A stretch of DNA of 64,000 nucleotides from Geotoga petraea (lineage in GTDB: Bacteria > Thermotogota > Thermotogae > Petrotogales > Petrotogaceae): NCBI RefSeq assembly GCF_900102615.1, contig NZ_FMYV01000005.1:1-64000 (forward strand), read 5' to 3'. The position numbers and the translations under genes are program-made. Under the pieces are notes generated by a model. It saw only the letters and a list, made by a program, of their open reading frames with translations. It had not been told where the DNA came from and did not search any database. Below are positions 1 through 64,000 of this stretch, piece after piece. Numbering within the stretch: the first letter of the stretch is position 1; each line of letters begins with the position of its first letter.

Positions 1-348
1 GTTAAAGATTATTTAAATACAGAAAAAACATATGCTGAAATATCTGAAGAATATCATGTTTCTTCTAGTACATTGACTAAATGGGTCAAAAAGTATGAAG
101 AATCTGGATATGATGAGGATGTTTTTAAAACTAGAAAAAGTAAATCTAAATCTATCATTTCTGACTTTTCTAAGGTTCCACCTATTATATATGAAAAAGC
201 TGGTATTGAAAGGTCTAATAACTATAATGAAGATATTACCTCTATTAAAAGAAAACTCAGCATGTATGAAAAGAGTCTTTTGGAAAAAGAGTTGGAAAAT
301 CAGCTTCTTAGAGAACAAAACGAGATTCTAAAAAAAAATCTGAAATAG
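1..348 (+). CDS. IS3-family transposase OrfA (5' end outside window)
   Basis: This is the helix-turn-helix subunit of an IS3-type transposase. The visible part starts inside the HTH (residues reading YAEISEEYHVSSSTLTKWVK) and ends in a leucine-rich coiled coil, the standard OrfA layout used for end binding and multimerisation. The frame is open from base 1 with no start codon, so the gene begins upstream. It ends in a run of nine A just before its TAG stop, where a -1 slip would continue translation into the OrfB frame. Alone it would be a DNA-binding regulator; fused to OrfB it is the active transposase. Confidence 0.85.
   Translation, partial: VKDYLNTEKTYAEISEEYHVSSSTLTKWVKKYEESGYDEDVFKTRKSKSKSIISDFSKVPPIIYEKAGIERSNNYNEDITSIKRKLSMYEKSLLEKELENQLLREQNEILKKNLK
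330..338 (+). other. A9 slippery site for -1 ribosomal frameshift
   Basis: Nine consecutive A residues lie ten bases before the orfA stop. The orfB frame is exactly -1 relative to orfA and is open through this run, so slippage here yields a continuous OrfAB protein. This is the classical expression mode of IS3-family elements. Frames and A-run are seen directly; slippage itself is inferred. Confidence 0.75.
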
Positions 349-1343
349 TTTTTTCTGAGGATTTTTCTTTTGTTGCCTGGTATTTCTTAATTAATAAGTA
401 CAAAGAGTACGGGCTTTCTATGAGCTTTTTATTGAATTTTTTTGAGATTAAAAAGAGTACTTTTTATTATAATAATAGATTGTTTTTTAGTTTGAATTTT
501 TTTAATAGTTCTAATTCTAATAGACGAGGATTTTCTTTCACTGTTTCAGGCTCCACTTTTTCTGATTCAGATTTATATGAGTTGTTTAATAAACTTTATT
601 CTATTGATGATCCAAATGACCCTTATTACTATGTCAGAACTTTGGGGTCTAAGAAAATCTCTGCTTTTTTGAAAAATGAGCACGATATTATCGTTAACCA
701 CAAGAAGGTTCATTCTATTAGAAAAGAACTTGGTTATGTAAGAGCTTATGTTAATCACTTTAAACATCCAAAGAAAAGACCTAACAACCATGAAGTTACC
801 AGACCAAATCAATTTTTCGAAGCAGATATTAAGTTTATACCCGCTAACAATAAATACATTCCTTTATTAGATGTTATTGACGTTTTTGACAAGAATATTG
901 TTGGTTCTTTTATTGGTGATTCTTGTAAGTCTAAAGATTTTATTTCTACACTTAAAAGTGCTTTTGAGTTTAGGAATCTTGATCCTTCTAATTTAACTAT
1001 TAGAACGGATAACGGTCCTCAATTTGTATCTAAACTAACTAAAGATTTTATGAATGAATTTAATGTTTCTCATGAATTTGGGTACAAGAATAACCCCAAT
1101 TCCCAAGCTTTTATTGAATCACATCATTCTTCTGTTGAAAGAGAATTTGTTTCTCTTAATCCAGATATTGAAGATACTGAGGATGCATATCTCAGATACA
1201 AAGCTTATTTATATTTTTATCATTATCTCAGACCTCATGGTTCTTTGAATTATATGACTCCTGCTTCTTTTCATGATTCTTTTAACCATGATTCTGTTGA
1301 TTTGTTTGTCGATGATTTATTTTCTATTTCTGTTAAAAAGTGA
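333..1343 (+). CDS. IS3-family transposase OrfB (DDE integrase domain)
   Basis: This is the catalytic half of the IS3 transposase, which cuts and joins DNA ends through an RNase H-fold rve domain. The DDE triad is visible: Asp in FEADIKFIP, Asp in RTDNGPQF and Glu in QAFIESHHSS, 35 residues after the second Asp. The C-terminal signature (YHYLRPHGSLNYMTPASF) is typical. The first ATG in this frame is at 420, but the frame is open back to the A9 run at 330, so the functional product is probably the -1 frameshift fusion OrfAB. No inactivating mutation is seen, so the element may still move. Confidence 0.9.
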   Translation, partial: KKSEIVFSEDFSFVAWYFLINKYKEYGLSMSFLLNFFEIKKSTFYYNNRLFFSLNFFNSSNSNRRGFSFTVSGSTFSDSDLYELFNKLYSIDDPNDPYYYVRTLGSKKISAFLKNEHDIIVNHKKVHSIRKELGYVRAYVNHFKHPKKRPNNHEVTRPNQFFEADIKFIPANNKYIPLLDVIDVFDKNIVGSFIGDSCKSKDFISTLKSAFEFRNLDPSNLTIRTDNGPQFVSKLTKDFMNEFNVSHEFGYKNNPNSQAFIESHHSSVEREFVSLNPDIEDTEDAYLRYKAYLYFYHYLRPHGSLNYMTPASFHDSFNHDSVDLFVDDLFSISVKK

Positions 1344-1361
1344 GTTCTTTATACCTCTCGT

Positions 1362-1475
1362 CTAATATGTTGGGGTCAGGCCGATTACATCTGCTGCTGT
1401 TTTCAATCCCTCTCTTTTGATCAATTCTCTATAAAATTTATGTTTTTCTCTTCTTTTCCTTGTTTCTTCTTTCAT
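1362..1475 (-). pseudogene. N-terminal remnant of an IS256-like transposase
   Basis: A minus-strand frame starts at an ATG preceded by a strong AAAGGAGG ribosome site and encodes 37 residues, including a RELIKREGLKTAADVIG stretch. This resembles the start of mutator/IS256 transposases, which begin with a similar basic helix and an LKTxxDV motif. The frame stays native to about the IS3 end at 1378 and stops in IS3 sequence, so the gene was cut by the IS3 insertion. The rest would lie to the left of the window. Family assignment from so short a piece is tentative. Confidence 0.5.
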
Positions 1476-1490
1476 TTTAAAAAACACCTC

Positions 1491-1548
1491 CTTTGGTTTT
1501 ATTTTACTACCAAATTCGGTGTTTTTTTTATTTTACACAATTTTTCTT
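1491..1548. repeat. Terminal repeat region of the interrupted IS, shared with two palindromic copies
   Basis: Directly upstream (minus sense) of the IS256-like start is a sequence containing TTTGGTTTTATTTTACTACC, ATTCGGTGTTTTT and TACACAATTT. The same three blocks recur near 29,850-29,905 and 32,415-32,465, where there is no transposase gene. Here it would be the outer end of the transposon. The similarity is seen directly; calling it an IS end is inference. Confidence 0.6.
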
Positions 1549-1606
1549 ATACTCTCTGCTGTAAATTAGCAAGGGGGATTTTTTTACTTCTCATAATTAT
1601 TGATGG

Positions 1607-1969
1607 TTATCTTACATAAAACTCTATTTCATTTAATGAAATTTCATATTCTTGAAAAATTTCTATAATTGCATCTTTAATTTTGTTTGAATCTAAATTA
1701 GTTTCTATAATATAACCATAAAAACTTTTTGGATATTTGTATCCGTTATCTTTTTTGCTTATGACCCTTTTTCTTCCACTTGATTGAGTTTTTTTAGCAT
1801 AAGTTTCAAATTTTCTTATATCCATATCATGAAATATTTTATAAATGTCTATTAAACATTCTTTCCAATAATTAACTTCGAGTGTTTTCCCAAAAAAAGT
1901 AAATTTCATAGGATGTTTGTTTGTAAAATTATCTTTCAAAGTCAATTTTTCCCTATTATTTTCCAACAT
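1607..1969 (-). CDS. Hypothetical protein, last gene of BREX-adjacent operon
   Basis: I do not recognise this 120-residue protein. It is compact, basic in the middle (SSGRKRVISKK) and has a hydrophobic N-terminal half around KFTFFGKTLEVNYWKECL; no signal peptide or membrane segment is visible. I chose the ATG at 1969 because an AAGGGGTG ribosome site sits eight bases upstream, which rules out the GTG at 1978 that overlaps that site. It is the third gene of a tight minus-strand operon (spacing about 15 bases) with a MerR-like HTH protein and a 420-residue helical protein, all divergent from BREX. Confidence 0.6.
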   Translation of the reverse strand: MLENNREKLTLKDNFTNKHPMKFTFFGKTLEVNYWKECLIDIYKIFHDMDIRKFETYAKKTQSSGRKRVISKKDNGYKYPKSFYGYIIETNLDSNKIKDAIIEIFQEYEISLNEIEFYVR

Positions 1970-1983
1970 TCCTATCACCCCTT

Positions 1984-2418
1984 TTATTTTTTTATTTCCT
2001 TGACTTTCATTATTTCTTTTTTTGGGTATAAAACTTTCCCTTTTTTACCTTTTTTACCTTTGGTAGATTCTAAAGGTTTTATTTCTCCCTCTTTTTCCCA
2101 TCTTATTAATGTAGATAAAGAAATATCTAATTCTTCTATTGCTTCTTGCCTTGTATAATATTTTTTCGAATCATAATCAATTTCTTCATCTAAAATCTCA
2201 TCTTCTTTTTGTTCCAAATATTCTAAAAGTTCTATTACTTTTTTCATTTTTGTTCTTATTGATTTTTTCTCTTCTAAATTCATTAATTCAAAATTATTTA
2301 TTAAACTATCAGAAAGTTTTAAAAGAGCATTTTCTGCTTTGTTTTTTCTTTTTTCCAACCATTTTTTATCGTCTAAAAGATCCTCCAATTCATTTATATT
2401 TTCAAATTTTTCACCCAT
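1984..2418 (-). CDS. Protein with C-terminal MerR-like helix-turn-helix
   Basis: The N-terminal 85 residues are highly charged and helical, with repeated Leu/Glu/Lys suggesting a coiled coil. The C-terminal 60 residues (YYTRQEAIEELDISLSTLIR then a lysine/glycine-rich wing and VLYPKKEI) have the shape of a MerR/excisionase-type winged helix with sequence-specific DNA binding. The start at 2418 is supported by an AGGGAG site eight bases upstream; a GTG three codons earlier overlaps it. It is the middle gene of the three-gene operon. Regulator of the operon, or DNA-binding part of an unknown system, are both possible; function not known. Confidence 0.6.
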   Translation of the reverse strand: MGEKFENINELEDLLDDKKWLEKRKNKAENALLKLSDSLINNFELMNLEEKKSIRTKMKKVIELLEYLEQKEDEILDEEIDYDSKKYYTRQEAIEELDISLSTLIRWEKEGEIKPLESTKGKKGKKGKVLYPKKEIMKVKEIKK

Positions 2419-2430
2419 TGAATTCACTCC

Positions 2431-3693
2431 CTAATATTTCTTATCTATTTTGATATTTTTAATACTTGTTTCTAAATCTTTTATTTTTTCTTCTATATTT
2501 TTAAAATATTTATCTAATGAAATTTTTTCTACATTTATAAAAACATCAAAATCAATTAAATCGTTATATAATTTATAAGTAAATGTGTGTGTTGTATTGA
2601 TTTTCTCTTTAATCAAATCCAATTTATCTAATTTATCATATGTATATGCTTCATCTAACTTATCTGTAGCTAAACTTAGATTATTTAAATTCATATACAA
2701 TAAATCTTCTAATTTTTTATACTCTATGTTATCTTCAACTATTAATTTTAACTTATCTTCTAATTTTATTTTTTCTTCTTTTAGTTGGTTAATTAAATCA
2801 TTATCTTGTTTATCGCTAAGTATATTTTGAATATAATTATTAGCTTTTATGAAATTAATAGTTTTTTCAAGATTGGAAAAATAACTTATTTTAATAATGA
2901 ACTGCAAATATTCTATAAATATTTCAATATAATTTTTACCAAGATGTTTTTCTGAAATTGGTGTAAAAATAAAATCTAAAGAAATATCAATTTTTATTTT
3001 TTCTTCAAATTTACTTTTTTTTATATGCTTCAACAAAGATTGAATATCGATTATCTTTTTTTGATTTATAACATTTATATTCCTAAGATTATTATAATTT
3101 TCTTCTATAATATAATAAATTTGCTTATAAATCTCTTCTTGTGCTTTTTGTAATGTTTCATATTTTTTATTAATTCCCTGTTTCTCCAATAATTCTTCTA
3201 TATCTTCTTTTGAATTAAATATAATAATACGAAAAGGATTATTTAGCATAGAGTAAATAGATAGAGAGTTTTTTAAAAAGTCTAATAAATCTTTTTCATT
3301 GATTTTATTTTCAAAGTAGTAATCTATTACACTATAAAAAATATATTCAACTTTTTTATTGAAGTACTTTTCTTTTATTAAGAAATCATTATGATAATCT
3401 TCAACAAAATCCAAATAAAATATTTCATTTAAATTTGTTTTTTCTTCAAATATGTTTCTTAAATACTTAATAGCATTTTTAAATTCTTTTGACTCATAAT
3501 GTAATAAAGTTTCTTTTCTTTCCAAGATATTTATTAAACTTAATGAATAACCTATTGGAAAAATAAAACCCTCAGGTAGTTTTTCTCTCAGACTATCATA
3601 AGAAGCTTCAGGAAAGAAAAATTCTTCAGATGTTATCCCCATTTCTTTAATTTCTTTTTTTAGTTCTTCTAATATATTTTTTTTATCTTGCAT
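2431..3693 (-). CDS. Unrecognised 420-residue helical protein, first gene of BREX-adjacent operon
   Basis: No family was recognised. The protein is acidic/lysine-rich and largely helical, with a coiled-coil-like stretch around residues 285-345 (NQLKEEKIKLEDKLKLIVED) and another at the C terminus (YFKNIEEKIKDLETSIKN). There are no membrane segments, no P-loop and no obvious nuclease motif. Its start is preceded by GGAGGGAG. It is transcribed away from the BREX operon across a 305-base intergenic region and leads an operon with a MerR-like HTH protein. Its position suggests an accessory defence or regulatory role, but nothing in the sequence proves it. Confidence 0.6.
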   Translation of the reverse strand: MQDKKNILEELKKEIKEMGITSEEFFFPEASYDSLREKLPEGFIFPIGYSLSLINILERKETLLHYESKEFKNAIKYLRNIFEEKTNLNEIFYLDFVEDYHNDFLIKEKYFNKKVEYIFYSVIDYYFENKINEKDLLDFLKNSLSIYSMLNNPFRIIIFNSKEDIEELLEKQGINKKYETLQKAQEEIYKQIYYIIEENYNNLRNINVINQKKIIDIQSLLKHIKKSKFEEKIKIDISLDFIFTPISEKHLGKNYIEIFIEYLQFIIKISYFSNLEKTINFIKANNYIQNILSDKQDNDLINQLKEEKIKLEDKLKLIVEDNIEYKKLEDLLYMNLNNLSLATDKLDEAYTYDKLDKLDLIKEKINTTHTFTYKLYNDLIDFDVFINVEKISLDKYFKNIEEKIKDLETSIKNIKIDKKY

Positions 3694-3852
3694 TATTACT
3701 CCCTCCTATTATGTCAATGGTTAGTTATTGAATAGTTATTAACATATTAAATATATCATCAACATATTAATTTTGCGTTACATTAAAAAGAATATCTATT
3801 TACTTTCAGTAGGGATAGAATACTAAAATATTGTATATAATATTATAATAAA

Positions 3853-3897
3853 TATATCAACTGATTAATTAATTTGTTTATTAATGCTTTTTATAAG
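3853..3897 (+). promoter_or_regulatory. Shared defence promoter element, copy A (BREX)
   Basis: TATCAACTG followed by ATTAATTAATT and, further on, TATAAG lies 100-145 bases upstream of brxA. The same TATCAACTG plus TTTAATTAATTAAC-type block precedes the McrBC operon, dpnI and the DUF262 gene. This copy is the most divergent of the four and its -10 lies about two bases further away. The rest of the 3694-3998 gap is AT-rich with no gene seen. Confidence 0.55.
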
Positions 3898-3998
3898 AGG
3901 ACTTCAGTTATAAATATTTCTAGAATTATGATAGAATAATTAATGGGCAAAAGATAAAAAATTAATTAAAATTTTATATTTTCATGAGGTGAGATCAT

Positions 3999-4592
3999 AT
4001 GAAAAGATACACTGCGGGGTTAACAGGAGCACCTTTTTTATTCTATGAAACTAACAGATGTTTTGAATTATTAAATCAAGGATTATCCATAGATGAAATA
4101 AAACAAAAAGTTTTAGAAGAAAACATTTTTAACTACAAAAAGACTACTTCACTTAGAAGATCTTTTACAGGTATAAAAAAGAGGCTTGAAATGATAGATG
4201 ATGAATTATTAGAAATTTACATCAACTCATTTACAAAAACTAAAAAACAAATAATTTTCTACTTAATTACAAAAAATAATCTCATATTATTAGATTTTTT
4301 AAACGAAATATTAGCAAATAAGATCAAAACAGGAGATTATGAAATTCTTCAAAAAGATTTCAACAAATATTTTAACTACAAATCAGAACAATATCCCGAA
4401 GTAGCAAAATGGACAGAAAAAACAAAACAAAAGTTAATTTCAGTTATGAAAAAGATACTGTTCGAAATCGAAATTGTCACAGATAAAAAATACACAAAAA
4501 TACAAAAAATAAATTTAGATTTTGTTTTTGAGGAATATTTAGAAAAGCAAAATGAAAAAGAATTCTTATATTTTTTCAAAGTAGGTGATTAG
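3999..4592 (+). CDS. brxA: BREX protein BrxA (DUF1819)
   Basis: This is the first gene of the BREX operon. The 197-residue product starts KRYTAGLTGAPFLFYETNR, the typical opening of DUF1819/BrxA, a small helical DNA-binding protein needed in type 1 BREX. Length matches the family (about 200). The start is fixed by a GAGGTGAG ribosome site before the ATG. It stops one base before brxB, which implies translational coupling. Its promoter region carries the element shared with the other defence loci. No damage is visible. Confidence 0.92.
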   Translation: MKRYTAGLTGAPFLFYETNRCFELLNQGLSIDEIKQKVLEENIFNYKKTTSLRRSFTGIKKRLEMIDDELLEIYINSFTKTKKQIIFYLITKNNLILLDFLNEILANKIKTGDYEILQKDFNKYFNYKSEQYPEVAKWTEKTKQKLISVMKKILFEIEIVTDKKYTKIQKINLDFVFEEYLEKQNEKEFLYFFKVGD

Positions 4593-5159
4593 ATGCAAAT
4601 AAATGAAAGACTTACTAAAGTAAGAGAAAAGATATCAAAACCTGAATTTACAAAAATGAAAGGGCTTGCCAACGAAATAGCTTTTTATATTTTTGATTAT
4701 GATCCAAAAGATGAACCCATAGTTGAAAAATATATTCCCACATTGATAAAACATTTTGACGAAGAATATACAGATAGAAAAATTGCTGAAATTAATCTAT
4801 ATAAAATATTAATTGAAAATATGAAAAAAGATGGAGTACTTGAAGAGGTTTTCAACTTGGAAAAAGACTTAAATGACCAAGAACTATATGAAACACTAAT
4901 AAATTACGCAAGAAAAGAAATTTTCATTGACAAAATAAGAGAAGCACTAAACAGTTATCACATAATATTTATAACAGGGATAAGTCACATTCACCCAATA
5001 ATAAAGTCTCACGAATTGCTATCAAAATTACACGAAGTAGTAGGCGATAAAAAACCTGTAGTGCTTTTCTACCCGGGAGAATTCACTGGAGATGTTCTAA
5101 AATCATTTCACAAAGGAAACAATCATAGATATTACAGAGCAAGACCTTTGATACAGTAA
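4593..5159 (+). CDS. brxB: BREX protein BrxB (DUF1788)
   Basis: The 188-residue product matches the DUF1788/BrxB layout: a helical N-terminal region, the ITGISHIHPIIKSHELLSKL segment and the ending VVLFYPGEFTGDVLKSF..HYYRARPL, which is characteristic of BrxB. BrxB is a core component of type 1 BREX with no assigned enzymatic activity. Its ribosome site (AGGTGA) lies within the last codons of brxA, and brxC follows after 29 bases. The gene appears intact. Confidence 0.92.
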   Translation: MQINERLTKVREKISKPEFTKMKGLANEIAFYIFDYDPKDEPIVEKYIPTLIKHFDEEYTDRKIAEINLYKILIENMKKDGVLEEVFNLEKDLNDQELYETLINYARKEIFIDKIREALNSYHIIFITGISHIHPIIKSHELLSKLHEVVGDKKPVVLFYPGEFTGDVLKSFHKGNNHRYYRARPLIQ

Positions 5160-5188
5160 CATTAATAATATGATTAGGGGGTTATATA

Positions 5189-8100
5189 ATGAAAATAAAA
5201 GACCTATTTAAAAGAGATATAGAAAGAAAAATACGAGGAGTAATAACAGTAAACAAAGAAGAAGAATTAGTTTATCAAGAATTAGAAGAATATGTAGTTA
5301 CAAAAGATATTAGAAAAAACTTAATAAAATTTATAAATGAATTCAACAAAAGTTTTGACGAACCAATTCATGATATAGGAGTATGGATATCTGGATTTTA
5401 TGGTTCAGGGAAATCACATTTTCTAAAAATCCTATCTTACCTTTTAGAAAACGAGGAAATTAAAGGTAAAAAATCTGTTGAATTTTTTAGGGACAAGATA
5501 GACGAACAAAGCTTTGCGGAACTTGAAAAAGCAGCAAATCAATCTAAAGATGTGATTATATTCAACATAGATTCTGAAAGTAACTCTGATGATAGAGAAG
5601 AAAGTCTTTTAAACGTCTTCAAAAAAATGTTTTACCAAAAACTTGGAATAGACGCGAGCAATAAAACGATATTTGAAATAGAAAAAAGGCTATTTGAAAT
5701 GGGTAAGTTCGATGATTTCAAAAAGTTGTATAAAGAAAAAACTAATAATAGTTGGACAGAAAAAGGGAGACAAACATTTTTCATTTTCAAAAACAAAGTA
5801 AAAGATATTTTTGCTGAAGTACTGGGTTTGTCTGAAGAAGAAAAAAATGACCTGTCATTTGACAACCTCCAATCTGACAACTCTATAAGAAAATTTGCAC
5901 AAGACATACAAGAATACATAAAATCAAAAGGAAACAACCACCACGTTGTTTTTCTTGTAGATGAAGTAGGGCAATACATATCAGAAAGCCAAAATCTAAT
6001 ACTAAATTTACAAACTCTCTCTGAAGAATTAGCAAATCAATGTCATGGTAAAGCATGGATAGTAGTAACTTCTCAAGAAGAAATCCAAGATTTAACAGGA
6101 AGAAGACAGGCAGATTTTTCAAGAATTCAAGCTAGATACAAAACAAGGCTGAATTTTTCTTCAATATCCGTGGATGAAGTTATAAAAAAGAGGCTTTTAG
6201 ACAAAACTGATGTAGCAAAAGATGAATTAAAGTTAAGATACCACGATGAACAACAAACTCTGAGAAACGCAATATCTTTTAACAACCAAGCTTCTATGTA
6301 TAATGGTTTTAAATCGGAAGATGACTTTATTGAAACATACCCTTTCATTCCTTATCAAATAAAACTTCTTCAAAATGTTTTTGAAGATATAAGAAAAAAC
6401 AGTGTAGCAGGAAGATACCTTTCAGAAGGAGAAAGATCCCTTCTTTCTGCTTACCAGGAATCAGCAATCATATATGAAGAAGAAGAAACTGATACTCTAA
6501 TACCCTTCCATTCTTTTTATGAAACAATTAAAAACTTCTTAAAAAGTCAGATAATAAGAGTATTTGAAAATGCTGAAGACCTTGTTGATTCTGCAGCTAT
6601 AAAAGAAGAAGATATAAAAGTACTGAAAACGTTGTTTTTAATAAGATATGTAGAAAACTTCGAAAAAAACATAGAAAACATAACAACTTTAATGTTAGAA
6701 AAAATAGAACAAGATAAATTAGAACTTAAAAAACAAATAACAGAATCTTTAAAAAGATTAAAAACACAAGCTTTAATTTCTCAAAACGGAGAACAATATT
6801 TCTTCTTAACAAACGAAGAACAAGAAATAAATCAAAGAATAGAAAGAATCGAAATAGATGATATAGAAATTAGAAAAGAAATAAAGGAACTTATATTCGA
6901 CGAAATAAACAGTAGTAACTACAAAATGAGATATAACAAAAATGACAGAAACCATTCTTTTTCATTTGATGTAGCAATAGACGAACAAGAATTTGGAAAT
7001 AGAAATGAAATATCTGTTGAAGTGATAACCCCTTTAGGAGAAAAGGCTGATTTTACAAAGAACAGACTTATGTCTTATTCATCACTTCAAACAAAAAAAC
7101 TTATAATAAAACTGAACAACCTTGAAAATACACTAAATGAAATAACAGAATATTTGAAAATAAATAAATATTCAAACAGTATAAATAGAAACAATATAAC
7201 AGAAACACAAAGAAGAATAGTACAAGACAAATTATCTGAAATAACAGAAAGAAAAAACAGAGCCATTTCAGAAATAGAAGATATATTGGTTAATTCAGAA
7301 TTTTATAGTTTTGGACGTGAAATTAAAAGTTCTGGAAAAGAAAAAGAAAAGCTGAACAACAGTTTCGAAGAATTTATTCAAAATGTTTATTCCAAACTCG
7401 TTTTAGTAGAATCAATAGACAAAAAAGAGCTAATAAAAATAATAAAAAATAATAAATACAGAACATTCAGCGAAGAATACAGAAATAAAAAAGCCACAGA
7501 AGAAATGAAAAACTATTTAGAAAACACCTCCTACAATAGCCAAAAAACATTAAAAGATCTATATACAAAGTTTGAAAATCCTCCATATGGCTGGACAGAA
7601 ATAGAAACACTTAGCCTTATTTTAATATTATATAAGAAAGAATTAATTCAACTAAAAGAAAGTTCTGAAATAATAAGTGTTGAAAATAACCAGGATATAG
7701 ACCGATTGTTGGGAAAAGACAGCGAAAGAATAATTGTACAAAAAAGAGAAAGATTAAATGACAAAATTTTGGGAATAGTTACAAAAAAAATGTCTGAACT
7801 CTTCTCAGAAATGTACACAAGTAATTCAACAAATGAAATATACAAAAAGTTAAACCAAAAATTAGAAGAATATGCAGGGGTCATCGATAATTATGTCTAT
7901 GAATCGGAATCAAAAGATCTTCCAGGGAAAAAAGAATTAAAAATTGGCCAAGACATGCTCTCTGACTTGCAGAGAATAAACCAAGAAAACGAACTACTAA
8001 AAGCTTTTGCAGAAAGAGCAGAAGACATTTTACAATGGAAAGAAGATTATAGAGAAACTCTCGATTTCTACAGAGACGGAAAATATCAAAAAGAAATATT

Positions 8101-8746
8101 GCTTAAAGCCAAAGAATTTGCAAAATCTTTTCCTTCTATAATCGTTGAAGACGATTTCATAGTGAACGAAAATCATACATCTGAATTATACGAAAAGTTA
8201 AAAGAAATAATAAATTCCGAAAGACCTTACAGAGAAATAGTCAATATCCCTGATTTATTAGACAAACTAAAAAAAGCAAAAGAAGAATACATCAATGAAC
8301 AAAAAGAGACCATATTCAAAAAAGCAGAAAAAACATTTGATGAATTAGAAAACTATGCAAATCAAGATTACGTTGACAGTGAAACCAAAGAAAACATAAA
8401 AAACACAAAACAAAATATCTTAAACAAAATAAACGAATCAAATGATTTAACAAGATTGTCCACTATTAACTTTTCAATTGATACATATAAATACAGGTTC
8501 AACAAAAATATTGAAGAAGATATTGTAAAAAACAAACCAAAAATAATAGAAAGTAAACCTCCTGTTGTTGAAACCCCTAATGAACCAATAGCAAAAGAAA
8601 AAATTGTAAAAAAAATTAGAAAAGCAAACCTAATAAAAACAAAATCAATAAAAAATGAAGATGATTTAGAAAAATTGTTATATGAGATTCGAAAAGAAAT
8701 TGAAGATGACTTGAAAAATAACTCAGAAATTGAAATAATCGATTGA
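5189..8746 (+). CDS. brxC: BREX ATPase BrxC/PglY
   Basis: This 1185-residue protein is the large P-loop ATPase of BREX, which assembles with BrxB, PglX and PglZ. A Walker A motif (GFYGSGKSH) lies at about residues 68-76, with a Walker B-like VVFLVDEVGQYI at about 252-263. The remainder is long, charged and helical, with a proline-rich linker (SKPPVVETPNEP) before a lysine-rich C-terminal tail. Length is normal for BrxC. It is preceded by AGGGGG and followed 13 bases later by pglX. No frameshift was seen over 3.5 kb. Confidence 0.92.
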   Translation: MKIKDLFKRDIERKIRGVITVNKEEELVYQELEEYVVTKDIRKNLIKFINEFNKSFDEPIHDIGVWISGFYGSGKSHFLKILSYLLENEEIKGKKSVEFFRDKIDEQSFAELEKAANQSKDVIIFNIDSESNSDDREESLLNVFKKMFYQKLGIDASNKTIFEIEKRLFEMGKFDDFKKLYKEKTNNSWTEKGRQTFFIFKNKVKDIFAEVLGLSEEEKNDLSFDNLQSDNSIRKFAQDIQEYIKSKGNNHHVVFLVDEVGQYISESQNLILNLQTLSEELANQCHGKAWIVVTSQEEIQDLTGRRQADFSRIQARYKTRLNFSSISVDEVIKKRLLDKTDVAKDELKLRYHDEQQTLRNAISFNNQASMYNGFKSEDDFIETYPFIPYQIKLLQNVFEDIRKNSVAGRYLSEGERSLLSAYQESAIIYEEEETDTLIPFHSFYETIKNFLKSQIIRVFENAEDLVDSAAIKEEDIKVLKTLFLIRYVENFEKNIENITTLMLEKIEQDKLELKKQITESLKRLKTQALISQNGEQYFFLTNEEQEINQRIERIEIDDIEIRKEIKELIFDEINSSNYKMRYNKNDRNHSFSFDVAIDEQEFGNRNEISVEVITPLGEKADFTKNRLMSYSSLQTKKLIIKLNNLENTLNEITEYLKINKYSNSINRNNITETQRRIVQDKLSEITERKNRAISEIEDILVNSEFYSFGREIKSSGKEKEKLNNSFEEFIQNVYSKLVLVESIDKKELIKIIKNNKYRTFSEEYRNKKATEEMKNYLENTSYNSQKTLKDLYTKFENPPYGWTEIETLSLILILYKKELIQLKESSEIISVENNQDIDRLLGKDSERIIVQKRERLNDKILGIVTKKMSELFSEMYTSNSTNEIYKKLNQKLEEYAGVIDNYVYESESKDLPGKKELKIGQDMLSDLQRINQENELLKAFAERAEDILQWKEDYRETLDFYRDGKYQKEILLKAKEFAKSFPSIIVEDDFIVNENHTSELYEKLKEIINSERPYREIVNIPDLLDKLKKAKEEYINEQKETIFKKAEKTFDELENYANQDYVDSETKENIKNTKQNILNKINESNDLTRLSTINFSIDTYKYRFNKNIEEDIVKNKPKIIESKPPVVETPNEPIAKEKIVKKIRKANLIKTKSIKNEDDLEKLLYEIRKEIEDDLKNNSEIEIID

Positions 8747-8759
8747 TAGGGGGATATAA

Positions 8760-11700
8760 ATGAACACAAATAAAATAAAGAGATTCGCAACAACATCAAG
8801 AGAAGAACTAATAAAAGCAGTTGAACTTGAAGCAACTAAACTCGGAATAACAAAAGAAAACTACAAAAACTTGAATGAAGATACAGAAATAATAGACGGA
8901 AAAGTAATAAACCAAAACACAAAACTCCAAAGAAAAGAACTTCTTCAAAAAATGAAAAAAGATGGTTTTGAAAACACAATTGAAGAAATAGCATACACAT
9001 GGTTCAACAGAATAATAGCCATAAAATATATGGAACATAATAAACTTTTCCCAAAGTTCATCCCAAGTTATGTTTCAATATTAGAATCAAAAACAACAGA
9101 ACCACAAATTACTCAAAATCCATCTGAAATAAAATATATATTAGATTTAGATAATCAAAAAACTGCTGAACTATACGAACAAAACAAACCAAAACTTTTC
9201 AAATACATAATGGTCCATCTCTGTAATAGATTAAACAAAAACATGCCTTTCATGTTCGAGGAAATAGCAGATTACACAGAACTTCTTTTCCCATCTCATT
9301 ATCTTTTCAAAGAATTCCACCAAAAAATGGAAAAAGAAATAGAAAAAGAAGATTGGGAACAAATTGAGCTATTGGGTTGGTTATATCAATTTTATATAGC
9401 TGATAAAAAAGATATTCTTATGAATAGTAAAAAAGCTTACAAAAAAAATGAAGTTCCAGCAGTAACCCAACTATTCACACCAAAATGGATAGTAAAATAT
9501 ATGGTAGAAAACTCACTGGGTAAAATATGGGTAGAATCATACCCAGAAACTCATTTAAAAGAAAAAATGGAATACTATATAGAAGAAGAAAAGCAAGAAA
9601 AAGAAGTAGAAAAACAACTCGAAAAAATAAGGTACAAAAACGTTAATCCAGAAAACATAACTTTTCTGGATCCTGCTTGTGGTTCTGGACATATTCTTGT
9701 ATATGCTTTTGATATATTCTATTCCATGTACGAAGAAAAAGGATACATTAAATCAGAAATTCCAGAAAAAATACTAAAAAATAATCTGTTTGGATTAGAC
9801 ATAGACAAAAGGGCAGCACAACTTGCAAACTTTGCAGTTATTATGAAAGCTAGACAAAAAAACAGAAATATACTGGAAGAAAATATAACACCACACATAC
9901 AAGAAATAAAAGAAACAAATACTATTCAAGAATCTATAGAATTACTAACTAAAGATATGAACAATGAAGAAAAACAAAAAACAGAATACATAATAAACAA
10001 ATTCATAGATGCAAAAGAATATGGTTCTATTCTTGAAGTAGAAGACAATGATTATGATTTTATCATTGATAAACTTAATAACCTAGAATCACAAAAAGTG
10101 TTTGAACAAAATGATATTAAAAAACTAAAAGAACTATTACCAGACATAATCAAGCAAGCTAACATTCTAAAAAACAAATATGATGTTGTTTCTACTAACC
10201 CTCCTTATTTGGGGTCTAAGGGTATGAATAAAAAATTAAAAGATTATTTGAAAAAATATTTTAAAGATTCAAAAACTGATATGTTTGCTGTATTCATAGA
10301 AAGAAACTTAGATTTTTTAAAGCCAAATGGATTTAATGCTATGATAACTATGCAATCTTGGATGTTTTTGTCCAGCTTTGAAAAATTAAGAGGATATCTA
10401 TTGAACAATTTTACTATAATAAATATGAATCATTTAGGGCCAAGAGCTTTTAAAGAGATTAGTGGTGAGGTTGTACAAGCAGTTTCTTTTTCTCAAAGAA
10501 ATATTAAAACATTAGATTATATTGCAAATTATTCTAGATTGGTTGATTATAAAAATGCTGAACTAAAAGAAATTGAATTTAAAAAAGAAGAAAATTGGTA
10601 CACAGCAAAACAAAATGATTTCAAAAAAATCCCAGGCTCACCAATCGCCTATTGGGTTAGCGATAAAATTTATGATATTTTTGAAAATTCAAAAAAACTC
10701 TCTGAATTTGGTGATGCTAGACAAGGTCTTGCTACTTCAGATAATAAAAGGTTTTTAAGATTATGGCACGAAGTGAGCAAAAACAATGTTGGTTTTGGAT
10801 ATGAAAATAGAGAACAAGCTAAAGAATCAGGCCTAAAATGGTTCCCATATAATAAAGGAGGAGATTTTAGAAAATGGTATGGTAACAATGATTATATTGT
10901 TAATTGGGAAAATGATGGTTATGAAATAAGAAACTTTTTCGATGATAGAGGTAAACTAAGATCAAGACCACAAAATACAAATTATTATTTTAGAGAAGGT
11001 TTAACTTGGTCAAAAATTTCCAGTTCAAAAATTTCATTTAGACAGAAATTCAATGGAAATATTTTTGATGTTGCTGGAACTACTTTTTTCCCAGATGAAA
11101 ACATACTCTATTTAAATGGAGTATTAAACTCAAAATTATCTCTAAATTTTTTATATTTTATGTCTCCAACACTGAATTATGAAGTTGGTCAAATAAAAAA
11201 TATCCCAATAATCTTCCCAAAAAACGAAGAAACAAAAGAAAAAATAGACGAAATAGTAAAAGAAAACATAGAAATATCAAAAAAAGATTGGGATAGTTTT
11301 GAAACAAGCTGGGATTTTAAAACACATCCAATTTTAGAACACAATACAGACGGAAATATAGAAAATGCTTTTGAGAACTGGAAAGATTTTGCAGAAAAAC
11401 AGTTCAACAAACTCTGGCAAAATGAAGAAAAACTAAACAAAATATTCTTGAAAATATACGATTTAGAAGATAAAATGACACCAGACGTAGAAGAAAAAGA
11501 CGTTACTATAAACAAAGCAGATAAAGAAAGAGATATAAAATCTTTTATATCTTATGCTGTTGGTTGTATTGCAGGAAGATATTCTCCAGATAAAAAAGGA
11601 CTTATTTATGCTGGAGGAGAATTCAACATGGAAGAATACCCAAAATACAAACCAGATGAAGACGGAATAATACCTGTTCTAAAACACAACCTTTTTAGCG

Positions 11701-12248
11701 ACGACATAGTAGAAAAATTCATAGAATTTGTTAAATACACTTTTGGTGAAGAACACTTAAAAGAAAACCTGGATTTCATTGCAGATACACTAAAGAAAAA
11801 TAACAAAGACTCAAAACAAACAATAAGAGAATATTTTATAAAAGATTTTTACAAGGATCATGTAAAAACATATAAAAAGAGACCAATATACTGGATGTTT
11901 GATTCTGGAAATAACAATTCTTTTAAAGCTCTGATATATCTACACAGATATAACAAAGACACTATATCTAAACTAAGAACTGACTATATCCACGAATACC
12001 AACAAAAACTCGAAACAGAAATATCTTTTATACAATCAAGACTTGAAAACAGTGATAACATGACTGCAAGAGATAAAAAAGAATTAGAAAACAAATTAAA
12101 AGATTTGAAGAAAGATTTGAAAGAAACAAGAGATTACGAAGAAAAAGTTCATCATTTTGCTGATCAGAGAATAGAGATTGACTTGGATGATGGGGTTAAA
12201 AACAATTATTCTATTTTTCAAGATATTTTAGTTAATGTCAAATTATAA
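8760..12248 (+). CDS. pglX: BREX-1 adenine-specific DNA methyltransferase PglX
   Basis: PglX methylates adenine in a non-palindromic site on host DNA and so marks self for BREX. In this 1162-residue protein the SAM-binding motif I (LDPACGSGHILVYAF) is at about residue 303 and the catalytic NPPY motif (VVSTNPPYLGS) at about 480. The methylase fold is entered after AVTQLFTPKWIVKYM. The C-terminal half is the recognition region (for example YFREGLTWSKISSSKISFRQ). Both catalytic motifs are intact, so the enzyme should be active. The target site cannot be read from sequence. It is embedded between brxC and pglZ with short spacers. Confidence 0.94.
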   Translation: MNTNKIKRFATTSREELIKAVELEATKLGITKENYKNLNEDTEIIDGKVINQNTKLQRKELLQKMKKDGFENTIEEIAYTWFNRIIAIKYMEHNKLFPKFIPSYVSILESKTTEPQITQNPSEIKYILDLDNQKTAELYEQNKPKLFKYIMVHLCNRLNKNMPFMFEEIADYTELLFPSHYLFKEFHQKMEKEIEKEDWEQIELLGWLYQFYIADKKDILMNSKKAYKKNEVPAVTQLFTPKWIVKYMVENSLGKIWVESYPETHLKEKMEYYIEEEKQEKEVEKQLEKIRYKNVNPENITFLDPACGSGHILVYAFDIFYSMYEEKGYIKSEIPEKILKNNLFGLDIDKRAAQLANFAVIMKARQKNRNILEENITPHIQEIKETNTIQESIELLTKDMNNEEKQKTEYIINKFIDAKEYGSILEVEDNDYDFIIDKLNNLESQKVFEQNDIKKLKELLPDIIKQANILKNKYDVVSTNPPYLGSKGMNKKLKDYLKKYFKDSKTDMFAVFIERNLDFLKPNGFNAMITMQSWMFLSSFEKLRGYLLNNFTIINMNHLGPRAFKEISGEVVQAVSFSQRNIKTLDYIANYSRLVDYKNAELKEIEFKKEENWYTAKQNDFKKIPGSPIAYWVSDKIYDIFENSKKLSEFGDARQGLATSDNKRFLRLWHEVSKNNVGFGYENREQAKESGLKWFPYNKGGDFRKWYGNNDYIVNWENDGYEIRNFFDDRGKLRSRPQNTNYYFREGLTWSKISSSKISFRQKFNGNIFDVAGTTFFPDENILYLNGVLNSKLSLNFLYFMSPTLNYEVGQIKNIPIIFPKNEETKEKIDEIVKENIEISKKDWDSFETSWDFKTHPILEHNTDGNIENAFENWKDFAEKQFNKLWQNEEKLNKIFLKIYDLEDKMTPDVEEKDVTINKADKERDIKSFISYAVGCIAGRYSPDKKGLIYAGGEFNMEEYPKYKPDEDGIIPVLKHNLFSDDIVEKFIEFVKYTFGEEHLKENLDFIADTLKKNNKDSKQTIREYFIKDFYKDHVKTYKKRPIYWMFDSGNNNSFKALIYLHRYNKDTISKLRTDYIHEYQQKLETEISFIQSRLENSDNMTARDKKELENKLKDLKKDLKETRDYEEKVHHFADQRIEIDLDDGVKNNYSIFQDILVNVKL

Positions 12249-12259
12249 GGGGTATTATT

Positions 12260-14785
12260 ATGGCAGATAATCGAGAAAGCATTATTAAAAATATAAAAGA
12301 TTATTTCAAACCTGGTCCAGTAAGAACTATTGTCCTCTGGATAGATGAAGAAAAAGACTTTGAAGACATATTCGATGAAATTGAAATAGATAATGTTGAA
12401 AAAATCTACCTGAACAAAAACAACAGGTTGGGATCAAAATTCCAAATATTTTATCAAAATAAAGATAAGGATTATATTGTCTATACAGATTTTGATGTTG
12501 AAGATGATGATTTTGTTGCTGATATCAAAATTCACTCGAAAATTTTTAGAGCAGACAAAATTTCTTTAATATTAAAAAATTTGAAAATAGATTTTGGTTC
12601 TGGGGATATTTATTCTTTTATTAGAAAAAATAGACAGTTTTTTGGAAACAAAAGAATAGAAAAATTAAAAACATATAACTTGAATTATGAAATTATTGAT
12701 AATCTTTATCTTGGTATGATGTATGCTCTGTTAGATATGAATTATCCAGATAAAGAAGAGATGATAATACGATTACTTTCTTCTGGCTTGGAAAAAAATG
12801 ATTACTATGAAAAAATAGCTAATTATATAGAAGAAGAAATATTTTGGAATATGTTAAGAAAAATGTACGGATATTCTGGAGAACATACATTAAAAAAATT
12901 CGCTGCCTATCTTTTTGTAAATGGTATTGCAAATGATTTTGACAATAAAATACTTTCTAGATTCAGAAATTATATAAACGAAAATTATATTCCACAAATA
13001 TTTGTATTTTTGGATCACTGGAAACATAGAAACCCTTCTTCTTTTGAAGAAGTCTCCCAAAAGATAGATTCTTTTTTAGAAATTGAATCAGTTTTACAAG
13101 ATTCTGACTTAGATTCAATAAAAAACATTTTTCTTTTTGAATGTGCAGAAAAACAAATTATCAAAAAAATATATAACTTTTTAAAATCTGAAGTTCACAA
13201 GTTTGATGATTTCAAAGAAATTATAAATAAAAGGCAATCTTCTTTTTGGAACGATAAATATGGAAAATATTATAAGATGTTACACTATTATATAGAAATT
13301 CTATCTTTTAAAGAAGTTTATAGTTCTTCTTCTTTTCTAAGTGATTTTGAAGAAGGAATAAAGAGATATACTGAAGAGCTATACAAAATGGATTACTATT
13401 ATAGAAAATTTTTTTACGAATTCGGAAAATATTCTCAACCAGAATTTATAAAAAATATTGCAAACGAAATTGAAAATATATACGTTAATTGGTTTATACC
13501 AAATTTAGATGAAGCATGGGTAAGGACTTTAAAATTAAAAAGAGATTGGGAATTTTATGGTATTAAAGCACAGAGAAATTTCTATAGTCAAAATTCTGGA
13601 GAGTTTGACAAAGTCAAATCTGTGGTTATAATATCTGATGCTTTGAGGTTCGAAGTTGCAAAAGAGTTAGAAGAAAAATTAAACGAAAATTTTCGTAGTG
13701 AAACAAAATTAAACACAAGAGTTTCAAGTATTCCTTCTATAACAAGTATTGGTATGGCGAGTTTACTCCCTAACAATGAAAATATAAATATTAAAGATGA
13801 TGGATCTGTCTTAATAGGAGATAAACCAACTTCTAATATTGATAATAGAAAAGAGATTTTAAAAAGTGATAGAGAAAAATCAACAGCTATAAAGTTCAAT
13901 AATTTTATGGATATGAACCTTGAAGAACAAAAAGAATTTAAAAAACAAAATGATTTAATTTATATATACCATAACAGTATTGACGCAACAGGGGATAACG
14001 CTGCTTCTGAAGAAAGAGTTTTTAACGCTTGTAAAGAAGCTATAGATGAAATTTACAATCTTTCAAGGGCTTTGAAAAATATAGGTTTTACAAATATAAT
14101 AATAACTTCTGACCATGGGTTTTTATACCAAAAATCGAAAATGGAATCATATGAAAAATTACCAAGAGAAAAAATAGATTATATAAGCTATAAGAGACGT
14201 TATTTTATAACAAATAAAGAAATTAAAAACCACAATTACTTGAGTTTTAAACTTGATTATCTTGCTAATCAAGATTTATTTGCTTATTTCCCAAAGGGGA
14301 ATATAAGATTCAACACGCAAGGTGCTGGTTCTAACTTTGTTCATGGTGGACTAAGTTTACAAGAGATAGTTATCCCAGAATTAATCTTTAAACCAGTTAA
14401 AAGCACAAGAAAGGATTCAGATAAATATGAATCAAAAAATGTTGAATTAGAATTAGTAAATGATTTAAAGAAAATTACAAATACTTTTTTTAGTTTGAAT
14501 TTTTATCAGAAAGAGCCTGTTGGAGGGAAAAATAATCCTTCTGATTTTGAGATATATCTTGTTGATTCAAAAGAAAAGATCGTGTCTAATTTGGTAAAAA
14601 TTGTTGCCAATAGCACAGATAAAGATAATAAAAATAGAACTTATTCTGAAAGATTCAATTTAAAGAACGAAAACTTCGATAAATCTAAAGATTATTATCT
14701 TGTTATAAAAAATACCACAACAGATACAGAAAAAAGGTATAATTTTACTATAGATATTTTAATTTCTGATGATTTTGGCTTTTAA
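12260..14785 (+). CDS. pglZ: BREX-1 phosphatase-like protein PglZ (type A)
   Basis: PglZ is a core BREX component with an alkaline-phosphatase-superfamily fold that acts with PglX. In this 841-residue protein the metal-site signatures are visible: SDALRFEVAKEL near residue 459 and ITSDHGFLYQ near 616, with GAGSNFVHGGLSLQEIVIPE near 690-710. The C-terminal 130 residues look like a beta-rich accessory domain. The ATG is preceded by an AAGGGGT site. Length and order (pglX-pglZ-brxL) match type 1 BREX. No defect was seen. Confidence 0.93.
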   Translation: MADNRESIIKNIKDYFKPGPVRTIVLWIDEEKDFEDIFDEIEIDNVEKIYLNKNNRLGSKFQIFYQNKDKDYIVYTDFDVEDDDFVADIKIHSKIFRADKISLILKNLKIDFGSGDIYSFIRKNRQFFGNKRIEKLKTYNLNYEIIDNLYLGMMYALLDMNYPDKEEMIIRLLSSGLEKNDYYEKIANYIEEEIFWNMLRKMYGYSGEHTLKKFAAYLFVNGIANDFDNKILSRFRNYINENYIPQIFVFLDHWKHRNPSSFEEVSQKIDSFLEIESVLQDSDLDSIKNIFLFECAEKQIIKKIYNFLKSEVHKFDDFKEIINKRQSSFWNDKYGKYYKMLHYYIEILSFKEVYSSSSFLSDFEEGIKRYTEELYKMDYYYRKFFYEFGKYSQPEFIKNIANEIENIYVNWFIPNLDEAWVRTLKLKRDWEFYGIKAQRNFYSQNSGEFDKVKSVVIISDALRFEVAKELEEKLNENFRSETKLNTRVSSIPSITSIGMASLLPNNENINIKDDGSVLIGDKPTSNIDNRKEILKSDREKSTAIKFNNFMDMNLEEQKEFKKQNDLIYIYHNSIDATGDNAASEERVFNACKEAIDEIYNLSRALKNIGFTNIIITSDHGFLYQKSKMESYEKLPREKIDYISYKRRYFITNKEIKNHNYLSFKLDYLANQDLFAYFPKGNIRFNTQGAGSNFVHGGLSLQEIVIPELIFKPVKSTRKDSDKYESKNVELELVNDLKKITNTFFSLNFYQKEPVGGKNNPSDFEIYLVDSKEKIVSNLVKIVANSTDKDNKNRTYSERFNLKNENFDKSKDYYLVIKNTTTDTEKRYNFTIDILISDDFGF

Positions 14786-14799
14786 TCAGGGGGATAGTT

Positions 14800-16833
14800 A
14801 TGGAAAATTTTAATTTAGATGAAAAATTAAAACAAGATTTTGCTGGAAGAATAGTGAGAAAAGATTTGACTAATTCTATAAAAGAAGGGCTAAATGTACC
14901 TATTTATGTTCTTGAATATCTGCTTGGTTCATATTGTTCAACTGATGATGAACAAGAAATAGAAGAAGGGGTAAAAAGAGTTAAATCTATTTTGTATGAT
15001 AATTTTGTACGACCAGATGAAGCAGAAAGGATAAAGTCAAAGATAAAAGAGAATGGAATTTACAAAATTATAGACAAGATAACTGCTAAATTAAATTTTA
15101 AAAAAGATAGATACGAAGCAGAATTCTCAAACCTTGGCATTAAAGGTGTAACCATTGGTGCTGAATATGTCACTAAGTTTGAAAAACTACTTGGTGGTGG
15201 AATTTGGTGTATTGTAGACATGGAATATTTTTACGAAGAAGCAGGAGATGAAAGCCCTTTTATTATATCTTCTTTAAAGCCTATTCAACTTCCTAATGTT
15301 GATATTAACGAGATAAAAGAAAACAGAAAAAATTTTACCAAAGATGAATGGATCGATGTATTAATAAGATCAACAGGAATGGAACCAAGTAATATAGAAG
15401 AAAATGTTAGATGGCATTTGCTTGAAAGACTGGTTCCATTGGTAGAGAATAATTATAACCTCTGTGAACTTGGACCAAGAAGTACTGGTAAATCGCATGT
15501 TTATAAGGAAATTTCTCCTAACAGCATTTTGGTTTCAGGAGGACAAACAACAGTTGCAAATTTATTTTTTAATATGTCTACTAAAAAAATTGGTTTGGTA
15601 GGACTTTGGGATACAGTAGCCTTTGATGAAGTAGCGGGAATAAAATTTAAAGACAAAGACGGTATTCAAATTATGAAAGATTATATGAACTCTGGTTCTT
15701 TTGTAAGGGGTAGTGATGAAAAACAAGGTACTGCTTCTATGGTCTTTGTGGGTAATGTTAATCAAAGTATTGATTCACTGGTAAAAACATCTCATTTATT
15801 TGCTCCTTTTCCACCAGAAATGTCTACTGATTCAGCTTTTTTTGATAGAATGCATTATTATCTTCCTGGATGGGAAATGCCTAAATTAAGCCCAAAACTC
15901 ATCACAGATAATTATGGTTTTATTGTTGACTATTTGGCTGAATTTTTCAGAGAAATGAGAAAAATATCTTATTCAGATGCTTTTGAAAAATATTATAAAT
16001 TAGGTAGTGATTTAAACCAAAGGGACGTCACTGCTGTTAGAAAAACTATTTCTGGATTAACAAAATTGATTTATCCAGATGGTAATTTTGAAAAAGAAGA
16101 TATTGAAGAAATTTTAAAATATGCTCTTGTAGGAAGAAGAAGGGTAAAAGAACAGTTGAAAAAAATAGGAGGAATGGAGTTTTATGACGTTCATTTTTCT
16201 TATTTGGATAGAGAAACTAATCAAGAAGAATTTGTCTCTGTACCAGAAATGGGTGGAGGAAAACTTATTCCAAATGGAAAGCTTAAACCAGGAGATGTTT
16301 ATGTAGTTGGCTCTAATAATAGTGGCATGAAGGGTGTTTATAAGCTCGAGAACAGTGTTTCAACAGGAAATGGTAAGTTTACCAAGACCAGTGTTGGAAA
16401 TAACAGTGGAGCCAAAGAAAGCATAGATATAGCCTTTAGATATTTTGGATCTAACCACAATAGCTTTAGTAGTTCTATTAGCGTAAAAAATAATAATTTT
16501 TTAATGCAAATTTCTGATTTACAAGGATACGGTTTATCTGGAGAACTGGCAATTGGAGAATTAGTTGGTCTTGTCTCAGCTGCTTTGGGTAAATCTGTCT
16601 TAGAAAGTTTAGCAATTATGGGAAATATGACTGTAAGTGGAACAATTCCAAAAATAGAGAATTTTGCTGATGCTGTTTCTGTTGCGGTAGATGCAGGAGC
16701 AAGAAAAATACTTATACCTGCCTCTTCTGTTGCAGATTATCAGACAATACCACAAGATTTAATAGTTAAATTTACTCCTATATTCTATTCAGATCCAATA
16801 GATGCTGCTTTCAAAGCAATGGGAGTTGAATAA
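14800..16833 (+). CDS. brxL: BREX AAA+/Lon-like protein BrxL
   Basis: BrxL is the AAA+ component with a Lon-like C-terminal domain; in characterised systems it forms DNA-encircling rings needed for phage exclusion. Walker A (LGPRSTGKSHVYKE) is at about residues 224-237 and a Walker B-like LWDTVAFDEVAG at about 269-280. The C-terminal 170 residues resemble the Lon protease fold (VSVAVDAGARKILIPASSVAD), but I do not see the usual Lon serine motif, in keeping with BrxL acting without proteolysis. The 677-residue length is normal. It is the last gene of the operon and is followed by a strong hairpin terminator. Confidence 0.93.
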   Translation: MENFNLDEKLKQDFAGRIVRKDLTNSIKEGLNVPIYVLEYLLGSYCSTDDEQEIEEGVKRVKSILYDNFVRPDEAERIKSKIKENGIYKIIDKITAKLNFKKDRYEAEFSNLGIKGVTIGAEYVTKFEKLLGGGIWCIVDMEYFYEEAGDESPFIISSLKPIQLPNVDINEIKENRKNFTKDEWIDVLIRSTGMEPSNIEENVRWHLLERLVPLVENNYNLCELGPRSTGKSHVYKEISPNSILVSGGQTTVANLFFNMSTKKIGLVGLWDTVAFDEVAGIKFKDKDGIQIMKDYMNSGSFVRGSDEKQGTASMVFVGNVNQSIDSLVKTSHLFAPFPPEMSTDSAFFDRMHYYLPGWEMPKLSPKLITDNYGFIVDYLAEFFREMRKISYSDAFEKYYKLGSDLNQRDVTAVRKTISGLTKLIYPDGNFEKEDIEEILKYALVGRRRVKEQLKKIGGMEFYDVHFSYLDRETNQEEFVSVPEMGGGKLIPNGKLKPGDVYVVGSNNSGMKGVYKLENSVSTGNGKFTKTSVGNNSGAKESIDIAFRYFGSNHNSFSSSISVKNNNFLMQISDLQGYGLSGELAIGELVGLVSAALGKSVLESLAIMGNMTVSGTIPKIENFADAVSVAVDAGARKILIPASSVADYQTIPQDLIVKFTPIFYSDPIDAAFKAMGVE

Positions 16834-16841
16834 AAAATATT

Positions 16842-16872
16842 ACGGATGATCATTTAAGATCATCCGTTTTTG
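16842..16872. terminator. Bidirectional terminator after brxL
   Basis: A perfect stem, ACGGATGATC against GATCATCCGT, with a loop of about six bases and T-rich flanks on both sides, lies between convergent brxL and the lipoprotein gene. Confidence 0.85.
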
Positions 16873-16876
16873 TTTG

Positions 16877-17374
16877 TCAGTTTGTTCCACTTGATACTAA
16901 ATCTTCTGGGTAACTATGCATTTCGCTATTCTCTTTATATATATAATATAAATACCAAGCTCCTTCTATTTTTGCAATGGTCATAGTTTCTAAATCATCT
17001 TCCATATTTTCATCTTCATATTTTTTTAATGCTTCAACATCTGCTAATTTTTCTACTTTTCCTGGAGCTGAAGTTGGTGCTTCTTTTACAGTCACATTGT
17101 TTACTTCAAATGAAACTTTTTGATCTTCCATCATACTTCTTGCAAAAGTCATTAATGCAGCTATTTGATCTGTTTCTGTAGCAGTTAATCCTTCCATATA
17201 AAAATAATCTTCAACTATTTTTGAAGCTGAAACTTCATCACCACTTAAGTCATTATAAAAACCTAAAACTGCATTTTTTGCTAAATCTTCGTCTGAAGCA
17301 AAAATTCCTCCAGTACATCCAACAAACAAAAAACTAACCGCCAAAACTAAACTTAAAAATAACACTTTTTTCAC
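16877..17374 (-). CDS. Small secreted lipoprotein of unknown function
   Basis: The 165-residue product begins with a lipoprotein signal peptide: MKK, a hydrophobic stretch of about 15 residues and the lipobox FVGC at residues 17-20. The mature part resembles small DUF4878-type domains (residues 28-60, KNAVLGFYNDLSGDEVSASK), with a C-terminal half holding IEGAWYLYYI; this assignment is weak. The start is a GTG preceded by GGAGAG. The gene stands alone between two terminators, convergent with brxL. A partial, poorer version of the shared TATCAA element lies about 60 bases upstream. Confidence 0.7.
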   Translation of the reverse strand: MKKVLFLSLVLAVSFLFVGCTGGIFASDEDLAKNAVLGFYNDLSGDEVSASKIVEDYFYMEGLTATETDQIAALMTFARSMMEDQKVSFEVNNVTVKEAPTSAPGKVEKLADVEALKKYEDENMEDDLETMTIAKIEGAWYLYYIYKENSEMHSYPEDLVSSGTN

Positions 17375-17460
17375 AAAAATCTCTCCAAAAAATTAATTAA
17401 TCAATTTTGTTGAAAATTGAACTTATTTGTATATCACTTGATAGGTTAATTAAAAAAAAG

Positions 17461-17485
17461 AGTTCTCCTAAAGGAGAACTCTTAA
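17461..17485 (-). terminator. Terminator (minus direction)
   Basis: The stem GAGTTCTCC/GGAGAACTC has a four-base loop; read on the minus strand it is followed by eight T. It would end transcription of the small gene at 17622-17816. Confidence 0.8.
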
Positions 17486-17621
17486 ATAATTGTTTTATTT
17501 TTAATTTTATTATTTCGCATGATTAATCACCTATCATTTTATTTTTCTTAATATTATTATATCATATTTTTAGTTTTTATTTTTATATGTTATATGTTTT
17601 AGATGATTAATTATCTTTTGT

Positions 17622-17816
17622 TCATTCTAAATCTGGATCCATTGTTTTTATGTGGTTATATATTTCTTGTTCTTCGTATAATGTTATGTTTATTGCTTTG
17701 TACATTGGTTTTATTCTGGATAATTTCAGATATGATAACACATCCTTATAATCCAAGTAATATTTTTTTGAGAAAACTTTTGCCGTTATTAGTTCTAAAC
17801 TATCTTTCATAATCAT
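17622..17816 (-). CDS. Small protein, possible HTH, unknown function
   Basis: A 64-residue frame starts with a good ribosome site (AAGGGGGAAAT before ATG) and is followed by its own terminator. The middle (LDYKDVLSYLKLSRIKPMYK) could be a short helix-turn-helix; it ends NHIKTMDPDLE. No family was recognised, and the length suggests either a small regulator or the remnant of a longer protein. The ribosome site and terminator argue that it is a real gene. Confidence 0.5.
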   Translation of the reverse strand: MIMKDSLELITAKVFSKKYYLDYKDVLSYLKLSRIKPMYKAINITLYEEQEIYNHIKTMDPDLE

Positions 17817-18009
17817 ATTTCCCCCTTTGGGTGTTTAATATATTTATAGTTATCCCTTACTGAAGCTTTTCAAACCCAAAGACATCGATGTCGATATATT
17901 ATCTTATATTTATTCTTTTTTATGAAATTTGCTGACGTGTGTTAACACGTGTTTTCAAGATTATATAAATAAATGTTTCACTTTTTTGTTATTTTTTATA
18001 GTTTTTTAA

Positions 18010-18106
18010 TCCTTTATAAGAACCTTCTAATGCTGCATATAGCTCAATTTTGATATTCATTTTTGCATAGCAATTTCACTTTTGATATTCAAAAATGCAT
18101 AAAAAA
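18010..18106. repeat. Diverged copy of an intergenic repeat found three times
   Basis: The segment shares an ordered set of blocks (TTTTGATATTC, CATAG, CATTTCA-like, then AATGCATAAAAAA) with 29,700-29,806 and 32,273-32,379. The other two copies are nearly identical to each other; this one is clearly more diverged. The gap 17,817-18,133 otherwise holds only the terminator below. Confidence 0.6.
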
Positions 18107-18126
18107 TGCCTCCATAAAAAGGAGGC
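18101..18126 (-). terminator. Terminator after HEPN/MNT locus (minus direction)
   Basis: GCCTCC and GGAGGC pair across a seven-base A-rich loop and are followed on the minus strand by a run of T. This lies downstream of the nucleotidyltransferase locus. Confidence 0.75.
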
Positions 18127-18133
18127 TATATTT

Positions 18134-18214
18134 TTATTTTATTTTTTTATTAATTAAATCAATAATTTTCATTATATCTTTCAAAGCTATTTCAGCATCT
18201 TCTCTTTTACATCC
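18134..18214 (-). pseudogene. C-terminal stump of a HEPN-domain toxin
   Basis: Directly after the nucleotidyltransferase gene, a minus-strand frame reads GCKREDAEIALKDIMKII and then LINKKIK before a TAA. DAEIALKDAEKII-type endings are typical of HEPN proteins encoded beside MNT nucleotidyltransferases. Only about 25 residues survive; the start and the body of the domain are missing, so the toxin is deleted. Assignment rests on a short stretch plus the neighbour. Confidence 0.5.
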
Positions 18215-18216
18215 AT

Positions 18217-18549
18217 TTAAGATACTCTTTTTTCATAGATAACAACTCCATTTTTAGAAATCTTATTTTCTAAACTTGTTTTTGAGTTTGCTCTTTCATT
18301 AAACTCTTCTGGTTTATATACTATTATATCTAAAGGGTAATCAATAGAATAACCAATTTTTTCTCTTATGTCGTTCATTATTTCTATTTTTCTTTTATTT
18401 CCTTCCGAGATTATACAAAGATCTATATCACTATCTATGTTTGGACTACCATAAGCATATGATCCGAAAAGGTATATTCTTTTTATATTTTCTGTATCTT
18501 TTATTTTATTAGTAATTTTTTCAATTTCATTTTGTATATTTTTGTTCAT
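18217..18549 (-). CDS. MNT-type nucleotidyltransferase (antitoxin of a HEPN/MNT pair)
   Basis: The 110-residue product is a minimal nucleotidyltransferase with GSYAYGSPNIDSDIDLCII at about residues 31-49, the GSx10DxD motif that binds nucleotide and metal. In HEPN/MNT type VII toxin-antitoxin pairs such enzymes AMPylate and silence the HEPN RNase. The start at 18549 is set by CGAGGTGAT just upstream; a longer frame to 18627 lacks a ribosome site. Only a stump of the HEPN gene remains downstream, so the antitoxin is now orphaned. Confidence 0.8.
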   Translation of the reverse strand: MNKNIQNEIEKITNKIKDTENIKRIYLFGSYAYGSPNIDSDIDLCIISEGNKRKIEIMNDIREKIGYSIDYPLDIIVYKPEEFNERANSKTSLENKISKNGVVIYEKRVS

Positions 18550-18699
18550 ATAATCACCTCGGATTAATATCATTTGTAATTCAATTATATCAAATTTTTT
18601 TAAAATAGACTTATGGGTTGTCTCCATGCACTTCGTTTAGTCGACATTACATACGCCTTACTTTATAAAATTCTTTTCTTCAACTCCCCAATCAGGAAT

Positions 18700-19728
18700 T
18701 TATATTATTTCTTCTAATCTTTTTTTGATATTTTTATGATCTTGGTTTAGGTTTATTGTTTTTATTTCAATGTCCATGTGTTTATATTTATAACTATAAT
18801 CCAATTCTTTTCCGTTTTCTGGATATAGCAGAATACCCTTCATTTGGTAATTCTTTTCATTATTATAATTATTTAAATAGGCGAATAGTTGATATAGGTT
18901 TGCTGATATGAACTTGTCTTTATTATAATTGCTTCTCATAGCATCTTTATAATATTTTGTATCAATTATGTACTTTGTATTTGATTTTTTGTCTAATAGA
19001 GAAATGTCTGTTTCCATTATTGGGAGCATTTCAAAATTTTCACCTTGAAAGTTCCATAGTATTTGTTCTTTTTTTGGTTTTAATTCTGGTCTGTGGTTTT
19101 GGTAATATTTTCTAACGAAATCTTCGAACAATCTTGCCATTTTTTCTTCATTTTCTTCAAATGATCTGAATATATGTTCTCCTTTTTCATCGTTTAAAAG
19201 AAGATTTTCATATATTAGTTGGCATATGTTTATTATGAATTTGTATATTGTGTTGTTTCTATGAAAGAGTACTTTTTTGAATATTTTTTGATCTAATTTT
19301 ATTCTGTCTATTTCACTGAAATATATGGAAATTTTATGTAGCTCTTGTTTTAAATCCTTATCTAATTTTTCTATCTTTAGAAGGTTTATTATTGTTGTTT
19401 TTATTATTTGGTTTTGGAGTACGTTATAACTATATTCTTCGAAATCACAATAAATCGTTCCTTTTGTTTTTAGGCTCATTTTTTTGAATGTATTTGAGAA
19501 GTCTATTTTACCTTTTATAGTTTTTATTTCTTCGTTTTTTTGTATGTAATTTCTATCAAATCCTTTTTTGATTAAAGGTTGTAATGATTTGATCAAGACT
19601 TCTGTGAAAAAATCGTAGAAGTTTTGTTTATCTATGCTTTCGAGTTTTGTTTCGTCTAATTGTTCCAAGAAACCCCAAGAATAGCAAAGCATGAAATATA
19701 TGTTTTTTATTGGAACTTTGAAATTCAT
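18700..19728 (-). CDS. mcrC: McrC nuclease subunit of McrBC restriction
   Basis: McrC is the endonuclease partner of the McrB GTPase in a type IV system that cleaves DNA carrying modified cytosine. The 342-residue protein contains a PD-(D/E)XK core near residues 237-260 (METDISLL ... YIIDTKYY), giving the Asp and Asp-x-Lys catalytic residues. N- and C-terminal regions match McrC length and layout. The ATG overlaps the TGA of mcrB, so the two are translationally coupled. No defect was seen. Confidence 0.9.
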   Translation of the reverse strand: MNFKVPIKNIYFMLCYSWGFLEQLDETKLESIDKQNFYDFFTEVLIKSLQPLIKKGFDRNYIQKNEEIKTIKGKIDFSNTFKKMSLKTKGTIYCDFEEYSYNVLQNQIIKTTIINLLKIEKLDKDLKQELHKISIYFSEIDRIKLDQKIFKKVLFHRNNTIYKFIINICQLIYENLLLNDEKGEHIFRSFEENEEKMARLFEDFVRKYYQNHRPELKPKKEQILWNFQGENFEMLPIMETDISLLDKKSNTKYIIDTKYYKDAMRSNYNKDKFISANLYQLFAYLNNYNNEKNYQMKGILLYPENGKELDYSYKYKHMDIEIKTINLNQDHKNIKKRLEEII

Positions 19729-21332
19729 TGTTCATCTAATCCTTCTAATAATTTTTTCTTTTCTTCTTTACATTGCTCTTGTTCATCAAACCACATTTCT
19801 TCTAACAGTGGAACTATTTCGTATTCATATACTTCTTTTAACCATTTTTCTTTGTGGTTATTGTTATTTGAGCTGTATGTACAAAAATAACTGTGGCCTA
19901 TTTTATAATCTTTTCCAAGGTTGTTGTCATTTTCTATTTTTGTGTTTAAATTTATTATTTTTGATTTTATGTGTTTTTGTATAAATTCATATTCAAAGTC
20001 TTTTTTATCTTTTAAAAAGTTTTCAAATTTATTATCAAAATTTGGTTCTATATCTATGAAAGCGAATCTCCTTCTAAGTGCGTAGTCTACTATTGCAAGC
20101 GATCTATCTGCTGTATTCATTGTTCCAATTATGTATAGATTTTCTGGTATATAAAAATAATCTTCACTGTAAGTTATTTTTACTCTGTTTTCTGGTCCTC
20201 TCTTGTCTGCTTCTATGAGCATCATTAGTTCACCAAATATTTTGCTCATGTTTCCTCTGTTTATTTCATCTATTATGAAAAAGAAATTTTCTTCTGGAAA
20301 TCCTTTTGCTTTTTCACAAAATTCGTAAAACACTTCATTTTTTAATTCAAAACCACCTTCTTCAGTTGGTCTATAACCTTGTATAAAATCTTCATAACTG
20401 TATGACTGATGGAATTGTATCATTTCTATATTCTCATTGTTCTTTTCACCCATCATTTGATAAGCTATCTTTTTTGCTATAAAAGTTTTTCCCACACCAG
20501 GAGGTCCTTGTAGGATAATATTTTTCTTTCTTTTTAGCATTTCTATTATGTTATAGAATTTTTCTTCTGATAAAAATGGTGTGTCTGGATCTGTTTTAAA
20601 ATCGTATGGTGTTTTTTCTTTTTCTTTGCCATTTTTTTCTTCTATTAGATCATATATTATTTCAAACTCATCTTGAGTCAATTTAAATAAACTACCTTGA
20701 TTGTTTATCATTGGTTCTGAATTTTTTAGATCATTAATTTCTTTCAGTTCTTCATAAGAAACCATGTTTTTATACTTTTTAATTAATCTAAAATTTAATT
20801 CATTATTGTTTAACTCTTTTGATATTTCATAAAGTCCCTTTATTTTCTTTGTTGGAGTCGATTCATAAGCAAAAACTAAATCCCCTTTTTTAGCAGCTTC
20901 AAAATGTTTGTAAATTCTCCTTTTATTCCCTCTTTCATTAATAGTTTCATAATTTATTTCTTGACCTATATCTAACTTATCTACCGACCAAATTGATGGA
21001 TTTGAATTTAACCAACAGTATTGTCTTGTAGTTTTAATAATAGAACTTTTCAAATCACAATATTTATAATACTTTTCTCTCAACTGCTCATCTACTACTA
21101 AATCCCACAATATTTTATTCTCATATTTTTTATATGGGCAATTTTTTGTTGAATCATAATATTTCTTTGATGATAATTTCATTTGAACAAATAAAAAAAA
21201 CATTTCTTTATCTACAATATCATTAAATGGAATCCATATTAAATAACTTTCTGGTCCTTTATTATTAAATTCTTCTTTATAATAATCCTTTAATAAATCA
21301 CTATTTTCAAAATAATAATCCTTATCAATCAT
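19725..21332 (-). CDS. mcrB: McrB-type AAA+ GTPase with N-terminal EVE domain
   Basis: This is the motor and DNA-sensing subunit of McrBC. Residues about 100-170 match an EVE (PUA-like) modified-base reader: CWLNSNPSIWSVDKL, NERGNKRRIYKHFEAAK and GDLVFAYESTP. The AAA+ domain follows with Walker A GPPGVGKT at about residues 276-283, Walker B FFIIDEINRGNMSKIFGE and GTMNTADRSLAIVDYALRRR, the standard McrB signatures. The EVE domain suggests recognition of flipped modified cytosine. Length 535. The gene lies in an operon between a 354-residue unknown protein and mcrC. Confidence 0.92.
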   Translation of the reverse strand: MIDKDYYFENSDLLKDYYKEEFNNKGPESYLIWIPFNDIVDKEMFFLFVQMKLSSKKYYDSTKNCPYKKYENKILWDLVVDEQLREKYYKYCDLKSSIIKTTRQYCWLNSNPSIWSVDKLDIGQEINYETINERGNKRRIYKHFEAAKKGDLVFAYESTPTKKIKGLYEISKELNNNELNFRLIKKYKNMVSYEELKEINDLKNSEPMINNQGSLFKLTQDEFEIIYDLIEEKNGKEKEKTPYDFKTDPDTPFLSEEKFYNIIEMLKRKKNIILQGPPGVGKTFIAKKIAYQMMGEKNNENIEMIQFHQSYSYEDFIQGYRPTEEGGFELKNEVFYEFCEKAKGFPEENFFFIIDEINRGNMSKIFGELMMLIEADKRGPENRVKITYSEDYFYIPENLYIIGTMNTADRSLAIVDYALRRRFAFIDIEPNFDNKFENFLKDKKDFEYEFIQKHIKSKIINLNTKIENDNNLGKDYKIGHSYFCTYSSNNNNHKEKWLKEVYEYEIVPLLEEMWFDEQEQCKEEKKKLLEGLDEQ

Positions 21333-21468
21333 AATAGCAAAAGATAGATTATTATTTTTTATCTCTAATCTAAATACTAATCTACTGTTTAATGTTAATG
21401 AAAGTTTATTATCCTGTGTGTTTGTTAAGGTATATGTAGCTATGTTTTTTTCTTTTAAATTTAAATCA

Positions 21469-22533
21469 TCATATATATTTTTTTACCCTTTCAAAAAATA
21501 TATCAATTGGTTCAATAAATTCAAATTGAATAAATGTTTTTATTATATTTTCATCATATTTATTTTCCATCTGCTTAAAATTAATAAATTCATTATAAAC
21601 TTGCAAATATTTTTCTTTCATTTTATTGGTAATGTCAAAGTCAATATGGTCTACATTTACTTTTTCCATATCTCTTTCTTTTTTTATGTTGTTTCCAAAA
21701 TCTAGGCCAAATTTTATTTCTTTATTTTCCACAGCAAAAGCAAGTAATTGTGAATTTTTATGACTTTTATTATTTTCAGGATAGAGAACTAACCAAGAAG
21801 AATCGTTCCCAAAATTTTGACCTCCAAAAAATCCAACAATTTTTTCTTTTAATTTTTGTTCATTTATTTTATTTATCGATTTTATAAAATCTGAAATTCT
21901 ATAAAGTTCATTTTGAACTCTAAATTGAAATTTATAATAATAGAGAGGAAATAAGATTGTAAAATTATTCCAACTATGCAATATATTTTTATCATATTGT
22001 TTTTCTATATTATCTTTTATGTTTTCTAACGTATTTATGTTTATTTTTTTATTCTCTAGGAGATGTTCTATAACTTCATGTCTTATCTTGTTTACTTTTT
22101 CATTATTTGCATATTTGTCTTTTAATGATTTTAAATAATCATAATCTAAATCATTTATGTAAACAAGTAAGTCACTTTCATTATTTTTTAGTTTATATAA
22201 TAACTGTGAATGATGACTCAAATATTTTATAGCAGTATATATATTGAACTTATACTCGTTTTCATCACTCATTAATTGTAGAAAAGTTTTTATTTCAGAT
22301 TTAGATAGACTGTATTTTTCAGACAAATTATCTATTATTAATTTAAGATCCTTTACCTCAAAATCTTCAAAATTAATTTCAAAATTTTTGCAGAAATTTT
22401 TTATATTCATATCGTCCACATTTTTTTCTATCATTTTATAATTATCTGTTTCGATATACAGTTTATATGCTTCGATAGCAATTTCAATATATTTATCTTT
22501 ATAGATTTTATTTAATATTGCTTCGTTGTTCAT
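21469..22533 (-). CDS. McrBC-associated protein with MrcB_N/DUF3578-like region
   Basis: The 354-residue protein precedes mcrB in the same operon. Residues about 235-290 (FGNDSSWLVLYPENNKSHKN then QLLAFAVENKEIKFGLDFGN) resemble the N-terminal DUF3578/MrcB_N sensor module that is usually fused to McrB-like AAA+ proteins. The first 200 residues are helical with no recognised domain. A ribosome site (GATAGGGGGG) precedes the ATG. It could be a separate DNA-recognition subunit in addition to the EVE domain of McrB. The domain match is by eye and moderate. Confidence 0.6.
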   Translation of the reverse strand: MNNEAILNKIYKDKYIEIAIEAYKLYIETDNYKMIEKNVDDMNIKNFCKNFEINFEDFEVKDLKLIIDNLSEKYSLSKSEIKTFLQLMSDENEYKFNIYTAIKYLSHHSQLLYKLKNNESDLLVYINDLDYDYLKSLKDKYANNEKVNKIRHEVIEHLLENKKININTLENIKDNIEKQYDKNILHSWNNFTILFPLYYYKFQFRVQNELYRISDFIKSINKINEQKLKEKIVGFFGGQNFGNDSSWLVLYPENNKSHKNSQLLAFAVENKEIKFGLDFGNNIKKERDMEKVNVDHIDFDITNKMKEKYLQVYNEFINFKQMENKYDENIIKTFIQFEFIEPIDIFFERVKKYI

Positions 22534-22575
22534 TTTACGCCCCCCTATCTTTTTCAGTACTCATTTTTATTTAAG

Positions 22576-22938
22576 TTATTTTATTATATTTTTAAAAAAA
22601 TTCTCTACTTTATCAAAATTATCTGGATATCTCATGTGTCCATATATTTTCCTTTTTATTTTACTCTTAAATAAAATATCTAAACCCCATTCTTCCCCAT
22701 CACAAATTTCAGGCTCAACATAACTATCTTCCCAATTTTCAATATCAAATTTTTCAAGTTTGTTTTTTATCTTTTTAATTTTTTCATCACTTAGATCTTT
22801 TGTTTTGGTATATTTATCTTTTATCCTTTCATATAAACAGGCTTGTTTTGTTTTGAAATTTATTGTATACGTTTCAAACCCACCAAAAAATCCACCTATT
22901 TCAAAATCTATTCTAACCACATCATCAAAATAACCCAT
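22576..22938 (-). CDS. Hypothetical protein, first gene of McrBC operon
   Basis: The 120-residue acidic protein begins MGYFDDVVRIDFEIGGFFGG and contains CDGEEWGLDILFKSK, followed by a YPDNF motif. I do not recognise the family. It is compact, probably cytoplasmic, with no transmembrane segment. The strong GGGGG ribosome site and its position 42 bases before the next gene make it a real gene. The shared defence promoter element lies about 50 bases upstream, so it is the leading cistron of the McrBC transcript. Confidence 0.6.
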   Translation of the reverse strand: MGYFDDVVRIDFEIGGFFGGFETYTINFKTKQACLYERIKDKYTKTKDLSDEKIKKIKNKLEKFDIENWEDSYVEPEICDGEEWGLDILFKSKIKRKIYGHMRYPDNFDKVENFFKNIIK

Positions 22939-22962
22939 TATTACACCCCCTGATTATTTTAT

Positions 22963-23016
22963 TCACTAAAATTATATGCCTTATTCATGTTAATTAATCA
23001 AACAGTTGATAGGTTA
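22963..23016 (-). promoter_or_regulatory. Shared defence promoter element, copy B (McrBC operon)
   Basis: On the minus strand CCTATCAACTG is followed by TTTGATTAATTAAC, then twelve bases and TATAAT. TATCAACTG starts exactly 35 bases before the -10, as in the dpnI and DUF262 copies. No good TTGACA is present, so the block may replace the -35. Confidence 0.7.
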
Positions 23017-23050
23017 ATTTTTATTGCTTTTTTATTTAATAATTAAAAAA

Positions 23051-23073
23051 TGCCTCCTATTTAAAGGAGGCAG
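23051..23073 (-). terminator. Terminator after the Rpn gene (minus direction)
   Basis: GCCTCC pairs with GGAGGC across a T/A-rich loop and runs into T on the minus strand, directly after the stop of the frameshifted Rpn gene. Confidence 0.75.
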
Positions 23074-23077
23074 TGTA

Positions 23078-24021
23078 TTAATTCTTATTTTGATTCATTT
23101 CTTCTTCAATTTTTTTGATTTGTTCAATTGATAATTCTGTAACTTCTGATATGGTTTTTTTATCTAAAGCCTTATTCAAAAGTTTTCTAGCAGCATCTAA
23201 TTTACCCTTTTCAATTCCTTTTTTAATTCCATCCTCATAAAGTTGTCTACCTCTTGTCATAATCAAATCACCTCTTTTTATGTCTATTTCTTTTAATTCA
23301 TATTCATCTGTATCGTCTCTTGTTATTAATATGTAGTATATTATAAACCCAAATATTTCTCTTGCTTTTTGTGAGTCTATCTTTTCGTAACTATCCATTA
23401 GATTTAATATCTTTTTGAAGTTGTCTATAAATTTGTTTTTTTCTTTTTGTTTTATCGCTTTTAATGTTTCTAAGATTATTTTTAATAGTATCGGTCCTTT
23501 TATTTCTTGGTTTGTTTTGTCGTTTAGTTCTATTATTTCGTATTCATAGTTTGGTATGTATTTGTTTATTTTTTCTGGATATTTTTCTCTGTTTTCTATG
23601 TGGTCTATTAGCTTGTTGCTCATGTTCCATTTTTGACTTCCATGGTATATCAGTACAGGTATTATTATGTTTGTTTTTGATGTTTTTGGGTTTAATGTTT
23701 TTTTCATTATTTTGTTTATGTATTCTAATAGTTGGAATGTTGTTTTTTATCTGGATAGCTTTTATGCTCATATAGTATATAGACATAAGTATCTGTATTT
23801 TTTATTTTAGTTTTATACAGTATATCTGAATATGTTTTTTCTAGCTTTTTGTCTATGTATGTTCCATCTATTATTTCTAATTGATTTAGATCCATTTCTC
23901 TTGTTATTTCTTCTTCTATATATGTTTTTATGAATTCTTTTGATATTTCTTTATCCCCAAAGGTTTTTTTGAAGAATGTGTCGTGTGGTTGGTTTATTAT
24001 TTTTCTTATTTCTTCCCCCAT
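23078..24021 (-). pseudogene. Rpn-family recombination-promoting nuclease, frameshifted
   Basis: Two frames together give one about 314-residue Rpn/PD-(D/E)XK transposase-like nuclease (PF04754 type). The first (24021-23725) starts EEIRKIINQPHDTFFKKTFG and reaches YEHKSYPDKK; the second (23740-23078) continues TTFQLLEYINKIMKK and then IIPVLIYHGSQKWN, ending in the usual C-terminal helix with RGRQLYEDGIKKGIEKGK. The junction is a run of six A (minus strand, 23743-23748); one more A would restore a single frame. Rpn proteins nick DNA and are linked to phage defence and recombination. A ribosome site and TATAAT lie upstream. Confidence 0.8.
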
Positions 24022-24142
24022 CTCTCACCTCAATTATACCAAATTTTTGTTTGATTTTTTGTGAATATGTTTGTATAATTATACATAATTATATCCTTTT
24101 CTGTCAAGTGAGAAAAAAATTTGCTGTTGTTGGTTGATAGTA

Positions 24143-24525
24143 TAAAAATCACAGATCCTTCGACGTTACTCAGGATGACAGGTGATTTCTGTTGGAGGAT
24201 CGAGGTTGGAAGTTGAAGGTAAAAAAATCAAGAGCCTAAACACCCCTGTGCTTCGCACGTCCCCTCTAACACATTCAGAGGGGATTAGCTAAAATTATAC
24301 CCTTTGACGATGCTCAGGATGACAGGTGATTTCAGTTGTTGGTTTATTGTTTAAAAATACAATTGTTAAAAGCTTTTGTGTATGTCACTTTGAGCTTGTC
24401 GAAAGGACTCTTCAGTAAATTTTCGCAGAAAAATGAATGATTTTAAAAACTTAATTTCACTACGTGAAATTTACTGATCAGATGTCTCCATGCACTTCGT
24501 TTAGTCGACATGACATAAGACTAAC
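24143..24525. repeat. Cluster of intergenic repeats, no gene
   Basis: This gap (24,022-24,609) holds no credible gene. It contains two direct copies of a block with CTCAGGATGACAGGTGATTTC (about 24,170 and 24,312), an inverted repeat CCCCTCT/AGAGGGG near 24,263-24,285, a block CACTTTGAGCTTGTCGAAAG near 24,387, and GTCTCCATGCACTTCGTTTA near 24,483, which recurs at about 18,618. The GC-richer composition contrasts with the surroundings. These look like dispersed genomic repeat units. Confidence 0.65.
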
Positions 24526-24570
24526 TTTAAAATTTGTTTCTTGATTTAGTTTTATTTGGTAATCATAATT

Positions 24571-24605
24571 AAAAACCTGCATCCATTAACAGATGCAGGT
24601 TTTTG
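24571..24605. terminator. Terminator after the 217-residue protein gene
   Basis: AAAAACCTGCATC and GATGCAGGTTTTT form a stem with an eight-base loop; flanking A and T runs make it work in both directions. Confidence 0.85.
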
Positions 24606-24609
24606 ATTT

Positions 24610-25263
24610 TTACTTGTATAATGGTTTTATCATTTTTTCAAATTCCATTATTTCTAAAAGATAATTAAAATTTTCGCTGTATGCTTTGTAATAATAATAT
24701 TTACCAAAATATTTTTTATATGCTTTGTCATCTTCTTCATAATGAGAATAATCGTTATTGTCTTCTGGAGGTAGAATTTTGTGTATTCTTAAATGGTATT
24801 CTCTTAATATTCTATCTGCTTCTTCGTCTAAAGTTATATCTCCATTGTGCATAGATAGGTGTAAATAACCAAGTTTTATATAAATTTCCAAAGAAATATA
24901 TATATGTACATTATATCCAGAATATTCAGAAAATTTTTCTAATATAAAGTATATATCTTCTAATCTTATTTCTTCTCTATTTTTCTCTTTTTTTATGTAT
25001 CGATAAATATATTTATCTAAATTTTTATTTATATTATTATCTTCTATGTCTTCATTTAACGCAAAGGATAAAAAGTTATTAACTAATTTGTTAAAAACTT
25101 TTGGATTAAATTTTATTTTATTGTATAAATACTTTTTTTCTACTGCAGCAAAGAGTATATAAAATGTATCTATTTTTTCAAAATTGTGTTTTACTCTACA
25201 TATTTTGTCAATTCCATCATAACCATTTCTCAGATGAGGATTAAGTATTTTATAATTTATCAA
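24610..25263 (-). CDS. Unrecognised protein, third gene of dead-methylase/TRD operon
   Basis: The 217-residue protein matches no family I know. It is helical and rich in Tyr/Lys/Glu, with an acidic patch (PPEDNNDYSHYEEDD) and a Tyr-rich C terminus (YFGKYYYYKAYSENF). The ATG has a good AAAGGGGTG site and lies 13 bases after the recognition-domain gene, so it is the last cistron of the operon. A strong terminator follows. It may be the effector, an inhibitor or a structural part of the complex; the sequence does not decide. Confidence 0.6.
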   Translation of the reverse strand: MINYKILNPHLRNGYDGIDKICRVKHNFEKIDTFYILFAAVEKKYLYNKIKFNPKVFNKLVNNFLSFALNEDIEDNNINKNLDKYIYRYIKKEKNREEIRLEDIYFILEKFSEYSGYNVHIYISLEIYIKLGYLHLSMHNGDITLDEEADRILREYHLRIHKILPPEDNNDYSHYEEDDKAYKKYFGKYYYYKAYSENFNYLLEIMEFEKMIKPLYK

Positions 25264-25276
25264 AGGATCACCCCTT

Positions 25277-25849
25277 TTAGATTTCTTTTATTAATCTTTC
25301 ATATTTTTCTTTCGCCTCAAAGTATTCTTTTTTTGTTTTTTCTATTTCATCTACATATTTTTTTTGAGTTTCAATGTCTGGATATGTTATTTCAAAATTT
25401 TCAATATCTTTTGTGGATACAACATCTATTATTTTTTTGGTAGATAAATCTCTTATCCTATTAACATTTTTTTCTTTTCTTAAATAATAAAATAAGTATT
25501 TCACCAGAATTTCTTCAGTATTTTTTACTTTGATAATTAAAAAGTTGTAGGAGACTGTTAATTTATCAACATTTTCTTTTATAAACGCCGTTTTACCTGC
25601 TCTACCTCTCAAAGTAAGAAGTATATCATCTTTTTCTAAAAGATATTTTTCTTTAAAATTCTTCAATTTATTTTCTGGGATTGTAATTCTTTTTAATCCA
25701 TCGTACACAACATCCCCAAAATCATCTATGTTCCCCAAATTAACAAGGAAATAATCACCATTATCATCGTATAAATTTCTTGTTATTATATTATATCCTC
25801 TTTTTAAATATGCAATGTCTTTTAGTTTTTTTGTTGTTTTGCTTTTCAT
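25277..25849 (-). CDS. HsdS-like protein with a single target-recognition domain
   Basis: The 190-residue product is one Methylase_S half-unit: it opens KLKDIAYLKRGYNI, continues with LLEKDDILLTLRGRAGKTAF and SYNFLIIKVKNTEEI, and ends in YPDIETQKKYVDEIEKTK, the coiled-coil spacer typical of type I specificity subunits. Full HsdS proteins have two such domains; this has one, so it probably pairs with the domain fused to the upstream protein. The ribosome site is AAAAGGGG. No active methylase or HsdR is encoded nearby. Confidence 0.8.
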   Translation of the reverse strand: MKSKTTKKLKDIAYLKRGYNIITRNLYDDNGDYFLVNLGNIDDFGDVVYDGLKRITIPENKLKNFKEKYLLEKDDILLTLRGRAGKTAFIKENVDKLTVSYNFLIIKVKNTEEILVKYLFYYLRKEKNVNRIRDLSTKKIIDVVSTKDIENFEITYPDIETQKKYVDEIEKTKKEYFEAKEKYERLIKEI

Positions 25850-25851
25850 TT

Positions 25852-27333
25852 TTATGCCCCTTTTAGTTTGCTGACTAATCTTTCTAATTTTTCTTGTGTT
25901 TTTCTGTTTTCTATCTTATTTTCTAAGAATTCTTTTGTGAATTTTTCTTGTTTTTCTAATGATACTATGGGTATTTTTATTTCGTTTAGTTCTTCTGGGT
26001 TTATTGTTGGCATCAACCTGTTATATGAGAGTGTTTTTATTTTTTTAGTCATCATATCAGTTTGTAAAAAAGAATATACATAATCTGGTTTTATGGCTTT
26101 TTGGTCTTTTATTCTTAGTATTGCATATGAATGTGAACAGGTCAAATTCTTGTGATCTTCATTTATTTTTATTATCCTGTGTAATCTACCAAATGTTGGG
26201 ATCAGTATATCACCTTTTTTTACAAAATTCAATTTATCGTAGATTTTTTTATGTACATTTTCATTTTTATATGAATAATATTCAAATATACCGTTTTTAT
26301 CTTTAATATTATGTGGATGGATTACTTTTATTTCTATGTCACCATTAGCACCAAAAAATATTCTTTTTGATGTGATTTTTATATCTGCTATTTCTTTTAA
26401 TTTTTTTACATTGTCGAATTCTTTCAAGTATTCTTCGTAATTTGTTATAGGTCTTATATTGTCGTATTTGGAGAGATGATAATCATTTAATAAAGAATCA
26501 AATTCTATCGCTACTGTTCTTCTCGCAGAATTTCCAATATCCACTTGATTTTGCTCAGATGGATCTGTAGTCATTTCAAAGAACATTTTTTCTTTTACAT
26601 TATTGTTAGCATTCCAGTAAGAATAATCTATTATTTTTTGAATGCTTGAATTCTCTTTTATGAATTCTTTTGTTGTGAAGTTATATTCGTCTTTCAATAT
26701 AGTTGGTTCTGTTAATATGTTTATGTATTTCTTTGATTTTTGGTAATTCCATATTATTTCTTTGGATATATTTTTTCTTTTTTCAGAAATATATTTTTCA
26801 AATTCATAATCAGTTTGAGAACTACTTATTTTATACGCTAATCCATGAACATTTGAAATTACTAAATCATATTTTTCTAATTCTTTTATTTCTATGTTTT
26901 TATATTTATTTTGCATTAGTAATGTGATTTTTTGAAGATCACTATTTTGTGAGAGTAAAGTGAAGTTTATTTTTTTGAATTTAGTGAGTAATTCTGGAAT
27001 AATTTCTAAAAAATCATAAGAGTCACAGATTAGTGCTGTTTTTATTTTGCTGTGGTTTGTTAATTCTTTTATATAGTTTGAGTAATATGCATATGCTTTA
27101 TGCGAAACTCCATCATATCTTCTTAAATACACCTCTATATATTCTCTATAAACCTCAAAAAGGTCTATTTCATCATATCTTTCTTTTATTAAATCATAAA
27201 TCTTTTTATCATTTTCTTTGTTTTCTAATGGTTCATCTTTTTGGATTTTCTCATAATAATTGATCACTTGATCAAATACTTTATTAATATCTTTTTCTTC
27301 TGCGAGGTCCTGAATTCTTTCAAAATAATTCAT
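25852..27333 (-). CDS. Catalytically dead HsdM-like methylase fused to an HsdS-type recognition domain
   Basis: Residues about 1-230 follow the order of a type I N6-adenine methylase, but the motifs are lost: motif I is KTALICDSYDFLEIIPELL instead of DPxxGSGxxL, and the catalytic NPPF is replaced by YDLVISNVHGL. Residues about 310-490 are a Methylase_S recognition domain (KLKEIADIKITSKRIFFGAN, VKKGDILIPTFGRLHRI, IKIPIVSLEKQEKFTKEFL, C-terminal coiled coil). The protein should bind DNA sequence-specifically without methylating it. It leads a three-gene operon and has two palindromes over its promoter. The methylase fold call is by motif order and needs a structure check. Confidence 0.75.
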   Translation of the reverse strand: MNYFERIQDLAEEKDINKVFDQVINYYEKIQKDEPLENKENDKKIYDLIKERYDEIDLFEVYREYIEVYLRRYDGVSHKAYAYYSNYIKELTNHSKIKTALICDSYDFLEIIPELLTKFKKINFTLLSQNSDLQKITLLMQNKYKNIEIKELEKYDLVISNVHGLAYKISSSQTDYEFEKYISEKRKNISKEIIWNYQKSKKYINILTEPTILKDEYNFTTKEFIKENSSIQKIIDYSYWNANNNVKEKMFFEMTTDPSEQNQVDIGNSARRTVAIEFDSLLNDYHLSKYDNIRPITNYEEYLKEFDNVKKLKEIADIKITSKRIFFGANGDIEIKVIHPHNIKDKNGIFEYYSYKNENVHKKIYDKLNFVKKGDILIPTFGRLHRIIKINEDHKNLTCSHSYAILRIKDQKAIKPDYVYSFLQTDMMTKKIKTLSYNRLMPTINPEELNEIKIPIVSLEKQEKFTKEFLENKIENRKTQEKLERLVSKLKGA

Positions 27334-27353
27334 ATATAGCCCTCCTAATTTTT

Positions 27354-27395
27354 TAGTATTTATATACTACGATATTTTTTAGTATGATTATACTA
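27354..27395. promoter_or_regulatory. Twin palindromic operators upstream of the dead-methylase operon
   Basis: TAGTATTTATATACTA (27354-27369) and TAGTATGATTATACTA (27380-27395) are two perfect TAGTAT-N4-ATACTA palindromes with centres 26 bases apart. On the minus strand the distal one contains a TATAAT -10 box, and the pair ends about 20 bases before the start codon. The arrangement fits a repressor binding as two dimers on nearly the same DNA face. Confidence 0.8.
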
Positions 27396-27527
27396 CATCT
27401 TAAGTTGCGTAATTTTTTCTTATATGTTAATTTATTATGTCGAAATAATATTTTGTGTTAATAATTAAAATTAATAATTATTTTTATTAATTATATATAT
27501 TTTTTTTAGTTTTTTAATATTACCTCA

Positions 27528-27583
27528 CCAACTTTTGCCAATATTGGATTTATTTTGGTAATTGTTGGCAATAATGATATAAT
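27528..27583 (+). promoter_or_regulatory. AbiE operator and promoter
   Basis: A 41-bp inverted repeat (27528-27568; half-sites CCAACTTTTGCCAA and TTGGTAATTGTTGG) overlaps the -35 box TTGGTA (27555-27560), which lies 17 bases before TATAAT (27578-27583). AbiEi-type antitoxins are known to repress their own operon through inverted repeats, so this is the likely operator. Two further copies lie at 29,399 and 34,524. The rest of 27,396-27,527 shows no gene. Confidence 0.75.
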
Positions 27584-27639
27584 TTATATGAATTAATTAA
27601 TTTTTATTTACAACTTTTTTTGAAAGAAAGGTGATCATT

Positions 27640-28347
27640 TTGAAAAATTACAATAAAATAATTTCTTGGTTAGAACATAATAAAACATTTAATTTAAAGG
27701 AATTTAGAGAATTTTATCATACTCTAGAAGAAGATGTTCCTGATTCTACAATTAGATGGATTGTTTATAAGCTAAAATCAAACAATATTATTCATTCGGT
27801 AGGTAGAGGGAAATATATAATGAATAATAAAAAGGATAATAAACCTTTTATTTCTGATGAGGTAAAAAATATTTATAATTTCTTAAATAATAAGTTTATG
27901 TATTCAGATATATATATTTGGGATAGTAAATTTTTAAATGATTTCATGGAACATCAACCATTTTCTAAACTAATTATTATTGAAGTTGATAAAGATATTA
28001 AAGAGTTTGTATTTGATGAACTAAAACAAAATTATAATTCAGTTTTTTTAGATCCTGATAAAGAAGATATAGAAAAATATATTATAGGTAAGAAAAAATG
28101 CATAATAGTTAAAAATATTATTAGTAGATCACCTATTATAAACTATGAAGGAATTAAAACTCCTAAATTAGAAAAAATATTAGTAGATTTATTAGTTGAT
28201 AAAAATCTTTTTTATTTTTACCAAGGTAAAGAAATGACAAATATTTTTAATAATATAAGCAAACAATATAATATAAATCAAAATACATTAAATAATTATT
28301 TAAAAAGAAGATCTTCAAAAAATTTATTTTCAGAAATAAAAGGATGA
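27640..28347 (+). CDS. AbiEi-type antitoxin (type IV toxin-antitoxin)
   Basis: The protein of about 235 residues has an N-terminal winged helix (NLKEFREFYHTL then DSTIRWIVYKLKSNN and IIHSVGRGKYIM) and a C-terminal domain with YEGIKTPKLEKILVDLLVDK, the arrangement of AbiEi/DUF6577 antitoxins. They counter an AbiEii nucleotidyltransferase toxin and repress the operon. I chose the TTG at 27640 with GAAAGGTGA upstream. The toxin gene follows after six bases. A 41-bp inverted repeat over its promoter is the probable autoregulatory operator. The antitoxin appears intact. Confidence 0.8.
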   Translation: MKNYNKIISWLEHNKTFNLKEFREFYHTLEEDVPDSTIRWIVYKLKSNNIIHSVGRGKYIMNNKKDNKPFISDEVKNIYNFLNNKFMYSDIYIWDSKFLNDFMEHQPFSKLIIIEVDKDIKEFVFDELKQNYNSVFLDPDKEDIEKYIIGKKKCIIVKNIISRSPIINYEGIKTPKLEKILVDLLVDKNLFYFYQGKEMTNIFNNISKQYNINQNTLNNYLKRRSSKNLFSEIKG

Positions 28348-28353
28348 TAAAAA

Positions 28354-29322
28354 ATGATAAATAAAAGTACTTATTCTAAAGAATGGGTAAATGATTTGAA
28401 AGAAAATTTTATTAAAGCTGATCCGTTGTTAATTTAAAGAGTAATTATGGCTTTAACTTTATTAGAAAGTCTCTCAAAAGTAAAATTGGATTTTATTTTT
28501 AAAGGAGGCACATCATTAACTTTACTTATTGATAAATTGTACAGATTTTCAATTGACGTAGATATTATTTTGGAAAATCAATCCGATAAGTTAGATAATT
28601 TTTTTAATAATTTAATTAATGATTCATCTTTTATAAAATATGAAGAACAAATAAGAAGAAATAATCATAATATACCAAAATCACATTATAAATTTTTTTA
28701 TAATTCTTTTTATGACAATTCTGAGAAATATATTCTTTTAGATATTTTATATGAAAAAAATAATTATTCTAATATTATCAAAAAAGATATTAACTGTGAA
28801 TTCATATCTACAGAAGAGCCTTATTTAGAAGTTGATATTCCTTGTGTTGAAGATATTTTAGGAGATAAATTAACCGCATTTGCTCCAAGTACTACAGGTA
28901 TTCTTTATGACACTAATAAAAATTTAGAAATAATTAAACAAATGTTTGATATTGGAATTCTTTTCGATTATGCAAAAGATTTAACATCAGTAAAAAAAAC
29001 ATTTGAAAAAATAGCTGCAAAAGAAATTGAATATAGAAAATTAAATATAAATAGTATAGATGTTTTAAATGATATATTTGAGACTTCCATTACATTATGT
29101 CATAATGGATATTTAAATAGAGAAAGTTTTTTAAAATTAAAAAATGGAATTAAAAGGTTTAACTCTTATGTTATAGATGGTTCATTTAATTTAAATTCAT
29201 CTTATACATATGCGGCTAAAGCAGCATATATTTCTATATTATTAAAAAATAATAATCTTGAAATCAAAAAGTTTAAAAAAGGTGAAAATTTAAATGATAA
29301 ATTTATTGAAAATACAAAATAA
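28354..29322 (+). pseudogene. AbiEii nucleotidyltransferase toxin with in-frame stop
   Basis: The frame from the ATG at 28354 reads MINKSTYSKEWVNDLKENF.. up to DPLLI, then TAA (28435-28437), then RVIMALTLLESLSKVKLDF and the nucleotidyltransferase core FIFKGGTSLTLLI followed by FSIDVDII. Family members normally have a Glu at the stop position (LIEKVI-type), so a GAA-to-TAA change is likely. The remaining 291 codons from ATG 28447 are open and hold the core GGTS and D-x-D residues, so reinitiation could give a shortened toxin lacking 31 residues. No ribosome site is evident at 28447. Most likely inactive. Confidence 0.75.
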
Positions 29323-29398
29323 ATAAATTAAATAAAATTAAAAAAATAAATCCAGAAGCATTCTTCTATTTATATGAAACTATTAATTTATTATAGCA

Positions 29399-29439
29399 CC
29401 AACAATTGCCAATATTGATTTCATTTTGGTAATTGTTGG
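29399..29439. repeat. Second copy of the 41-bp AbiE operator
   Basis: Half-sites CCAACAATTGCCAA and TTGGTAATTGTTGG bracket a 13-base spacer, with the same total length as the AbiE promoter copy. A TATAAA lies 12 bases downstream. The only thing it could transcribe is the truncated dpnI tail. Confidence 0.75.
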
Positions 29440-29452
29440 TTAGAATTTAATA

Positions 29453-29668
29453 TAAAAAAGAAGTTGGAATTATGATATTTTATATTGCATTGATAAAATA
29501 AATAAAAATGAGTTTTCTTTAAGAGACATATATAATTTTGAATCTTTTCTTCAAACTAGACATCAAAGTAACAAAAATATAAAAGCAAAAATAAGACAAC
29601 AATTACAAATATTAAGAGACAAAAAATTTATACTTTTTCTTGGAAAAGGTAAATATAAAATTTTATGA
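29453..29668 (+). pseudogene. Truncated duplicate of the 3' end of dpnI
   Basis: The frame matches the C-terminal winged-helix part of the intact DpnI at 31,470-32,237 (from RSW through YDILYCIDKINKNEFSLRD to FLGKGKYKIL and the same TGA) with essentially one coding difference at its start. The N-terminal nuclease domain is absent. It is part of the direct repeat and has no start codon or ribosome site. Confidence 0.9.
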
Positions 29669-29828
29669 CATTATAACCATTTGTGATTTTTTATGATTCT
29701 TTAAAATCATATAAGAATTATTCAATAAGCTGTATACAGTTCATAATTGATATTCGTATTTACATAGTCATTTCATTTTTGATATGCAAGAATGCATAAA
29801 AAACAGAAGATTTTTGAGAGTGTAAAAA

Positions 29829-29906
29829 AATGTGTAAAATAAAAAAAAGCCTTCTTTGGTTTTATTTTACTACCTATTCGGTGTTTTTTACACAATTTGT
29901 TTTACA
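29829..29906. repeat. Short palindromic element with IS-like ends (copy 1)
   Basis: TGTGTAAAATAAAA at one side and TTTTATTTTAC plus GTTTTTTACACA at the other give a palindromic unit of about 75 bp. Its right two thirds match the end of the IS256-like remnant at 1491-1548. It looks like a MITE formed by fusing transposon ends, or a terminator moved with the repeat. Confidence 0.5.
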
Positions 29907-29951
29907 GACTCCTGTTTTTTATGAATAATTCTCTGTAAAATAATTAATCTA

Positions 29952-31278
29952 TTAATCATTTTTATAAATTTGTTTTACTATCCATTCTATCCATTTAAGA
30001 ACTGTTTGTGAACGTCTTTCAATTGTGGATTCTGAAAGTTTTTCAAAATTTTTGGTTTTTGAATTATAAATCTGTGATTTTTTCATTATTTTTATTACAT
30101 CATTTTTTGAAATATTATTATTATCATTAAAATATTTTTTTAAAGTTTTATTGAATACTTCATGCTCTAATATTTTAGATATAAGTGATAAATACTTATC
30201 TTTAAAATCACTATTTATAATCTTATTACCCAATTTCGTTAATTGATATTTATTATTTTTCTTTTCAACTAAATTTAAATATTTGGCAGCTCGAGTATAA
30301 TAATGAGCTTGTCTTTGATCAAAGCTAAAGTTCAAAGTTATTTCTTCTTGCTCTAATTCCGAATCATTTAAAAAACCTAAAAGATCTACAACCTTTTCAA
30401 AATCATTCGCCTGAGGAAAAGGTATATTTGGTTCTTGCTTAATAGTTGTTGTTTTCAATATATTTACTATATCTTTTTCTAATATTTCATTTGAAGAGAT
30501 CTTGTATCTCATTTAATCTATAAGTTTTAATGAATTGTAGTCTTCTAAGGTTTCAAACTCGTATACATAAAAAGAAAAAATATCATTTGAATAATTTAGG
30601 AAAACAGGAATTACTTTTTTGTCTATTTTGGATTTCCATAATCTATACGGATAATACAATTGTCTTATAACAAAATCTTCTGACTTAAAATTTTTGGCTT
30701 CAATTATTATTAGTTCATTTTTTGATTCGTATCCAGCGTCTATTTCTATTTGAGAATTATTTACTTCAATTCTATCTTTTTTTCCAGATTTTTGATTTAT
30801 TATGTTAAACTCAAAATTTTTGGAAGACATTCTTCCAGAGATAGTTGGAATTAGAAAATCATTATTTTCAATATTAAATAAATCATGGAGCATCCCTGTT
30901 GCATAAGCAGAGTGTAATACAGATGTTTCAGAATATAAATTTTTTGGGTCAATACTTTTTATATTATTAGGTATTTGAAAATTTTTTATCTTTTTGTTTA
31001 TATCTTTAATTTCTTTAAAGATATCATAATGTCCTATTCTATAAGAACGTCTAGTTAAAGGCAATATGGAAAGTTTATTTTTTTGAAAGATTTGAGGCAA
31101 GTTAACTTTGTGATCAAACTTTGTCATTAGCCTTGGTTCTCTATACTCTTTTATTACTGATGATTCGATATCAAAATAGCCTTTTTTTATTTATTTCATC
31201 AAGTATTTTTTGTTTTTCAAATAAATAATTCTTTGCGTTATAAACTCTCTTCTCTTCAAGTCTATTTCTTTTCAACAT
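29952..31278 (-). pseudogene. Type II PD-(D/E)XK restriction endonuclease, frameshifted and with internal stop
   Basis: Three pieces make one protein of about 440 residues. It starts at ATG 31278 (LKRNRLEEKRVYNAKNYLF), shifts frame in a run of seven A (31182-31188; six would be in frame), continues GYFDIESSVIKEYREPRLMT and the nuclease core SQIEIDAGYESKNELIIIEAKN, meets TAA at 30513-30515 after YNSLKLID, then resumes in the same frame with MRYKISSNEI to the C-terminal STIERRSQTVLKWIEWIV. That order (DUF6996/6997 then DUF7226-like) is familiar from single-chain type II enzymes. The two open parts (31127-30513, 30512-29952) might still be translated. No cognate methylase is nearby. Confidence 0.7.
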
Positions 31279-31372
31279 TTCAATTCCTCACAATTTTTTG
31301 AATAATCGTTTAATGATCTTTTTGTTAGCGCTATTTTTTTATTTCTTGAGTCAACTCAAGATATGAGGAATT

Positions 31373-31418
31373 AACCCTATCAACTGTTTAATTAATTAAC
31401 GTAAATTTGTTTTATAAT
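31373..31418 (+). promoter_or_regulatory. Shared defence promoter element, copy C (dpnI)
   Basis: CCTATCAACTG then TTTAATTAATTAAC, twelve bases, TATAAT. The -10 lies about 55 bases before the dpnI start. Spacing and sequence match the McrBC and DUF262 copies. Confidence 0.7.
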
Positions 31419-31469
31419 AATAGTAAATAAGACATTTATTTATTAATGTTTTTGCATTTGGAGGAGTCT

Positions 31470-32237
31470 ATGATTAATAAACTTGATTTATCAATAGCAA
31501 AAAATTATAAAAGCAAAAGCCAAATAACAAGAGTAATAACAGAAAAATGGGTCCAGAAAAATATATTTTGCCCAAATTGTGGTAATAATTTAAAAAAATA
31601 TGAGAATAATAGACCTGTTGCAGATTTTTTTTGTGATATATGCAAAGAAGATTATGAATTAAAAGCTAAAAAAGGTCAAAGCGAAGGGGAAAAAATAATT
31701 GATGGATCTTATTCTACTATGATAGATAGAATTACAAGTATTAATAATCCAAATTTTTTCTTCTTAATTTATAATAAAAATTATATTATAAATAACTTTT
31801 TTGGTGTATCAAAAGATATTTTTGTACCAGAAATAATTGAAAAAAGAAAACCATTAAGTAGCAATGCCCGTAGAAAAGGATGGGTGGGATGTAATATATT
31901 AATATCTGAAATTCCTAAATTTTCAAAAATATATTATATTAAAAATAGTACTAAAATTGAAAATTCCGCTGTTAAAGAACAATGGCAAAAAACTAATTTT
32001 TCAAACATCATGAATGATTTAAAAAAAAGAAGTTGGATTTATGATATTTTATATTGCATTGATAAAATAAATAAAAATGAGTTTTCTTTAAGAGACATAT
32101 ATAATTTTGAATCTTTTCTTCAAACTAGACATCAAAGTAACAAAAATATAAAAGCAAAAATAAGACAACAATTACAAATATTAAGAGACAAAAAATTTAT
32201 ACTTTTTCTTGGAAAAGGTAAATATAAAATTTTATGA
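31470..32237 (+). CDS. dpnI: DpnI-type methyl-directed restriction endonuclease
   Basis: DpnI cuts GATC only when the adenine is methylated. The 255-residue product follows DpnI throughout: the zinc-binding CPNCGNN and CDICKED pairs, ENNRPVADFFC with catalytic Asp, ELKAKKGQSEG with the ExK motif, NNPNFFFLIYNKN, NARRKGWVGCNI, and the C-terminal winged helix with IRQQLQILRDKKFILFLGKG. The ATG at 31470 has GGAGGAG upstream; a longer frame begins at 31446. Its presence implies that host GATC sites are not adenine-methylated. It has its own promoter element and sits between about 460-bp direct repeats. Confidence 0.95.
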   Translation: MINKLDLSIAKNYKSKSQITRVITEKWVQKNIFCPNCGNNLKKYENNRPVADFFCDICKEDYELKAKKGQSEGEKIIDGSYSTMIDRITSINNPNFFFLIYNKNYIINNFFGVSKDIFVPEIIEKRKPLSSNARRKGWVGCNILISEIPKFSKIYYIKNSTKIENSAVKEQWQKTNFSNIMNDLKKRSWIYDILYCIDKINKNEFSLRDIYNFESFLQTRHQSNKNIKAKIRQQLQILRDKKFILFLGKGKYKIL

Positions 32238-32483
32238 CATTATAACCATTTGTGATTTTTTATGATTCTTTAAAATCACATAAGAATTATTCAATAAGCT
32301 GTATACAGTTCAAAATTGATATTCGCATTTACATAGTCATTTCATTTTTGATATGCAAGAATGCATAAAAAACAGAAGATTTTTGAGAGTGTAAAAAAAT
32401 GTGTAAAATAAAAAACCCTTCTTTGGTTTTATTTTACTACCTATTCGGTGTTTTTACACAATTTATTTTACAGACTCATGTAA
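32021..32483. repeat. Direct repeat, right copy
   Basis: Near-identical partner of 29,452-29,925. It begins in an A-run inside dpnI and ends shortly after the palindromic element. Homologous recombination between the copies would delete the restriction pseudogene and dpnI as a 2.57-kb circle. Confidence 0.9.
32398..32466. repeat. Short palindromic element with IS-like ends (copy 2)
   Basis: TGTGTAAAATAAAA ... GTGTTTTTACACA with the same internal blocks as copy 1. It was carried along in the direct repeat and differs by a few bases in the A-rich part. Confidence 0.5.
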
Positions 32484-32540
32484 TTTTCACATACTTTTTA
32501 TATTTATTTTCTATATTTCCCTCTTATCGACATAATTAAC

Positions 32541-32600
32541 ATACCTCCAAAGCAGTTTTGTAATTTTTATTAATTACCTGTCTACTTTGGAGGTATCTTT
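32541..32600. terminator. Hairpin between dpnI and the DUF262 gene
   Basis: ATACCTCCAAAG (32541-32552) and CTTTGGAGGTAT (32584-32595) are perfectly complementary across a 31-base loop, between the convergent dpnI and DUF262 genes. A second pair, AGTTTTGTAA and TTACAAAACT, interlocks with it. A terminator role is inferred from location. Confidence 0.5.
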
Positions 32601-32606
32601 ACAAAA

Positions 32607-34406
32607 CTATAGACTAAAAAAATATTTTTTGATTTTTTCTGACATAAACTTTCTTCTTTTTTTTAGAAAATCATCATAGTCTTCAAAAGTCATCTCAAAT
32701 ACTTCTAAAGGTATAGCATTTTCTACTAAATTTTCTTTCAAATCATTTTGATCAATTATTCCTCCATATATACTATCTTTAGTTCTACATTGCTCTAGAA
32801 GTTCATTGAAATACTTTTGAGGAGATTTATCTTTTACTTTTATGTTAATCTCCGATTGCATATATACATAATTTGCTACTTGGTTATAGATGGAACTAGT
32901 ATTAAAACCATTTTTTTGAAGGTATTTTTTAGGAAAAATATGATGTATATCACCTTTTTCCTCAACTAAATCTTTAACAGTAATATCTTTTGACAAAAAA
33001 CCTTTATCTCCTAATTTAACTTGAGCTATTATAAAAACACTAAAAAAAGGACTTCTTCTCGATGATGCTTCTAACTTAGAAGGTAGTATATTTTCCCAAA
33101 AGTTATCAAATAAAGCATTTTCTATTTCATTTCTTATAAATTCAACGTGATTTTGCTCAATTCTTTTTATATCATAATCGAAAGCTGACTCTGGCGAACC
33201 AGAATATCTTCCTGTTAATATACTGAAAATGACCCATTTTCTTACATAAGTTTCTATTTCTGCAGGATTTACCTTTTTATCTTTTAGTTTTAAATATAAT
33301 AGATATCCAAAATTTAAAACATTTTTTGATTTTATAAGTGAACTCGAAACTATTCCTGCGGATTTTAGAATCATGATAAATCTTTTGAAATTATTTTCGT
33401 TAATAAAGTCTAGTACCGCCTCTTCTAACTTTGAAAATGAATTTTCTACTATTTCTTCTTTATACTCCCTAGTTTCAAAATCTCTACCAGATAGTAAGCT
33501 AACTAAATCTGTCAATCTACCTCTATTAAAATTTTTAGCAAAAACAACTCTTATAAGATCTTTGTATTCGGGGGAATATACGTCTTCGTTATATTTAGAT
33601 ACCCATCTTATTTTATTGAGGTATTCAGTATTAGCAAAATCTTTATCATTATTAAAAATAATATCGAAATCAGTTGGGTTTTCTATTAAATGACAAAAAT
33701 AATCAATAATCTTTCTTATAGTATTTCCTTTGAACGTTTCATTAACAGCTATTTTTGACATGACAAAATCAGCTTGAGAAAGTTCTACCCCTTTTGAATT
33801 TATTCTAATAAAAATTTCTGTTACTGTTTCTATATCTAAAGAATGAGATAATTCTATCATACCAATAAGTTTATGCTTTATATGATATAGGTTGTCTAAT
33901 GCATCCCCTATCTTATCTACTTCGTTTATGTCTTCTATTCCATTTAACTTAGAATATTTTCTTGTCAATTGCCTTGTACTGATTTGTTCTTTGTGAATTA
34001 ATGAAATGTCATATATCCATTCTTTATTTTTTTCTATTGCTGGATTGGCCACTTCAAATTTTTCTTCTTTTGGGTTGAAAGAAATAGTAATATTCTTTTT
34101 CTTATAGTCTTTGTTTATAACTTTTTGTCCTAATAAAGAAGCCGTTAGAGCCATTATTCTTTGTTGACCATCTATAATTATTTTTCTGCCTTCAGATTTT
34201 GAACCATCCTTTAATTTTATTTCAGCGCTTTTCCAAGTGATCAAATATCCTATAGGATAACCCTTGTATAATGAATCTATCAAATCCCTTACTTTTGATG
34301 AATCCCAAACAAAAGGTCTTTGAATTTCAGGTATAGCAATTTCTTTTGATTTGATCCAAGATAAAATAGTTTCAATTGAATTATTGTTAACTTCGTACTT
34401 TGACAT
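32607..34406 (-). CDS. GmrSD-like DUF262/DUF1524 restriction protein
   Basis: The 599-residue protein combines an N-terminal DUF262 domain (IPEIQRPFVWD at residues 22-32, then YPIGYLITWKS and IIDGQQRIMALTA, the ParB/Srx-like DGQQR motif) with a C-terminal DUF1524 HNH-type nuclease (GDIHHIFPKKYLQ near residue 485, NYVYMQSEIN). This is the single-chain form of GmrSD, an NTP-dependent type IV enzyme against glucosylated or other modified DNA; BrxU in some BREX loci belongs to the same family. Catalytic motifs look intact. It has its own shared-type promoter element 51 bases upstream. Confidence 0.88.
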   Translation of the reverse strand: MSKYEVNNNSIETILSWIKSKEIAIPEIQRPFVWDSSKVRDLIDSLYKGYPIGYLITWKSAEIKLKDGSKSEGRKIIIDGQQRIMALTASLLGQKVINKDYKKKNITISFNPKEEKFEVANPAIEKNKEWIYDISLIHKEQISTRQLTRKYSKLNGIEDINEVDKIGDALDNLYHIKHKLIGMIELSHSLDIETVTEIFIRINSKGVELSQADFVMSKIAVNETFKGNTIRKIIDYFCHLIENPTDFDIIFNNDKDFANTEYLNKIRWVSKYNEDVYSPEYKDLIRVVFAKNFNRGRLTDLVSLLSGRDFETREYKEEIVENSFSKLEEAVLDFINENNFKRFIMILKSAGIVSSSLIKSKNVLNFGYLLYLKLKDKKVNPAEIETYVRKWVIFSILTGRYSGSPESAFDYDIKRIEQNHVEFIRNEIENALFDNFWENILPSKLEASSRRSPFFSVFIIAQVKLGDKGFLSKDITVKDLVEEKGDIHHIFPKKYLQKNGFNTSSIYNQVANYVYMQSEINIKVKDKSPQKYFNELLEQCRTKDSIYGGIIDQNDLKENLVENAIPLEVFEMTFEDYDDFLKKRRKFMSEKIKKYFFSL

Positions 34407-34439
34407 TTTTAATCCTCCTTATTTTCTAACTTCACTTAA

Positions 34440-34487
34440 ATTCTACAACAAAACTATGTTAATTAGTTAAACAGTTGATAGGTTAAT
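34440..34487 (-). promoter_or_regulatory. Shared defence promoter element, copy D (DUF262 gene)
   Basis: On the minus strand CCTATCAACTG then TTTAACTAATTAAC, twelve bases, TAGAAT. TATCAACTG starts exactly 35 bases before the -10, the same distance as in copies B and C. Confidence 0.7.
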
Positions 34488-34523
34488 TTTATTATCTAAA
34501 GATTCAATAATAATTTTTCTTAT

Positions 34524-34564
34524 CCAACAATTGCCAATATTGATTTCATTTTGGCAAGTGTTGG
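34524..34564. repeat. Third copy of the 41-bp AbiE operator
   Basis: CCAACAATTGCCAA and TTGGCAAGTGTTGG flank the same 13-base spacer as the other copies. It lies between the DUF262 promoter and the terminator of the SEC-C gene, with no AbiE gene nearby; it may titrate the antitoxin or mark a lost promoter. Confidence 0.75.
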
Positions 34565-34577
34565 TTATTATCTATAT

Positions 34578-34604
34578 AAAAAGCATCCTTTTAAAGGATG
34601 CTTA
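34578..34604 (-). terminator. Terminator after the SEC-C gene
   Basis: AAGCATCCTTT pairs with AAAGGATGCTT; a T-run follows on the minus strand. Confidence 0.85.
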
Positions 34605-34623
34605 GTTTTATTTTTTATTTCTT

Positions 34624-35837
34624 TCAATTTTTCTCTTTATTCATACAACATTTTTTGCCACTACCGCAAGGGCATGGATCGTTTCTACCGATTTCCTTTT
34701 TAGGTTTATTTAAGTTTGATAATCTTCTTATTTCTTTTGGAGTGTGTCCGTTGTTTTCCCACATTCTTGTATTGTTATAGAATTTTATGACTAATTCGGA
34801 TAATTTTCTTACTTGATCTTCACTATCAAAAATGATTCCCCTTCTTTGGAATTCGTTAATTATTGTGCTGAATTTGTTCGACATAGAACAGCCTATTTGT
34901 ATGTCGTCTAATATTTCTTCTGCGTATTCTTTGTCATCTTTTACTATTTCTTTTTTTACAAAATTCAGTAGCTCGTAGTAATGTTTGTCTTTTTCAAAGT
35001 AATATGAATCAAGATATTTTATAAATTCAGTTTTATTTGGTATGTAATATGGTTTATTTTTTTTCATTTTTAGGTATTCCACTGTATCTTCATAGTTTAT
35101 TAGAGCATCGTTAACATTGTAAATATCTATAAATTTATCTTTATGAATTGTTCCATATAAATTTACAGCAGCGACTAAGTATTTTTCTACTTCGTTCATC
35201 TCACTTTCGCTTTTTTTGTATTTATCATTCGATTCTCTCATAATTATTAGTAATTCTTCAGTTGAATAACCATTTTTCCACCAAGATTTTGTGTGAAAAG
35301 TAAACTCTAATAATTTTTCTGATAAAGTTGTAAGAGAATTTTTAGTTATATTTTCAATATTCAATTCATTTTTAAAAGTTTCTACTAAATCATCATTTTT
35401 TTTGTATATTTTTACTAAATTACGAAGTATTGCCATTACATCATTTAGCTTTTTTTCATCATCTAAGTAATTTTCTTTTATATAATTTTTCAAATCATAA
35501 TATTCTTCATAATCTTCAAAATATTTGTCATCTTTATATTTGAGTAGAATTTCTTTTTTAGGAATATAATACGGAGCTTCTTCTTTATTTCCTTTCAATT
35601 TTTCAAATATTTCGTCTCATTTACTACATAATGCACAAAATAATCATCTACTGCTTCTATTTTATTTTGTGTAAGATATTCTTCATCTAGTTTTTGATTA
35701 TCTACTTTCATTTCTGTTAAGCTTATATTTTTTATTTTGTCATCATTTTGGCGATTATATATTTTTATAACCATGTCTTTTTGAATAATGCCCTGTAGAT
35801 TAACTAAAGAGATTATATAGTCTTCAATTAATCCCAT
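34624..35837 (-). pseudogene. SEC-C motif protein with two repeated helical domains, frameshifted
   Basis: Two frames join into one protein of about 405 residues. The first (35837-35595) starts MGLIEDYIISLVNLQGIIQK and reaches VHYVVNE; the second continues DEIFEKLKGNKEEAPYYIPK to a C-terminal SEC-C zinc motif NDPCPCGSGKKCC. A single missing base near 35614-35617 (GAGAC, expected GAGGAC) explains the break. The body is two similar units, each opening with YYIP(K/N)K and ending in a WWKNGYSTEEL or WENNGHTPKEI block. SEC-C is a zinc-binding tag on diverse proteins; the function here is unknown. The second frame could start at a TTG at 35598. Confidence 0.7.
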
Positions 35838-35930
35838 ATAAATCACCCCCTTTTTATTTAAATTATAACATTTTTAACTTTTATGATACAAATTTTCAAT
35901 GATATAATATATACAAAGGGAGATGTAATT

Positions 35931-36608
35931 ATGAATTATGACGATACTATAAAGTTTTGGAACAATGTTTTTTCAAACGAAAATACAAAAAAATTAGATA
36001 AACCTTTACCTTATCCAGAATTGGAAAAGGCTTTGAATTGGTTAGCAAAAGGTTCTGACAGTGTTCTGGATTATGGTTGTGGAGATGGAGTTTTTTTGGC
36101 AAGAAGTTATTATTTGGGTATTGAGAATGGGTTAGGTATTGATATCAGCCAAGAGGCTGTTCAAAAAGGAATGGCTAACCTTGAAGAGAATAATATAGAT
36201 AGTTATATTATAGAAAAAGGGAATCATCTCAAATTAAATGAAATACAAGATAATTTTTTTGATTCTGCTATTCTTTCAAATATATTGGACAATGTTTTAC
36301 CTGAAGACGGAATGTTTATTTTGGAAGAGATTCACAGAATTGTGAAACCAGATGGAAAAATATTGATCAAACTGAATGATTATATAGAAGGCGAAGATGT
36401 TTTAAGCAATAAAGAGATTTTTAAAGAAGAGCTACAAAAAAATTTTTATCTCGAAACTTCTGGACTATATTTTCACAATTTATCTGATTCTAATCTTGAG
36501 GAAATTATTAAATCGCAATTTCGTGTAGAAGATAAGTTTTTTATATATTTTAAAAATACTAATAAAAAAAATAGAATATGGCTTTTGAGAAATAAGCTCT
36601 TGCCCTAA
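35931..36608 (+). CDS. Class I SAM-dependent methyltransferase
   Basis: The 225-residue protein has a standard Rossmann-type methyltransferase: motif I VLDYGCGDGVFLARS at about residue 44, acidic motif II LGIDISQEAVQKG, and FFDSAILSNILDNVLPED around the post-motif region. The substrate is probably a small molecule or a protein; no DNA-methylase NPPY is present. The start at 35931 is set by AAAGGGAGATG upstream; TATAAT lies about 25 bases before the start. It is convergent with a second methyltransferase gene. Confidence 0.8.
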   Translation: MNYDDTIKFWNNVFSNENTKKLDKPLPYPELEKALNWLAKGSDSVLDYGCGDGVFLARSYYLGIENGLGIDISQEAVQKGMANLEENNIDSYIIEKGNHLKLNEIQDNFFDSAILSNILDNVLPEDGMFILEEIHRIVKPDGKILIKLNDYIEGEDVLSNKEIFKEELQKNFYLETSGLYFHNLSDSNLEEIIKSQFRVEDKFFIYFKNTNKKNRIWLLRNKLLP

Positions 36609-36621
36609 TACCATTATGCAC

Positions 36622-37320
36622 CTATTTTTTACAATGTAATATAAGTGGTAAAGAATTACTGTAATTTTCTTTTTTATAATTACCATAAAAATTTATATTT
36701 TTGAACCCAACTTCTTTTAAATATTTTTCTAATTTATTTTTCTTGATTGGATACAAGGTAATTCCATTTTCTATTTTTTTATTTTCATCTTTTACATATA
36801 GTTTTGTTTTGAAAATAATGGCATCATTTTCAAATTCATAGTATCTTTCAAACTTTATTTTATCGTTTTCAATTAATGGCAGTTCATCAATTTTATTTTG
36901 ATAAACATAATCATAATTCAGAATTTGTATAACTAACTCTCCATTATTTTGTAATTTATTATATACTTTCTCTAAAAATATTTTTTTATGTTTATTTTTT
37001 ATATGGACTAACGTATTACCTAAACTAATTATCAAATCAAAATTTTTAGAGTAAATAGTTTCAATTTCCATCATATCTCCAGTTTTAAAATCTATGTTAG
37101 TTGTCTTTCTTTTTGCTATTTCAATCATATTTTGGTTTAAATCCAAACCATGAAATTCTTTCTCAGGATATTTTTCTTTTAATTTTATTAACAACTCTCC
37201 TGTAGAACAGCCTATGTCCAAAACATTCTTTTTATCTTTCGATATATCGCTTATAAAATCTATCTTCAAGGGTTTTACAGGAAATATATATTCATAATAA
37301 ATGGAAATATCTTTATACAT
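36622..37320 (-). CDS. Class I SAM-dependent methyltransferase
   Basis: The 232-residue methyltransferase has motif I NVLDIGCSTGELLIKLKE, motif II FHGLDLNQNMIEIAK and FDLIISLGNTLVHIKNKH. It resembles methyltransferases acting on small molecules, but the substrate cannot be read. The ATG has AAGGAGG upstream. It lies 12 bases after a DUF6485 gene in the same direction, so the two form a small operon. Confidence 0.8.
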   Translation of the reverse strand: MYKDISIYYEYIFPVKPLKIDFISDISKDKKNVLDIGCSTGELLIKLKEKYPEKEFHGLDLNQNMIEIAKRKTTNIDFKTGDMMEIETIYSKNFDLIISLGNTLVHIKNKHKKIFLEKVYNKLQNNGELVIQILNYDYVYQNKIDELPLIENDKIKFERYYEFENDAIIFKTKLYVKDENKKIENGITLYPIKKNKLEKYLKEVGFKNINFYGNYKKENYSNSLPLILHCKK

Positions 37321-37332
37321 TTTATTCCTCCT

Positions 37333-37542
37333 TTATTTTTTATTAATGTTATATAATTTCACAAAACCATCTATTGTAAAATCTTCTTGATCTGATAAGT
37401 CTTTGTTTATCTTCTTGAAAAAACAGCTTGGTATTTCGTTAAGTTCTAAATTCTTTTTTATACAAAGAGTACACCCTTTATCATGGTTTGATGGATGATT
37501 TGGACAGTCAAAATCTTCACATGTGCAAAAATCTATTTTCAT
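37333..37542 (-). CDS. DUF6485 family cysteine-rich small protein
   Basis: The 69-residue product is rich in cysteine in its first half (CTCEDFDCPNHPSNHDKGC then LCIKKN and PSCFF), a pattern I associate with DUF6485, probably a small metal-binding protein of unknown role. The ribosome site GGAGATG precedes the ATG. It is the first gene of a two-gene unit with the methyltransferase. Confidence 0.65.
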   Translation of the reverse strand: MKIDFCTCEDFDCPNHPSNHDKGCTLCIKKNLELNEIPSCFFKKINKDLSDQEDFTIDGFVKLYNINKK

Positions 37543-37695
37543 TTTTTCATCTCCTAACTTTCTTTTTACTATTATAGCAAATAAGTGGTCTAATTTTTCA
37601 TATTTGTTATTAATCGGATATAATTCAATTTTGTAAACAATACTTTAAGATTTTTAATGTGTTTAATAATAAAAATAATTATACGCTTTACACTG

Positions 37696-37724
37696 TTGTA
37701 ATTGAATGTAAATTGTGATATAAT
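37696..37724 (+). promoter_or_regulatory. Promoter of the GGDEF gene
   Basis: TTGTAA (37696-37701), a 17-base spacer and TATAAT (37719-37724) lie 40 bases before the start codon. The remainder of 37,543-37,695 shows no gene. Confidence 0.7.
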
Positions 37725-37763
37725 GTTTTTGGTCTGTATAAAGTTTAGAGAGGATCTTATTTT

Positions 37764-39137
37764 ATGACAAATGAAGAGATAGGCGTAATTTTCCAAAACA
37801 TAATGCAGAGCAAGAATGTAGGCCTGTTAGTCTTGAAAAATGATAAAGTAAGGCATATTAATAAAAATTTTAAAAATTATCTTAACACTTTGGGAATAGA
37901 AGCTTCCTATAAGACTTTGTTAGATATCAACGAAAACTATAATCAAGATTTTCAAATTTATAAAAAATATTCTTTTTTAGAGAACTTATTAGAAAAGTAT
38001 AAAAAATTCAACTCAAATGATAATGAAGATAGGACACATCATACGATGGCCCTTTCTAAAAGTAATTTGGAACTTTTTTATACTGGTTTTGTACACAACG
38101 GAGAAAAATACAATGTATTCACTTTAAAACCTCTTCATAAAAATCTTAAACTTATGAACAACAAATTTTTTGAACTTTTAAAAAACATAAGTAAACTATC
38201 TACTGAAATTCTTTCAAATTCAAACTTTAAAAGTTATGATGTTTTTAATCAAATTTTTTCCATTTTAGAAAAAGAAATGATGCTGGATGCTTTTATTATT
38301 TCATTAGAAGATGACGACTTTATGTACATTAATTTTGGTAAAATAAAAGCTCATGACCTTTCCGATTTATATTTGCCAAAATATTCTTTAACTGGATATG
38401 TTAGTACTCAAAAGCAAAGTATCTACATAAAAAATTCTTTAGAAATAGATATGCAGGAAGGATTTAAAATATTTCACGCTTCAAAACCAGAAGTTTATTC
38501 GGTATTTGGAATTCCTTTTGATGTTGGTAATGGTTTAAAAGGGGCCATTTTATTTGAAAGAAAAGGTTATGATAGCTTTTTAAAACCTGAAATAAAAATT
38601 TTAGAAGAGCTCTCATATACTATTTTATCCATTTTAAAGTTTGCAAAGTTGTATGAAGACTTGAACAACGAGAAAGAAAAAATATATGATCTCGCCATAA
38701 AAGACAAGCTTACTAATGCTTACAACAGGGTTTTTTTAGGCGAATACTTAGAAAATGCGCTGGAAAAAGCTAAAAGATATGGTGAAAAATATGTTTTGAT
38801 TTTTGTAGATATCGACGGCTTTAAAAGTATAAATGATAAACATGGACACAATTATGGAGATACATGCTTAGTTTTCTTTGCAGAAACAATTTTTAATTGT
38901 ATAAGAAATTCTGACATTTTAGCAAGATATGGTGGGGACGAATTTTTAATAGTTTTAAACGAGACAAGTTTGTCAGAAGCAAAAAAGATTATTGACAGAA
39001 TAAACATAAAACTTCAAAATTCTCTTTTTAAACTTTCTATTTCTTATGGATTGCTGGAGTTAGACAAAAATTTAACTATTGAAGAAAACCTAAACATAGT
39101 AGATAATTTGATGTATAAAATGAAATACAAAAAATGA
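37764..39137 (+). CDS. Diguanylate cyclase with PAS-like and GAF-like sensor regions
   Basis: The 457-residue protein should make cyclic di-GMP. The C-terminal GGDEF domain contains LARYGGDEFLIVLN (GGDEF at about residues 390-394), preceded by the inhibitory I-site RNSD five residues upstream, so product feedback is expected. The N terminus (NVGLLVLKNDKVRHINKNF) looks PAS-like and the middle (residues about 130-290) GAF-like, implying a soluble sensor. No membrane segment is seen. The gene is monocistronic with its own promoter and terminator. Confidence 0.88.
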   Translation: MTNEEIGVIFQNIMQSKNVGLLVLKNDKVRHINKNFKNYLNTLGIEASYKTLLDINENYNQDFQIYKKYSFLENLLEKYKKFNSNDNEDRTHHTMALSKSNLELFYTGFVHNGEKYNVFTLKPLHKNLKLMNNKFFELLKNISKLSTEILSNSNFKSYDVFNQIFSILEKEMMLDAFIISLEDDDFMYINFGKIKAHDLSDLYLPKYSLTGYVSTQKQSIYIKNSLEIDMQEGFKIFHASKPEVYSVFGIPFDVGNGLKGAILFERKGYDSFLKPEIKILEELSYTILSILKFAKLYEDLNNEKEKIYDLAIKDKLTNAYNRVFLGEYLENALEKAKRYGEKYVLIFVDIDGFKSINDKHGHNYGDTCLVFFAETIFNCIRNSDILARYGGDEFLIVLNETSLSEAKKIIDRINIKLQNSLFKLSISYGLLELDKNLTIEENLNIVDNLMYKMKYKK

Positions 39138-39163
39138 AGCAGAACTAATCTGCTTCATTTTTT
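39132..39163. terminator. Bidirectional terminator
   Basis: AAATGAAGCAGA and TCTGCTTCATTT form a stem with a six-base loop, flanked by A and T runs, overlapping the GGDEF stop codon and facing the pseudogene on the minus strand. Confidence 0.85.
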
Positions 39164-39633
39164 AATTAATTATAAAAGGTAAAGATCTTGCATTTCTCAT
39201 AAAAATATCAAAGGATTTCTTTTCTTCTAGCTCATAAAAAGATATTATATCCCAATTTGGGATTTTGAACTTATTTGTTTCGCTCAATTCATCATAGAAA
39301 TTAAAAGACATAGAAATTCCATCTGAAACTCTATTAGTAATTATATCTCTTGGTTCGCTTTCATATCCATATAAAATATTACTTTGACTTGGGTCAGAAA
39401 ATTGAAGCAAAACCCAAGGTAATCTTACTTTAATCCTTTTCCATTCTTTTATAACTGCATCCAAGTTACTGGGGTCGTCAGCATTATTTCTTAATCATTT
39501 TTTAAAACATATTCTCCTACATCTTTTTCATAAGTATCAAAAGCTATATAAAATGTTTCTGTAAAATCGTTTTCAAGATAAATATCAAGAGAAAAATAGT
39601 CATAATCATAGTTATATAATATATTTTTTTCAT
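39162..39633 (-). pseudogene. Hypothetical protein broken by two single-base deletions
   Basis: A ribosome site (GGGGGATAAT) precedes an ATG at 39633 followed by seven A; with eight A the frame would read KKNILYNYDYDYFSLDIYLE and go on to VGEYVLKND. A second missing base near 39,490 (GATTAAG, expected GATTTAAG) then restores LRNNADDPSNLDAVIKEWKR and the open 100-codon tail to RSLPFIIN. The intact product would be about 157 residues. The family is not recognised; the start of the tail frame alone has no ribosome site. Confidence 0.6.
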
Positions 39634-39723
39634 ATTATCCCCCTGATTTTTATTTTGACATATTATCATTATATACTAAAATCATTTTATTTTTTTATAT
39701 ATTGTTTTTATGTTATTTTGTTT

Positions 39724-40563
39724 TTAAAATGTTTCTTCTTTTAAAAATCTATCAGTTGCGTTTTGCCAAGATTGCATTTTTGTTCCTGTAACTCTTTCAA
39801 CTTTTGAAATATCTAAGACAGATGACTTAGGCCTTTTCGCTTTGAGATCAAAGTCTTTTTGTTTTGCTTTAATCAATTCTCCTTTCCAACCTACCTCTTT
39901 TAATATATATTCAGCCCACTCGTATCTTGTACAGGATGTATTTGTTATGTGGTATATTCCATATTTTTTTGTTTTAAGTAAATTCATTGTTGCGATTACC
40001 AAATCTTTTGTATAAGTTGGAGAACTCTTTTCGTCTGTTACGACTTTCAGAGTTTCGTTGTTTTTAGCCCATCTAATAACTTTTTTTACAAAGTTATCCC
40101 CGTTCTGACCAAATAGCCAACTTGTTCTTATTAAAAAAGTTTTTTTGTTTTCCTTTAATTCTTTTTCGCCAAGAGCTTTACTTTTCCCGTACTTATTGAT
40201 GGGATTAGTATTATCTTTTGTGCTATAATTCCCTTTTTCACCTGAAAATACGTAATTTGTTGAAAAATGTATTAATTCGAAATTTATTTCTTTAGATATT
40301 TCTACCAAATTTTTTACCCCTTTAGAATTTATTAGGTAAGCTTTATTCCAATTATTTTCTGCTTCATCAACATTTGTGTATGCAGCACAATTTATTATAT
40401 GGGTTATATCTTTGTAACTTTTTAAGAATTCTCTCATCTGTTCTAAATTAGTTATATCAAAATTAGATTTATTTGTACTAAGATAGTCTATTTTTCCCAT
40501 GAAAAAATATTTTGAAAATTCTTTCCCTAATTGCCCATTAGCCCCTGTTATTAGTACTTTCAT
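39724..40563 (-). CDS. rfbD: dTDP-4-dehydrorhamnose reductase
   Basis: RfbD reduces dTDP-4-keto-L-rhamnose to dTDP-L-rhamnose with NAD(P)H for cell-surface polysaccharide. The 279-residue protein starts with the dinucleotide-binding motif MKVLITGANGQLGKEF; FSTNYVFSGEKGNY and NKYGKSKALGE supply the SDR catalytic Tyr-x-x-x-Lys; TSWLFGQNGDNFVKKV is typical of RfbD. No other rfb genes are adjacent, so it is a solitary copy. It was probably annotated as an SDR sugar nucleotide reductase elsewhere. Confidence 0.88.
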   Translation of the reverse strand: MKVLITGANGQLGKEFSKYFFMGKIDYLSTNKSNFDITNLEQMREFLKSYKDITHIINCAAYTNVDEAENNWNKAYLINSKGVKNLVEISKEINFELIHFSTNYVFSGEKGNYSTKDNTNPINKYGKSKALGEKELKENKKTFLIRTSWLFGQNGDNFVKKVIRWAKNNETLKVVTDEKSSPTYTKDLVIATMNLLKTKKYGIYHITNTSCTRYEWAEYILKEVGWKGELIKAKQKDFDLKAKRPKSSVLDISKVERVTGTKMQSWQNATDRFLKEETF

Positions 40564-40610
40564 TTTTTCACCTCAATTTTGTTGTTATTGAATAATAGCT
40601 TCTTAAATTA

Positions 40611-40646
40611 AAAAAATTGGCATATTTAAATATGCCAATTTTTTTT
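40611..40646. terminator. Terminator upstream of rfbD end / after mgsA
   Basis: A palindrome AATTGGCATATTTAAATATG continuing to CCAATT, flanked by A and T runs, ends the minus-strand mgsA transcript. Confidence 0.85.
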
Positions 40647-40647
40647 A

Positions 40648-41040
40648 TTATTCATTTAATTTTTTTTCTATTTCTATTGTTAAAGCTTCTGCAGTCGCCA
40701 AATTTGTGGCAAGAGGTACATTATGAACATCACAAACTCTGAGAAAAGCTGAAACATCTGGTTCATGAGGTTGGGCAGTTAAAGGATCTCTCAAAAAAAT
40801 TACAAAGCCTATTTCTCCAGTAACCAGTAAAGCACCAATTTGTAGGTCTCCGCCCATTGGTCCAGATTCATAAGTTTTGATATCTAAACCAACTTTTTCT
40901 TTTAATAATTTTCCTGTAGATTTTGTTGCATGTAAATTACACTTATGAAAAACTTCTTTCCACTCTCTTGCAAACATCACTAAATCAAGTTTTTTCTTGT
41001 CATGAGCTATTAGGGCTACGCTAATTTTTTTATCTTCCAT
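40648..41040 (-). CDS. mgsA: Methylglyoxal synthase
   Basis: MgsA converts dihydroxyacetone phosphate to methylglyoxal and phosphate. The 130-residue protein shows the family blocks VALIAHDKKK, LHATKSTGKLL, SGPMGGDLQIGALL with the catalytic Asp, and FLRDPLTAQPHEPDVSAFLR followed by NVPLATNLATAE. Length is slightly shorter than the E. coli enzyme. It starts three bases after the M42 peptidase stop, so it appears to be the last gene of that operon. Confidence 0.93.
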   Translation of the reverse strand: MEDKKISVALIAHDKKKLDLVMFAREWKEVFHKCNLHATKSTGKLLKEKVGLDIKTYESGPMGGDLQIGALLVTGEIGFVIFLRDPLTAQPHEPDVSAFLRVCDVHNVPLATNLATAEALTIEIEKKLNE

Positions 41041-41043
41041 AGG

Positions 41044-42048
41044 TTACATCTCTTTGTTTGATATTGCTTTAATCATTTTAACTGTATTTTTAACGTCTTC
41101 GTAAGAGACCATTTCGTGAGGTGAATGAATGTATCGAGTAGCAATTGATATTGTACATACAGGAATACCAGATTTTGTTCTTTGATACCCCATGGCATTT
41201 GTTCCTCCACCAAATAATACTTCAAATTGATAAGGGATTTTTTCTTCAATTGCAGCATTTTTAATAAATTCCACTACATTTCTATCTGATATAGTTGCGT
41301 TGTCTTTTATTTTTATACAAGGGCCATCACCAAGTTTCATGTTCATTCTTTTAATAGCTTTTGGGGTATCCAAAGCCTTAGTAACGTCAATTGCAATTGC
41401 CATATCCACATCGTAATCGTATGAAGCAACAGAAGCTCCAACTATTCCAACTTCTTCTTGAACAGTGAAGGCAAATATTACGTTGTTTTTTGGTTTGTCC
41501 ATTTCCTTTATAGATTGAATCATCGTAGCACAAGCTATTCTGTCATCCATAGCTTTTGACACTAAATGGTCTCCAAGATCGTGAAATCCAGTTGCGTATG
41601 TTCCAAATGTTCCTATTGGAGCCATTTTTTCTGCTTCTTCTCTTGTTTTTGCACCAATATCTACAAAAAGTACATCTAAGTTTAGGTGAGAATGATTTTC
41701 TCTCAATTCTTTAGTTGTTTCTCCTTCAATCCCTACAACACCAATGTTTCCGTTGAATTGAAATTGAGTCCCTACTAAGTTTAAAGGATTTTGTCCTCCT
41801 ACTGCGTCCACTTTTAAAAATCCGTTGTCGGTTATGTGAGTTACTACAAGTCCAATTTCATCCATGTGCCCATCGAACAAAACGGTTTTATCTGAAGTAC
41901 CTTTTTTTATAGCTATTAAATTACCCAGCTTATCTATTTTTATTTCATCTACATGATCTTTTATCTCGCTTTTTATGAATTCTCTTATTTCATCTTCTCT
42001 TCCACTTGGTGAATATATTTCGGTAATTTTTTTAATTAATTCCTTCAT
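41044..42048 (-). CDS. M42 family metallo-aminopeptidase (third of three)
   Basis: The 334-residue enzyme is a dinuclear zinc/cobalt aminopeptidase of the TET/glutamyl type. Ligands and catalytic residues are visible: FDGHMDEIG, KAMDDRIAC, VQEEVGIVGA (catalytic and metal Glu), IAIDVTKALDTP and RYIHSPHEMVS. These proteins usually assemble into dodecameric tetrahedra that trim peptides. It overlaps the upstream peptidase gene by four bases (ATGA) and precedes mgsA. No signal peptide; cytoplasmic. Confidence 0.9.
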   Translation of the reverse strand: MKELIKKITEIYSPSGREDEIREFIKSEIKDHVDEIKIDKLGNLIAIKKGTSDKTVLFDGHMDEIGLVVTHITDNGFLKVDAVGGQNPLNLVGTQFQFNGNIGVVGIEGETTKELRENHSHLNLDVLFVDIGAKTREEAEKMAPIGTFGTYATGFHDLGDHLVSKAMDDRIACATMIQSIKEMDKPKNNVIFAFTVQEEVGIVGASVASYDYDVDMAIAIDVTKALDTPKAIKRMNMKLGDGPCIKIKDNATISDRNVVEFIKNAAIEEKIPYQFEVLFGGGTNAMGYQRTKSGIPVCTISIATRYIHSPHEMVSYEDVKNTVKMIKAISNKEM

Positions 42049-43076
42049 TCTGCAATCATCCTCCCATCAATTAACAATTTCTCAGTTATTTTATACACAC
42101 CGTCATAATCTTTTAAATTGATTATTGTGTTTGGTGAATGTAAATATCTACAAGGTACAGAAATTACTCCAGCTGGAATACCCCCTAAACTTTTTGCAAG
42201 TCTTGCTGCATCTGTTCCACCAGCTGTTCTCATTTTGTACTGATATTTTATTCCCATTCCTTTTGCTGTTTCCACTATATTTTCAAATATTTTTCTTTCG
42301 AGAACAACTCCTGAGTGCATAAAGGTTAAGACTGGTCCGTCTCCTAAATGAGTCGCCCATTTTTCTGGCTCATTTTCTGGGTTGTCTCCTGCAGTTGTAC
42401 CTTCTAAGATCAAAGCTGCATCTGGATTTATGTATTCAGCAGCAACTCCACTACCTCTTAGGCCTGTTTCTTCTTGGACAACAAAAGCAAAATAAGTATC
42501 GTATTCAGGTTTAGTATTGTTGTTTTTGAAGCTTTCTAAAATATTCATCATTACTGTACAACCTGCTCTGTCATCAAAAGCTTTAGAAAGAGCATAGTCT
42601 CCGTTTTCATAATATTTAACGTCAAATGTAACCATGTCACCAAGATTGACTTTTTTCTTTGCATCTTCATCTTTTTTGAATCCACATTCTATTTTTAAAG
42701 AGTCATATTTGGCTACTGAAGAAGTTTCTTTTTCTAAATGAATTGGTTTTGAGTTAACTACTGCAGGGATTTCATTTTTAATCAATAGTCTTTGAGATTT
42801 TACAACTCTTGGGTCGACTCCACCAACCATTGATATTCCCAATTTTCCGTCTTTGTGTATTTTTGTTACTAAAAAACCAACTTCATCCATATGTGCAGCA
42901 ACCATAACTCTTTTAGAGCTATTTTTACCTTTTTTTAAAACGATCATATTACCCATTACGTCTTCATATATGTCATCATACATTCCATCTATTTTTTCTT
43001 TTATGAACTCTTTAACTTTTTCTTCGTGCCCTGATACTCCCATTAATTCTGTCATTTCTTTTAAATACTTTCTCAT
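42045..43076 (-). CDS. M42 family metallo-aminopeptidase (second of three)
   Basis: The 343-residue member of the M42 peptidase array has AAHMDEVGFLV, KAFDDRAGCTV, VQEETGLRGSG and RYLHSPNTII. The position usually held by Asp in the fourth motif is Glu (LILEGTTAGD), as in some family branches, so metal binding should be kept but specificity may differ. It overlaps neighbours by four bases on both sides, giving strict coupling in the three-peptidase operon. Confidence 0.9.
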   Translation of the reverse strand: MRKYLKEMTELMGVSGHEEKVKEFIKEKIDGMYDDIYEDVMGNMIVLKKGKNSSKRVMVAAHMDEVGFLVTKIHKDGKLGISMVGGVDPRVVKSQRLLIKNEIPAVVNSKPIHLEKETSSVAKYDSLKIECGFKKDEDAKKKVNLGDMVTFDVKYYENGDYALSKAFDDRAGCTVMMNILESFKNNNTKPEYDTYFAFVVQEETGLRGSGVAAEYINPDAALILEGTTAGDNPENEPEKWATHLGDGPVLTFMHSGVVLERKIFENIVETAKGMGIKYQYKMRTAGGTDAARLAKSLGGIPAGVISVPCRYLHSPNTIINLKDYDGVYKITEKLLIDGRMIAE

Positions 43077-44095
43077 TTATTTCCACCTTCTTCATATGCG
43101 TATAATGCAAGAAGTTTTGCTGTAAGGTCTATATCGTTTACATTTACAACTTCTACAGGTGAATGCATGTTGTATATTGGTATAGATAATAAGCCTGTTT
43201 TTACACCATTTTTTGTTAACTGAACAACATCTGTTTCAGTTCCAGTTCCCATAGGAAGAACTTCTATCTGATGATCAATATTTTCATTTTTTGCAATATC
43301 TGTAAGCTTTTTATTAACTTCTTTGTTAATAGCAGCTCCTATTCCTATAGCTGGTCCTTTACCTATTTTCATAGTCTCTATGTTATCAGGCAAATCTTCA
43401 GCAAAAGTAACATCTACTATAATCGCGTTGTCTGGATGAATATCATAAGCCATACCTTTGGCTCCGACAAGACCCACTTCTTCTCCTTTATTAAAAGAAA
43501 GGTACAATGTCCCATCGAATTTGAATTTTTTCAAATAATCGAGGGCTTTTATGATTGAGACAACACCTGCTCTATTATCTATTGCTTTTCCTGATATCGT
43601 TTTGTTTTCTAATTCTTTTGATTTAGCTTCAACAACTCCTATATCCCCAACATTTAAACCTTCTGTTCCGCCAGAGATAGAAAAGTCAACAAAAAGCTCG
43701 TCAAAAGAAGGTGATTGCCCTCTTTTGTCTTTGTCTTGCAAATGTGGTGCCAACATTCCAATAACACCAAGTTTGTCGCCTTTTTCAGTTTTGAATATAA
43801 CTCTTTTAGCTATTAAAGTTCTTGGATCTACCCCACCAACCATTTCTACTCTAACAAAATCTTTATCTACTATTTTTGATATTGCTATACCAATTTCATC
43901 TATATGTGCAAAAAAGGCTATTTTTTTGTCGTCATTTCCATATTTTGCAACAAGACTTCCAGTCCCTCTTTTTGATATCTCAATTTCTGAATTTATTTCT
44001 TTTAAAGTTTCTTCTACTATAGAGTATGTATTATGTTCCCATGAACTTACTCCAAAGCTGTCTGACAATTTTTTCAATATCTCGGAAATATCCAT
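43073..44095 (-). CDS. M42 family metallo-aminopeptidase (first of three)
   Basis: The 340-residue protein leads the peptidase operon. Motifs: FAHIDEIGIAI, KAIDNRAGVVS (Asn for the second Asp), NKGEEVGLVGA, IIVDVTFAED and NMHSPVEVV. Paralogous M42 subunits in Thermotogota and archaea differ in specificity and can co-assemble. The ATG follows AAGGAGG. minC lies 17 bases upstream in the same direction, so transcription may start before minC. Confidence 0.9.
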   Translation of the reverse strand: MDISEILKKLSDSFGVSSWEHNTYSIVEETLKEINSEIEISKRGTGSLVAKYGNDDKKIAFFAHIDEIGIAISKIVDKDFVRVEMVGGVDPRTLIAKRVIFKTEKGDKLGVIGMLAPHLQDKDKRGQSPSFDELFVDFSISGGTEGLNVGDIGVVEAKSKELENKTISGKAIDNRAGVVSIIKALDYLKKFKFDGTLYLSFNKGEEVGLVGAKGMAYDIHPDNAIIVDVTFAEDLPDNIETMKIGKGPAIGIGAAINKEVNKKLTDIAKNENIDHQIEVLPMGTGTETDVVQLTKNGVKTGLLSIPIYNMHSPVEVVNVNDIDLTAKLLALYAYEEGGNK

Positions 44096-44112
44096 TACAA
44101 AACCTCCTTATA

Positions 44113-44715
44113 CTAAATTTCTAAAGATTCAACAAGAGCTTTATCGTTTTCAACTCTTATGGAAACTGGAGCATCTGGCCATTCATGATTAAAAAAAGGT
44201 ATTTCTGCTATTTCTATTAATGACGATTCCATTTTAGAAGCTATAATAAAAGCATTTCTTTTATTAGTCAAACCAGCTCTAATAACTCCAAAGACTTTTC
44301 CATATACAATAACGCTCCCGCCTGCATTAACTTCTGCTCCTGAATTAACGTTTCCAAATATAATAATGTCCCCCGGATTATCTATTACCTGTCCGGATCT
44401 TACGTGTTTTCTATATATTTTTGTACTTGAAAGGTCGAGTTCTTTTTTTTGAGACTTTGAAGGAGGTAATTCCCCAAAATATGCTCCTGCTAATTTAAGA
44501 TCAAGAGTCCTTGCAAACTTAGCAATTTTAGGGAGAAGATTATACTGGCTTTCGTCTTTTAAATAAATGTAAAAACTGTCCCCAAATTTGAAAAAGTTTT
44601 TCATCGTGTTTAACTTTTTTTGAAAATACTCAAACAAATCTTTTTGAGTGTAACCTTCTTCAAAGTAAAATACAATGTCTCCGTCTACGATTTTAGCAAA
44701 TATAAAATCTTCCAT
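44113..44715 (-). CDS. minC: Septum site-determining protein MinC
   Basis: MinC inhibits FtsZ polymerisation away from mid-cell. The 200-residue protein has the N-terminal alpha/beta domain (EEGYTQKDLFEYFQKKL) and the C-terminal right-handed beta-helix (RSGQVIDNPGDIIIFGNVNS then GAEVNAGGSVIVYGKVFGVI), the hallmark of MinC_C. The start at 44715 is set by GGGGGGGAGTG just upstream; a longer frame exists but lacks support. No minD or minE is adjacent in this window. Confidence 0.9.
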   Translation of the reverse strand: MEDFIFAKIVDGDIVFYFEEGYTQKDLFEYFQKKLNTMKNFFKFGDSFYIYLKDESQYNLLPKIAKFARTLDLKLAGAYFGELPPSKSQKKELDLSSTKIYRKHVRSGQVIDNPGDIIIFGNVNSGAEVNAGGSVIVYGKVFGVIRAGLTNKRNAFIIASKMESSLIEIAEIPFFNHEWPDAPVSIRVENDKALVESLEI

Positions 44716-44933
44716 ATTGTCACTCCCCCCCAATAAACTTCTTTCTATAATATAATACCACAAAAAGTTTTCTCATTAATATTTGAAATAAAGAAAAGAG
44801 AGTTAATTAGCGTGAAATTTTTTTCATTATGTAATTAAAATACTATTATAATAAGCGTTTATGAATTTGTATTATTACAGATATTATTGTAAAATAAAGT
44901 TGTATATATTAAATATTTTTTGGGGGTGCAATA

Positions 44934-46613
44934 ATGGCACATAATGATGACATTGAAAAGATTGTCGAACAAAAAAAAGAATGGGAAGAAAAACAGGTAG
45001 AAAAGACCGTTAAAAAATTCCCTGAAAGGAAAGAAGAATTTAAGGGTACTTTTGATGAAGAAATCAAAAGACTCTATACACCAGAAGATACTAAAAATAT
45101 GGATTATAGCAAAGATCTTGGGTTCCCCGGTCAATATCCTTTTACAAGAGGTGTTCAACCTACTATGTACAGAGGTAAATTCTGGACAATGCGACAATAT
45201 GCGGGATTTGCCAATGCTGAGGAATCAAACAAAAGATATAAGTATTTATTAGAACAAGGACAAACAGGTTTGTCTATAGCTTTTGATTTACCAACTCAAA
45301 TTGGTTATGATTCTGATGACGAGATGTCAGATGGTGAAGTTGGTAAAGTTGGAGTTGCAATTGATTCTCTTGCCGATATGGAAATCTTATTTGATGAAAT
45401 ACCTTTGGATAAAGTTAGTGTTTCCATGACCATTAATTCTACTGCTTCTATATTGTTGGCAATGTTAATTTCAGTAGCTGAAAAACAAGGAGTTTCAAAG
45501 GATAAAATAAGAGGTACTATACAAAACGACATTTTAAAAGAATATATTGCGAGAGGAACTTATGTTTTCCCGCCTGAACCATCAATGAAAGTTATTGTAG
45601 ATATTTTTGAATATGGTTCAAAAAATCTTCCAAAATTTAATTTAATTAGTATTAGTGGCTACCACATTAGAGAAGCAGGAGCAAATGCTGCTCAAGAAAT
45701 TGCTTTCACTCTTTCAGATGGTATAGCTTATGTTGATGCAGCCATCAAAGCTGGACAAGATGTTAATGTTTTTGGTAAAAATTTATCGTTCTTCTTTAAC
45801 GCACACAATAATTTTCTTGAAGAAATTGCAAAATTCAGAGCCGCAAGAAGAATATGGGCTAAAATAATGAAAGAAAGATTTAACGCTACAAACGAAAGAG
45901 CTATGAAATTGAAATTTCATACTCAAACTGCGGGTTCAACTCTTACTGCACAACAGCCTATGAATAATATAGTTAGGGTAACTCTACAGGCTCTTGCTGC
46001 TGTAATGGGAGGCACTCAGTCATTACATACAAACTCTTATGACGAAGCACTTGGACTCCCAACAGAAGAATCGGCAACTATTGCGTTAAGAACTCAACAG
46101 ATAATCGCTTATGAGTCTGGAGTTACAGACACTATAGATCCATTTGCTGGCTCGTATGCTGTTGAAGCACTAACAGACGAAATAGAGAAGAAAGCTTGGG
46201 AATACATAGAAAAAATAGATGAAATGGGCGGTATGGTTAAAGCAATTGAAAATGGTTACGTTCAAAAAGAAATTTTGAATACGGCTTATGACACCCAATT
46301 AAAAATTGAAAACAAGAAAGATGTCATCATTGGGGTTAACAAATTCTCTACTAAAGAAGAAAACCCAAGAGAAGTTCTTAAATTAGATCCTACTGTTGAA
46401 GAAAAACAAAAAGATAAATTGAAAAAATTGAGAGAAAAAAGAGATAATAAAAAAGTTGAAAATGCTTTAAAAGCTCTTAAAAAGGCTGCTAATAGCGATG
46501 AAAATTTGATGGAATATATTATTGAAGCTGTGCAGTCTTATGCAACATTGGGAGAAATAACAAATGTTTTAAGAGATGTATACGGTGAATACAACGAATC
46601 AGTCATTTTATAA
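44934..46613 (+). CDS. Methylmalonyl-CoA mutase, large (substrate-binding) subunit
   Basis: The TIM-barrel subunit of B12-dependent methylmalonyl-CoA mutase interconverts succinyl-CoA and (R)-methylmalonyl-CoA. In 559 residues the family blocks are present: [57 protein letters not shown] and [18 protein letters not shown]. It lacks the C-terminal cobalamin domain, which is encoded by the next gene, as in archaeal-type split mutases. GGGGGTG precedes the ATG. It leads a seven-gene operon. Confidence 0.94.
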
Positions 46614-46649
46614 AACTAATAATTGTTTTTCATTAAGGAGGAAGACAAA

Positions 46650-47054
46650 ATGGAAGAGAGAATCAGAGTTGTTATTGGGAAACCCGGACTTGATGGGCAT
46701 GATAGAGGGGCAAAAGTAGTATCAAGAGCTTTGAGAGATGCTGGCATGGAAGTGATATATACTGGAATAAGACAAACACCTTCAGAAATTGTAGAAACAG
46801 CAATTGAAGAAGATGCTGATATAATTGGTCTTTCAATTCTTTCAGGGGCTCATATTAGATTAAGTAGTAAATTGATAGACAAAATGAAAGAAAAACACGT
46901 CGAAAATATTCCCGTATTTTTGGGAGGCATTATTCCTGAAGACGATATCCCAGAATTGAAAAACATTGGAATAGCAGAAGTATTTGGTCCAGGTACTCCA
47001 TTAGAACTAATTATACAGAAGGTGAGAGATATTGTCTTGGGCAAAAAAGTATGA
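46650..47054 (+). CDS. Methylmalonyl-CoA mutase, cobalamin-binding subunit
   Basis: The 134-residue small subunit carries the base-off B12-binding motif: GLDGHDRGAKVVSRAL (DxHxxG, with the cobalt-ligating His), GLSILSGAH (SxL) and FLGGIIPEDD (GG). It completes the split mutase with the preceding gene. I chose the ATG at 46650, eight bases after AAGGAGGA. Its 3' end overlaps the start of the meaB gene. Confidence 0.94.
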   Translation: MEERIRVVIGKPGLDGHDRGAKVVSRALRDAGMEVIYTGIRQTPSEIVETAIEEDADIIGLSILSGAHIRLSSKLIDKMKEKHVENIPVFLGGIIPEDDIPELKNIGIAEVFGPGTPLELIIQKVRDIVLGKKV

Positions 47055-47958
47055 TCAAATAATTGATGGCTTTAATAATGGTGAAAAATATGCACTTGCC
47101 AAGATGATAACGCTGGTTGAAAATAATCCAGATGAAGCATGGGAAATTATTCAAAAACTACCAAAACCCAATAAACAAGCACATGTTATTGGCATAACAG
47201 GTAGCCCTGGAGCTGGGAAGAGTACTTTAACTTCAAAATTAGTAAAGGATTTATCTGAAAAACACAAGATTGGTATTATTGCAGTTGATCCAAGTAGCCC
47301 TTTTTCAGGCGGAGCCTTCTTAGGAGACAGAATTAGGATGAGACATTTATCTGGAGAAAATGTATACATAAGAAGTGTGGCGTCTCGTGGAAGTGTTGGG
47401 GGCCTATGTGATTCGATATATGATATAGTGGACGTTATGAATAGTTATGGATTTGAAAAAATAATCATAGAAACTGTTGGAGCTGGTCAATCTGAAGTTG
47501 AAGTTGTGTATGTAGCTGATACGATTTTATTGGTTATGTCTCCAGATTCTGGAGATGAAGTACAGATGTTTAAAGCTGGAATAATGGAAATAGCAGATAT
47601 ATACGTAGTTAATAAAAATGATTTGCCTGAAGCTTCAGGATTTTTGGCTCAGTTGAAAAATACTCTATCTTTGGAGTATGAAGAAAAGTCAAAAAGAAAA
47701 ATATTCAGTATTAGTGCTTTAAAGAATGATGGTTTAGACGAATTAATGGAAGATTTATTAAATCATAAAGATAAGTTAATAGAAGAAGGACTTTTAAAAG
47801 ATAGAATCATTAGGAGAAGAAAAAGAAGAGCAAGAAGTAACATAATTAGAAAGATAGATTTGTTCGTTAAAAATTATGATCCTGACAATAAAGATTTATT
47901 TGAAATAAAAAGGGATATTATTGGGCAAATAAGCAAGGAGGAGTTCAATGAAGGGTAA
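47032..47958 (+). CDS. meaB: MeaB-type GTPase chaperone of methylmalonyl-CoA mutase
   Basis: MeaB/ArgK-type GTPases protect and reload the mutase with adenosylcobalamin. The 308-residue protein has Walker A GITGSPGAGKSTLTSKL at about residue 53, VDPSSPFSGGAFLGDRIRM, the IIETVGAGQSEVEV switch and the NKND GTP-specificity motif (VVNKNDLPEA). The start is TTG at 47032 with AAGGTGAGA upstream and overlaps the B12 subunit by 23 bases. It overlaps the epimerase gene at its 3' end. Confidence 0.93.
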   Translation: MSWAKKYDQIIDGFNNGEKYALAKMITLVENNPDEAWEIIQKLPKPNKQAHVIGITGSPGAGKSTLTSKLVKDLSEKHKIGIIAVDPSSPFSGGAFLGDRIRMRHLSGENVYIRSVASRGSVGGLCDSIYDIVDVMNSYGFEKIIIETVGAGQSEVEVVYVADTILLVMSPDSGDEVQMFKAGIMEIADIYVVNKNDLPEASGFLAQLKNTLSLEYEEKSKRKIFSISALKNDGLDELMEDLLNHKDKLIEEGLLKDRIIRRRKRRARSNIIRKIDLFVKNYDPDNKDLFEIKRDIIGQISKEEFNEG

Positions 47959-48352
47959 AATAGATCACATTGGAATTGCTGTCAATTCCATCAAAGAATC
48001 TATAAAACTGTATAGTGAATTGCTTGGTGTTAAACCATCTGGAGAAGAAGTTTTAGAAGAAAGAGGATTGAAAGTAGCTTTTTTAGAAATGGGAGATACA
48101 AGAATAGAATTGTTAGAACCTTTGAACGAAAATTCTCAGGTTTCAAAGTTTTTGTCGAAAAAAGGTCCAGGCTTTCACCATATGGCTTATGAAGTAGAAA
48201 ACGTTGAACAAAGCATTGAAAAAGCCAAAAATTTGGGGTTTAAACCACTTACTGATGAGGGACAACCTGGTGCCCATAACACGACAATAGTATTTTTACA
48301 TCCAAAATCAGCCAATGGAATCCTCACAGAGTTAGTACAACACAATAAATAG
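47948..48352 (+). CDS. mce: Methylmalonyl-CoA epimerase
   Basis: The 134-residue VOC-fold enzyme swaps (R)- and (S)-methylmalonyl-CoA. Metal ligands fit the pattern: His in KIDHIGIAV, His in GFHHMAYEV and Glu in GILTELVQ. GAPGAHNTTIVFLHPKSANG-like text (GQPGAHNTTIVFLHP) is typical. AAGGAGG lies just before the ATG inside the end of meaB. It links the mutase to the decarboxylase genes that follow. Confidence 0.93.
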   Translation: MKGKIDHIGIAVNSIKESIKLYSELLGVKPSGEEVLEERGLKVAFLEMGDTRIELLEPLNENSQVSKFLSKKGPGFHHMAYEVENVEQSIEKAKNLGFKPLTDEGQPGAHNTTIVFLHPKSANGILTELVQHNK

Positions 48353-48364
48353 GAGGTTTATATA

Positions 48365-49918
48365 ATGTCTGATAAAAATTTTGATAATTTATTGGAAGAT
48401 TTTCGTGAAAAAGATGAGTCTCTTAACTACGGTGGTGGAAAAGAGAAAATCGAAAAGCAACATGGAAAAGGTAAATTAACTGCAAGGGAAAGAATAGATC
48501 TTTTACTTGATGAAGGATCTTTTGAAGAGATAGATAAATTTGTAAAACACAGAAGTACTTATTTTGGATTGGATAAAAAATCTTTTCCATACGACGGTGT
48601 AGTTACTGGCTTTGGAACTATCAATGGCGAAAAAGTCGCTGTTTTCTCACAAGATTTTACAGTCCAAGGTGGTTCTTTGGGAGAAATGCACGCCAAAAAA
48701 ATAATGAAAATCCAGGATTTGGCTATGAAATATGGAATACCTGTTATTGGAATAAACGATTCAGGTGGAGCAAGAATTCAAGAAGCTATAGATGCATTAT
48801 ATGGATATGGTGGTATTTTTTACAGAAATACTATCTCATCTGGTGTTATCCCTCAAATAACTGTTATAGCAGGGCCTTGTGCCGGGGGGGCGGTTTATTC
48901 ACCTGCAATTACCGATTTTATAATTATGGTTGATAAAACATCCCAAATGTTCATCACAGGTCCTCAAGTTATAAAAGCTGTCACAGGAGAAAACGTAGAT
49001 AAAGAAAAACTCGGAGGCGCTTTGGTTCATAATTCTAAGAGTGGTGTAGCTCATTTAATTGCAAAAGACGATGAACACGCTATGCAACTTTCAAGAAGGC
49101 TTATGTCTTATATCCCTCAAAATAACTTAGACCCAAAACCTGATGTTGATTTTGAAGAGTTCGATTTAAATGAAAGAATATACGATATTGTTTCTCCTAA
49201 TCCTAAAAAATCTTATGATGTAAGAGAGGTTATAAATGAAATATTTGACAAAGAATCTTTCTTTGAAATACAACCTCACTTTGCTAAAAATATAGTTATT
49301 GGATTTTCCAGATTAGGTGGAAAGTCTGTAGGAATAGTTGCAAACCAACCGAATATTTTAGCTGGTTCTTTAGATATTAACGCATCTGATAAAGCTTCAA
49401 GATTTATTAGATTCTGTGATGCTTTTAATATACCTGTTATTACCTTTGTTGACACTCCAGGATTTCTACCAGGAGTAGGACAAGAACACGGAGGCATCAT
49501 TAGACATGGAGCTAAATTGCTGTATGCATATTCAGAGGCAAGTGTTCCTAAAATTTCTGTTATTTTAAGAAAATCTTATGGTGGTGCTTATATAGCTATG
49601 TCATCACAACACCTTGGAGCAGATTTTGTTTTTGCCTGGCCTACTGCAGAAATCGCAGTAATGGGACCTGAGGGAGCTGCAAACATTATTTTTGCAAAAG
49701 ATATTAAAAGCTCTGATAATCCCGAATTAAAAAGACAAGAAAAAATTGAAGAGTACAAAGACAGATTTGCTAATCCTTATGAAGCAGCAGCAAGAGGATA
49801 TATAGAAGATATAATCGATCCTATAGAAACAAGAAGAAAATTAATGAACGCTTTAACAATGGCTGAAAACAAAGCAGAAGCAAAACCTGCTAAAAAGCAT
49901 GGAAACATACCTTTATAA
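48365..49918 (+). CDS. mmdA: Methylmalonyl-CoA decarboxylase / propionyl-CoA carboxylase carboxyltransferase subunit
   Basis: The 517-residue carboxyltransferase moves CO2 between methylmalonyl-CoA and biotin. Two crotonase-type halves are visible: GKLTARERIDLLLDEGSF and GGARIQEAIDALYGYGGIF in the first, PVITFVDTPGFLPGVGQEHG and GGAYIAMSSQHLGAD in the second. The downstream OadG-like and biotin-carrier genes favour the decarboxylase (sodium pump) role over ATP-dependent propionyl-CoA carboxylase; no biotin carboxylase is present here. Confidence 0.92.
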   Translation: MSDKNFDNLLEDFREKDESLNYGGGKEKIEKQHGKGKLTARERIDLLLDEGSFEEIDKFVKHRSTYFGLDKKSFPYDGVVTGFGTINGEKVAVFSQDFTVQGGSLGEMHAKKIMKIQDLAMKYGIPVIGINDSGGARIQEAIDALYGYGGIFYRNTISSGVIPQITVIAGPCAGGAVYSPAITDFIIMVDKTSQMFITGPQVIKAVTGENVDKEKLGGALVHNSKSGVAHLIAKDDEHAMQLSRRLMSYIPQNNLDPKPDVDFEEFDLNERIYDIVSPNPKKSYDVREVINEIFDKESFFEIQPHFAKNIVIGFSRLGGKSVGIVANQPNILAGSLDINASDKASRFIRFCDAFNIPVITFVDTPGFLPGVGQEHGGIIRHGAKLLYAYSEASVPKISVILRKSYGGAYIAMSSQHLGADFVFAWPTAEIAVMGPEGAANIIFAKDIKSSDNPELKRQEKIEEYKDRFANPYEAAARGYIEDIIDPIETRRKLMNALTMAENKAEAKPAKKHGNIPL

Positions 49919-49932
49919 TTGGAGGGTATTAG

Positions 49933-50301
49933 ATGAATAATGTTGGTTTAATAACAATTAGCGGAATATTTACTGTTTTTACTGTTTTAATTATTTTAAT
50001 GATTGTTTATTATCTATTTGGTTACTTTGCAAATAGAAACAGTAAAAATAAAGATCATATAAAAAATATTCCGACACCAAAAGAAACAAATAAAAATCCT
50101 GAACCAATTTCTAAATTAGAAAACCTTGAATCAAAAAATTCAGATGAAGAAATTGCAGCGATATCTGGAGCTATTTACTCTATTATAGATAGTTCAAAAT
50201 ACAAAATAAAGAGTATAAACAAAAGTAAAAATGTTAGAAAAGTGAATAATTCAAGATGGGGATCTGTTCCCCCAGTTAACACTTGGAGAACAAATAGATA
50301 A
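49933..50301 (+). CDS. OadG-like small membrane subunit of the decarboxylase
   Basis: The 122-residue protein has one N-terminal transmembrane helix (about residues 8-32, ISGIFTVFTVLIILMIVYYL), a charged linker and a C-terminal segment with DEEIAAISGAIYSII and SRWGSVPPVNTWRTN, typical of the gamma/delta (OadG/MmdD) subunits that anchor the carboxyltransferase to the membrane. GGAGGG lies upstream. It sits between the carboxyltransferase and biotin-carrier genes. Confidence 0.85.
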   Translation: MNNVGLITISGIFTVFTVLIILMIVYYLFGYFANRNSKNKDHIKNIPTPKETNKNPEPISKLENLESKNSDEEIAAISGAIYSIIDSSKYKIKSINKSKNVRKVNNSRWGSVPPVNTWRTNR

Positions 50302-50315
50302 CGGAGGGATATAAA

Positions 50316-50735
50316 TTGTCTAGAATATTTAAAGTAAAGGTAAATGGGAAATCATATGATGTTGAAGTTGAAGAAGTTGAATCAAATTCTTCAAACAAGA
50401 AGCCTGATCAAGAATCAAAACCTGAGCCCAATCAAGAAGTCAAAAAAACTGTTCCTACACCTTCACCAGTAAGAAATGAAGAAACAAAAGAGCCTGCGCC
50501 AGCTCCATCTTCTGACGGAAGTGAAAAAGAAGTTTTAGCTCCGTTACCAGGTGTGGTAATAGATATTAAAGTTAGAGTTGGAGACAAAGTAAATCCAGGA
50601 GATAAGTTAATGGTAATAGAAGCAATGAAAATGGAAAATGAAATCCCTTCAGAATTTACAGGAGTAGTGGATAAAATACTTGTAAGTAAAGGCGATAACG
50701 TTGACGGAGATGAGCCGGTAATAATTTTAAAATAA
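50316..50735 (+). CDS. mmdC: Biotin carrier subunit of the decarboxylase
   Basis: The 139-residue protein has a biotinyl domain at the C terminus with the biotinylation site EAMKMENEIPSEF (Lys in AMKM) and GVVIDIKVRVGDKVNPGDKL. The middle is a Pro/Ala/Glu-rich flexible linker. The N terminus (IFKVKVNGKSYDVEVEEVE) is usual for such carriers. The start is a TTG with ACGGAGG upstream. It is the last gene of the operon, followed by a strong terminator. Confidence 0.9.
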   Translation: MSRIFKVKVNGKSYDVEVEEVESNSSNKKPDQESKPEPNQEVKKTVPTPSPVRNEETKEPAPAPSSDGSEKEVLAPLPGVVIDIKVRVGDKVNPGDKLMVIEAMKMENEIPSEFTGVVDKILVSKGDNVDGDEPVIILK

Positions 50736-50749
50736 AATAGAACGTTTGA

Positions 50750-50780
50750 AATTGGGAATAGAAATCTATTCCCAATTTTT
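50750..50780. terminator. Bidirectional terminator after the biotin-carrier gene
   Basis: AATTGGGAATAG and CTATTCCCAATT form a 12-bp stem with a four-base loop and a T-run; it separates convergent operons. Confidence 0.9.
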
Positions 50781-51292
50781 TATATGTTATTATTATCTTG
50801 CTTTTTTACAAACAAACTTAAAATTAAGCCTAAAACAAAACTCCATACCGCAGCAAGCGTAATTTGCCAATCACTTGGAAGAGCAAAAGTTATCGTATGA
50901 GCAGGTATCCAGAACCATATCAAAGTTAATAGAGCTCCTTTTAATCCTTCCTTTGGAACTCTTATTTTAAATCGTAACAAGTTGTCTAAGAACCTATGCC
51001 CTATTACCAACCATGGACCAAACATGGCATTTGTAAATACTGATTTGAAAAACGCGTTGTAGAATTCCCCGTCAGGCAAGTACCCTATATTTGTGAGGTG
51101 TTCTACAAATCCGGTAAATCCAGAAAAAACAAATTTAATAGCAATTCCAAGTATTCCCCAAACAAAAATTGATCCAATTGTCTTTAATATCGAAATCTTT
51201 TTTTTCGATAAAATGTTAGCGGCTATCTCACCTAAAGTTCCCAAAATTGCAAACTGAACAAAAGCTGATAAAAATGGATTTTCAAAAAACAT
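50780..51292 (-). CDS. Integral membrane protein, Mpv17-like
   Basis: The 170-residue protein has about four transmembrane helices (for example FVQFAILGTLGEIAANIL and WQITLAAVWSFVLGLILSLF). The C-terminal half with LIWFWIPAHTITFALPSDW resembles the Mpv17/PMP22 family, but the match is by eye only. Transport or membrane-organising function is not established. It starts one base after the K+ channel stop, so the two are co-transcribed. Confidence 0.6.
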   Translation of the reverse strand: MFFENPFLSAFVQFAILGTLGEIAANILSKKKISILKTIGSIFVWGILGIAIKFVFSGFTGFVEHLTNIGYLPDGEFYNAFFKSVFTNAMFGPWLVIGHRFLDNLLRFKIRVPKEGLKGALLTLIWFWIPAHTITFALPSDWQITLAAVWSFVLGLILSLFVKKQDNNNI

Positions 51293-52330
51293 TTAATTAC
51301 CCCTTTCTGTAACTATCTTTTTTAATTTTCCAATCTTCTCTTCTTCACCAAGAACTATTAAAACATCGCCATTGGTTACTTTAGTTTCAGCCCTTGGATT
51401 GAATATATTTTTATTTTCTTTTTTTTGAATTGATATAACTATAAGGTTGACCAAAGATGGTAAAGAAATTTCTTTTAAAGTTTTATTAACCATCCAAGAT
51501 TTTTCTGGAATTTCAACTTCTTCTAATTGTAATTCTTTGTTTGCAGCTCTTGTTACAGTTTCAAGAAATGTAACAACATTTGGCTGGGTAGCCATATATG
51601 CAAGCCTATTTCCAGATATTTCAGATTCCACTAATATTCTATCTATTCCTGCATATTCTAATTTTTTAACAGATTCAGGTTCGTTTGCCTTTGCTATAAC
51701 CTTTATGTCCTTGTTTATTGTTTTAGCAGTTAAAACTGCGAACAAGTTGTCCACATCAGAAGGTAGGGTTAATATTATTGTAGATGCCTTCTCCATTCCA
51801 GCTTTTATCATTACATTTTCATCTTTTATTTCTCCTTGGCAAAAAAGAATGTCTTCCCCAAGCTCTTGTTTTAGTTGTTCTAATCTTTCCATGTTTTTAT
51901 CTATTACCACAAAATCCTTATGAGATTTTAGAAGATTCCTACAAACAAAAGCCCCTGTTTTACCAGCTCCAATTACTATAAAATGTTTATCCAGATTAGC
52001 TATTTTTTTCATTCTTTTTCTTACCCCCATAATATTTTTCATTTCCCCTTCAACAATGAAAGACGTTAGTTGTGATAAAGCATAAACTCCAACTGTAATG
52101 CCACTTAATATTATAAAAATAGTGAAGACTTTTGTTGACATACTAATCCCTTCTGGGATTGTATAACCAACTGTACTTAGAGTTACAATTGTAAAAAATA
52201 AAGATTCAGTAAATTCCCAATTTTCCAAAATCATGTACCCCGATGTCCCCACAACAAAAACTAAAAATATTATCAATATTGAGAAAATAAATCTTCTCAA
52301 TTTTTGAATATAAATCTCCAATTTAATCAT
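51293..52330 (-). CDS. Potassium channel protein with TrkA-N and TrkA-C domains
   Basis: The 345-residue protein has two transmembrane helices flanking a pore loop with TLSTVGYTIPEG (residues about 49-60), then a RCK/TrkA-N domain (HFIVIGAGKTGAFVCRNLL, NAD/nucleotide binding) and a TrkA-C ligand domain. It is a gated K+ channel of the two-TM bacterial type. The filter reads TVGYT where TVGYG is usual, so selectivity may be altered. Downstream is a membrane protein gene in the same unit. Confidence 0.88.
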   Translation of the reverse strand: MIKLEIYIQKLRRFIFSILIIFLVFVVGTSGYMILENWEFTESLFFTIVTLSTVGYTIPEGISMSTKVFTIFIILSGITVGVYALSQLTSFIVEGEMKNIMGVRKRMKKIANLDKHFIVIGAGKTGAFVCRNLLKSHKDFVVIDKNMERLEQLKQELGEDILFCQGEIKDENVMIKAGMEKASTIILTLPSDVDNLFAVLTAKTINKDIKVIAKANEPESVKKLEYAGIDRILVESEISGNRLAYMATQPNVVTFLETVTRAANKELQLEEVEIPEKSWMVNKTLKEISLPSLVNLIVISIQKKENKNIFNPRAETKVTNGDVLIVLGEEEKIGKLKKIVTERGN

Positions 52331-52465
52331 TCCTTATTATAATTTGTAGTCACTTATATTATAATATAAATACAATTAAAATGATAGATTTATTTTCTTT
52401 ATTTATCTTTACATTAAAATATGTTATTTTTTGGTTAATATTATAAAACTCAACATATTTTTTGT

Positions 52466-52528
52466 TATAATTGTCAAGGTATATATCCCGCTCAGAAATG
52501 GGCTAATTCCAAGGGAGGAGGTGCAACA
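52466..52528 (+). promoter_or_regulatory. Leader of the rpsF operon
   Basis: TATAAT at 52466-52471 is followed by a 57-base leader with CCCGCTC ... GGGCTAATTCCAAGG, which could fold as a short hairpin before the GGGAGGAGG ribosome site. S6:S18 feedback sites contain a CCG element, so an autoregulatory site is possible; the match is weak. No good -35 is visible. Confidence 0.35.
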
Positions 52529-52909
52529 ATGGCTAGAGAGAGATTCTACGAAACAATGATCGTTATCAAACCTACCCTTTCAGAAGAAGAAAGAACTAAT
52601 TTAACTGAAAAGGTAAAAGGTTGGATAACAGATACTGTTGATGGAACTATCGAAGAAGAAAAAAGATGGGGTTTGAGAAAATTTGCTTACAGAACTCAAA
52701 AAGAAAACTTAAACGAAGGTGACTACACATATTTTGTGTATAAAGCTAACCCTGAAAAAATCAACACTTTAGACGAAAGATTCCATATTACACAAGATAT
52801 AGTTAGACATCTAACTATAAGAAGAGAAGATTTAGACAAAAAAGCTAAATCAAAAGAATCAAATATAACTGTAGAAGAACCAGTATCCGAAGAAAATTCA
52901 GCGGAGTGA
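52529..52909 (+). CDS. rpsF: 30S ribosomal protein S6
   Basis: S6 binds 16S rRNA and pairs with S18 in the 30S platform. The 126-residue protein starts RERFYETMIVIKPTLSEEE and contains RWGLRKFAYRTQKENLNEGD and RFHITQDIVRHLTIRRED, diagnostic for S6. An acidic C-terminal tail extends beyond the core. It opens the conserved rpsF-ssb-rpsR-rplI cluster with GGGAGGAGG upstream. Confidence 0.97.
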   Translation: MARERFYETMIVIKPTLSEEERTNLTEKVKGWITDTVDGTIEEEKRWGLRKFAYRTQKENLNEGDYTYFVYKANPEKINTLDERFHITQDIVRHLTIRREDLDKKAKSKESNITVEEPVSEENSAE

Positions 52910-52915
52910 TTATAA

Positions 52916-53431
52916 ATGTCTATTGCGTATAACAAGATAATTCTTGTCGGAAGACTTACAAGAGATCCAGAAGTAAGGTCAACTGTTAGTGGTTCTAATG
53001 TTGCCAATTTTTCATTAGCCGTTGACAGACAATCTAAAAACAATAATGACGTTGATTTTATCAATATAGTTGCTTTTGGAAGACAAGCTGATTTTGCAAG
53101 TAACTATCTTTCTAAAGGAAAGCTTATTCTTGTTGAAGGACAATTAAGAATTAACAAATGGACTGATAGAAATGATGTGAAAAGAGAATCTGCTGAAGTT
53201 TGGGCTAATAGAATGACCTTTATGGAAACAAAAAAGGCTCAAATGGAGAGTCAATCTTATGACGATATGAACATTGAAGTTGAAGAAGGGTACTCAAACA
53301 ATAATGATAAAAAGAAGAACGCTATTCAAGATATAGATGATGAATCGTTTTCAGACGAAATGCCTGGGTTCGATGAAGATCCATTTGGAGATATTGAGAG
53401 CGATTTAAGCTCTGACGATAATCCATTATAG
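52916..53431 (+). CDS. ssb: Single-stranded DNA-binding protein
   Basis: SSB coats single-stranded DNA in replication and repair. The 171-residue protein has the OB-fold (YNKIILVGRLTRDPEVRSTV, FSLAVDRQ, FINIVAFGRQADFASNYLSK, KLILVEGQLRINKWTD) and an acidic disordered tail ending DLSSDDNPL, a variant of the usual DDDIPF tip that contacts partner proteins. It lies six bases after rpsF. Confidence 0.96.
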   Translation: MSIAYNKIILVGRLTRDPEVRSTVSGSNVANFSLAVDRQSKNNNDVDFINIVAFGRQADFASNYLSKGKLILVEGQLRINKWTDRNDVKRESAEVWANRMTFMETKKAQMESQSYDDMNIEVEEGYSNNNDKKKNAIQDIDDESFSDEMPGFDEDPFGDIESDLSSDDNPL

Positions 53432-53451
53432 GATGATGGAGGTGAAATTTA

Positions 53452-53682
53452 ATGGCATATAGAAGAAAGAGAAGAAGAGTAAAAAAATGTAAATTATGTT
53501 CAATGAAAGTTAACTACATTGATTATAAAGACTTAAATTTATTATCTGATTATATAAACGAAAAAGGTAAAATATTACCAAAAAGAGTCACAGGGAACTG
53601 TTCAAAACATCAAAGATTATTAAGACAAGCTATTCATAGATCAAGACATGTAATGTTATTACCTTACACAACAGATCAATAA
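53452..53682 (+). CDS. rpsR: 30S ribosomal protein S18
   Basis: S18 partners S6 in the 30S subunit. The 76-residue product has the basic N terminus [15 protein letters not shown] and [40 protein letters not shown] and ARYVMLLPY-like end (SRHVMLLPY). It is preceded by GGAGGTGA. The CKLC cysteines mark the zinc-type C+ variant, though the second pair is not complete. Confidence 0.96.
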
Positions 53683-53689
53683 TAATTTG

Positions 53690-53712
53690 CGGGAGGCTAT
53701 TGCCTCCCGTTT
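53690..53712 (+). terminator. Hairpin between rpsR and rplI
   Basis: CGGGAGGC and GCCTCCCG form an 8-bp GC-rich stem with a four-base loop and a short T tail; likely partial terminator. Confidence 0.75.
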
Positions 53713-53757
53713 GTATTAGTTTAACTCATATGGTAAAATATTTAGGGAGGTGTTGGA

Positions 53758-54207
53758 ATGAAAGTTTTACTACTTAAAGATGTTAAAAATCTTGGAAATA
53801 AAAATGAGATTGTAGATGTTTCAGATGGGTACGCAAGAAACTATCTTTTGCCAAAAGGATTTGCAACAGAAGCAGGATCGGGAAAAATAAAACACATAAA
53901 AGACATGAAAAAGGTGGAAAAAAAGAAAAAGGAAAACCAAAGAAAAACTTCAGAAGATTTGTTGGAAAAATTACAATCTCACACCTATGAGATAAAAGCA
54001 AATGCTGGAGAAAATGGTAAACTTTTTGGAGCTATCACTTCAAAGGATTTAACAAAAAGAATAAAAGAAGTCGCAGGAATTGATTTTGATAAAAAATGGT
54101 TTAACGAAAAAATTAATATAAAAGAATTAGGGAAGCATATTATAAGGGTAAAACTGCCCCAAAATGTTAAAGGCGAAATAAAAATTAACGTTATTCCAAT
54201 TAAATAA
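53758..54207 (+). CDS. rplI: 50S ribosomal protein L9
   Basis: L9 binds 23S rRNA and limits frameshifting. The 149-residue protein shows [35 protein letters not shown] in the N-terminal RNA-binding domain, a long lysine-rich connecting helix, and [13 protein letters not shown] and the beta-rich C-terminal domain. GGGAGGTG precedes the ATG. A strong terminator follows. Confidence 0.97.
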
Positions 54208-54238
54208 ACGGTGGTTTTTAAACCACCGCATTTTTTTA
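54208..54238 (+). terminator. Terminator after rplI
   Basis: CGGTGGTTT pairs with AAACCACCG across a two-base loop, followed by a T-run. Confidence 0.9.
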
Positions 54239-54251
54239 GGAGTGAACAATT

Positions 54252-55082
54252 TTGGAATTTATCATAAAATCAAAGGCATTATATACCACTTGGATCTATT
54301 ATAAACCTGATAGAATTTTGTTTGACTGTGGAGAAGGCATTAGTGCTAAATTGGGTAATAAGATTTATGGTATAGAAAAAATATTTCTTTCCCACTCTCA
54401 TATTGATCATATTGCTGGACTTTGGGGACTAATTAATACAAGAAACAACGCAATGGGTTCAAGAGAAAAGGATTTAACAATATATTATCCAGAAAATTCT
54501 AGGCAAATTGAATCATATTTAAAGTTTATCTTAGACTCAAACAATCATTTAAGATATAAATTAGATATAATGCCTTTATCTCTTTTTGATAAAATTGGTT
54601 TAAAGAATGGTAGATTCATTGAACCGTTTAAGACTTTACATACCCCTGCCGAAAAATCTTATGGTTATAGAATAATAGAAAGAAGAAACAAATTAAAAGA
54701 AAAATACCAATCTTTTTCACAAAATGAAATAATAGATATTGTAAAAAAATATGGACGTGAAGAATTGAACGATTATTATGAAGCAAATATTTTGACTGTT
54801 TCTGGTGATTCACTGCCTATTTCACCAGAGATAGCAAATTCAGCTGAAACGTTAATACATGAATGTACTTTTTTTGTTGAAGAAGACAGAAAAATAAGAA
54901 ATCACACTTCTTTAAATGAATTAAAAGAATTGATAAGAAAAAGTAATCCAAAAAGAGTTATAATTTATCATGTATCAAGTAGATATAATTCTTTAATTAG
55001 AATAAATGAGAGCTTACTTAGAGAAGAATTCCCTAATATTGATATAAGTATCATACACCCTGAAAAAACTCATAAATTATAA
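54252..55082 (+). CDS. RNase Z-like metallo-beta-lactamase-fold hydrolase
   Basis: The 276-residue protein is a metallo-hydrolase with FDCGEGISAKLG, the HxHxDH zinc motif IFLSHSHIDHIAGLWG at about residues 50-65, TVSGDSLPIS (later Asp), LIHECTFFVEEDR and VIIYHVSSRYN. FDCGEG and the order of motifs resemble RNase Z (tRNA 3' processing), but it is shorter at the N terminus than typical RnZ and might have another substrate. Start is TTG with AGGAGTGA upstream. Confidence 0.75.
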   Translation: MEFIIKSKALYTTWIYYKPDRILFDCGEGISAKLGNKIYGIEKIFLSHSHIDHIAGLWGLINTRNNAMGSREKDLTIYYPENSRQIESYLKFILDSNNHLRYKLDIMPLSLFDKIGLKNGRFIEPFKTLHTPAEKSYGYRIIERRNKLKEKYQSFSQNEIIDIVKKYGREELNDYYEANILTVSGDSLPISPEIANSAETLIHECTFFVEEDRKIRNHTSLNELKELIRKSNPKRVIIYHVSSRYNSLIRINESLLREEFPNIDISIIHPEKTHKL

Positions 55083-55117
55083 TTTTTTAATCTTGGTTTA
55101 TCAAAGGAGGGAGTATT

Positions 55118-55558
55118 ATGCCACAATGGGCTTTTTGGATAATACTATCAGTAATATTTGGTTTCGTTGAAATAATATCACCAACATTTTTCTTTTTCTG
55201 GTTCGCAATAGGTGCCTTAGTATCAGGAGTAGTTTCTCTGTTTATAGAATCTTTTACATTGAACTTAGCTATTTTTATAATTGTTTCTTTATTATTGTGG
55301 ATCTCAACAAGAAAAATTGTATCAAGATGGTATAAAAACTCTTCCCCAAACAAGCTTTATTTGGATACTCTTGAGGGTAGAGAAGGGGTTATTAGAGCCA
55401 TTGATAATGAAGGTAAAATGATCGTAAATATTAAAGGAGATCAATGGAGAGCTTATAGTGAAGATGATTCTCAAGAACTCAATGTTGGAGATAAAATAAA
55501 AGTAACAAAAAAATCTGGAAATATAATCTATGTTAAAAAAATAGATAAGGGAGAATAA
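55118..55558 (+). CDS. NfeD family membrane protein
   Basis: The 146-residue protein has two to three N-terminal transmembrane helices ([20 protein letters not shown], then a glycine-containing second) and a C-terminal OB-fold domain ([37 protein letters not shown]), the short NfeD form. NfeD proteins work with SPFH proteins in membrane microdomains. The partner gene follows two bases later. Confidence 0.9.
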
Positions 55559-55560
55559 TC

Positions 55561-56496
55561 ATGTCAATGTATGTATTAATTATACTTGCTTTATTTTTGA
55601 TTTTCATCGTTTCTGGTAGTTTGAAAATTGTAAGACCTTATGAAAAAGGTCTTGTAGAAAGACTTGGTAGATATCACAGAACTGTTGAATCTGGATTGAA
55701 CTTTATAGTTCCTTTTGTTGAAAGAATTACAAAAATTGACATTAGGGAAACTGTTATAGACGTCCCACCTCAAGAAGTTATTACCAATGATAACGTTATA
55801 GTAACTGTAGATGCTGTAATATACTATGAAATTACAGATGTTTACAGAGTAATTTATAATGTTGGAGATTTCTCTTCAGCTGCAGTTAAATTAGCACAAA
55901 CAAATCTAAGAAATGTAATTGGTGAGCTCGAACTTGACCAAACACTAACTTCGAGAGAAAGAATAAACACAAAATTAAGGGAAGTTTTGGATGATGCAAC
56001 TGATAAATGGGGTGTAAAAGTAACAAGAGTTGAAATCAAAAAAATAGACCCACCAGATGATATTATGGATGCTATGAGTAGACAGATGAAAGCTGAAAGA
56101 ATGAAAAGAGCAGCTATTTTAGAATCTGAAGGTTATAAACAATCAGAAATTAAAAAAGCTGAAGGTGACAAAACAGCTGCAATACTTAAAGCAGAAGGTC
56201 AAGCAGAATCTGTTAAGAGAGTAGCAGACGCGGAAAAATATAAACTTACTGAAGAAGCTGCTGGTAGAGCAAATGCGATTGAGAAAGTGTTCAAAGCAAT
56301 TCATGAAGGTAATCCAACTCAAGATCTTATTACAATAAGATACCTTGATGCTTTAAAAGACATTTCTAATGGACAAGCAAGTAAGATTTTCTTGCCTTAT
56401 GAAATATCAGGTGTTTTAGGTTCTGTTTCAGCTATGTTCGAAGCAACAAAAACTGATTTGCAAAATAAAAATGAAAACAAAGAAAATAAAAAATAA
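55561..56496 (+). CDS. SPFH/Band 7 (stomatin-like) protein
   Basis: The 311-residue protein has an N-terminal membrane anchor ([19 protein letters not shown]) and the SPFH domain ([34 protein letters not shown]-like text, [20 protein letters not shown]), followed by a helical region with [20 protein letters not shown]. It belongs to the paraslipin/QmcA type and probably scaffolds membrane proteins with NfeD. Operon position supports this. Confidence 0.92.
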
Positions 56497-56506
56497 TGGT
56501 GATTAA

Positions 56507-57025
56507 ATGTTTTTATATTCTATTATTATAAATTTAATAGCTGCAATAATTGCGTATTTTATTATGAAATATGCTACTATTCAAAATCTCAAAATACCTA
56601 ACATAGTTGAGTATTTTTCTATATATGGATTAACTAGTATATCTTTAATTTTAATCTACATCAAAGGATTTTATAATAATGCTTTACTTTTAGAGATGTT
56701 AATTACTTTCATTTATATTTTGTATTATTTAAGATCTATTGATTCGTCCAGGAAAAAATACCATGAGAGATTTAGATCTATGATATTATCTTTTGGATAT
56801 ACAAGAAGTAGTTATTTTGAATCTTTTTTATCAAAAAAGATAATAAACAAAATTCTTGAAAGTTTTTTTTATGGAGTTGGAATTCATTTTTTATTTAATG
56901 TTTTATTGATGGATTTTCATGATGAATTGAATATACTTACAATTATTATACCTACTATATTTTTCTTTATTTCTTCATTAATGAAAACTCTTAAGACAGG
57001 AAAATTATACAAAGTTGTAAAGTAG
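56507..57025 (+). CDS. Hypothetical membrane protein
   Basis: The 172-residue protein has about five hydrophobic segments (IIINLIAAIIAYFIM, FSIYGLTSISLILIYI, LLLEMLITFIYILYYL, FYGVGIHFLFNVLLM, IIIPTIFFFISSLM) with a charged cytoplasmic loop (SSRKKYHERFRS). The family is not recognised. It starts 10 bases after the SPFH gene with a GGTGAT ribosome site, so it is probably the last gene of that operon. Confidence 0.65.
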   Translation: MFLYSIIINLIAAIIAYFIMKYATIQNLKIPNIVEYFSIYGLTSISLILIYIKGFYNNALLLEMLITFIYILYYLRSIDSSRKKYHERFRSMILSFGYTRSSYFESFLSKKIINKILESFFYGVGIHFLFNVLLMDFHDELNILTIIIPTIFFFISSLMKTLKTGKLYKVVK

Positions 57026-57091
57026 ACTAAATATATCGGAGTTATAATACCTATGTAGGGTATTAAATAATTAAATAATGGAGGTTATATA

Positions 57092-57760
57092 ATGGCTTTA
57101 TTAGATGACAACACAAGAGAACAGGTAAAAGATTTACTTTCAAAAATGGAAAATAACGTAAAATTTGTTTTATTTCAGGGAGAAAATGAATATTCAAAAG
57201 TAACAGGTGAATTATTAAATGAATTGAAAGAAGTAGAACCTAAAATAGAATTAGAAATGTTGAATATTGACGACCCAAAAGCTGATGTTTATGACATTGA
57301 AAAAGATTTAACCCCAGCCATTGTTTTATTAGATAAAGATAATAATGACAACGGAATAAGGTTCTATGGAATCCCTTCTGGTCACGAATTTTCTACTTTA
57401 TTACAAGACATACTTTCAGTATCGTCAGGAAACAGAGTAGACTTTTCTGAAGAAACACAAAATAAGATCAAAACAATTGATAAAAAAATGAGAATTAGAG
57501 TATTCATAACTCCAACATGTCCATACTGTCCAAAAGCTGTATTTTCTGGACATCAATCAGCTTTATTAAATGATAATATTATCGGAGAGATGATTGAAGC
57601 TAACGAGTTTGGTCCACTTTCTTCAGAACATGGTGTAAGCTCAGTTCCTCATACTGTTATTGAAATATTCAATGGCGATGAATGGGAAAAATCTGGTGAA
57701 TTTATTGGGGCTTATCCAGAGCAACAATTCATCGATGAATTAATGAAAGCGGTAGGATAA
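57092..57760 (+). CDS. Protein disulfide oxidoreductase (glutaredoxin-like, two thioredoxin folds)
   Basis: The 222-residue PDO-type protein has two thioredoxin-fold units; the second holds the redox motif TPTCPYCPKAV at about residues 144-154 (CPYC). The first unit lacks an obvious CxxC. PDO proteins form and shuffle disulfides in thermophile cytoplasm and take electrons from thioredoxin reductase, which is encoded next. GGAGG precedes the ATG. Confidence 0.88.
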   Translation: MALLDDNTREQVKDLLSKMENNVKFVLFQGENEYSKVTGELLNELKEVEPKIELEMLNIDDPKADVYDIEKDLTPAIVLLDKDNNDNGIRFYGIPSGHEFSTLLQDILSVSSGNRVDFSEETQNKIKTIDKKMRIRVFITPTCPYCPKAVFSGHQSALLNDNIIGEMIEANEFGPLSSEHGVSSVPHTVIEIFNGDEWEKSGEFIGAYPEQQFIDELMKAVG

Positions 57761-57776
57761 TAGATAACAACAATTG

Positions 57777-57800
57777 GTGGCCTTTTTAGGCCACTTTTTT
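57777..57800 (+). terminator. Terminator after the PDO gene
   Basis: GTGGCC and GGCCAC with a six-base loop and a T-run. trxB starts just downstream with its own ribosome site, so some read-through is likely. Confidence 0.8.
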
Positions 57801-57815
57801 AAAGGAGGACGTTAA

Positions 57816-58769
57816 ATGTTTTTCGACATGGGTACTGCAAACAAAAAACAAGAGATAAAAGATAATTACGACATAGTTATCATTGGCGGTGGCCCGGCTG
57901 GTATTTCAGCTGGAATTTATGCCGTTCAAGGTGGGCTTAAACCTTTAATTATTGAAAAAACTGTTGAAGGCGGGCAAATGAACTTCACAGAATTAGTAGA
58001 AAATTATCCTGGGTTTAAATCAATTGAAGGCTCTGAAATTGCTGAAAAGTTTGGCGATCACGCAAAACACTATGGAGTTGATTTTCATTTTTCAACAGTA
58101 ACGAAAATAGTAAATAATGAAGAAAATAAAATTGTTAAAACTGATGATGGAAAGGTTATAAATACAAAAGTTATTATTATAGCAACAGGGGCAAACCCTA
58201 AACCATTAGGAGCAGAAGGAGAAAAAGATTTCTTTGGAAAGGGAATTTCTTATTGTGCATCTTGTGATGGACATTTCTTTAAAGACCAAAAGGTTGCAGT
58301 AATTGGTGGAGGTAATACAGCTTTAGAAGAATCATTATATTTAGCAAAAATAGCCAAAGAAGTAGTGATAATACATAGAAGAGATAAACTTAGAGCAGAT
58401 AAATTATATCAAGATAGAGCTATGGCATTAGACAATGTCACTTTTAAATTTGACTCAGAGGTCGTTGCTTTTAAAGGAGATAAAAAATTAAAAACTCTAT
58501 CAATAAAAGATAAAAAAGAGAATAAAGTGTACGATGAAGATTTTGATGGGGCATTTGCTTTTATAGGCCATGTTCCAGCAACGGGATTTTTAGGTGATAT
58601 GTTAAAAACTGATTCAAGGGGTTATATTGAAACTGACCAAAATATGGAAACTAATTTAAAAGGAATATACGCTGTCGGAGATGTTAGGAATACTATCTTA
58701 AGACAAGTTGTAACTGCTGTTGCAGATGGAGCTATTGCCGCTTCACACGCTGTAAGAGAATATTTTTAA
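57816..58769 (+). CDS. trxB: Thioredoxin-disulfide reductase
   Basis: TrxB transfers electrons from NAD(P)H to thioredoxin or PDO. The 317-residue flavoprotein has the FAD motif YDIVIIGGGPAGISAGIYAV, the redox pair CASCDGHFF (C-x-x-C), the pyridine-nucleotide motif VAVIGGGNTALEESLYLAK and the C-terminal FAD motif GIYAVGDVRNTILRQVVTAV. AAAGGAGG precedes the ATG. The position after the PDO gene suggests that this is its reductant. Confidence 0.95.
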   Translation: MFFDMGTANKKQEIKDNYDIVIIGGGPAGISAGIYAVQGGLKPLIIEKTVEGGQMNFTELVENYPGFKSIEGSEIAEKFGDHAKHYGVDFHFSTVTKIVNNEENKIVKTDDGKVINTKVIIIATGANPKPLGAEGEKDFFGKGISYCASCDGHFFKDQKVAVIGGGNTALEESLYLAKIAKEVVIIHRRDKLRADKLYQDRAMALDNVTFKFDSEVVAFKGDKKLKTLSIKDKKENKVYDEDFDGAFAFIGHVPATGFLGDMLKTDSRGYIETDQNMETNLKGIYAVGDVRNTILRQVVTAVADGAIAASHAVREYF

Positions 58770-58785
58770 TAATATTAATATTTAA

Positions 58786-58808
58786 AGAGGCTTTGAGGCC
58801 TCTTTTTT
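58786..58808 (+). terminator. Terminator after trxB
   Basis: AGAGGC and GCCTCT pair with a six-base loop; six T follow. Confidence 0.85.
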
Positions 58809-58906
58809 ATTTTTTCTATTCTTAATTAAAATGTATTTATTATGTAAATTGTAAATATGTTAATAGATATAAAATATAAATAATAAAAATATAAGGGGTG
58901 GTAATT

Positions 58907-60367
58907 TTGTTTAATGAAGCATTAACTTTTGATGATGTACTCTTACTGCCAAAGTATTCTGATATAGTTCCTAGCCAAGTAAATACAAGGACGAGATTGG
59001 TTAAAGACATATATTTAAACGTTCCTTTTTTATCTGCTGCAATGGATACAGTTACCGAAACAAGAATGGCAAAAGCTGTTGCAAGGGAAGGCGCTGCTGG
59101 TGTTATACACAAAAATATGCCTATTGAAGAACAAGCTTACAAAGTTTCAAAGGTAAAAAGAGCCGAAAATGGAGTTATCACGGATCCTATAACCATTTCT
59201 CCAGATACAAAAATAAAAGAAGCTGAGCAATTAATGAAAGAATACAAAATTGGAGGGTTACCCGTAGTTGATAAATACAATAAACTTTTAGGTATACTAA
59301 CCAATAGAGATATAAGATTTGAAAGAAATTCTACTAAACAAGCTAAAGAATTGATGACAAACTATAGAAATCTTGTTGTTGCTGGACCTCAAATTGGATT
59401 AGAAAAAGCAAAAGAAATATTACACGAGAATAAAATAGAAAAGTTACCTATAGTAGACAAAAACAACAAAATCATAGGTTTGATAACTATAAAAGACGTA
59501 ATGGCTGTAATAGAAAAACCTCTTGCTTCAAGAGATAAAAAAGGTCGTTTGATTGTTGGCGCTGCTATCGGTGTTTCTGACGGACTTGAAAGAGCTAAAA
59601 AATTAATAGAAAGTGGGGTGGATTTTTTAGTTCTTGATTCTGCACATGGACATTCCAGTAATATAATTAATCTTTTGAAAAAATTGAAAGATTATGATAA
59701 AAACACCCCTATAATAGTTGGAAATATAGCAACTAAAGAAGCTGCAATAGATTTAATAAACGTTGGAGCAGACGCTCTAAAAGTAGGTATTGGCCCTGGA
59801 TCAATTTGTACAACAAGAATCGTTGCTGGAATAGGTGTACCACAGTTAACAGCTATAATGAATGTTAATTCTGTTGCTAAAGAAAATAATATACCAATAA
59901 TAGCTGATGGAGGCATAAGATTTTCCGGCGATATAGTAAAAGCATTGGCCGCTGGAGCATCTACTGTTATGATGGGAAGTATTTTTGCTGGTACTGAGGA
60001 AGCCCCAGGAGAAACCATTATTTATAATGGTAGAAAATTTAAAACATACCGAGGGATGGGGTCTATAAGTGCAATGAAAAAAGGATCCAAAGACAGATAT
60101 TTCCAAGATGATGTAGAAGAAGTAGATAAATTAGTGCCTGAAGGTGTCGAGGGTATGGTTGCTTTCAAGGGAGAAGTAGCTGACTTAATACACCAACTAC
60201 TTGGTGGTGTAAAATCTGGTATGGGATACATAGGAGCAGGGAATTTAAATGAACTTTTAGAAAAAGCGGAATTTGTAAAAATTTCTCCTTCTGGGATGAA
60301 AGAAAGCCACGCACATGATATTAAAATTACTAAAGAATCACCTAATTATTTTTTATCTGGGAATTAA
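58907..60367 (+). CDS. guaB: IMP dehydrogenase
   Basis: GuaB oxidises IMP to XMP, the committed step to GMP. The 486-residue protein has [19 protein letters not shown], a tandem CBS insert (residues about 95-205), and the catalytic loop [20 protein letters not shown] with the essential Cys, plus [20 protein letters not shown] and [11 protein letters not shown] chose the TTG at 58907, eight bases after AAGGGGTGG; an upstream GTG overlaps that site. Stands alone between terminator and promoter. Confidence 0.96.
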
Positions 60368-60412
60368 ATTTAACCTATCTTGTTAATTTATTTCTTTTTA
60401 TATTAAATTTTC

Positions 60413-60441
60413 TTGACATTTTTTAATTTTATATGTATAAT
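60413..60441 (+). promoter_or_regulatory. Consensus promoter before the 60464 gene
   Basis: TTGACA (60413-60418), a 17-base spacer and TATAAT (60436-60441): a perfect sigma-70-type promoter 22 bases before the start codon. Confidence 0.85.
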
Positions 60442-60463
60442 TGTGTTAAAAGGGGGTGACTGT

Positions 60464-60838
60464 ATGGAAAATATAGTTGAAGACCTAAACGAATTGATTG
60501 ATATTAGACACATTATTGATGCATATGTGAGTTTTAAAGAAACAAAGTACAAAATACCATACAGCGAGATATTTCTAAACACCAATATAGAAAAATCTGT
60601 TAAAGACATTTTGGAAAAAGAAGAGGGCTTCTTTATAAAAAATTCTGAAATAGCAAAATACTATAAAAAATCAAAATATGAAACAATCGATGTTGGTGAT
60701 TTGTTTTTGCTTATGGAAAAATTTGAACAACTTGGTTTCAAATTAGATTATCTATTTTCAAGAGATAATAATGAACTTTTTTTAAAAGCAATAAAAACTG
60801 ATGACATCAATAAAAATACTAACGATTCTTTGGAGTGA
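60464..60838 (+). CDS. Hypothetical protein
   Basis: The 124-residue acidic, helical protein (ENIVEDLNELIDIRHIIDAY, then GDLFLLMEKFEQLGFKLDYL) has no recognised domain or membrane segment. It has a consensus promoter and an AGGGGGTGA ribosome site, so it should be well expressed. Acylphosphatase follows eight bases after its stop. Confidence 0.65.
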   Translation: MENIVEDLNELIDIRHIIDAYVSFKETKYKIPYSEIFLNTNIEKSVKDILEKEEGFFIKNSEIAKYYKKSKYETIDVGDLFLLMEKFEQLGFKLDYLFSRDNNELFLKAIKTDDINKNTNDSLE

Positions 60839-60845
60839 ATTTTTA

Positions 60846-61124
60846 ATGACTATTAGCAGAAAATTCATTTTAAAGGGCAGGGTGCAAGGTGTTGGTTTCA
60901 GATTTTTTGCAACAAAAAACGCAAATGCTTTAGGAATAAAAGGTACAGTTAAAAATCTTACGAATGGGAATGTAGAAATTTTTGCGAAAGGTGAAGATTC
61001 AAAGATAGAACAATTCAAAGCTAAATTGATAAAGGGAAATTCTTTTTCAAGAGTAGAAGACATTGAAGAATACGATGTTTCAAATGATGAAATTAATAAT
61101 GATGACTTCCACGTTAGATATTAA
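60846..61124 (+). CDS. acyP: Acylphosphatase
   Basis: AcyP hydrolyses acyl phosphates. The 92-residue protein has the P-loop-like GRVQGVGFRFFATKNA with the catalytic Arg and, further on, KGTVKNLTNGNVEIFAKGE with the catalytic Asn. The ATG at 60846 has GGAGTGA upstream, overlapping the previous stop. A bidirectional terminator follows. Confidence 0.93.
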   Translation: MTISRKFILKGRVQGVGFRFFATKNANALGIKGTVKNLTNGNVEIFAKGEDSKIEQFKAKLIKGNSFSRVEDIEEYDVSNDEINNDDFHVRY

Positions 61125-61155
61125 AAATAGTGCTGAAAAAATCAGCACTATTTTA
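61125..61155. terminator. Bidirectional terminator
   Basis: AAATAGTGCTGA and TCAGCACTATTT form a 12-bp stem with an A loop between convergent acyP and the ferritin gene. Confidence 0.9.
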
Positions 61156-61162
61156 TATATTT

Positions 61163-61687
61163 CTATTGTTGTCCTTGAGGATCAGTGGAACTAACAGCTT
61201 GTCTTGTCCCAAGTTTTTCATCTAAAGCCAATAAAGCTTGTACATTGTCTCCAATTAATTCTAATTTATTTTTTATATCTCCTGTGGTTTTTTCTTCTTC
61301 TACTTGTTCAGTTACAAACCATTGTAAAAAGTTATCCATCGCATGATCATTTTCTTCAATTGAAAGATCAACTAATTTATTAATTGAATCAGTTACAAAT
61401 TCTTCGTGTTCTAAAGCATCCTTATACACTTCAAAAGCATTTGACCAATCATGTTTTGGTTCATCAATGGGTAGAAGTTTTACTTTACCACCTCTATCTA
61501 AAATAAAATCGTACATCTTTCTTGCATGAAGCATTTCTTCTTGAACTTGTGCATCCATCCAATTGGCAAATCCTTCTAAATTTTTTGAAACAAAATATGC
61601 TGCCATTGATTGATAAAGATAAGCAGAATATAATTCCTTATTCAATTGTTTGTTTAATGCATCTATTAATTTTTCTTTCATAGCCAT
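61163..61687 (-). CDS. ftnA: Non-haem ferritin
   Basis: Ferritin oxidises and stores iron in a 24-subunit shell. The 174-residue protein has the four-helix bundle with ferroxidase residues: KELYSAYLYQSMAAYF (Glu/Tyr), VQEEMLHARKMYDFILDRGG (ExxH) and WFVTEQVEEEKTTGDI (EQxEEE). The C-terminal tail is longer than usual by a few residues (SSTDPQGQQ). AAGGAGG precedes the ATG. Confidence 0.93.
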   Translation of the reverse strand: MAMKEKLIDALNKQLNKELYSAYLYQSMAAYFVSKNLEGFANWMDAQVQEEMLHARKMYDFILDRGGKVKLLPIDEPKHDWSNAFEVYKDALEHEEFVTDSINKLVDLSIEENDHAMDNFLQWFVTEQVEEEKTTGDIKNKLELIGDNVQALLALDEKLGTRQAVSSTDPQGQQ

Positions 61688-61744
61688 ATATAAAACCTCC
61701 TTAAATTTGATTTCTATTTATTAAAATTATAGCACAACATTATT

Positions 61745-62197
61745 TCATTCATAAAAAACTTTTTTTAATTTTTTTGGGTTTAATCTAAAATTCGTCCCTT
61801 TACCTTGGTGAAAATGGTGTTTTTCAAGAAGGTGTACTGACAGATCTGTAAAAATAATTTCTTCATCATTAGAAATATTTTTTACTATCACATTTATCTT
61901 TCTAAAAATTCCGTCTTCAAAGGGGCATGCCAAAAAGCCCCTTGATTCATCAACTCTGACATCCCATTTTTCATCTACTTTTATTGATTCTCCAAGGCCT
62001 TTTCTTCCTTCGTTCATAACATAATGCATTTTTTCAACGAGGTCTGTATAATCTATACCCATAGATTCCATAATTTCTTCATCTTTTTCAATGATATCTA
62101 CTAATTCTCTCTGATCATCTCCAAGAAATCCTTCTGAAGTAATTTCACCAGGCTGCATGTTATCTTTTGCTTTTTTTAGTTCAGGAGTCATTTTCAT
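61745..62197 (-). CDS. Hypothetical protein downstream of nqrF
   Basis: The 150-residue protein is not recognised. It contains DDQRELVDIIEKDEEIMESM, a central RGFLACPFEDGIFRK strand region and a His-rich HLLEKHHFHQGKGTNFR near the C terminus. No signal peptide or membrane helix is seen. It starts 15 bases after nqrF in the same direction with GGAGGG upstream, so it is probably the last gene of the nqr operon. His/Cys residues could bind metal; this is only inference. Confidence 0.6.
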   Translation of the reverse strand: MKMTPELKKAKDNMQPGEITSEGFLGDDQRELVDIIEKDEEIMESMGIDYTDLVEKMHYVMNEGRKGLGESIKVDEKWDVRVDESRGFLACPFEDGIFRKINVIVKNISNDEEIIFTDLSVHLLEKHHFHQGKGTNFRLNPKKLKKVFYE

Positions 62198-62212
62198 AAT
62201 TATCCCTCCAAA

Positions 62213-63328
62213 TTATGCAAACTTATCGTAATAAATTTTATCTTCTTTCATTTGGTTATCTTTCATCACATTTATACAAGCGTTCAGCATTCCAGGGCTA
62301 CCACAAAGATATCCTTCTTTCTCTTTTTCATTATCAATTTGATTTTTAAGGTATTTATCCAAAACATCAGTTATTAGGCCTGTTTCTCCTTCCCATTTAT
62401 CTTCTGGTTCAGGGTCTGATAATGCAGGGATAAAGTGAAGATTTTTCATTTTTTTCTCCATTTCTTCAAAATATTCAACATAGTAGAGATCTTTTTTTGA
62501 ACGAGCCCCAAAAAAATACCAAATTTCTCTATCAAACATTTCTTTTTCATACATGTCTTCAATTATAGATTTTATAGGAGCCATACCAGAACCTCCTGCA
62601 ACACAAACCATTGTAGCGTCTGTATCTCTTCTGTAAAAATCTCCAAAGGGACCAACTATGTTTAGATTCTGGCCTTCTTCTAAATGTTCATGAACATATG
62701 TTGTAGCAATTCCACCCGGTACCAATCTTATCAAAAATTCCAGATGGCTTTTATCTGACGGTACCGAAGATATAGAGTATGCTCTCTGAGTTTGTTCTTT
62801 TATTTTCCCGTATTTTGGAATTATCAATTGTGAATATTGCCCAGCTTTAAAATCAATTGATTCTGGTTCTAAAAGTTCGAGTCTAACTTCTTTTATATCG
62901 TGTGTCATATCTTTTATAGATTCAATTTTAGTTTTAAATTCTCTAACATTGAATAATTCTTCTGGTATTTCTATTTTTATATCTTCTTTCACTTTTATCT
63001 GACACGAAAGTCTTATTCCCTCTTTTTTTTCATTTTCTTCAAGCAATGGGGCTTCTGTTGGAAGTATTGGCCCAATATCAGAAAGCACTTTCACTTTACA
63101 TGCACCGCAACTACCCCTACCTCCACAAGCTGAAGGTATAAATATTCCTTGTTCACTAAGTGTAGTTAAAAGAGGATTACCCCCATCGACTTTTATTTTT
63201 TTTGAACCTTCGTTTATATCTAATTCAACTTCTCCATAATTGTTTACTAAGGAGTCAACAACAGTTATAATAGCAGCCAATATTGCAGTAAGTATGGCAA
63301 CTATTAATGGAGCTGCAAAATATCCCAT
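62213..63328 (-). CDS. nqrF: Na+-translocating NADH:quinone reductase subunit F
   Basis: NqrF takes electrons from NADH into the sodium-pumping NQR complex. The 371-residue protein has an N-terminal membrane helix (PLIVAILTAILAAIITVV), a 2Fe-2S domain (CGGRGSCGACKVKV and a distal SCQ), and an FNR-type FAD/NADH module (RAYSISSVPSD, VAGGSGMAPIKSIIEDMY, GYLCGSPGMLNACI). This arrangement separates NQR from RNF. The gene follows nqrE after 11 bases. Confidence 0.94.
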   Translation of the reverse strand: MGYFAAPLIVAILTAILAAIITVVDSLVNNYGEVELDINEGSKKIKVDGGNPLLTTLSEQGIFIPSACGGRGSCGACKVKVLSDIGPILPTEAPLLEENEKKEGIRLSCQIKVKEDIKIEIPEELFNVREFKTKIESIKDMTHDIKEVRLELLEPESIDFKAGQYSQLIIPKYGKIKEQTQRAYSISSVPSDKSHLEFLIRLVPGGIATTYVHEHLEEGQNLNIVGPFGDFYRRDTDATMVCVAGGSGMAPIKSIIEDMYEKEMFDREIWYFFGARSKKDLYYVEYFEEMEKKMKNLHFIPALSDPEPEDKWEGETGLITDVLDKYLKNQIDNEKEKEGYLCGSPGMLNACINVMKDNQMKEDKIYYDKFA

Positions 63329-63339
63329 ATATTATCACC

Positions 63340-63933
63340 TCACTGAACTGCTAACATGCCTGAAAATCCCATAAAAGCAATTGCCATAAAACCAATTGTA
63401 ATTAAAGTTATTCCAGGTCCTTTTAACCCTGCTGGAACTGGTGCTCTGTCTGTCTTTTTCCTTATAGCGGCAAGAGCCATTATTGCTAACCACCAACCAA
63501 GGCCTGAACCAAATCCAAATATTATTGATTGAATAAAATTATAGTCTCTTAATTGCATGAATAATGCAACACCAAGTATTGCACAATTAACTGTGATCAA
63601 TGGTAGAAATATTCCCAATGCCATATATAAATTCATTGAAACTCTTTCTATTATCATTTCTAATACTTGCACAGTTGCAGCAATGACAATTATGAATACA
63701 ATATATCTCAAATATTCTATTTCAAAAGGAACTAATATGTAATTATAAACCAACCAGTTAATAGCGGTTGTAATTGTCAAAACAAATGTAACGGCCATTC
63801 CTAAACCATTTGATGAATTGTAGTCTTTAGACACAGATATAAAAGAACACATTCCCAAAAAGTTAGCTAATAATATATTACTTGTGAATATAGAAGCAAA
63901 AAATAGTATAAAAGGACTAATATCAGGTGCCAT
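63340..63933 (-). CDS. nqrE: Na+-translocating NADH:quinone reductase subunit E
   Basis: The 197-residue integral membrane subunit has six transmembrane helices. It starts PFILFFASIFTSNILLANFL with the conserved NILLANFLGMCSF text, contains NCAILGVALFMQLRDYNFIQ and ends in a hydrophobic tail (FMAIAFMGFSGMLAV). NqrE and NqrD are paralogues that form the sodium path with a buried iron centre. The ATG overlaps the TAA of nqrD by one base. Confidence 0.94.
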   Translation of the reverse strand: MAPDISPFILFFASIFTSNILLANFLGMCSFISVSKDYNSSNGLGMAVTFVLTITTAINWLVYNYILVPFEIEYLRYIVFIIVIAATVQVLEMIIERVSMNLYMALGIFLPLITVNCAILGVALFMQLRDYNFIQSIIFGFGSGLGWWLAIMALAAIRKKTDRAPVPAGLKGPGITLITIGFMAIAFMGFSGMLAVQ

Positions 63934-64000
63934 TATTTAGCCTCCTTTTTTTCCATAATGCCTTTGAAAACCCAAATCAAAATAGCCAGCATGAAAAATG
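63933..64000 (-). CDS. nqrD: Na+-translocating NADH:quinone reductase subunit D, 3' end only
   Basis: Only the last 21 codons are in the window: FFMLAILIWVFKGIMEKKEA and Lys, then TAA overlapping the nqrE start. A final transmembrane helix followed by a charged tail fits NqrD. The assignment rests mainly on the conserved nqrD-E-F order. Confidence 0.75.
   Translation of the reverse strand, partial: FFMLAILIWVFKGIMEKKEAK

Follow-up and report, generated by a model that had tools for sequence, protein, structure and literature searches.

A three-gene operon beside a type I BREX locus of Geotoga petraea encodes a predicted SeqA C-terminal-fold protein

The window analysed here, a 64,000-nt stretch of the Geotoga petraea genome, starts where contig 5 starts and carries a complete type I BREX set in the order brxA-brxB-brxC-pglX-pglZ-brxL. 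Divergent from brxA, across 305 bp, lie three minus-strand genes, hereafter P1, P2 and P3, separated from each other by only 3 and 5 bases (Table 1). Each is preceded by a Shine-Dalgarno-like purine-rich stretch, which favours ATG start codons at 3693, 2418 and 1969, respectively, and the longest open frame of the region has 424 codons, whereas 300 mononucleotide shuffles of the same stretch gave none longer than 168. The tight three-gene operon facing away from brxA that the first-pass annotation had described was thus confirmed. That annotation had also called the smallest product basic, which is correct for P3 (pI 9.0), whereas P1 and P2 are acidic (5.3 and 5.9).

Table 1. Positions of the P1-P3 operon, the BREX genes and neighbouring features in the window
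Feature	Position	Strand	Annotation
IS3-type transposase	420-1343		rve, HTH_21; adjoins the P3 end of the operon
Frame start	~1370-1490	-	ribosome-binding-site-like stretch; seemingly cut short beside the IS3 element (by eye); perhaps a gene interrupted by that element
P3	1607-1978	-	123 aa from GTG; ATG at 1969 likelier, 120 aa; SeqA C-terminal-like
P2	1984-2427	-	147 aa from GTG; ATG at 2418 likelier from the upstream sequence, 144 aa
P1	2431-3693	-	420 aa; orphan, helical, acidic
P1/brxA divergent control region	3694-3998		15-nt repeats, three in number and weak (3738, 3758, 3856)
brxA	3999-4592	+	PF08849, E 6e-47
brxB	4593-5159	+	PF08747, E 2.6e-29
brxC	5189-8746	+	NF033441, E 1.6e-292
pglX	8760-12248	+	adenine methyltransferase; PADLOC PglX, 1475.7 bits
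pglZ	12260-14785	+	PF08665, E 1.2e-49
brxL	14800-16833	+	PF13337, E 1.7e-143
McrBC pair	18700-21332	-	McrB with EVE domain; just downstream of BREX
354-aa island protein	21469-22533	-	no match in Pfam or PADLOC
Neighbour of the 493-aa protein	24610-25263		no match
493-aa specificity-like protein	25852-27333	-	no Pfam match; PADLOC match to type I specificity subunits over its C-terminal part (E 2.5e-15)
DUF6577 protein, then AbiEii-type nucleotidyltransferase	27631-29322	+	possible AbiE-like pair
Restriction enzyme-like frame	29952-30512	-	corresponds to the C-terminal portion of a PADLOC model for type II restriction enzymes; with the next frame (together 29952-31127), perhaps a split restriction enzyme
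Frame upstream of the preceding one	30513-31127	-	matches DUF6996/DUF6997

BREX and the P1-P3 operon lie in a defence island, which continues beyond brxL with the McrBC, specificity-like, AbiEii-type and DUF6996/DUF6997 genes of Table 1. The genome encodes at least two further candidate adenine methyltransferases besides PglX, so that a methyl mark need not come from PglX, although this is the nearest source. In the control region shared by P1 and brxA, the 15-nt repeats were considered as operators; they are weak in this respect, being equalled in 3 of 200 dinucleotide shuffles. A promoter scan returned 10 sites, below the shuffle level of 24.2, and no Rfam match was obtained within positions 1-20000. 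As to whether the operon could be a piece of a mobile element, a possibility that had been raised at the outset, none of the matches found places it in the adjoining IS3 element.

P1 is found only in its own genome among the 103 same-phylum genomes searched. Library scans yielded no family match (best PHROGs E-value 0.045), no relatives were found in the genomes, plasmids, phages and viral contigs searched, and the PDB sequence search gave nothing usable. A further 348 genomes produced matches only at E >= 0.002. The best of the weak matches (L148; E 0.0022, or 0.00091 in another search) was read as a MinC-like frame beside minD and rejected. The AF2 model of P1 was unusable (pLDDT 35.5).

P2 carries at its C-terminus an HTH_17 domain (Pfam E 4e-7, 30.6 bits with a cut-off of 27), preceded by a charged, helix-like and coiled-coil-like N-terminal part. 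The earlier description of P2 as a MerR-like HTH protein therefore stands for the HTH DNA-binding domain but not for the MerR assignment, since the MerR models remain below their cut-offs (MerR 21.7 bits versus 28.2; MerR_1 15.6 versus 21.6) whereas HTH_17 passes, and since the HTH is C-terminal. MerR and phage-excisionase proteins have just a generic HTH in common with P2, and both identities were rejected; a match to MADS mad1 (E 3.1e-6) is likewise confined to the HTH. No WYL domain was matched in P1, P2 or P3 at E <= 1.

SeqA functions in gammaproteobacterial replication control, and its C-terminal domain binds hemimethylated DNA. P3 alone gave no convincing family match in library scans, Pfam SeqA included, and as a single sequence it matched no SeqA chain in the PDB and nothing among plasmids or viral contigs. 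In the search of the 103 same-phylum genomes, P3 matched the C-termini of nucleases of ~355 aa, three of which carry an HSDR_N domain. Two of these three HSDR_N nucleases are also hit by Pfam SeqA_C (E 1.3e-6 and 1.1e-5), and one of the three by the NCBIfam SeqA model (E 1.3e-7). A profile built from P3 and the three nuclease C-termini retrieved six PDB sequences at E <= 10, and the best five were all SeqA (E 2.8e-4 to 0.036). Furthermore, an AF2 model of P3 (pLDDT 83.6, pTM 0.80), computed from an alignment of P3 and four viral-contig homologues that was devoid of any SeqA sequence, had SeqA as its four top Foldseek matches, though with weak E-values (0.25 to 1.3). When compared by VIA-align, the model superimposed on the four SeqA entries with Z-scores of 9.2-9.3 over 89-95 residues (rmsd 2.3-2.6 Å), the runner-up having a Z-score of 2.1. 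By profile and predicted fold together, P3 is the SeqA C-terminal domain occurring as a protein of its own. This evidence overrules an AbiEi identity suggested by PADLOC (E 0.0025 over 37 residues). It also revises the first-pass view that all three proteins fall outside known defence families, as the profile searches place P3 in a SeqA C-terminal-fold family tied to restriction systems. P3 is the sole SeqA-like protein found in its genome.

The available text of PMC6225831, citing Fujikawa 2004, names Arg116, Thr117, Arg118, Asn150 and Asn152 as the SeqA residues that touch the GATC site. According to the alignments, their counterparts in P3 are R66, K67, R68, N91 and D93. That is, three of the five contact residues are identical, K67 is as in Vibrio SeqA, and Asn152 is replaced by Asp; the GRKR loop of P3 is also present in the V. 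cholerae SeqA chain (3sk7). The methyl-DNA binding surface thus appears largely kept, with one of two asparagines altered. We infer from alignment and model that P3 binds adenine-methylated DNA, most likely in the hemimethylated state, by means of the GRKR loop and Asn91.

In order to place P3 within its family, we assembled 23 other loci with a SeqA-like domain: three from the same-phylum search, six from a set of 29 genomes (5 with matches), ten from a set of 398 genomes (10 with matches) and four further ones. The three same-phylum loci were kept out of 13 matches outside the G. petraea genome, the others being dropped for lack of full profile support (L006-L010, L012-L015 and L011, the latter a partial match of 34 residues); a tblastn match in Aeromonas and repeat matches of the same genomes are also outside the count. 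By raw count, eighteen of the 23 loci are tied to restriction genes by fusion or adjacency. In ten of them a restriction nuclease carries the domain as a fusion. Three of these nucleases have HSDR_N, five have both GmrSD domains and one has GmrSD_N only, while the tenth was counted by its 87% identity to a scanned one. L141, L142, L145, L146 and L147 are GmrSD-type proteins with a SeqA-like C-terminal domain. The GRKR loop, present in P3, is lost in the four GmrSD copies that were aligned (L141, L142, L145 and L146), which may reflect a changed target.

In the remaining eight restriction-linked loci the SeqA-like protein is free-standing and has restriction genes for neighbours: type III-like Mod and Res (L144), HsdR (L137 and L138), HsdM, HsdS and HsdR (L154), HsdR and HsdM (L155), HsdS and HsdR (L156), an SNF2-Mrr protein (L140), or a helicase with HsdR on the opposite strand (L136). 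The five loci without clear restriction context are L124, L129, L134, L135, in which the frame is broken, and L153, which has a contig end upstream. An hhalign comparison of P3 with the free-standing subfamily linked to restriction-modification (R-M) covered 112 of 120 residues (probability 98.3, E 1.7e-14, 34% identity), and it is to this group that P3 is closest. The libraries searched contain no name for the free-standing SeqA-like family. In two of the R-M-type loci a protein of 1166-1181 aa is encoded downstream of the SeqA-like gene (L153, 1335-4832; L156, 7078-10620); the L156 copy is without Pfam match and the L153 copy without NCBIfam match. A PC4-like small gene lies upstream in L153, and a similar frame is found in L156.

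The fused nucleases raise the question of whether the operon could be a stand-alone, modification-dependent defence system, in which P3 would recognise methylated invading DNA and P1 would be the effector. Such a role would agree with the occurrence of the domain at the C-terminus of GmrSD-type and HSDR_N nucleases, where it is a possible sensor of modified DNA. We nevertheless regard it as improbable, since library scans recognised no nuclease or other effector domain in P1 or P2, and no nuclease domain in P3, and since the aligned GmrSD-fused copies are without the GRKR loop that P3 has.

A genome collection yielded 142 related brxC loci, of which the best 80 were examined to see whether the trio travels with BREX. 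None of these 80 loci holds P1, P2 or a SeqA-like domain, and in 50 of them the sequence reaches 3.6 kb or more upstream of brxC, so that a trio placed as in G. petraea would have been seen. BrxA was found in 7 of the 103 same-phylum genomes. Since the trio is absent from the other 80 BREX loci searched, its link to BREX rests on one adjacency, and it is the position of the operon that suggests a connection with BREX itself. The position beside BREX and the DNA-binding domain, on which the first-pass annotation had based its idea of a candidate regulator set, are both borne out by the gene layout and by HTH_17, and the idea of a regulatory or accessory function holds up, now with a SeqA-fold P3 next to an HTH_17 P2.

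These observations also bear on a serious alternative, which we hold to be somewhat less probable than a function in BREX, namely that P3, perhaps with its partners, is a passenger that arrived independently, out of a different restriction locus or island, without any action on BREX, reading another mark or acting alone. Its free-standing relatives occur beside type I or type III R-M genes and never beside BREX in the 80 loci searched. Moreover, the GC content of P1 is lower than that of brxC (18.9% versus 27.6%), which suggests separate acquisition. The operon directly adjoins an IS3-type transposase, and its island also encodes McrBC and a type I specificity-like protein. On the other hand, the tight divergent arrangement with brxA, the intact frames with their ribosome-binding sites, and the presence of the methyltransferase PglX next door argue against a mere passenger.

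This analysis shows how the genes are arranged, that P3 has the SeqA fold by profile and model and keeps most of the contact residues, and that its family is tied to restriction. On this footing we tentatively favour the possibility that the operon serves the defence island as an accessory or regulatory module for reading methyl marks, which would tune BREX with P3 as the reader. According to the parts of the cited papers that were available, BREX modifies just one strand of asymmetric sites (PMC12707154), and type I PglX enzymes methylate adenine in 6-bp non-palindromic motifs (PMC11341690). The likeliest natural mark for P3 would be the methylation laid down by the adjacent PglX on one strand of an asymmetric site; after replication, one daughter would then be unmarked at each site modified in this way. 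P3 could hold on to marked DNA or, once bound, signal to the brx promoter or the BREX complex that self DNA has been marked already or newly replicated. P2 would be either the sequence-specific DNA-binding partner of P3, passing the signal to the brx promoter, or a regulator of the operon, in both cases acting at the shared control region, and P1 may be a helical scaffold or an effector. As a result BREX would be restrained or tuned, by analogy with SeqA, which holds back re-initiation at origins that carry the mark. The same logic could apply to type I sites in the hemimethylated state and to type III sites, modified on one strand, in the systems where the free-standing relatives occur. A more specific version, in which P3 serves specifically to read the N6-methyladenine that PglX leaves on one strand and forms with P2 and P1 a feedback module coupling self-DNA methylation to BREX expression or activity, is speculative and, taken as a whole, unlikely.

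In the literature covered, as far as its text was available, there is no explanation of how the newly replicated, unmarked daughter site is spared by BREX or by one-strand R-M systems. A SeqA-fold protein next to PglX, and elsewhere beside type I and type III R-M genes, is a concrete candidate for such a function. If P3 does read the PglX mark, SeqA-fold readers would make up a class of accessory proteins that is widespread among restriction systems and as yet without a name. More generally, SeqA-like proteins extend from gammaproteobacterial replication control to the restriction systems of many other prokaryotes, and in some GmrSD and HSDR_N nucleases the C-terminus is suggested as a candidate sensor of modified DNA. 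We found no description of SeqA-like proteins in R-M or BREX in the literature searched, which mostly excluded subscription papers, so that an earlier description is possible. In the accessible parts of two R-M papers SeqA appears as a microscopy marker (PMC6326788, PMC12707154), and the word is absent from the main text, as available, of a 2026 BREX survey (PMC12839542).

The SeqA C-terminal domain (PF03925; 1LRR, 1IU3, 3FMT, 3SK7) shares with P3 the predicted fold, the GRxR loop and the equivalent of Asn150, whereas Asn152 corresponds to Asp93. This likeness, together with a MethyltransfD12 (Dam-type family) gene in the G. petraea genome (G000:C4:60199), would agree with P3 being a SeqA-like replication or chromosome factor that reads GATC methylation by a chromosomal Dam-type enzyme and has no role in defence. 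However, SeqA works in replication control and has an N-terminal oligomerisation domain, whereas P3 sits in a defence island and, with 120 aa and only ~20 residues before the domain, is without one. Moreover, P3 is closest to R-M-linked proteins, and it was found in none of the 20 other same-family genomes listed, all of which makes a replication factor very improbable.

As a putative reader tuning BREX, P3 can be further compared with several restriction-associated proteins. The free-standing proteins of type I and type III R-M loci (L136, L137, L138, L144 and L154-L156) share with P3 an N-terminal motif before the domain, but most of these relatives have an extra N-terminal region of ~60-130 residues whereas P3 is minimal; hhalign supported neither the P2 N-terminus nor P1 as the missing region. 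Furthermore, the relatives adjoin HsdR or Mod/Res, whereas P3 has no HsdR or Res gene adjacent and instead adjoins P1, an HTH protein and BREX, which is itself R-M-like and includes an adenine methyltransferase. The GmrSD-type and HSDR_N nucleases have a C-terminal domain of the same family, but combine nuclease and candidate reader in one chain. P2, for its part, resembles BrxR, described in the available text of PMC9122589 and PMC9122601 as a WYL-domain BREX regulator, in being a DNA-binding protein encoded beside brxA, but has HTH_17 instead of WYL. Finally, the accessible part of PMC12839542 describes RAMA or ASCH/PUA 'reader modules' in the BREX-related type 2 BR systems. These resemble P3 in concept, as readers of modified bases that accompany a BREX-like system, but, unlike P3, belong to other domain families and are fused to DUF3780.
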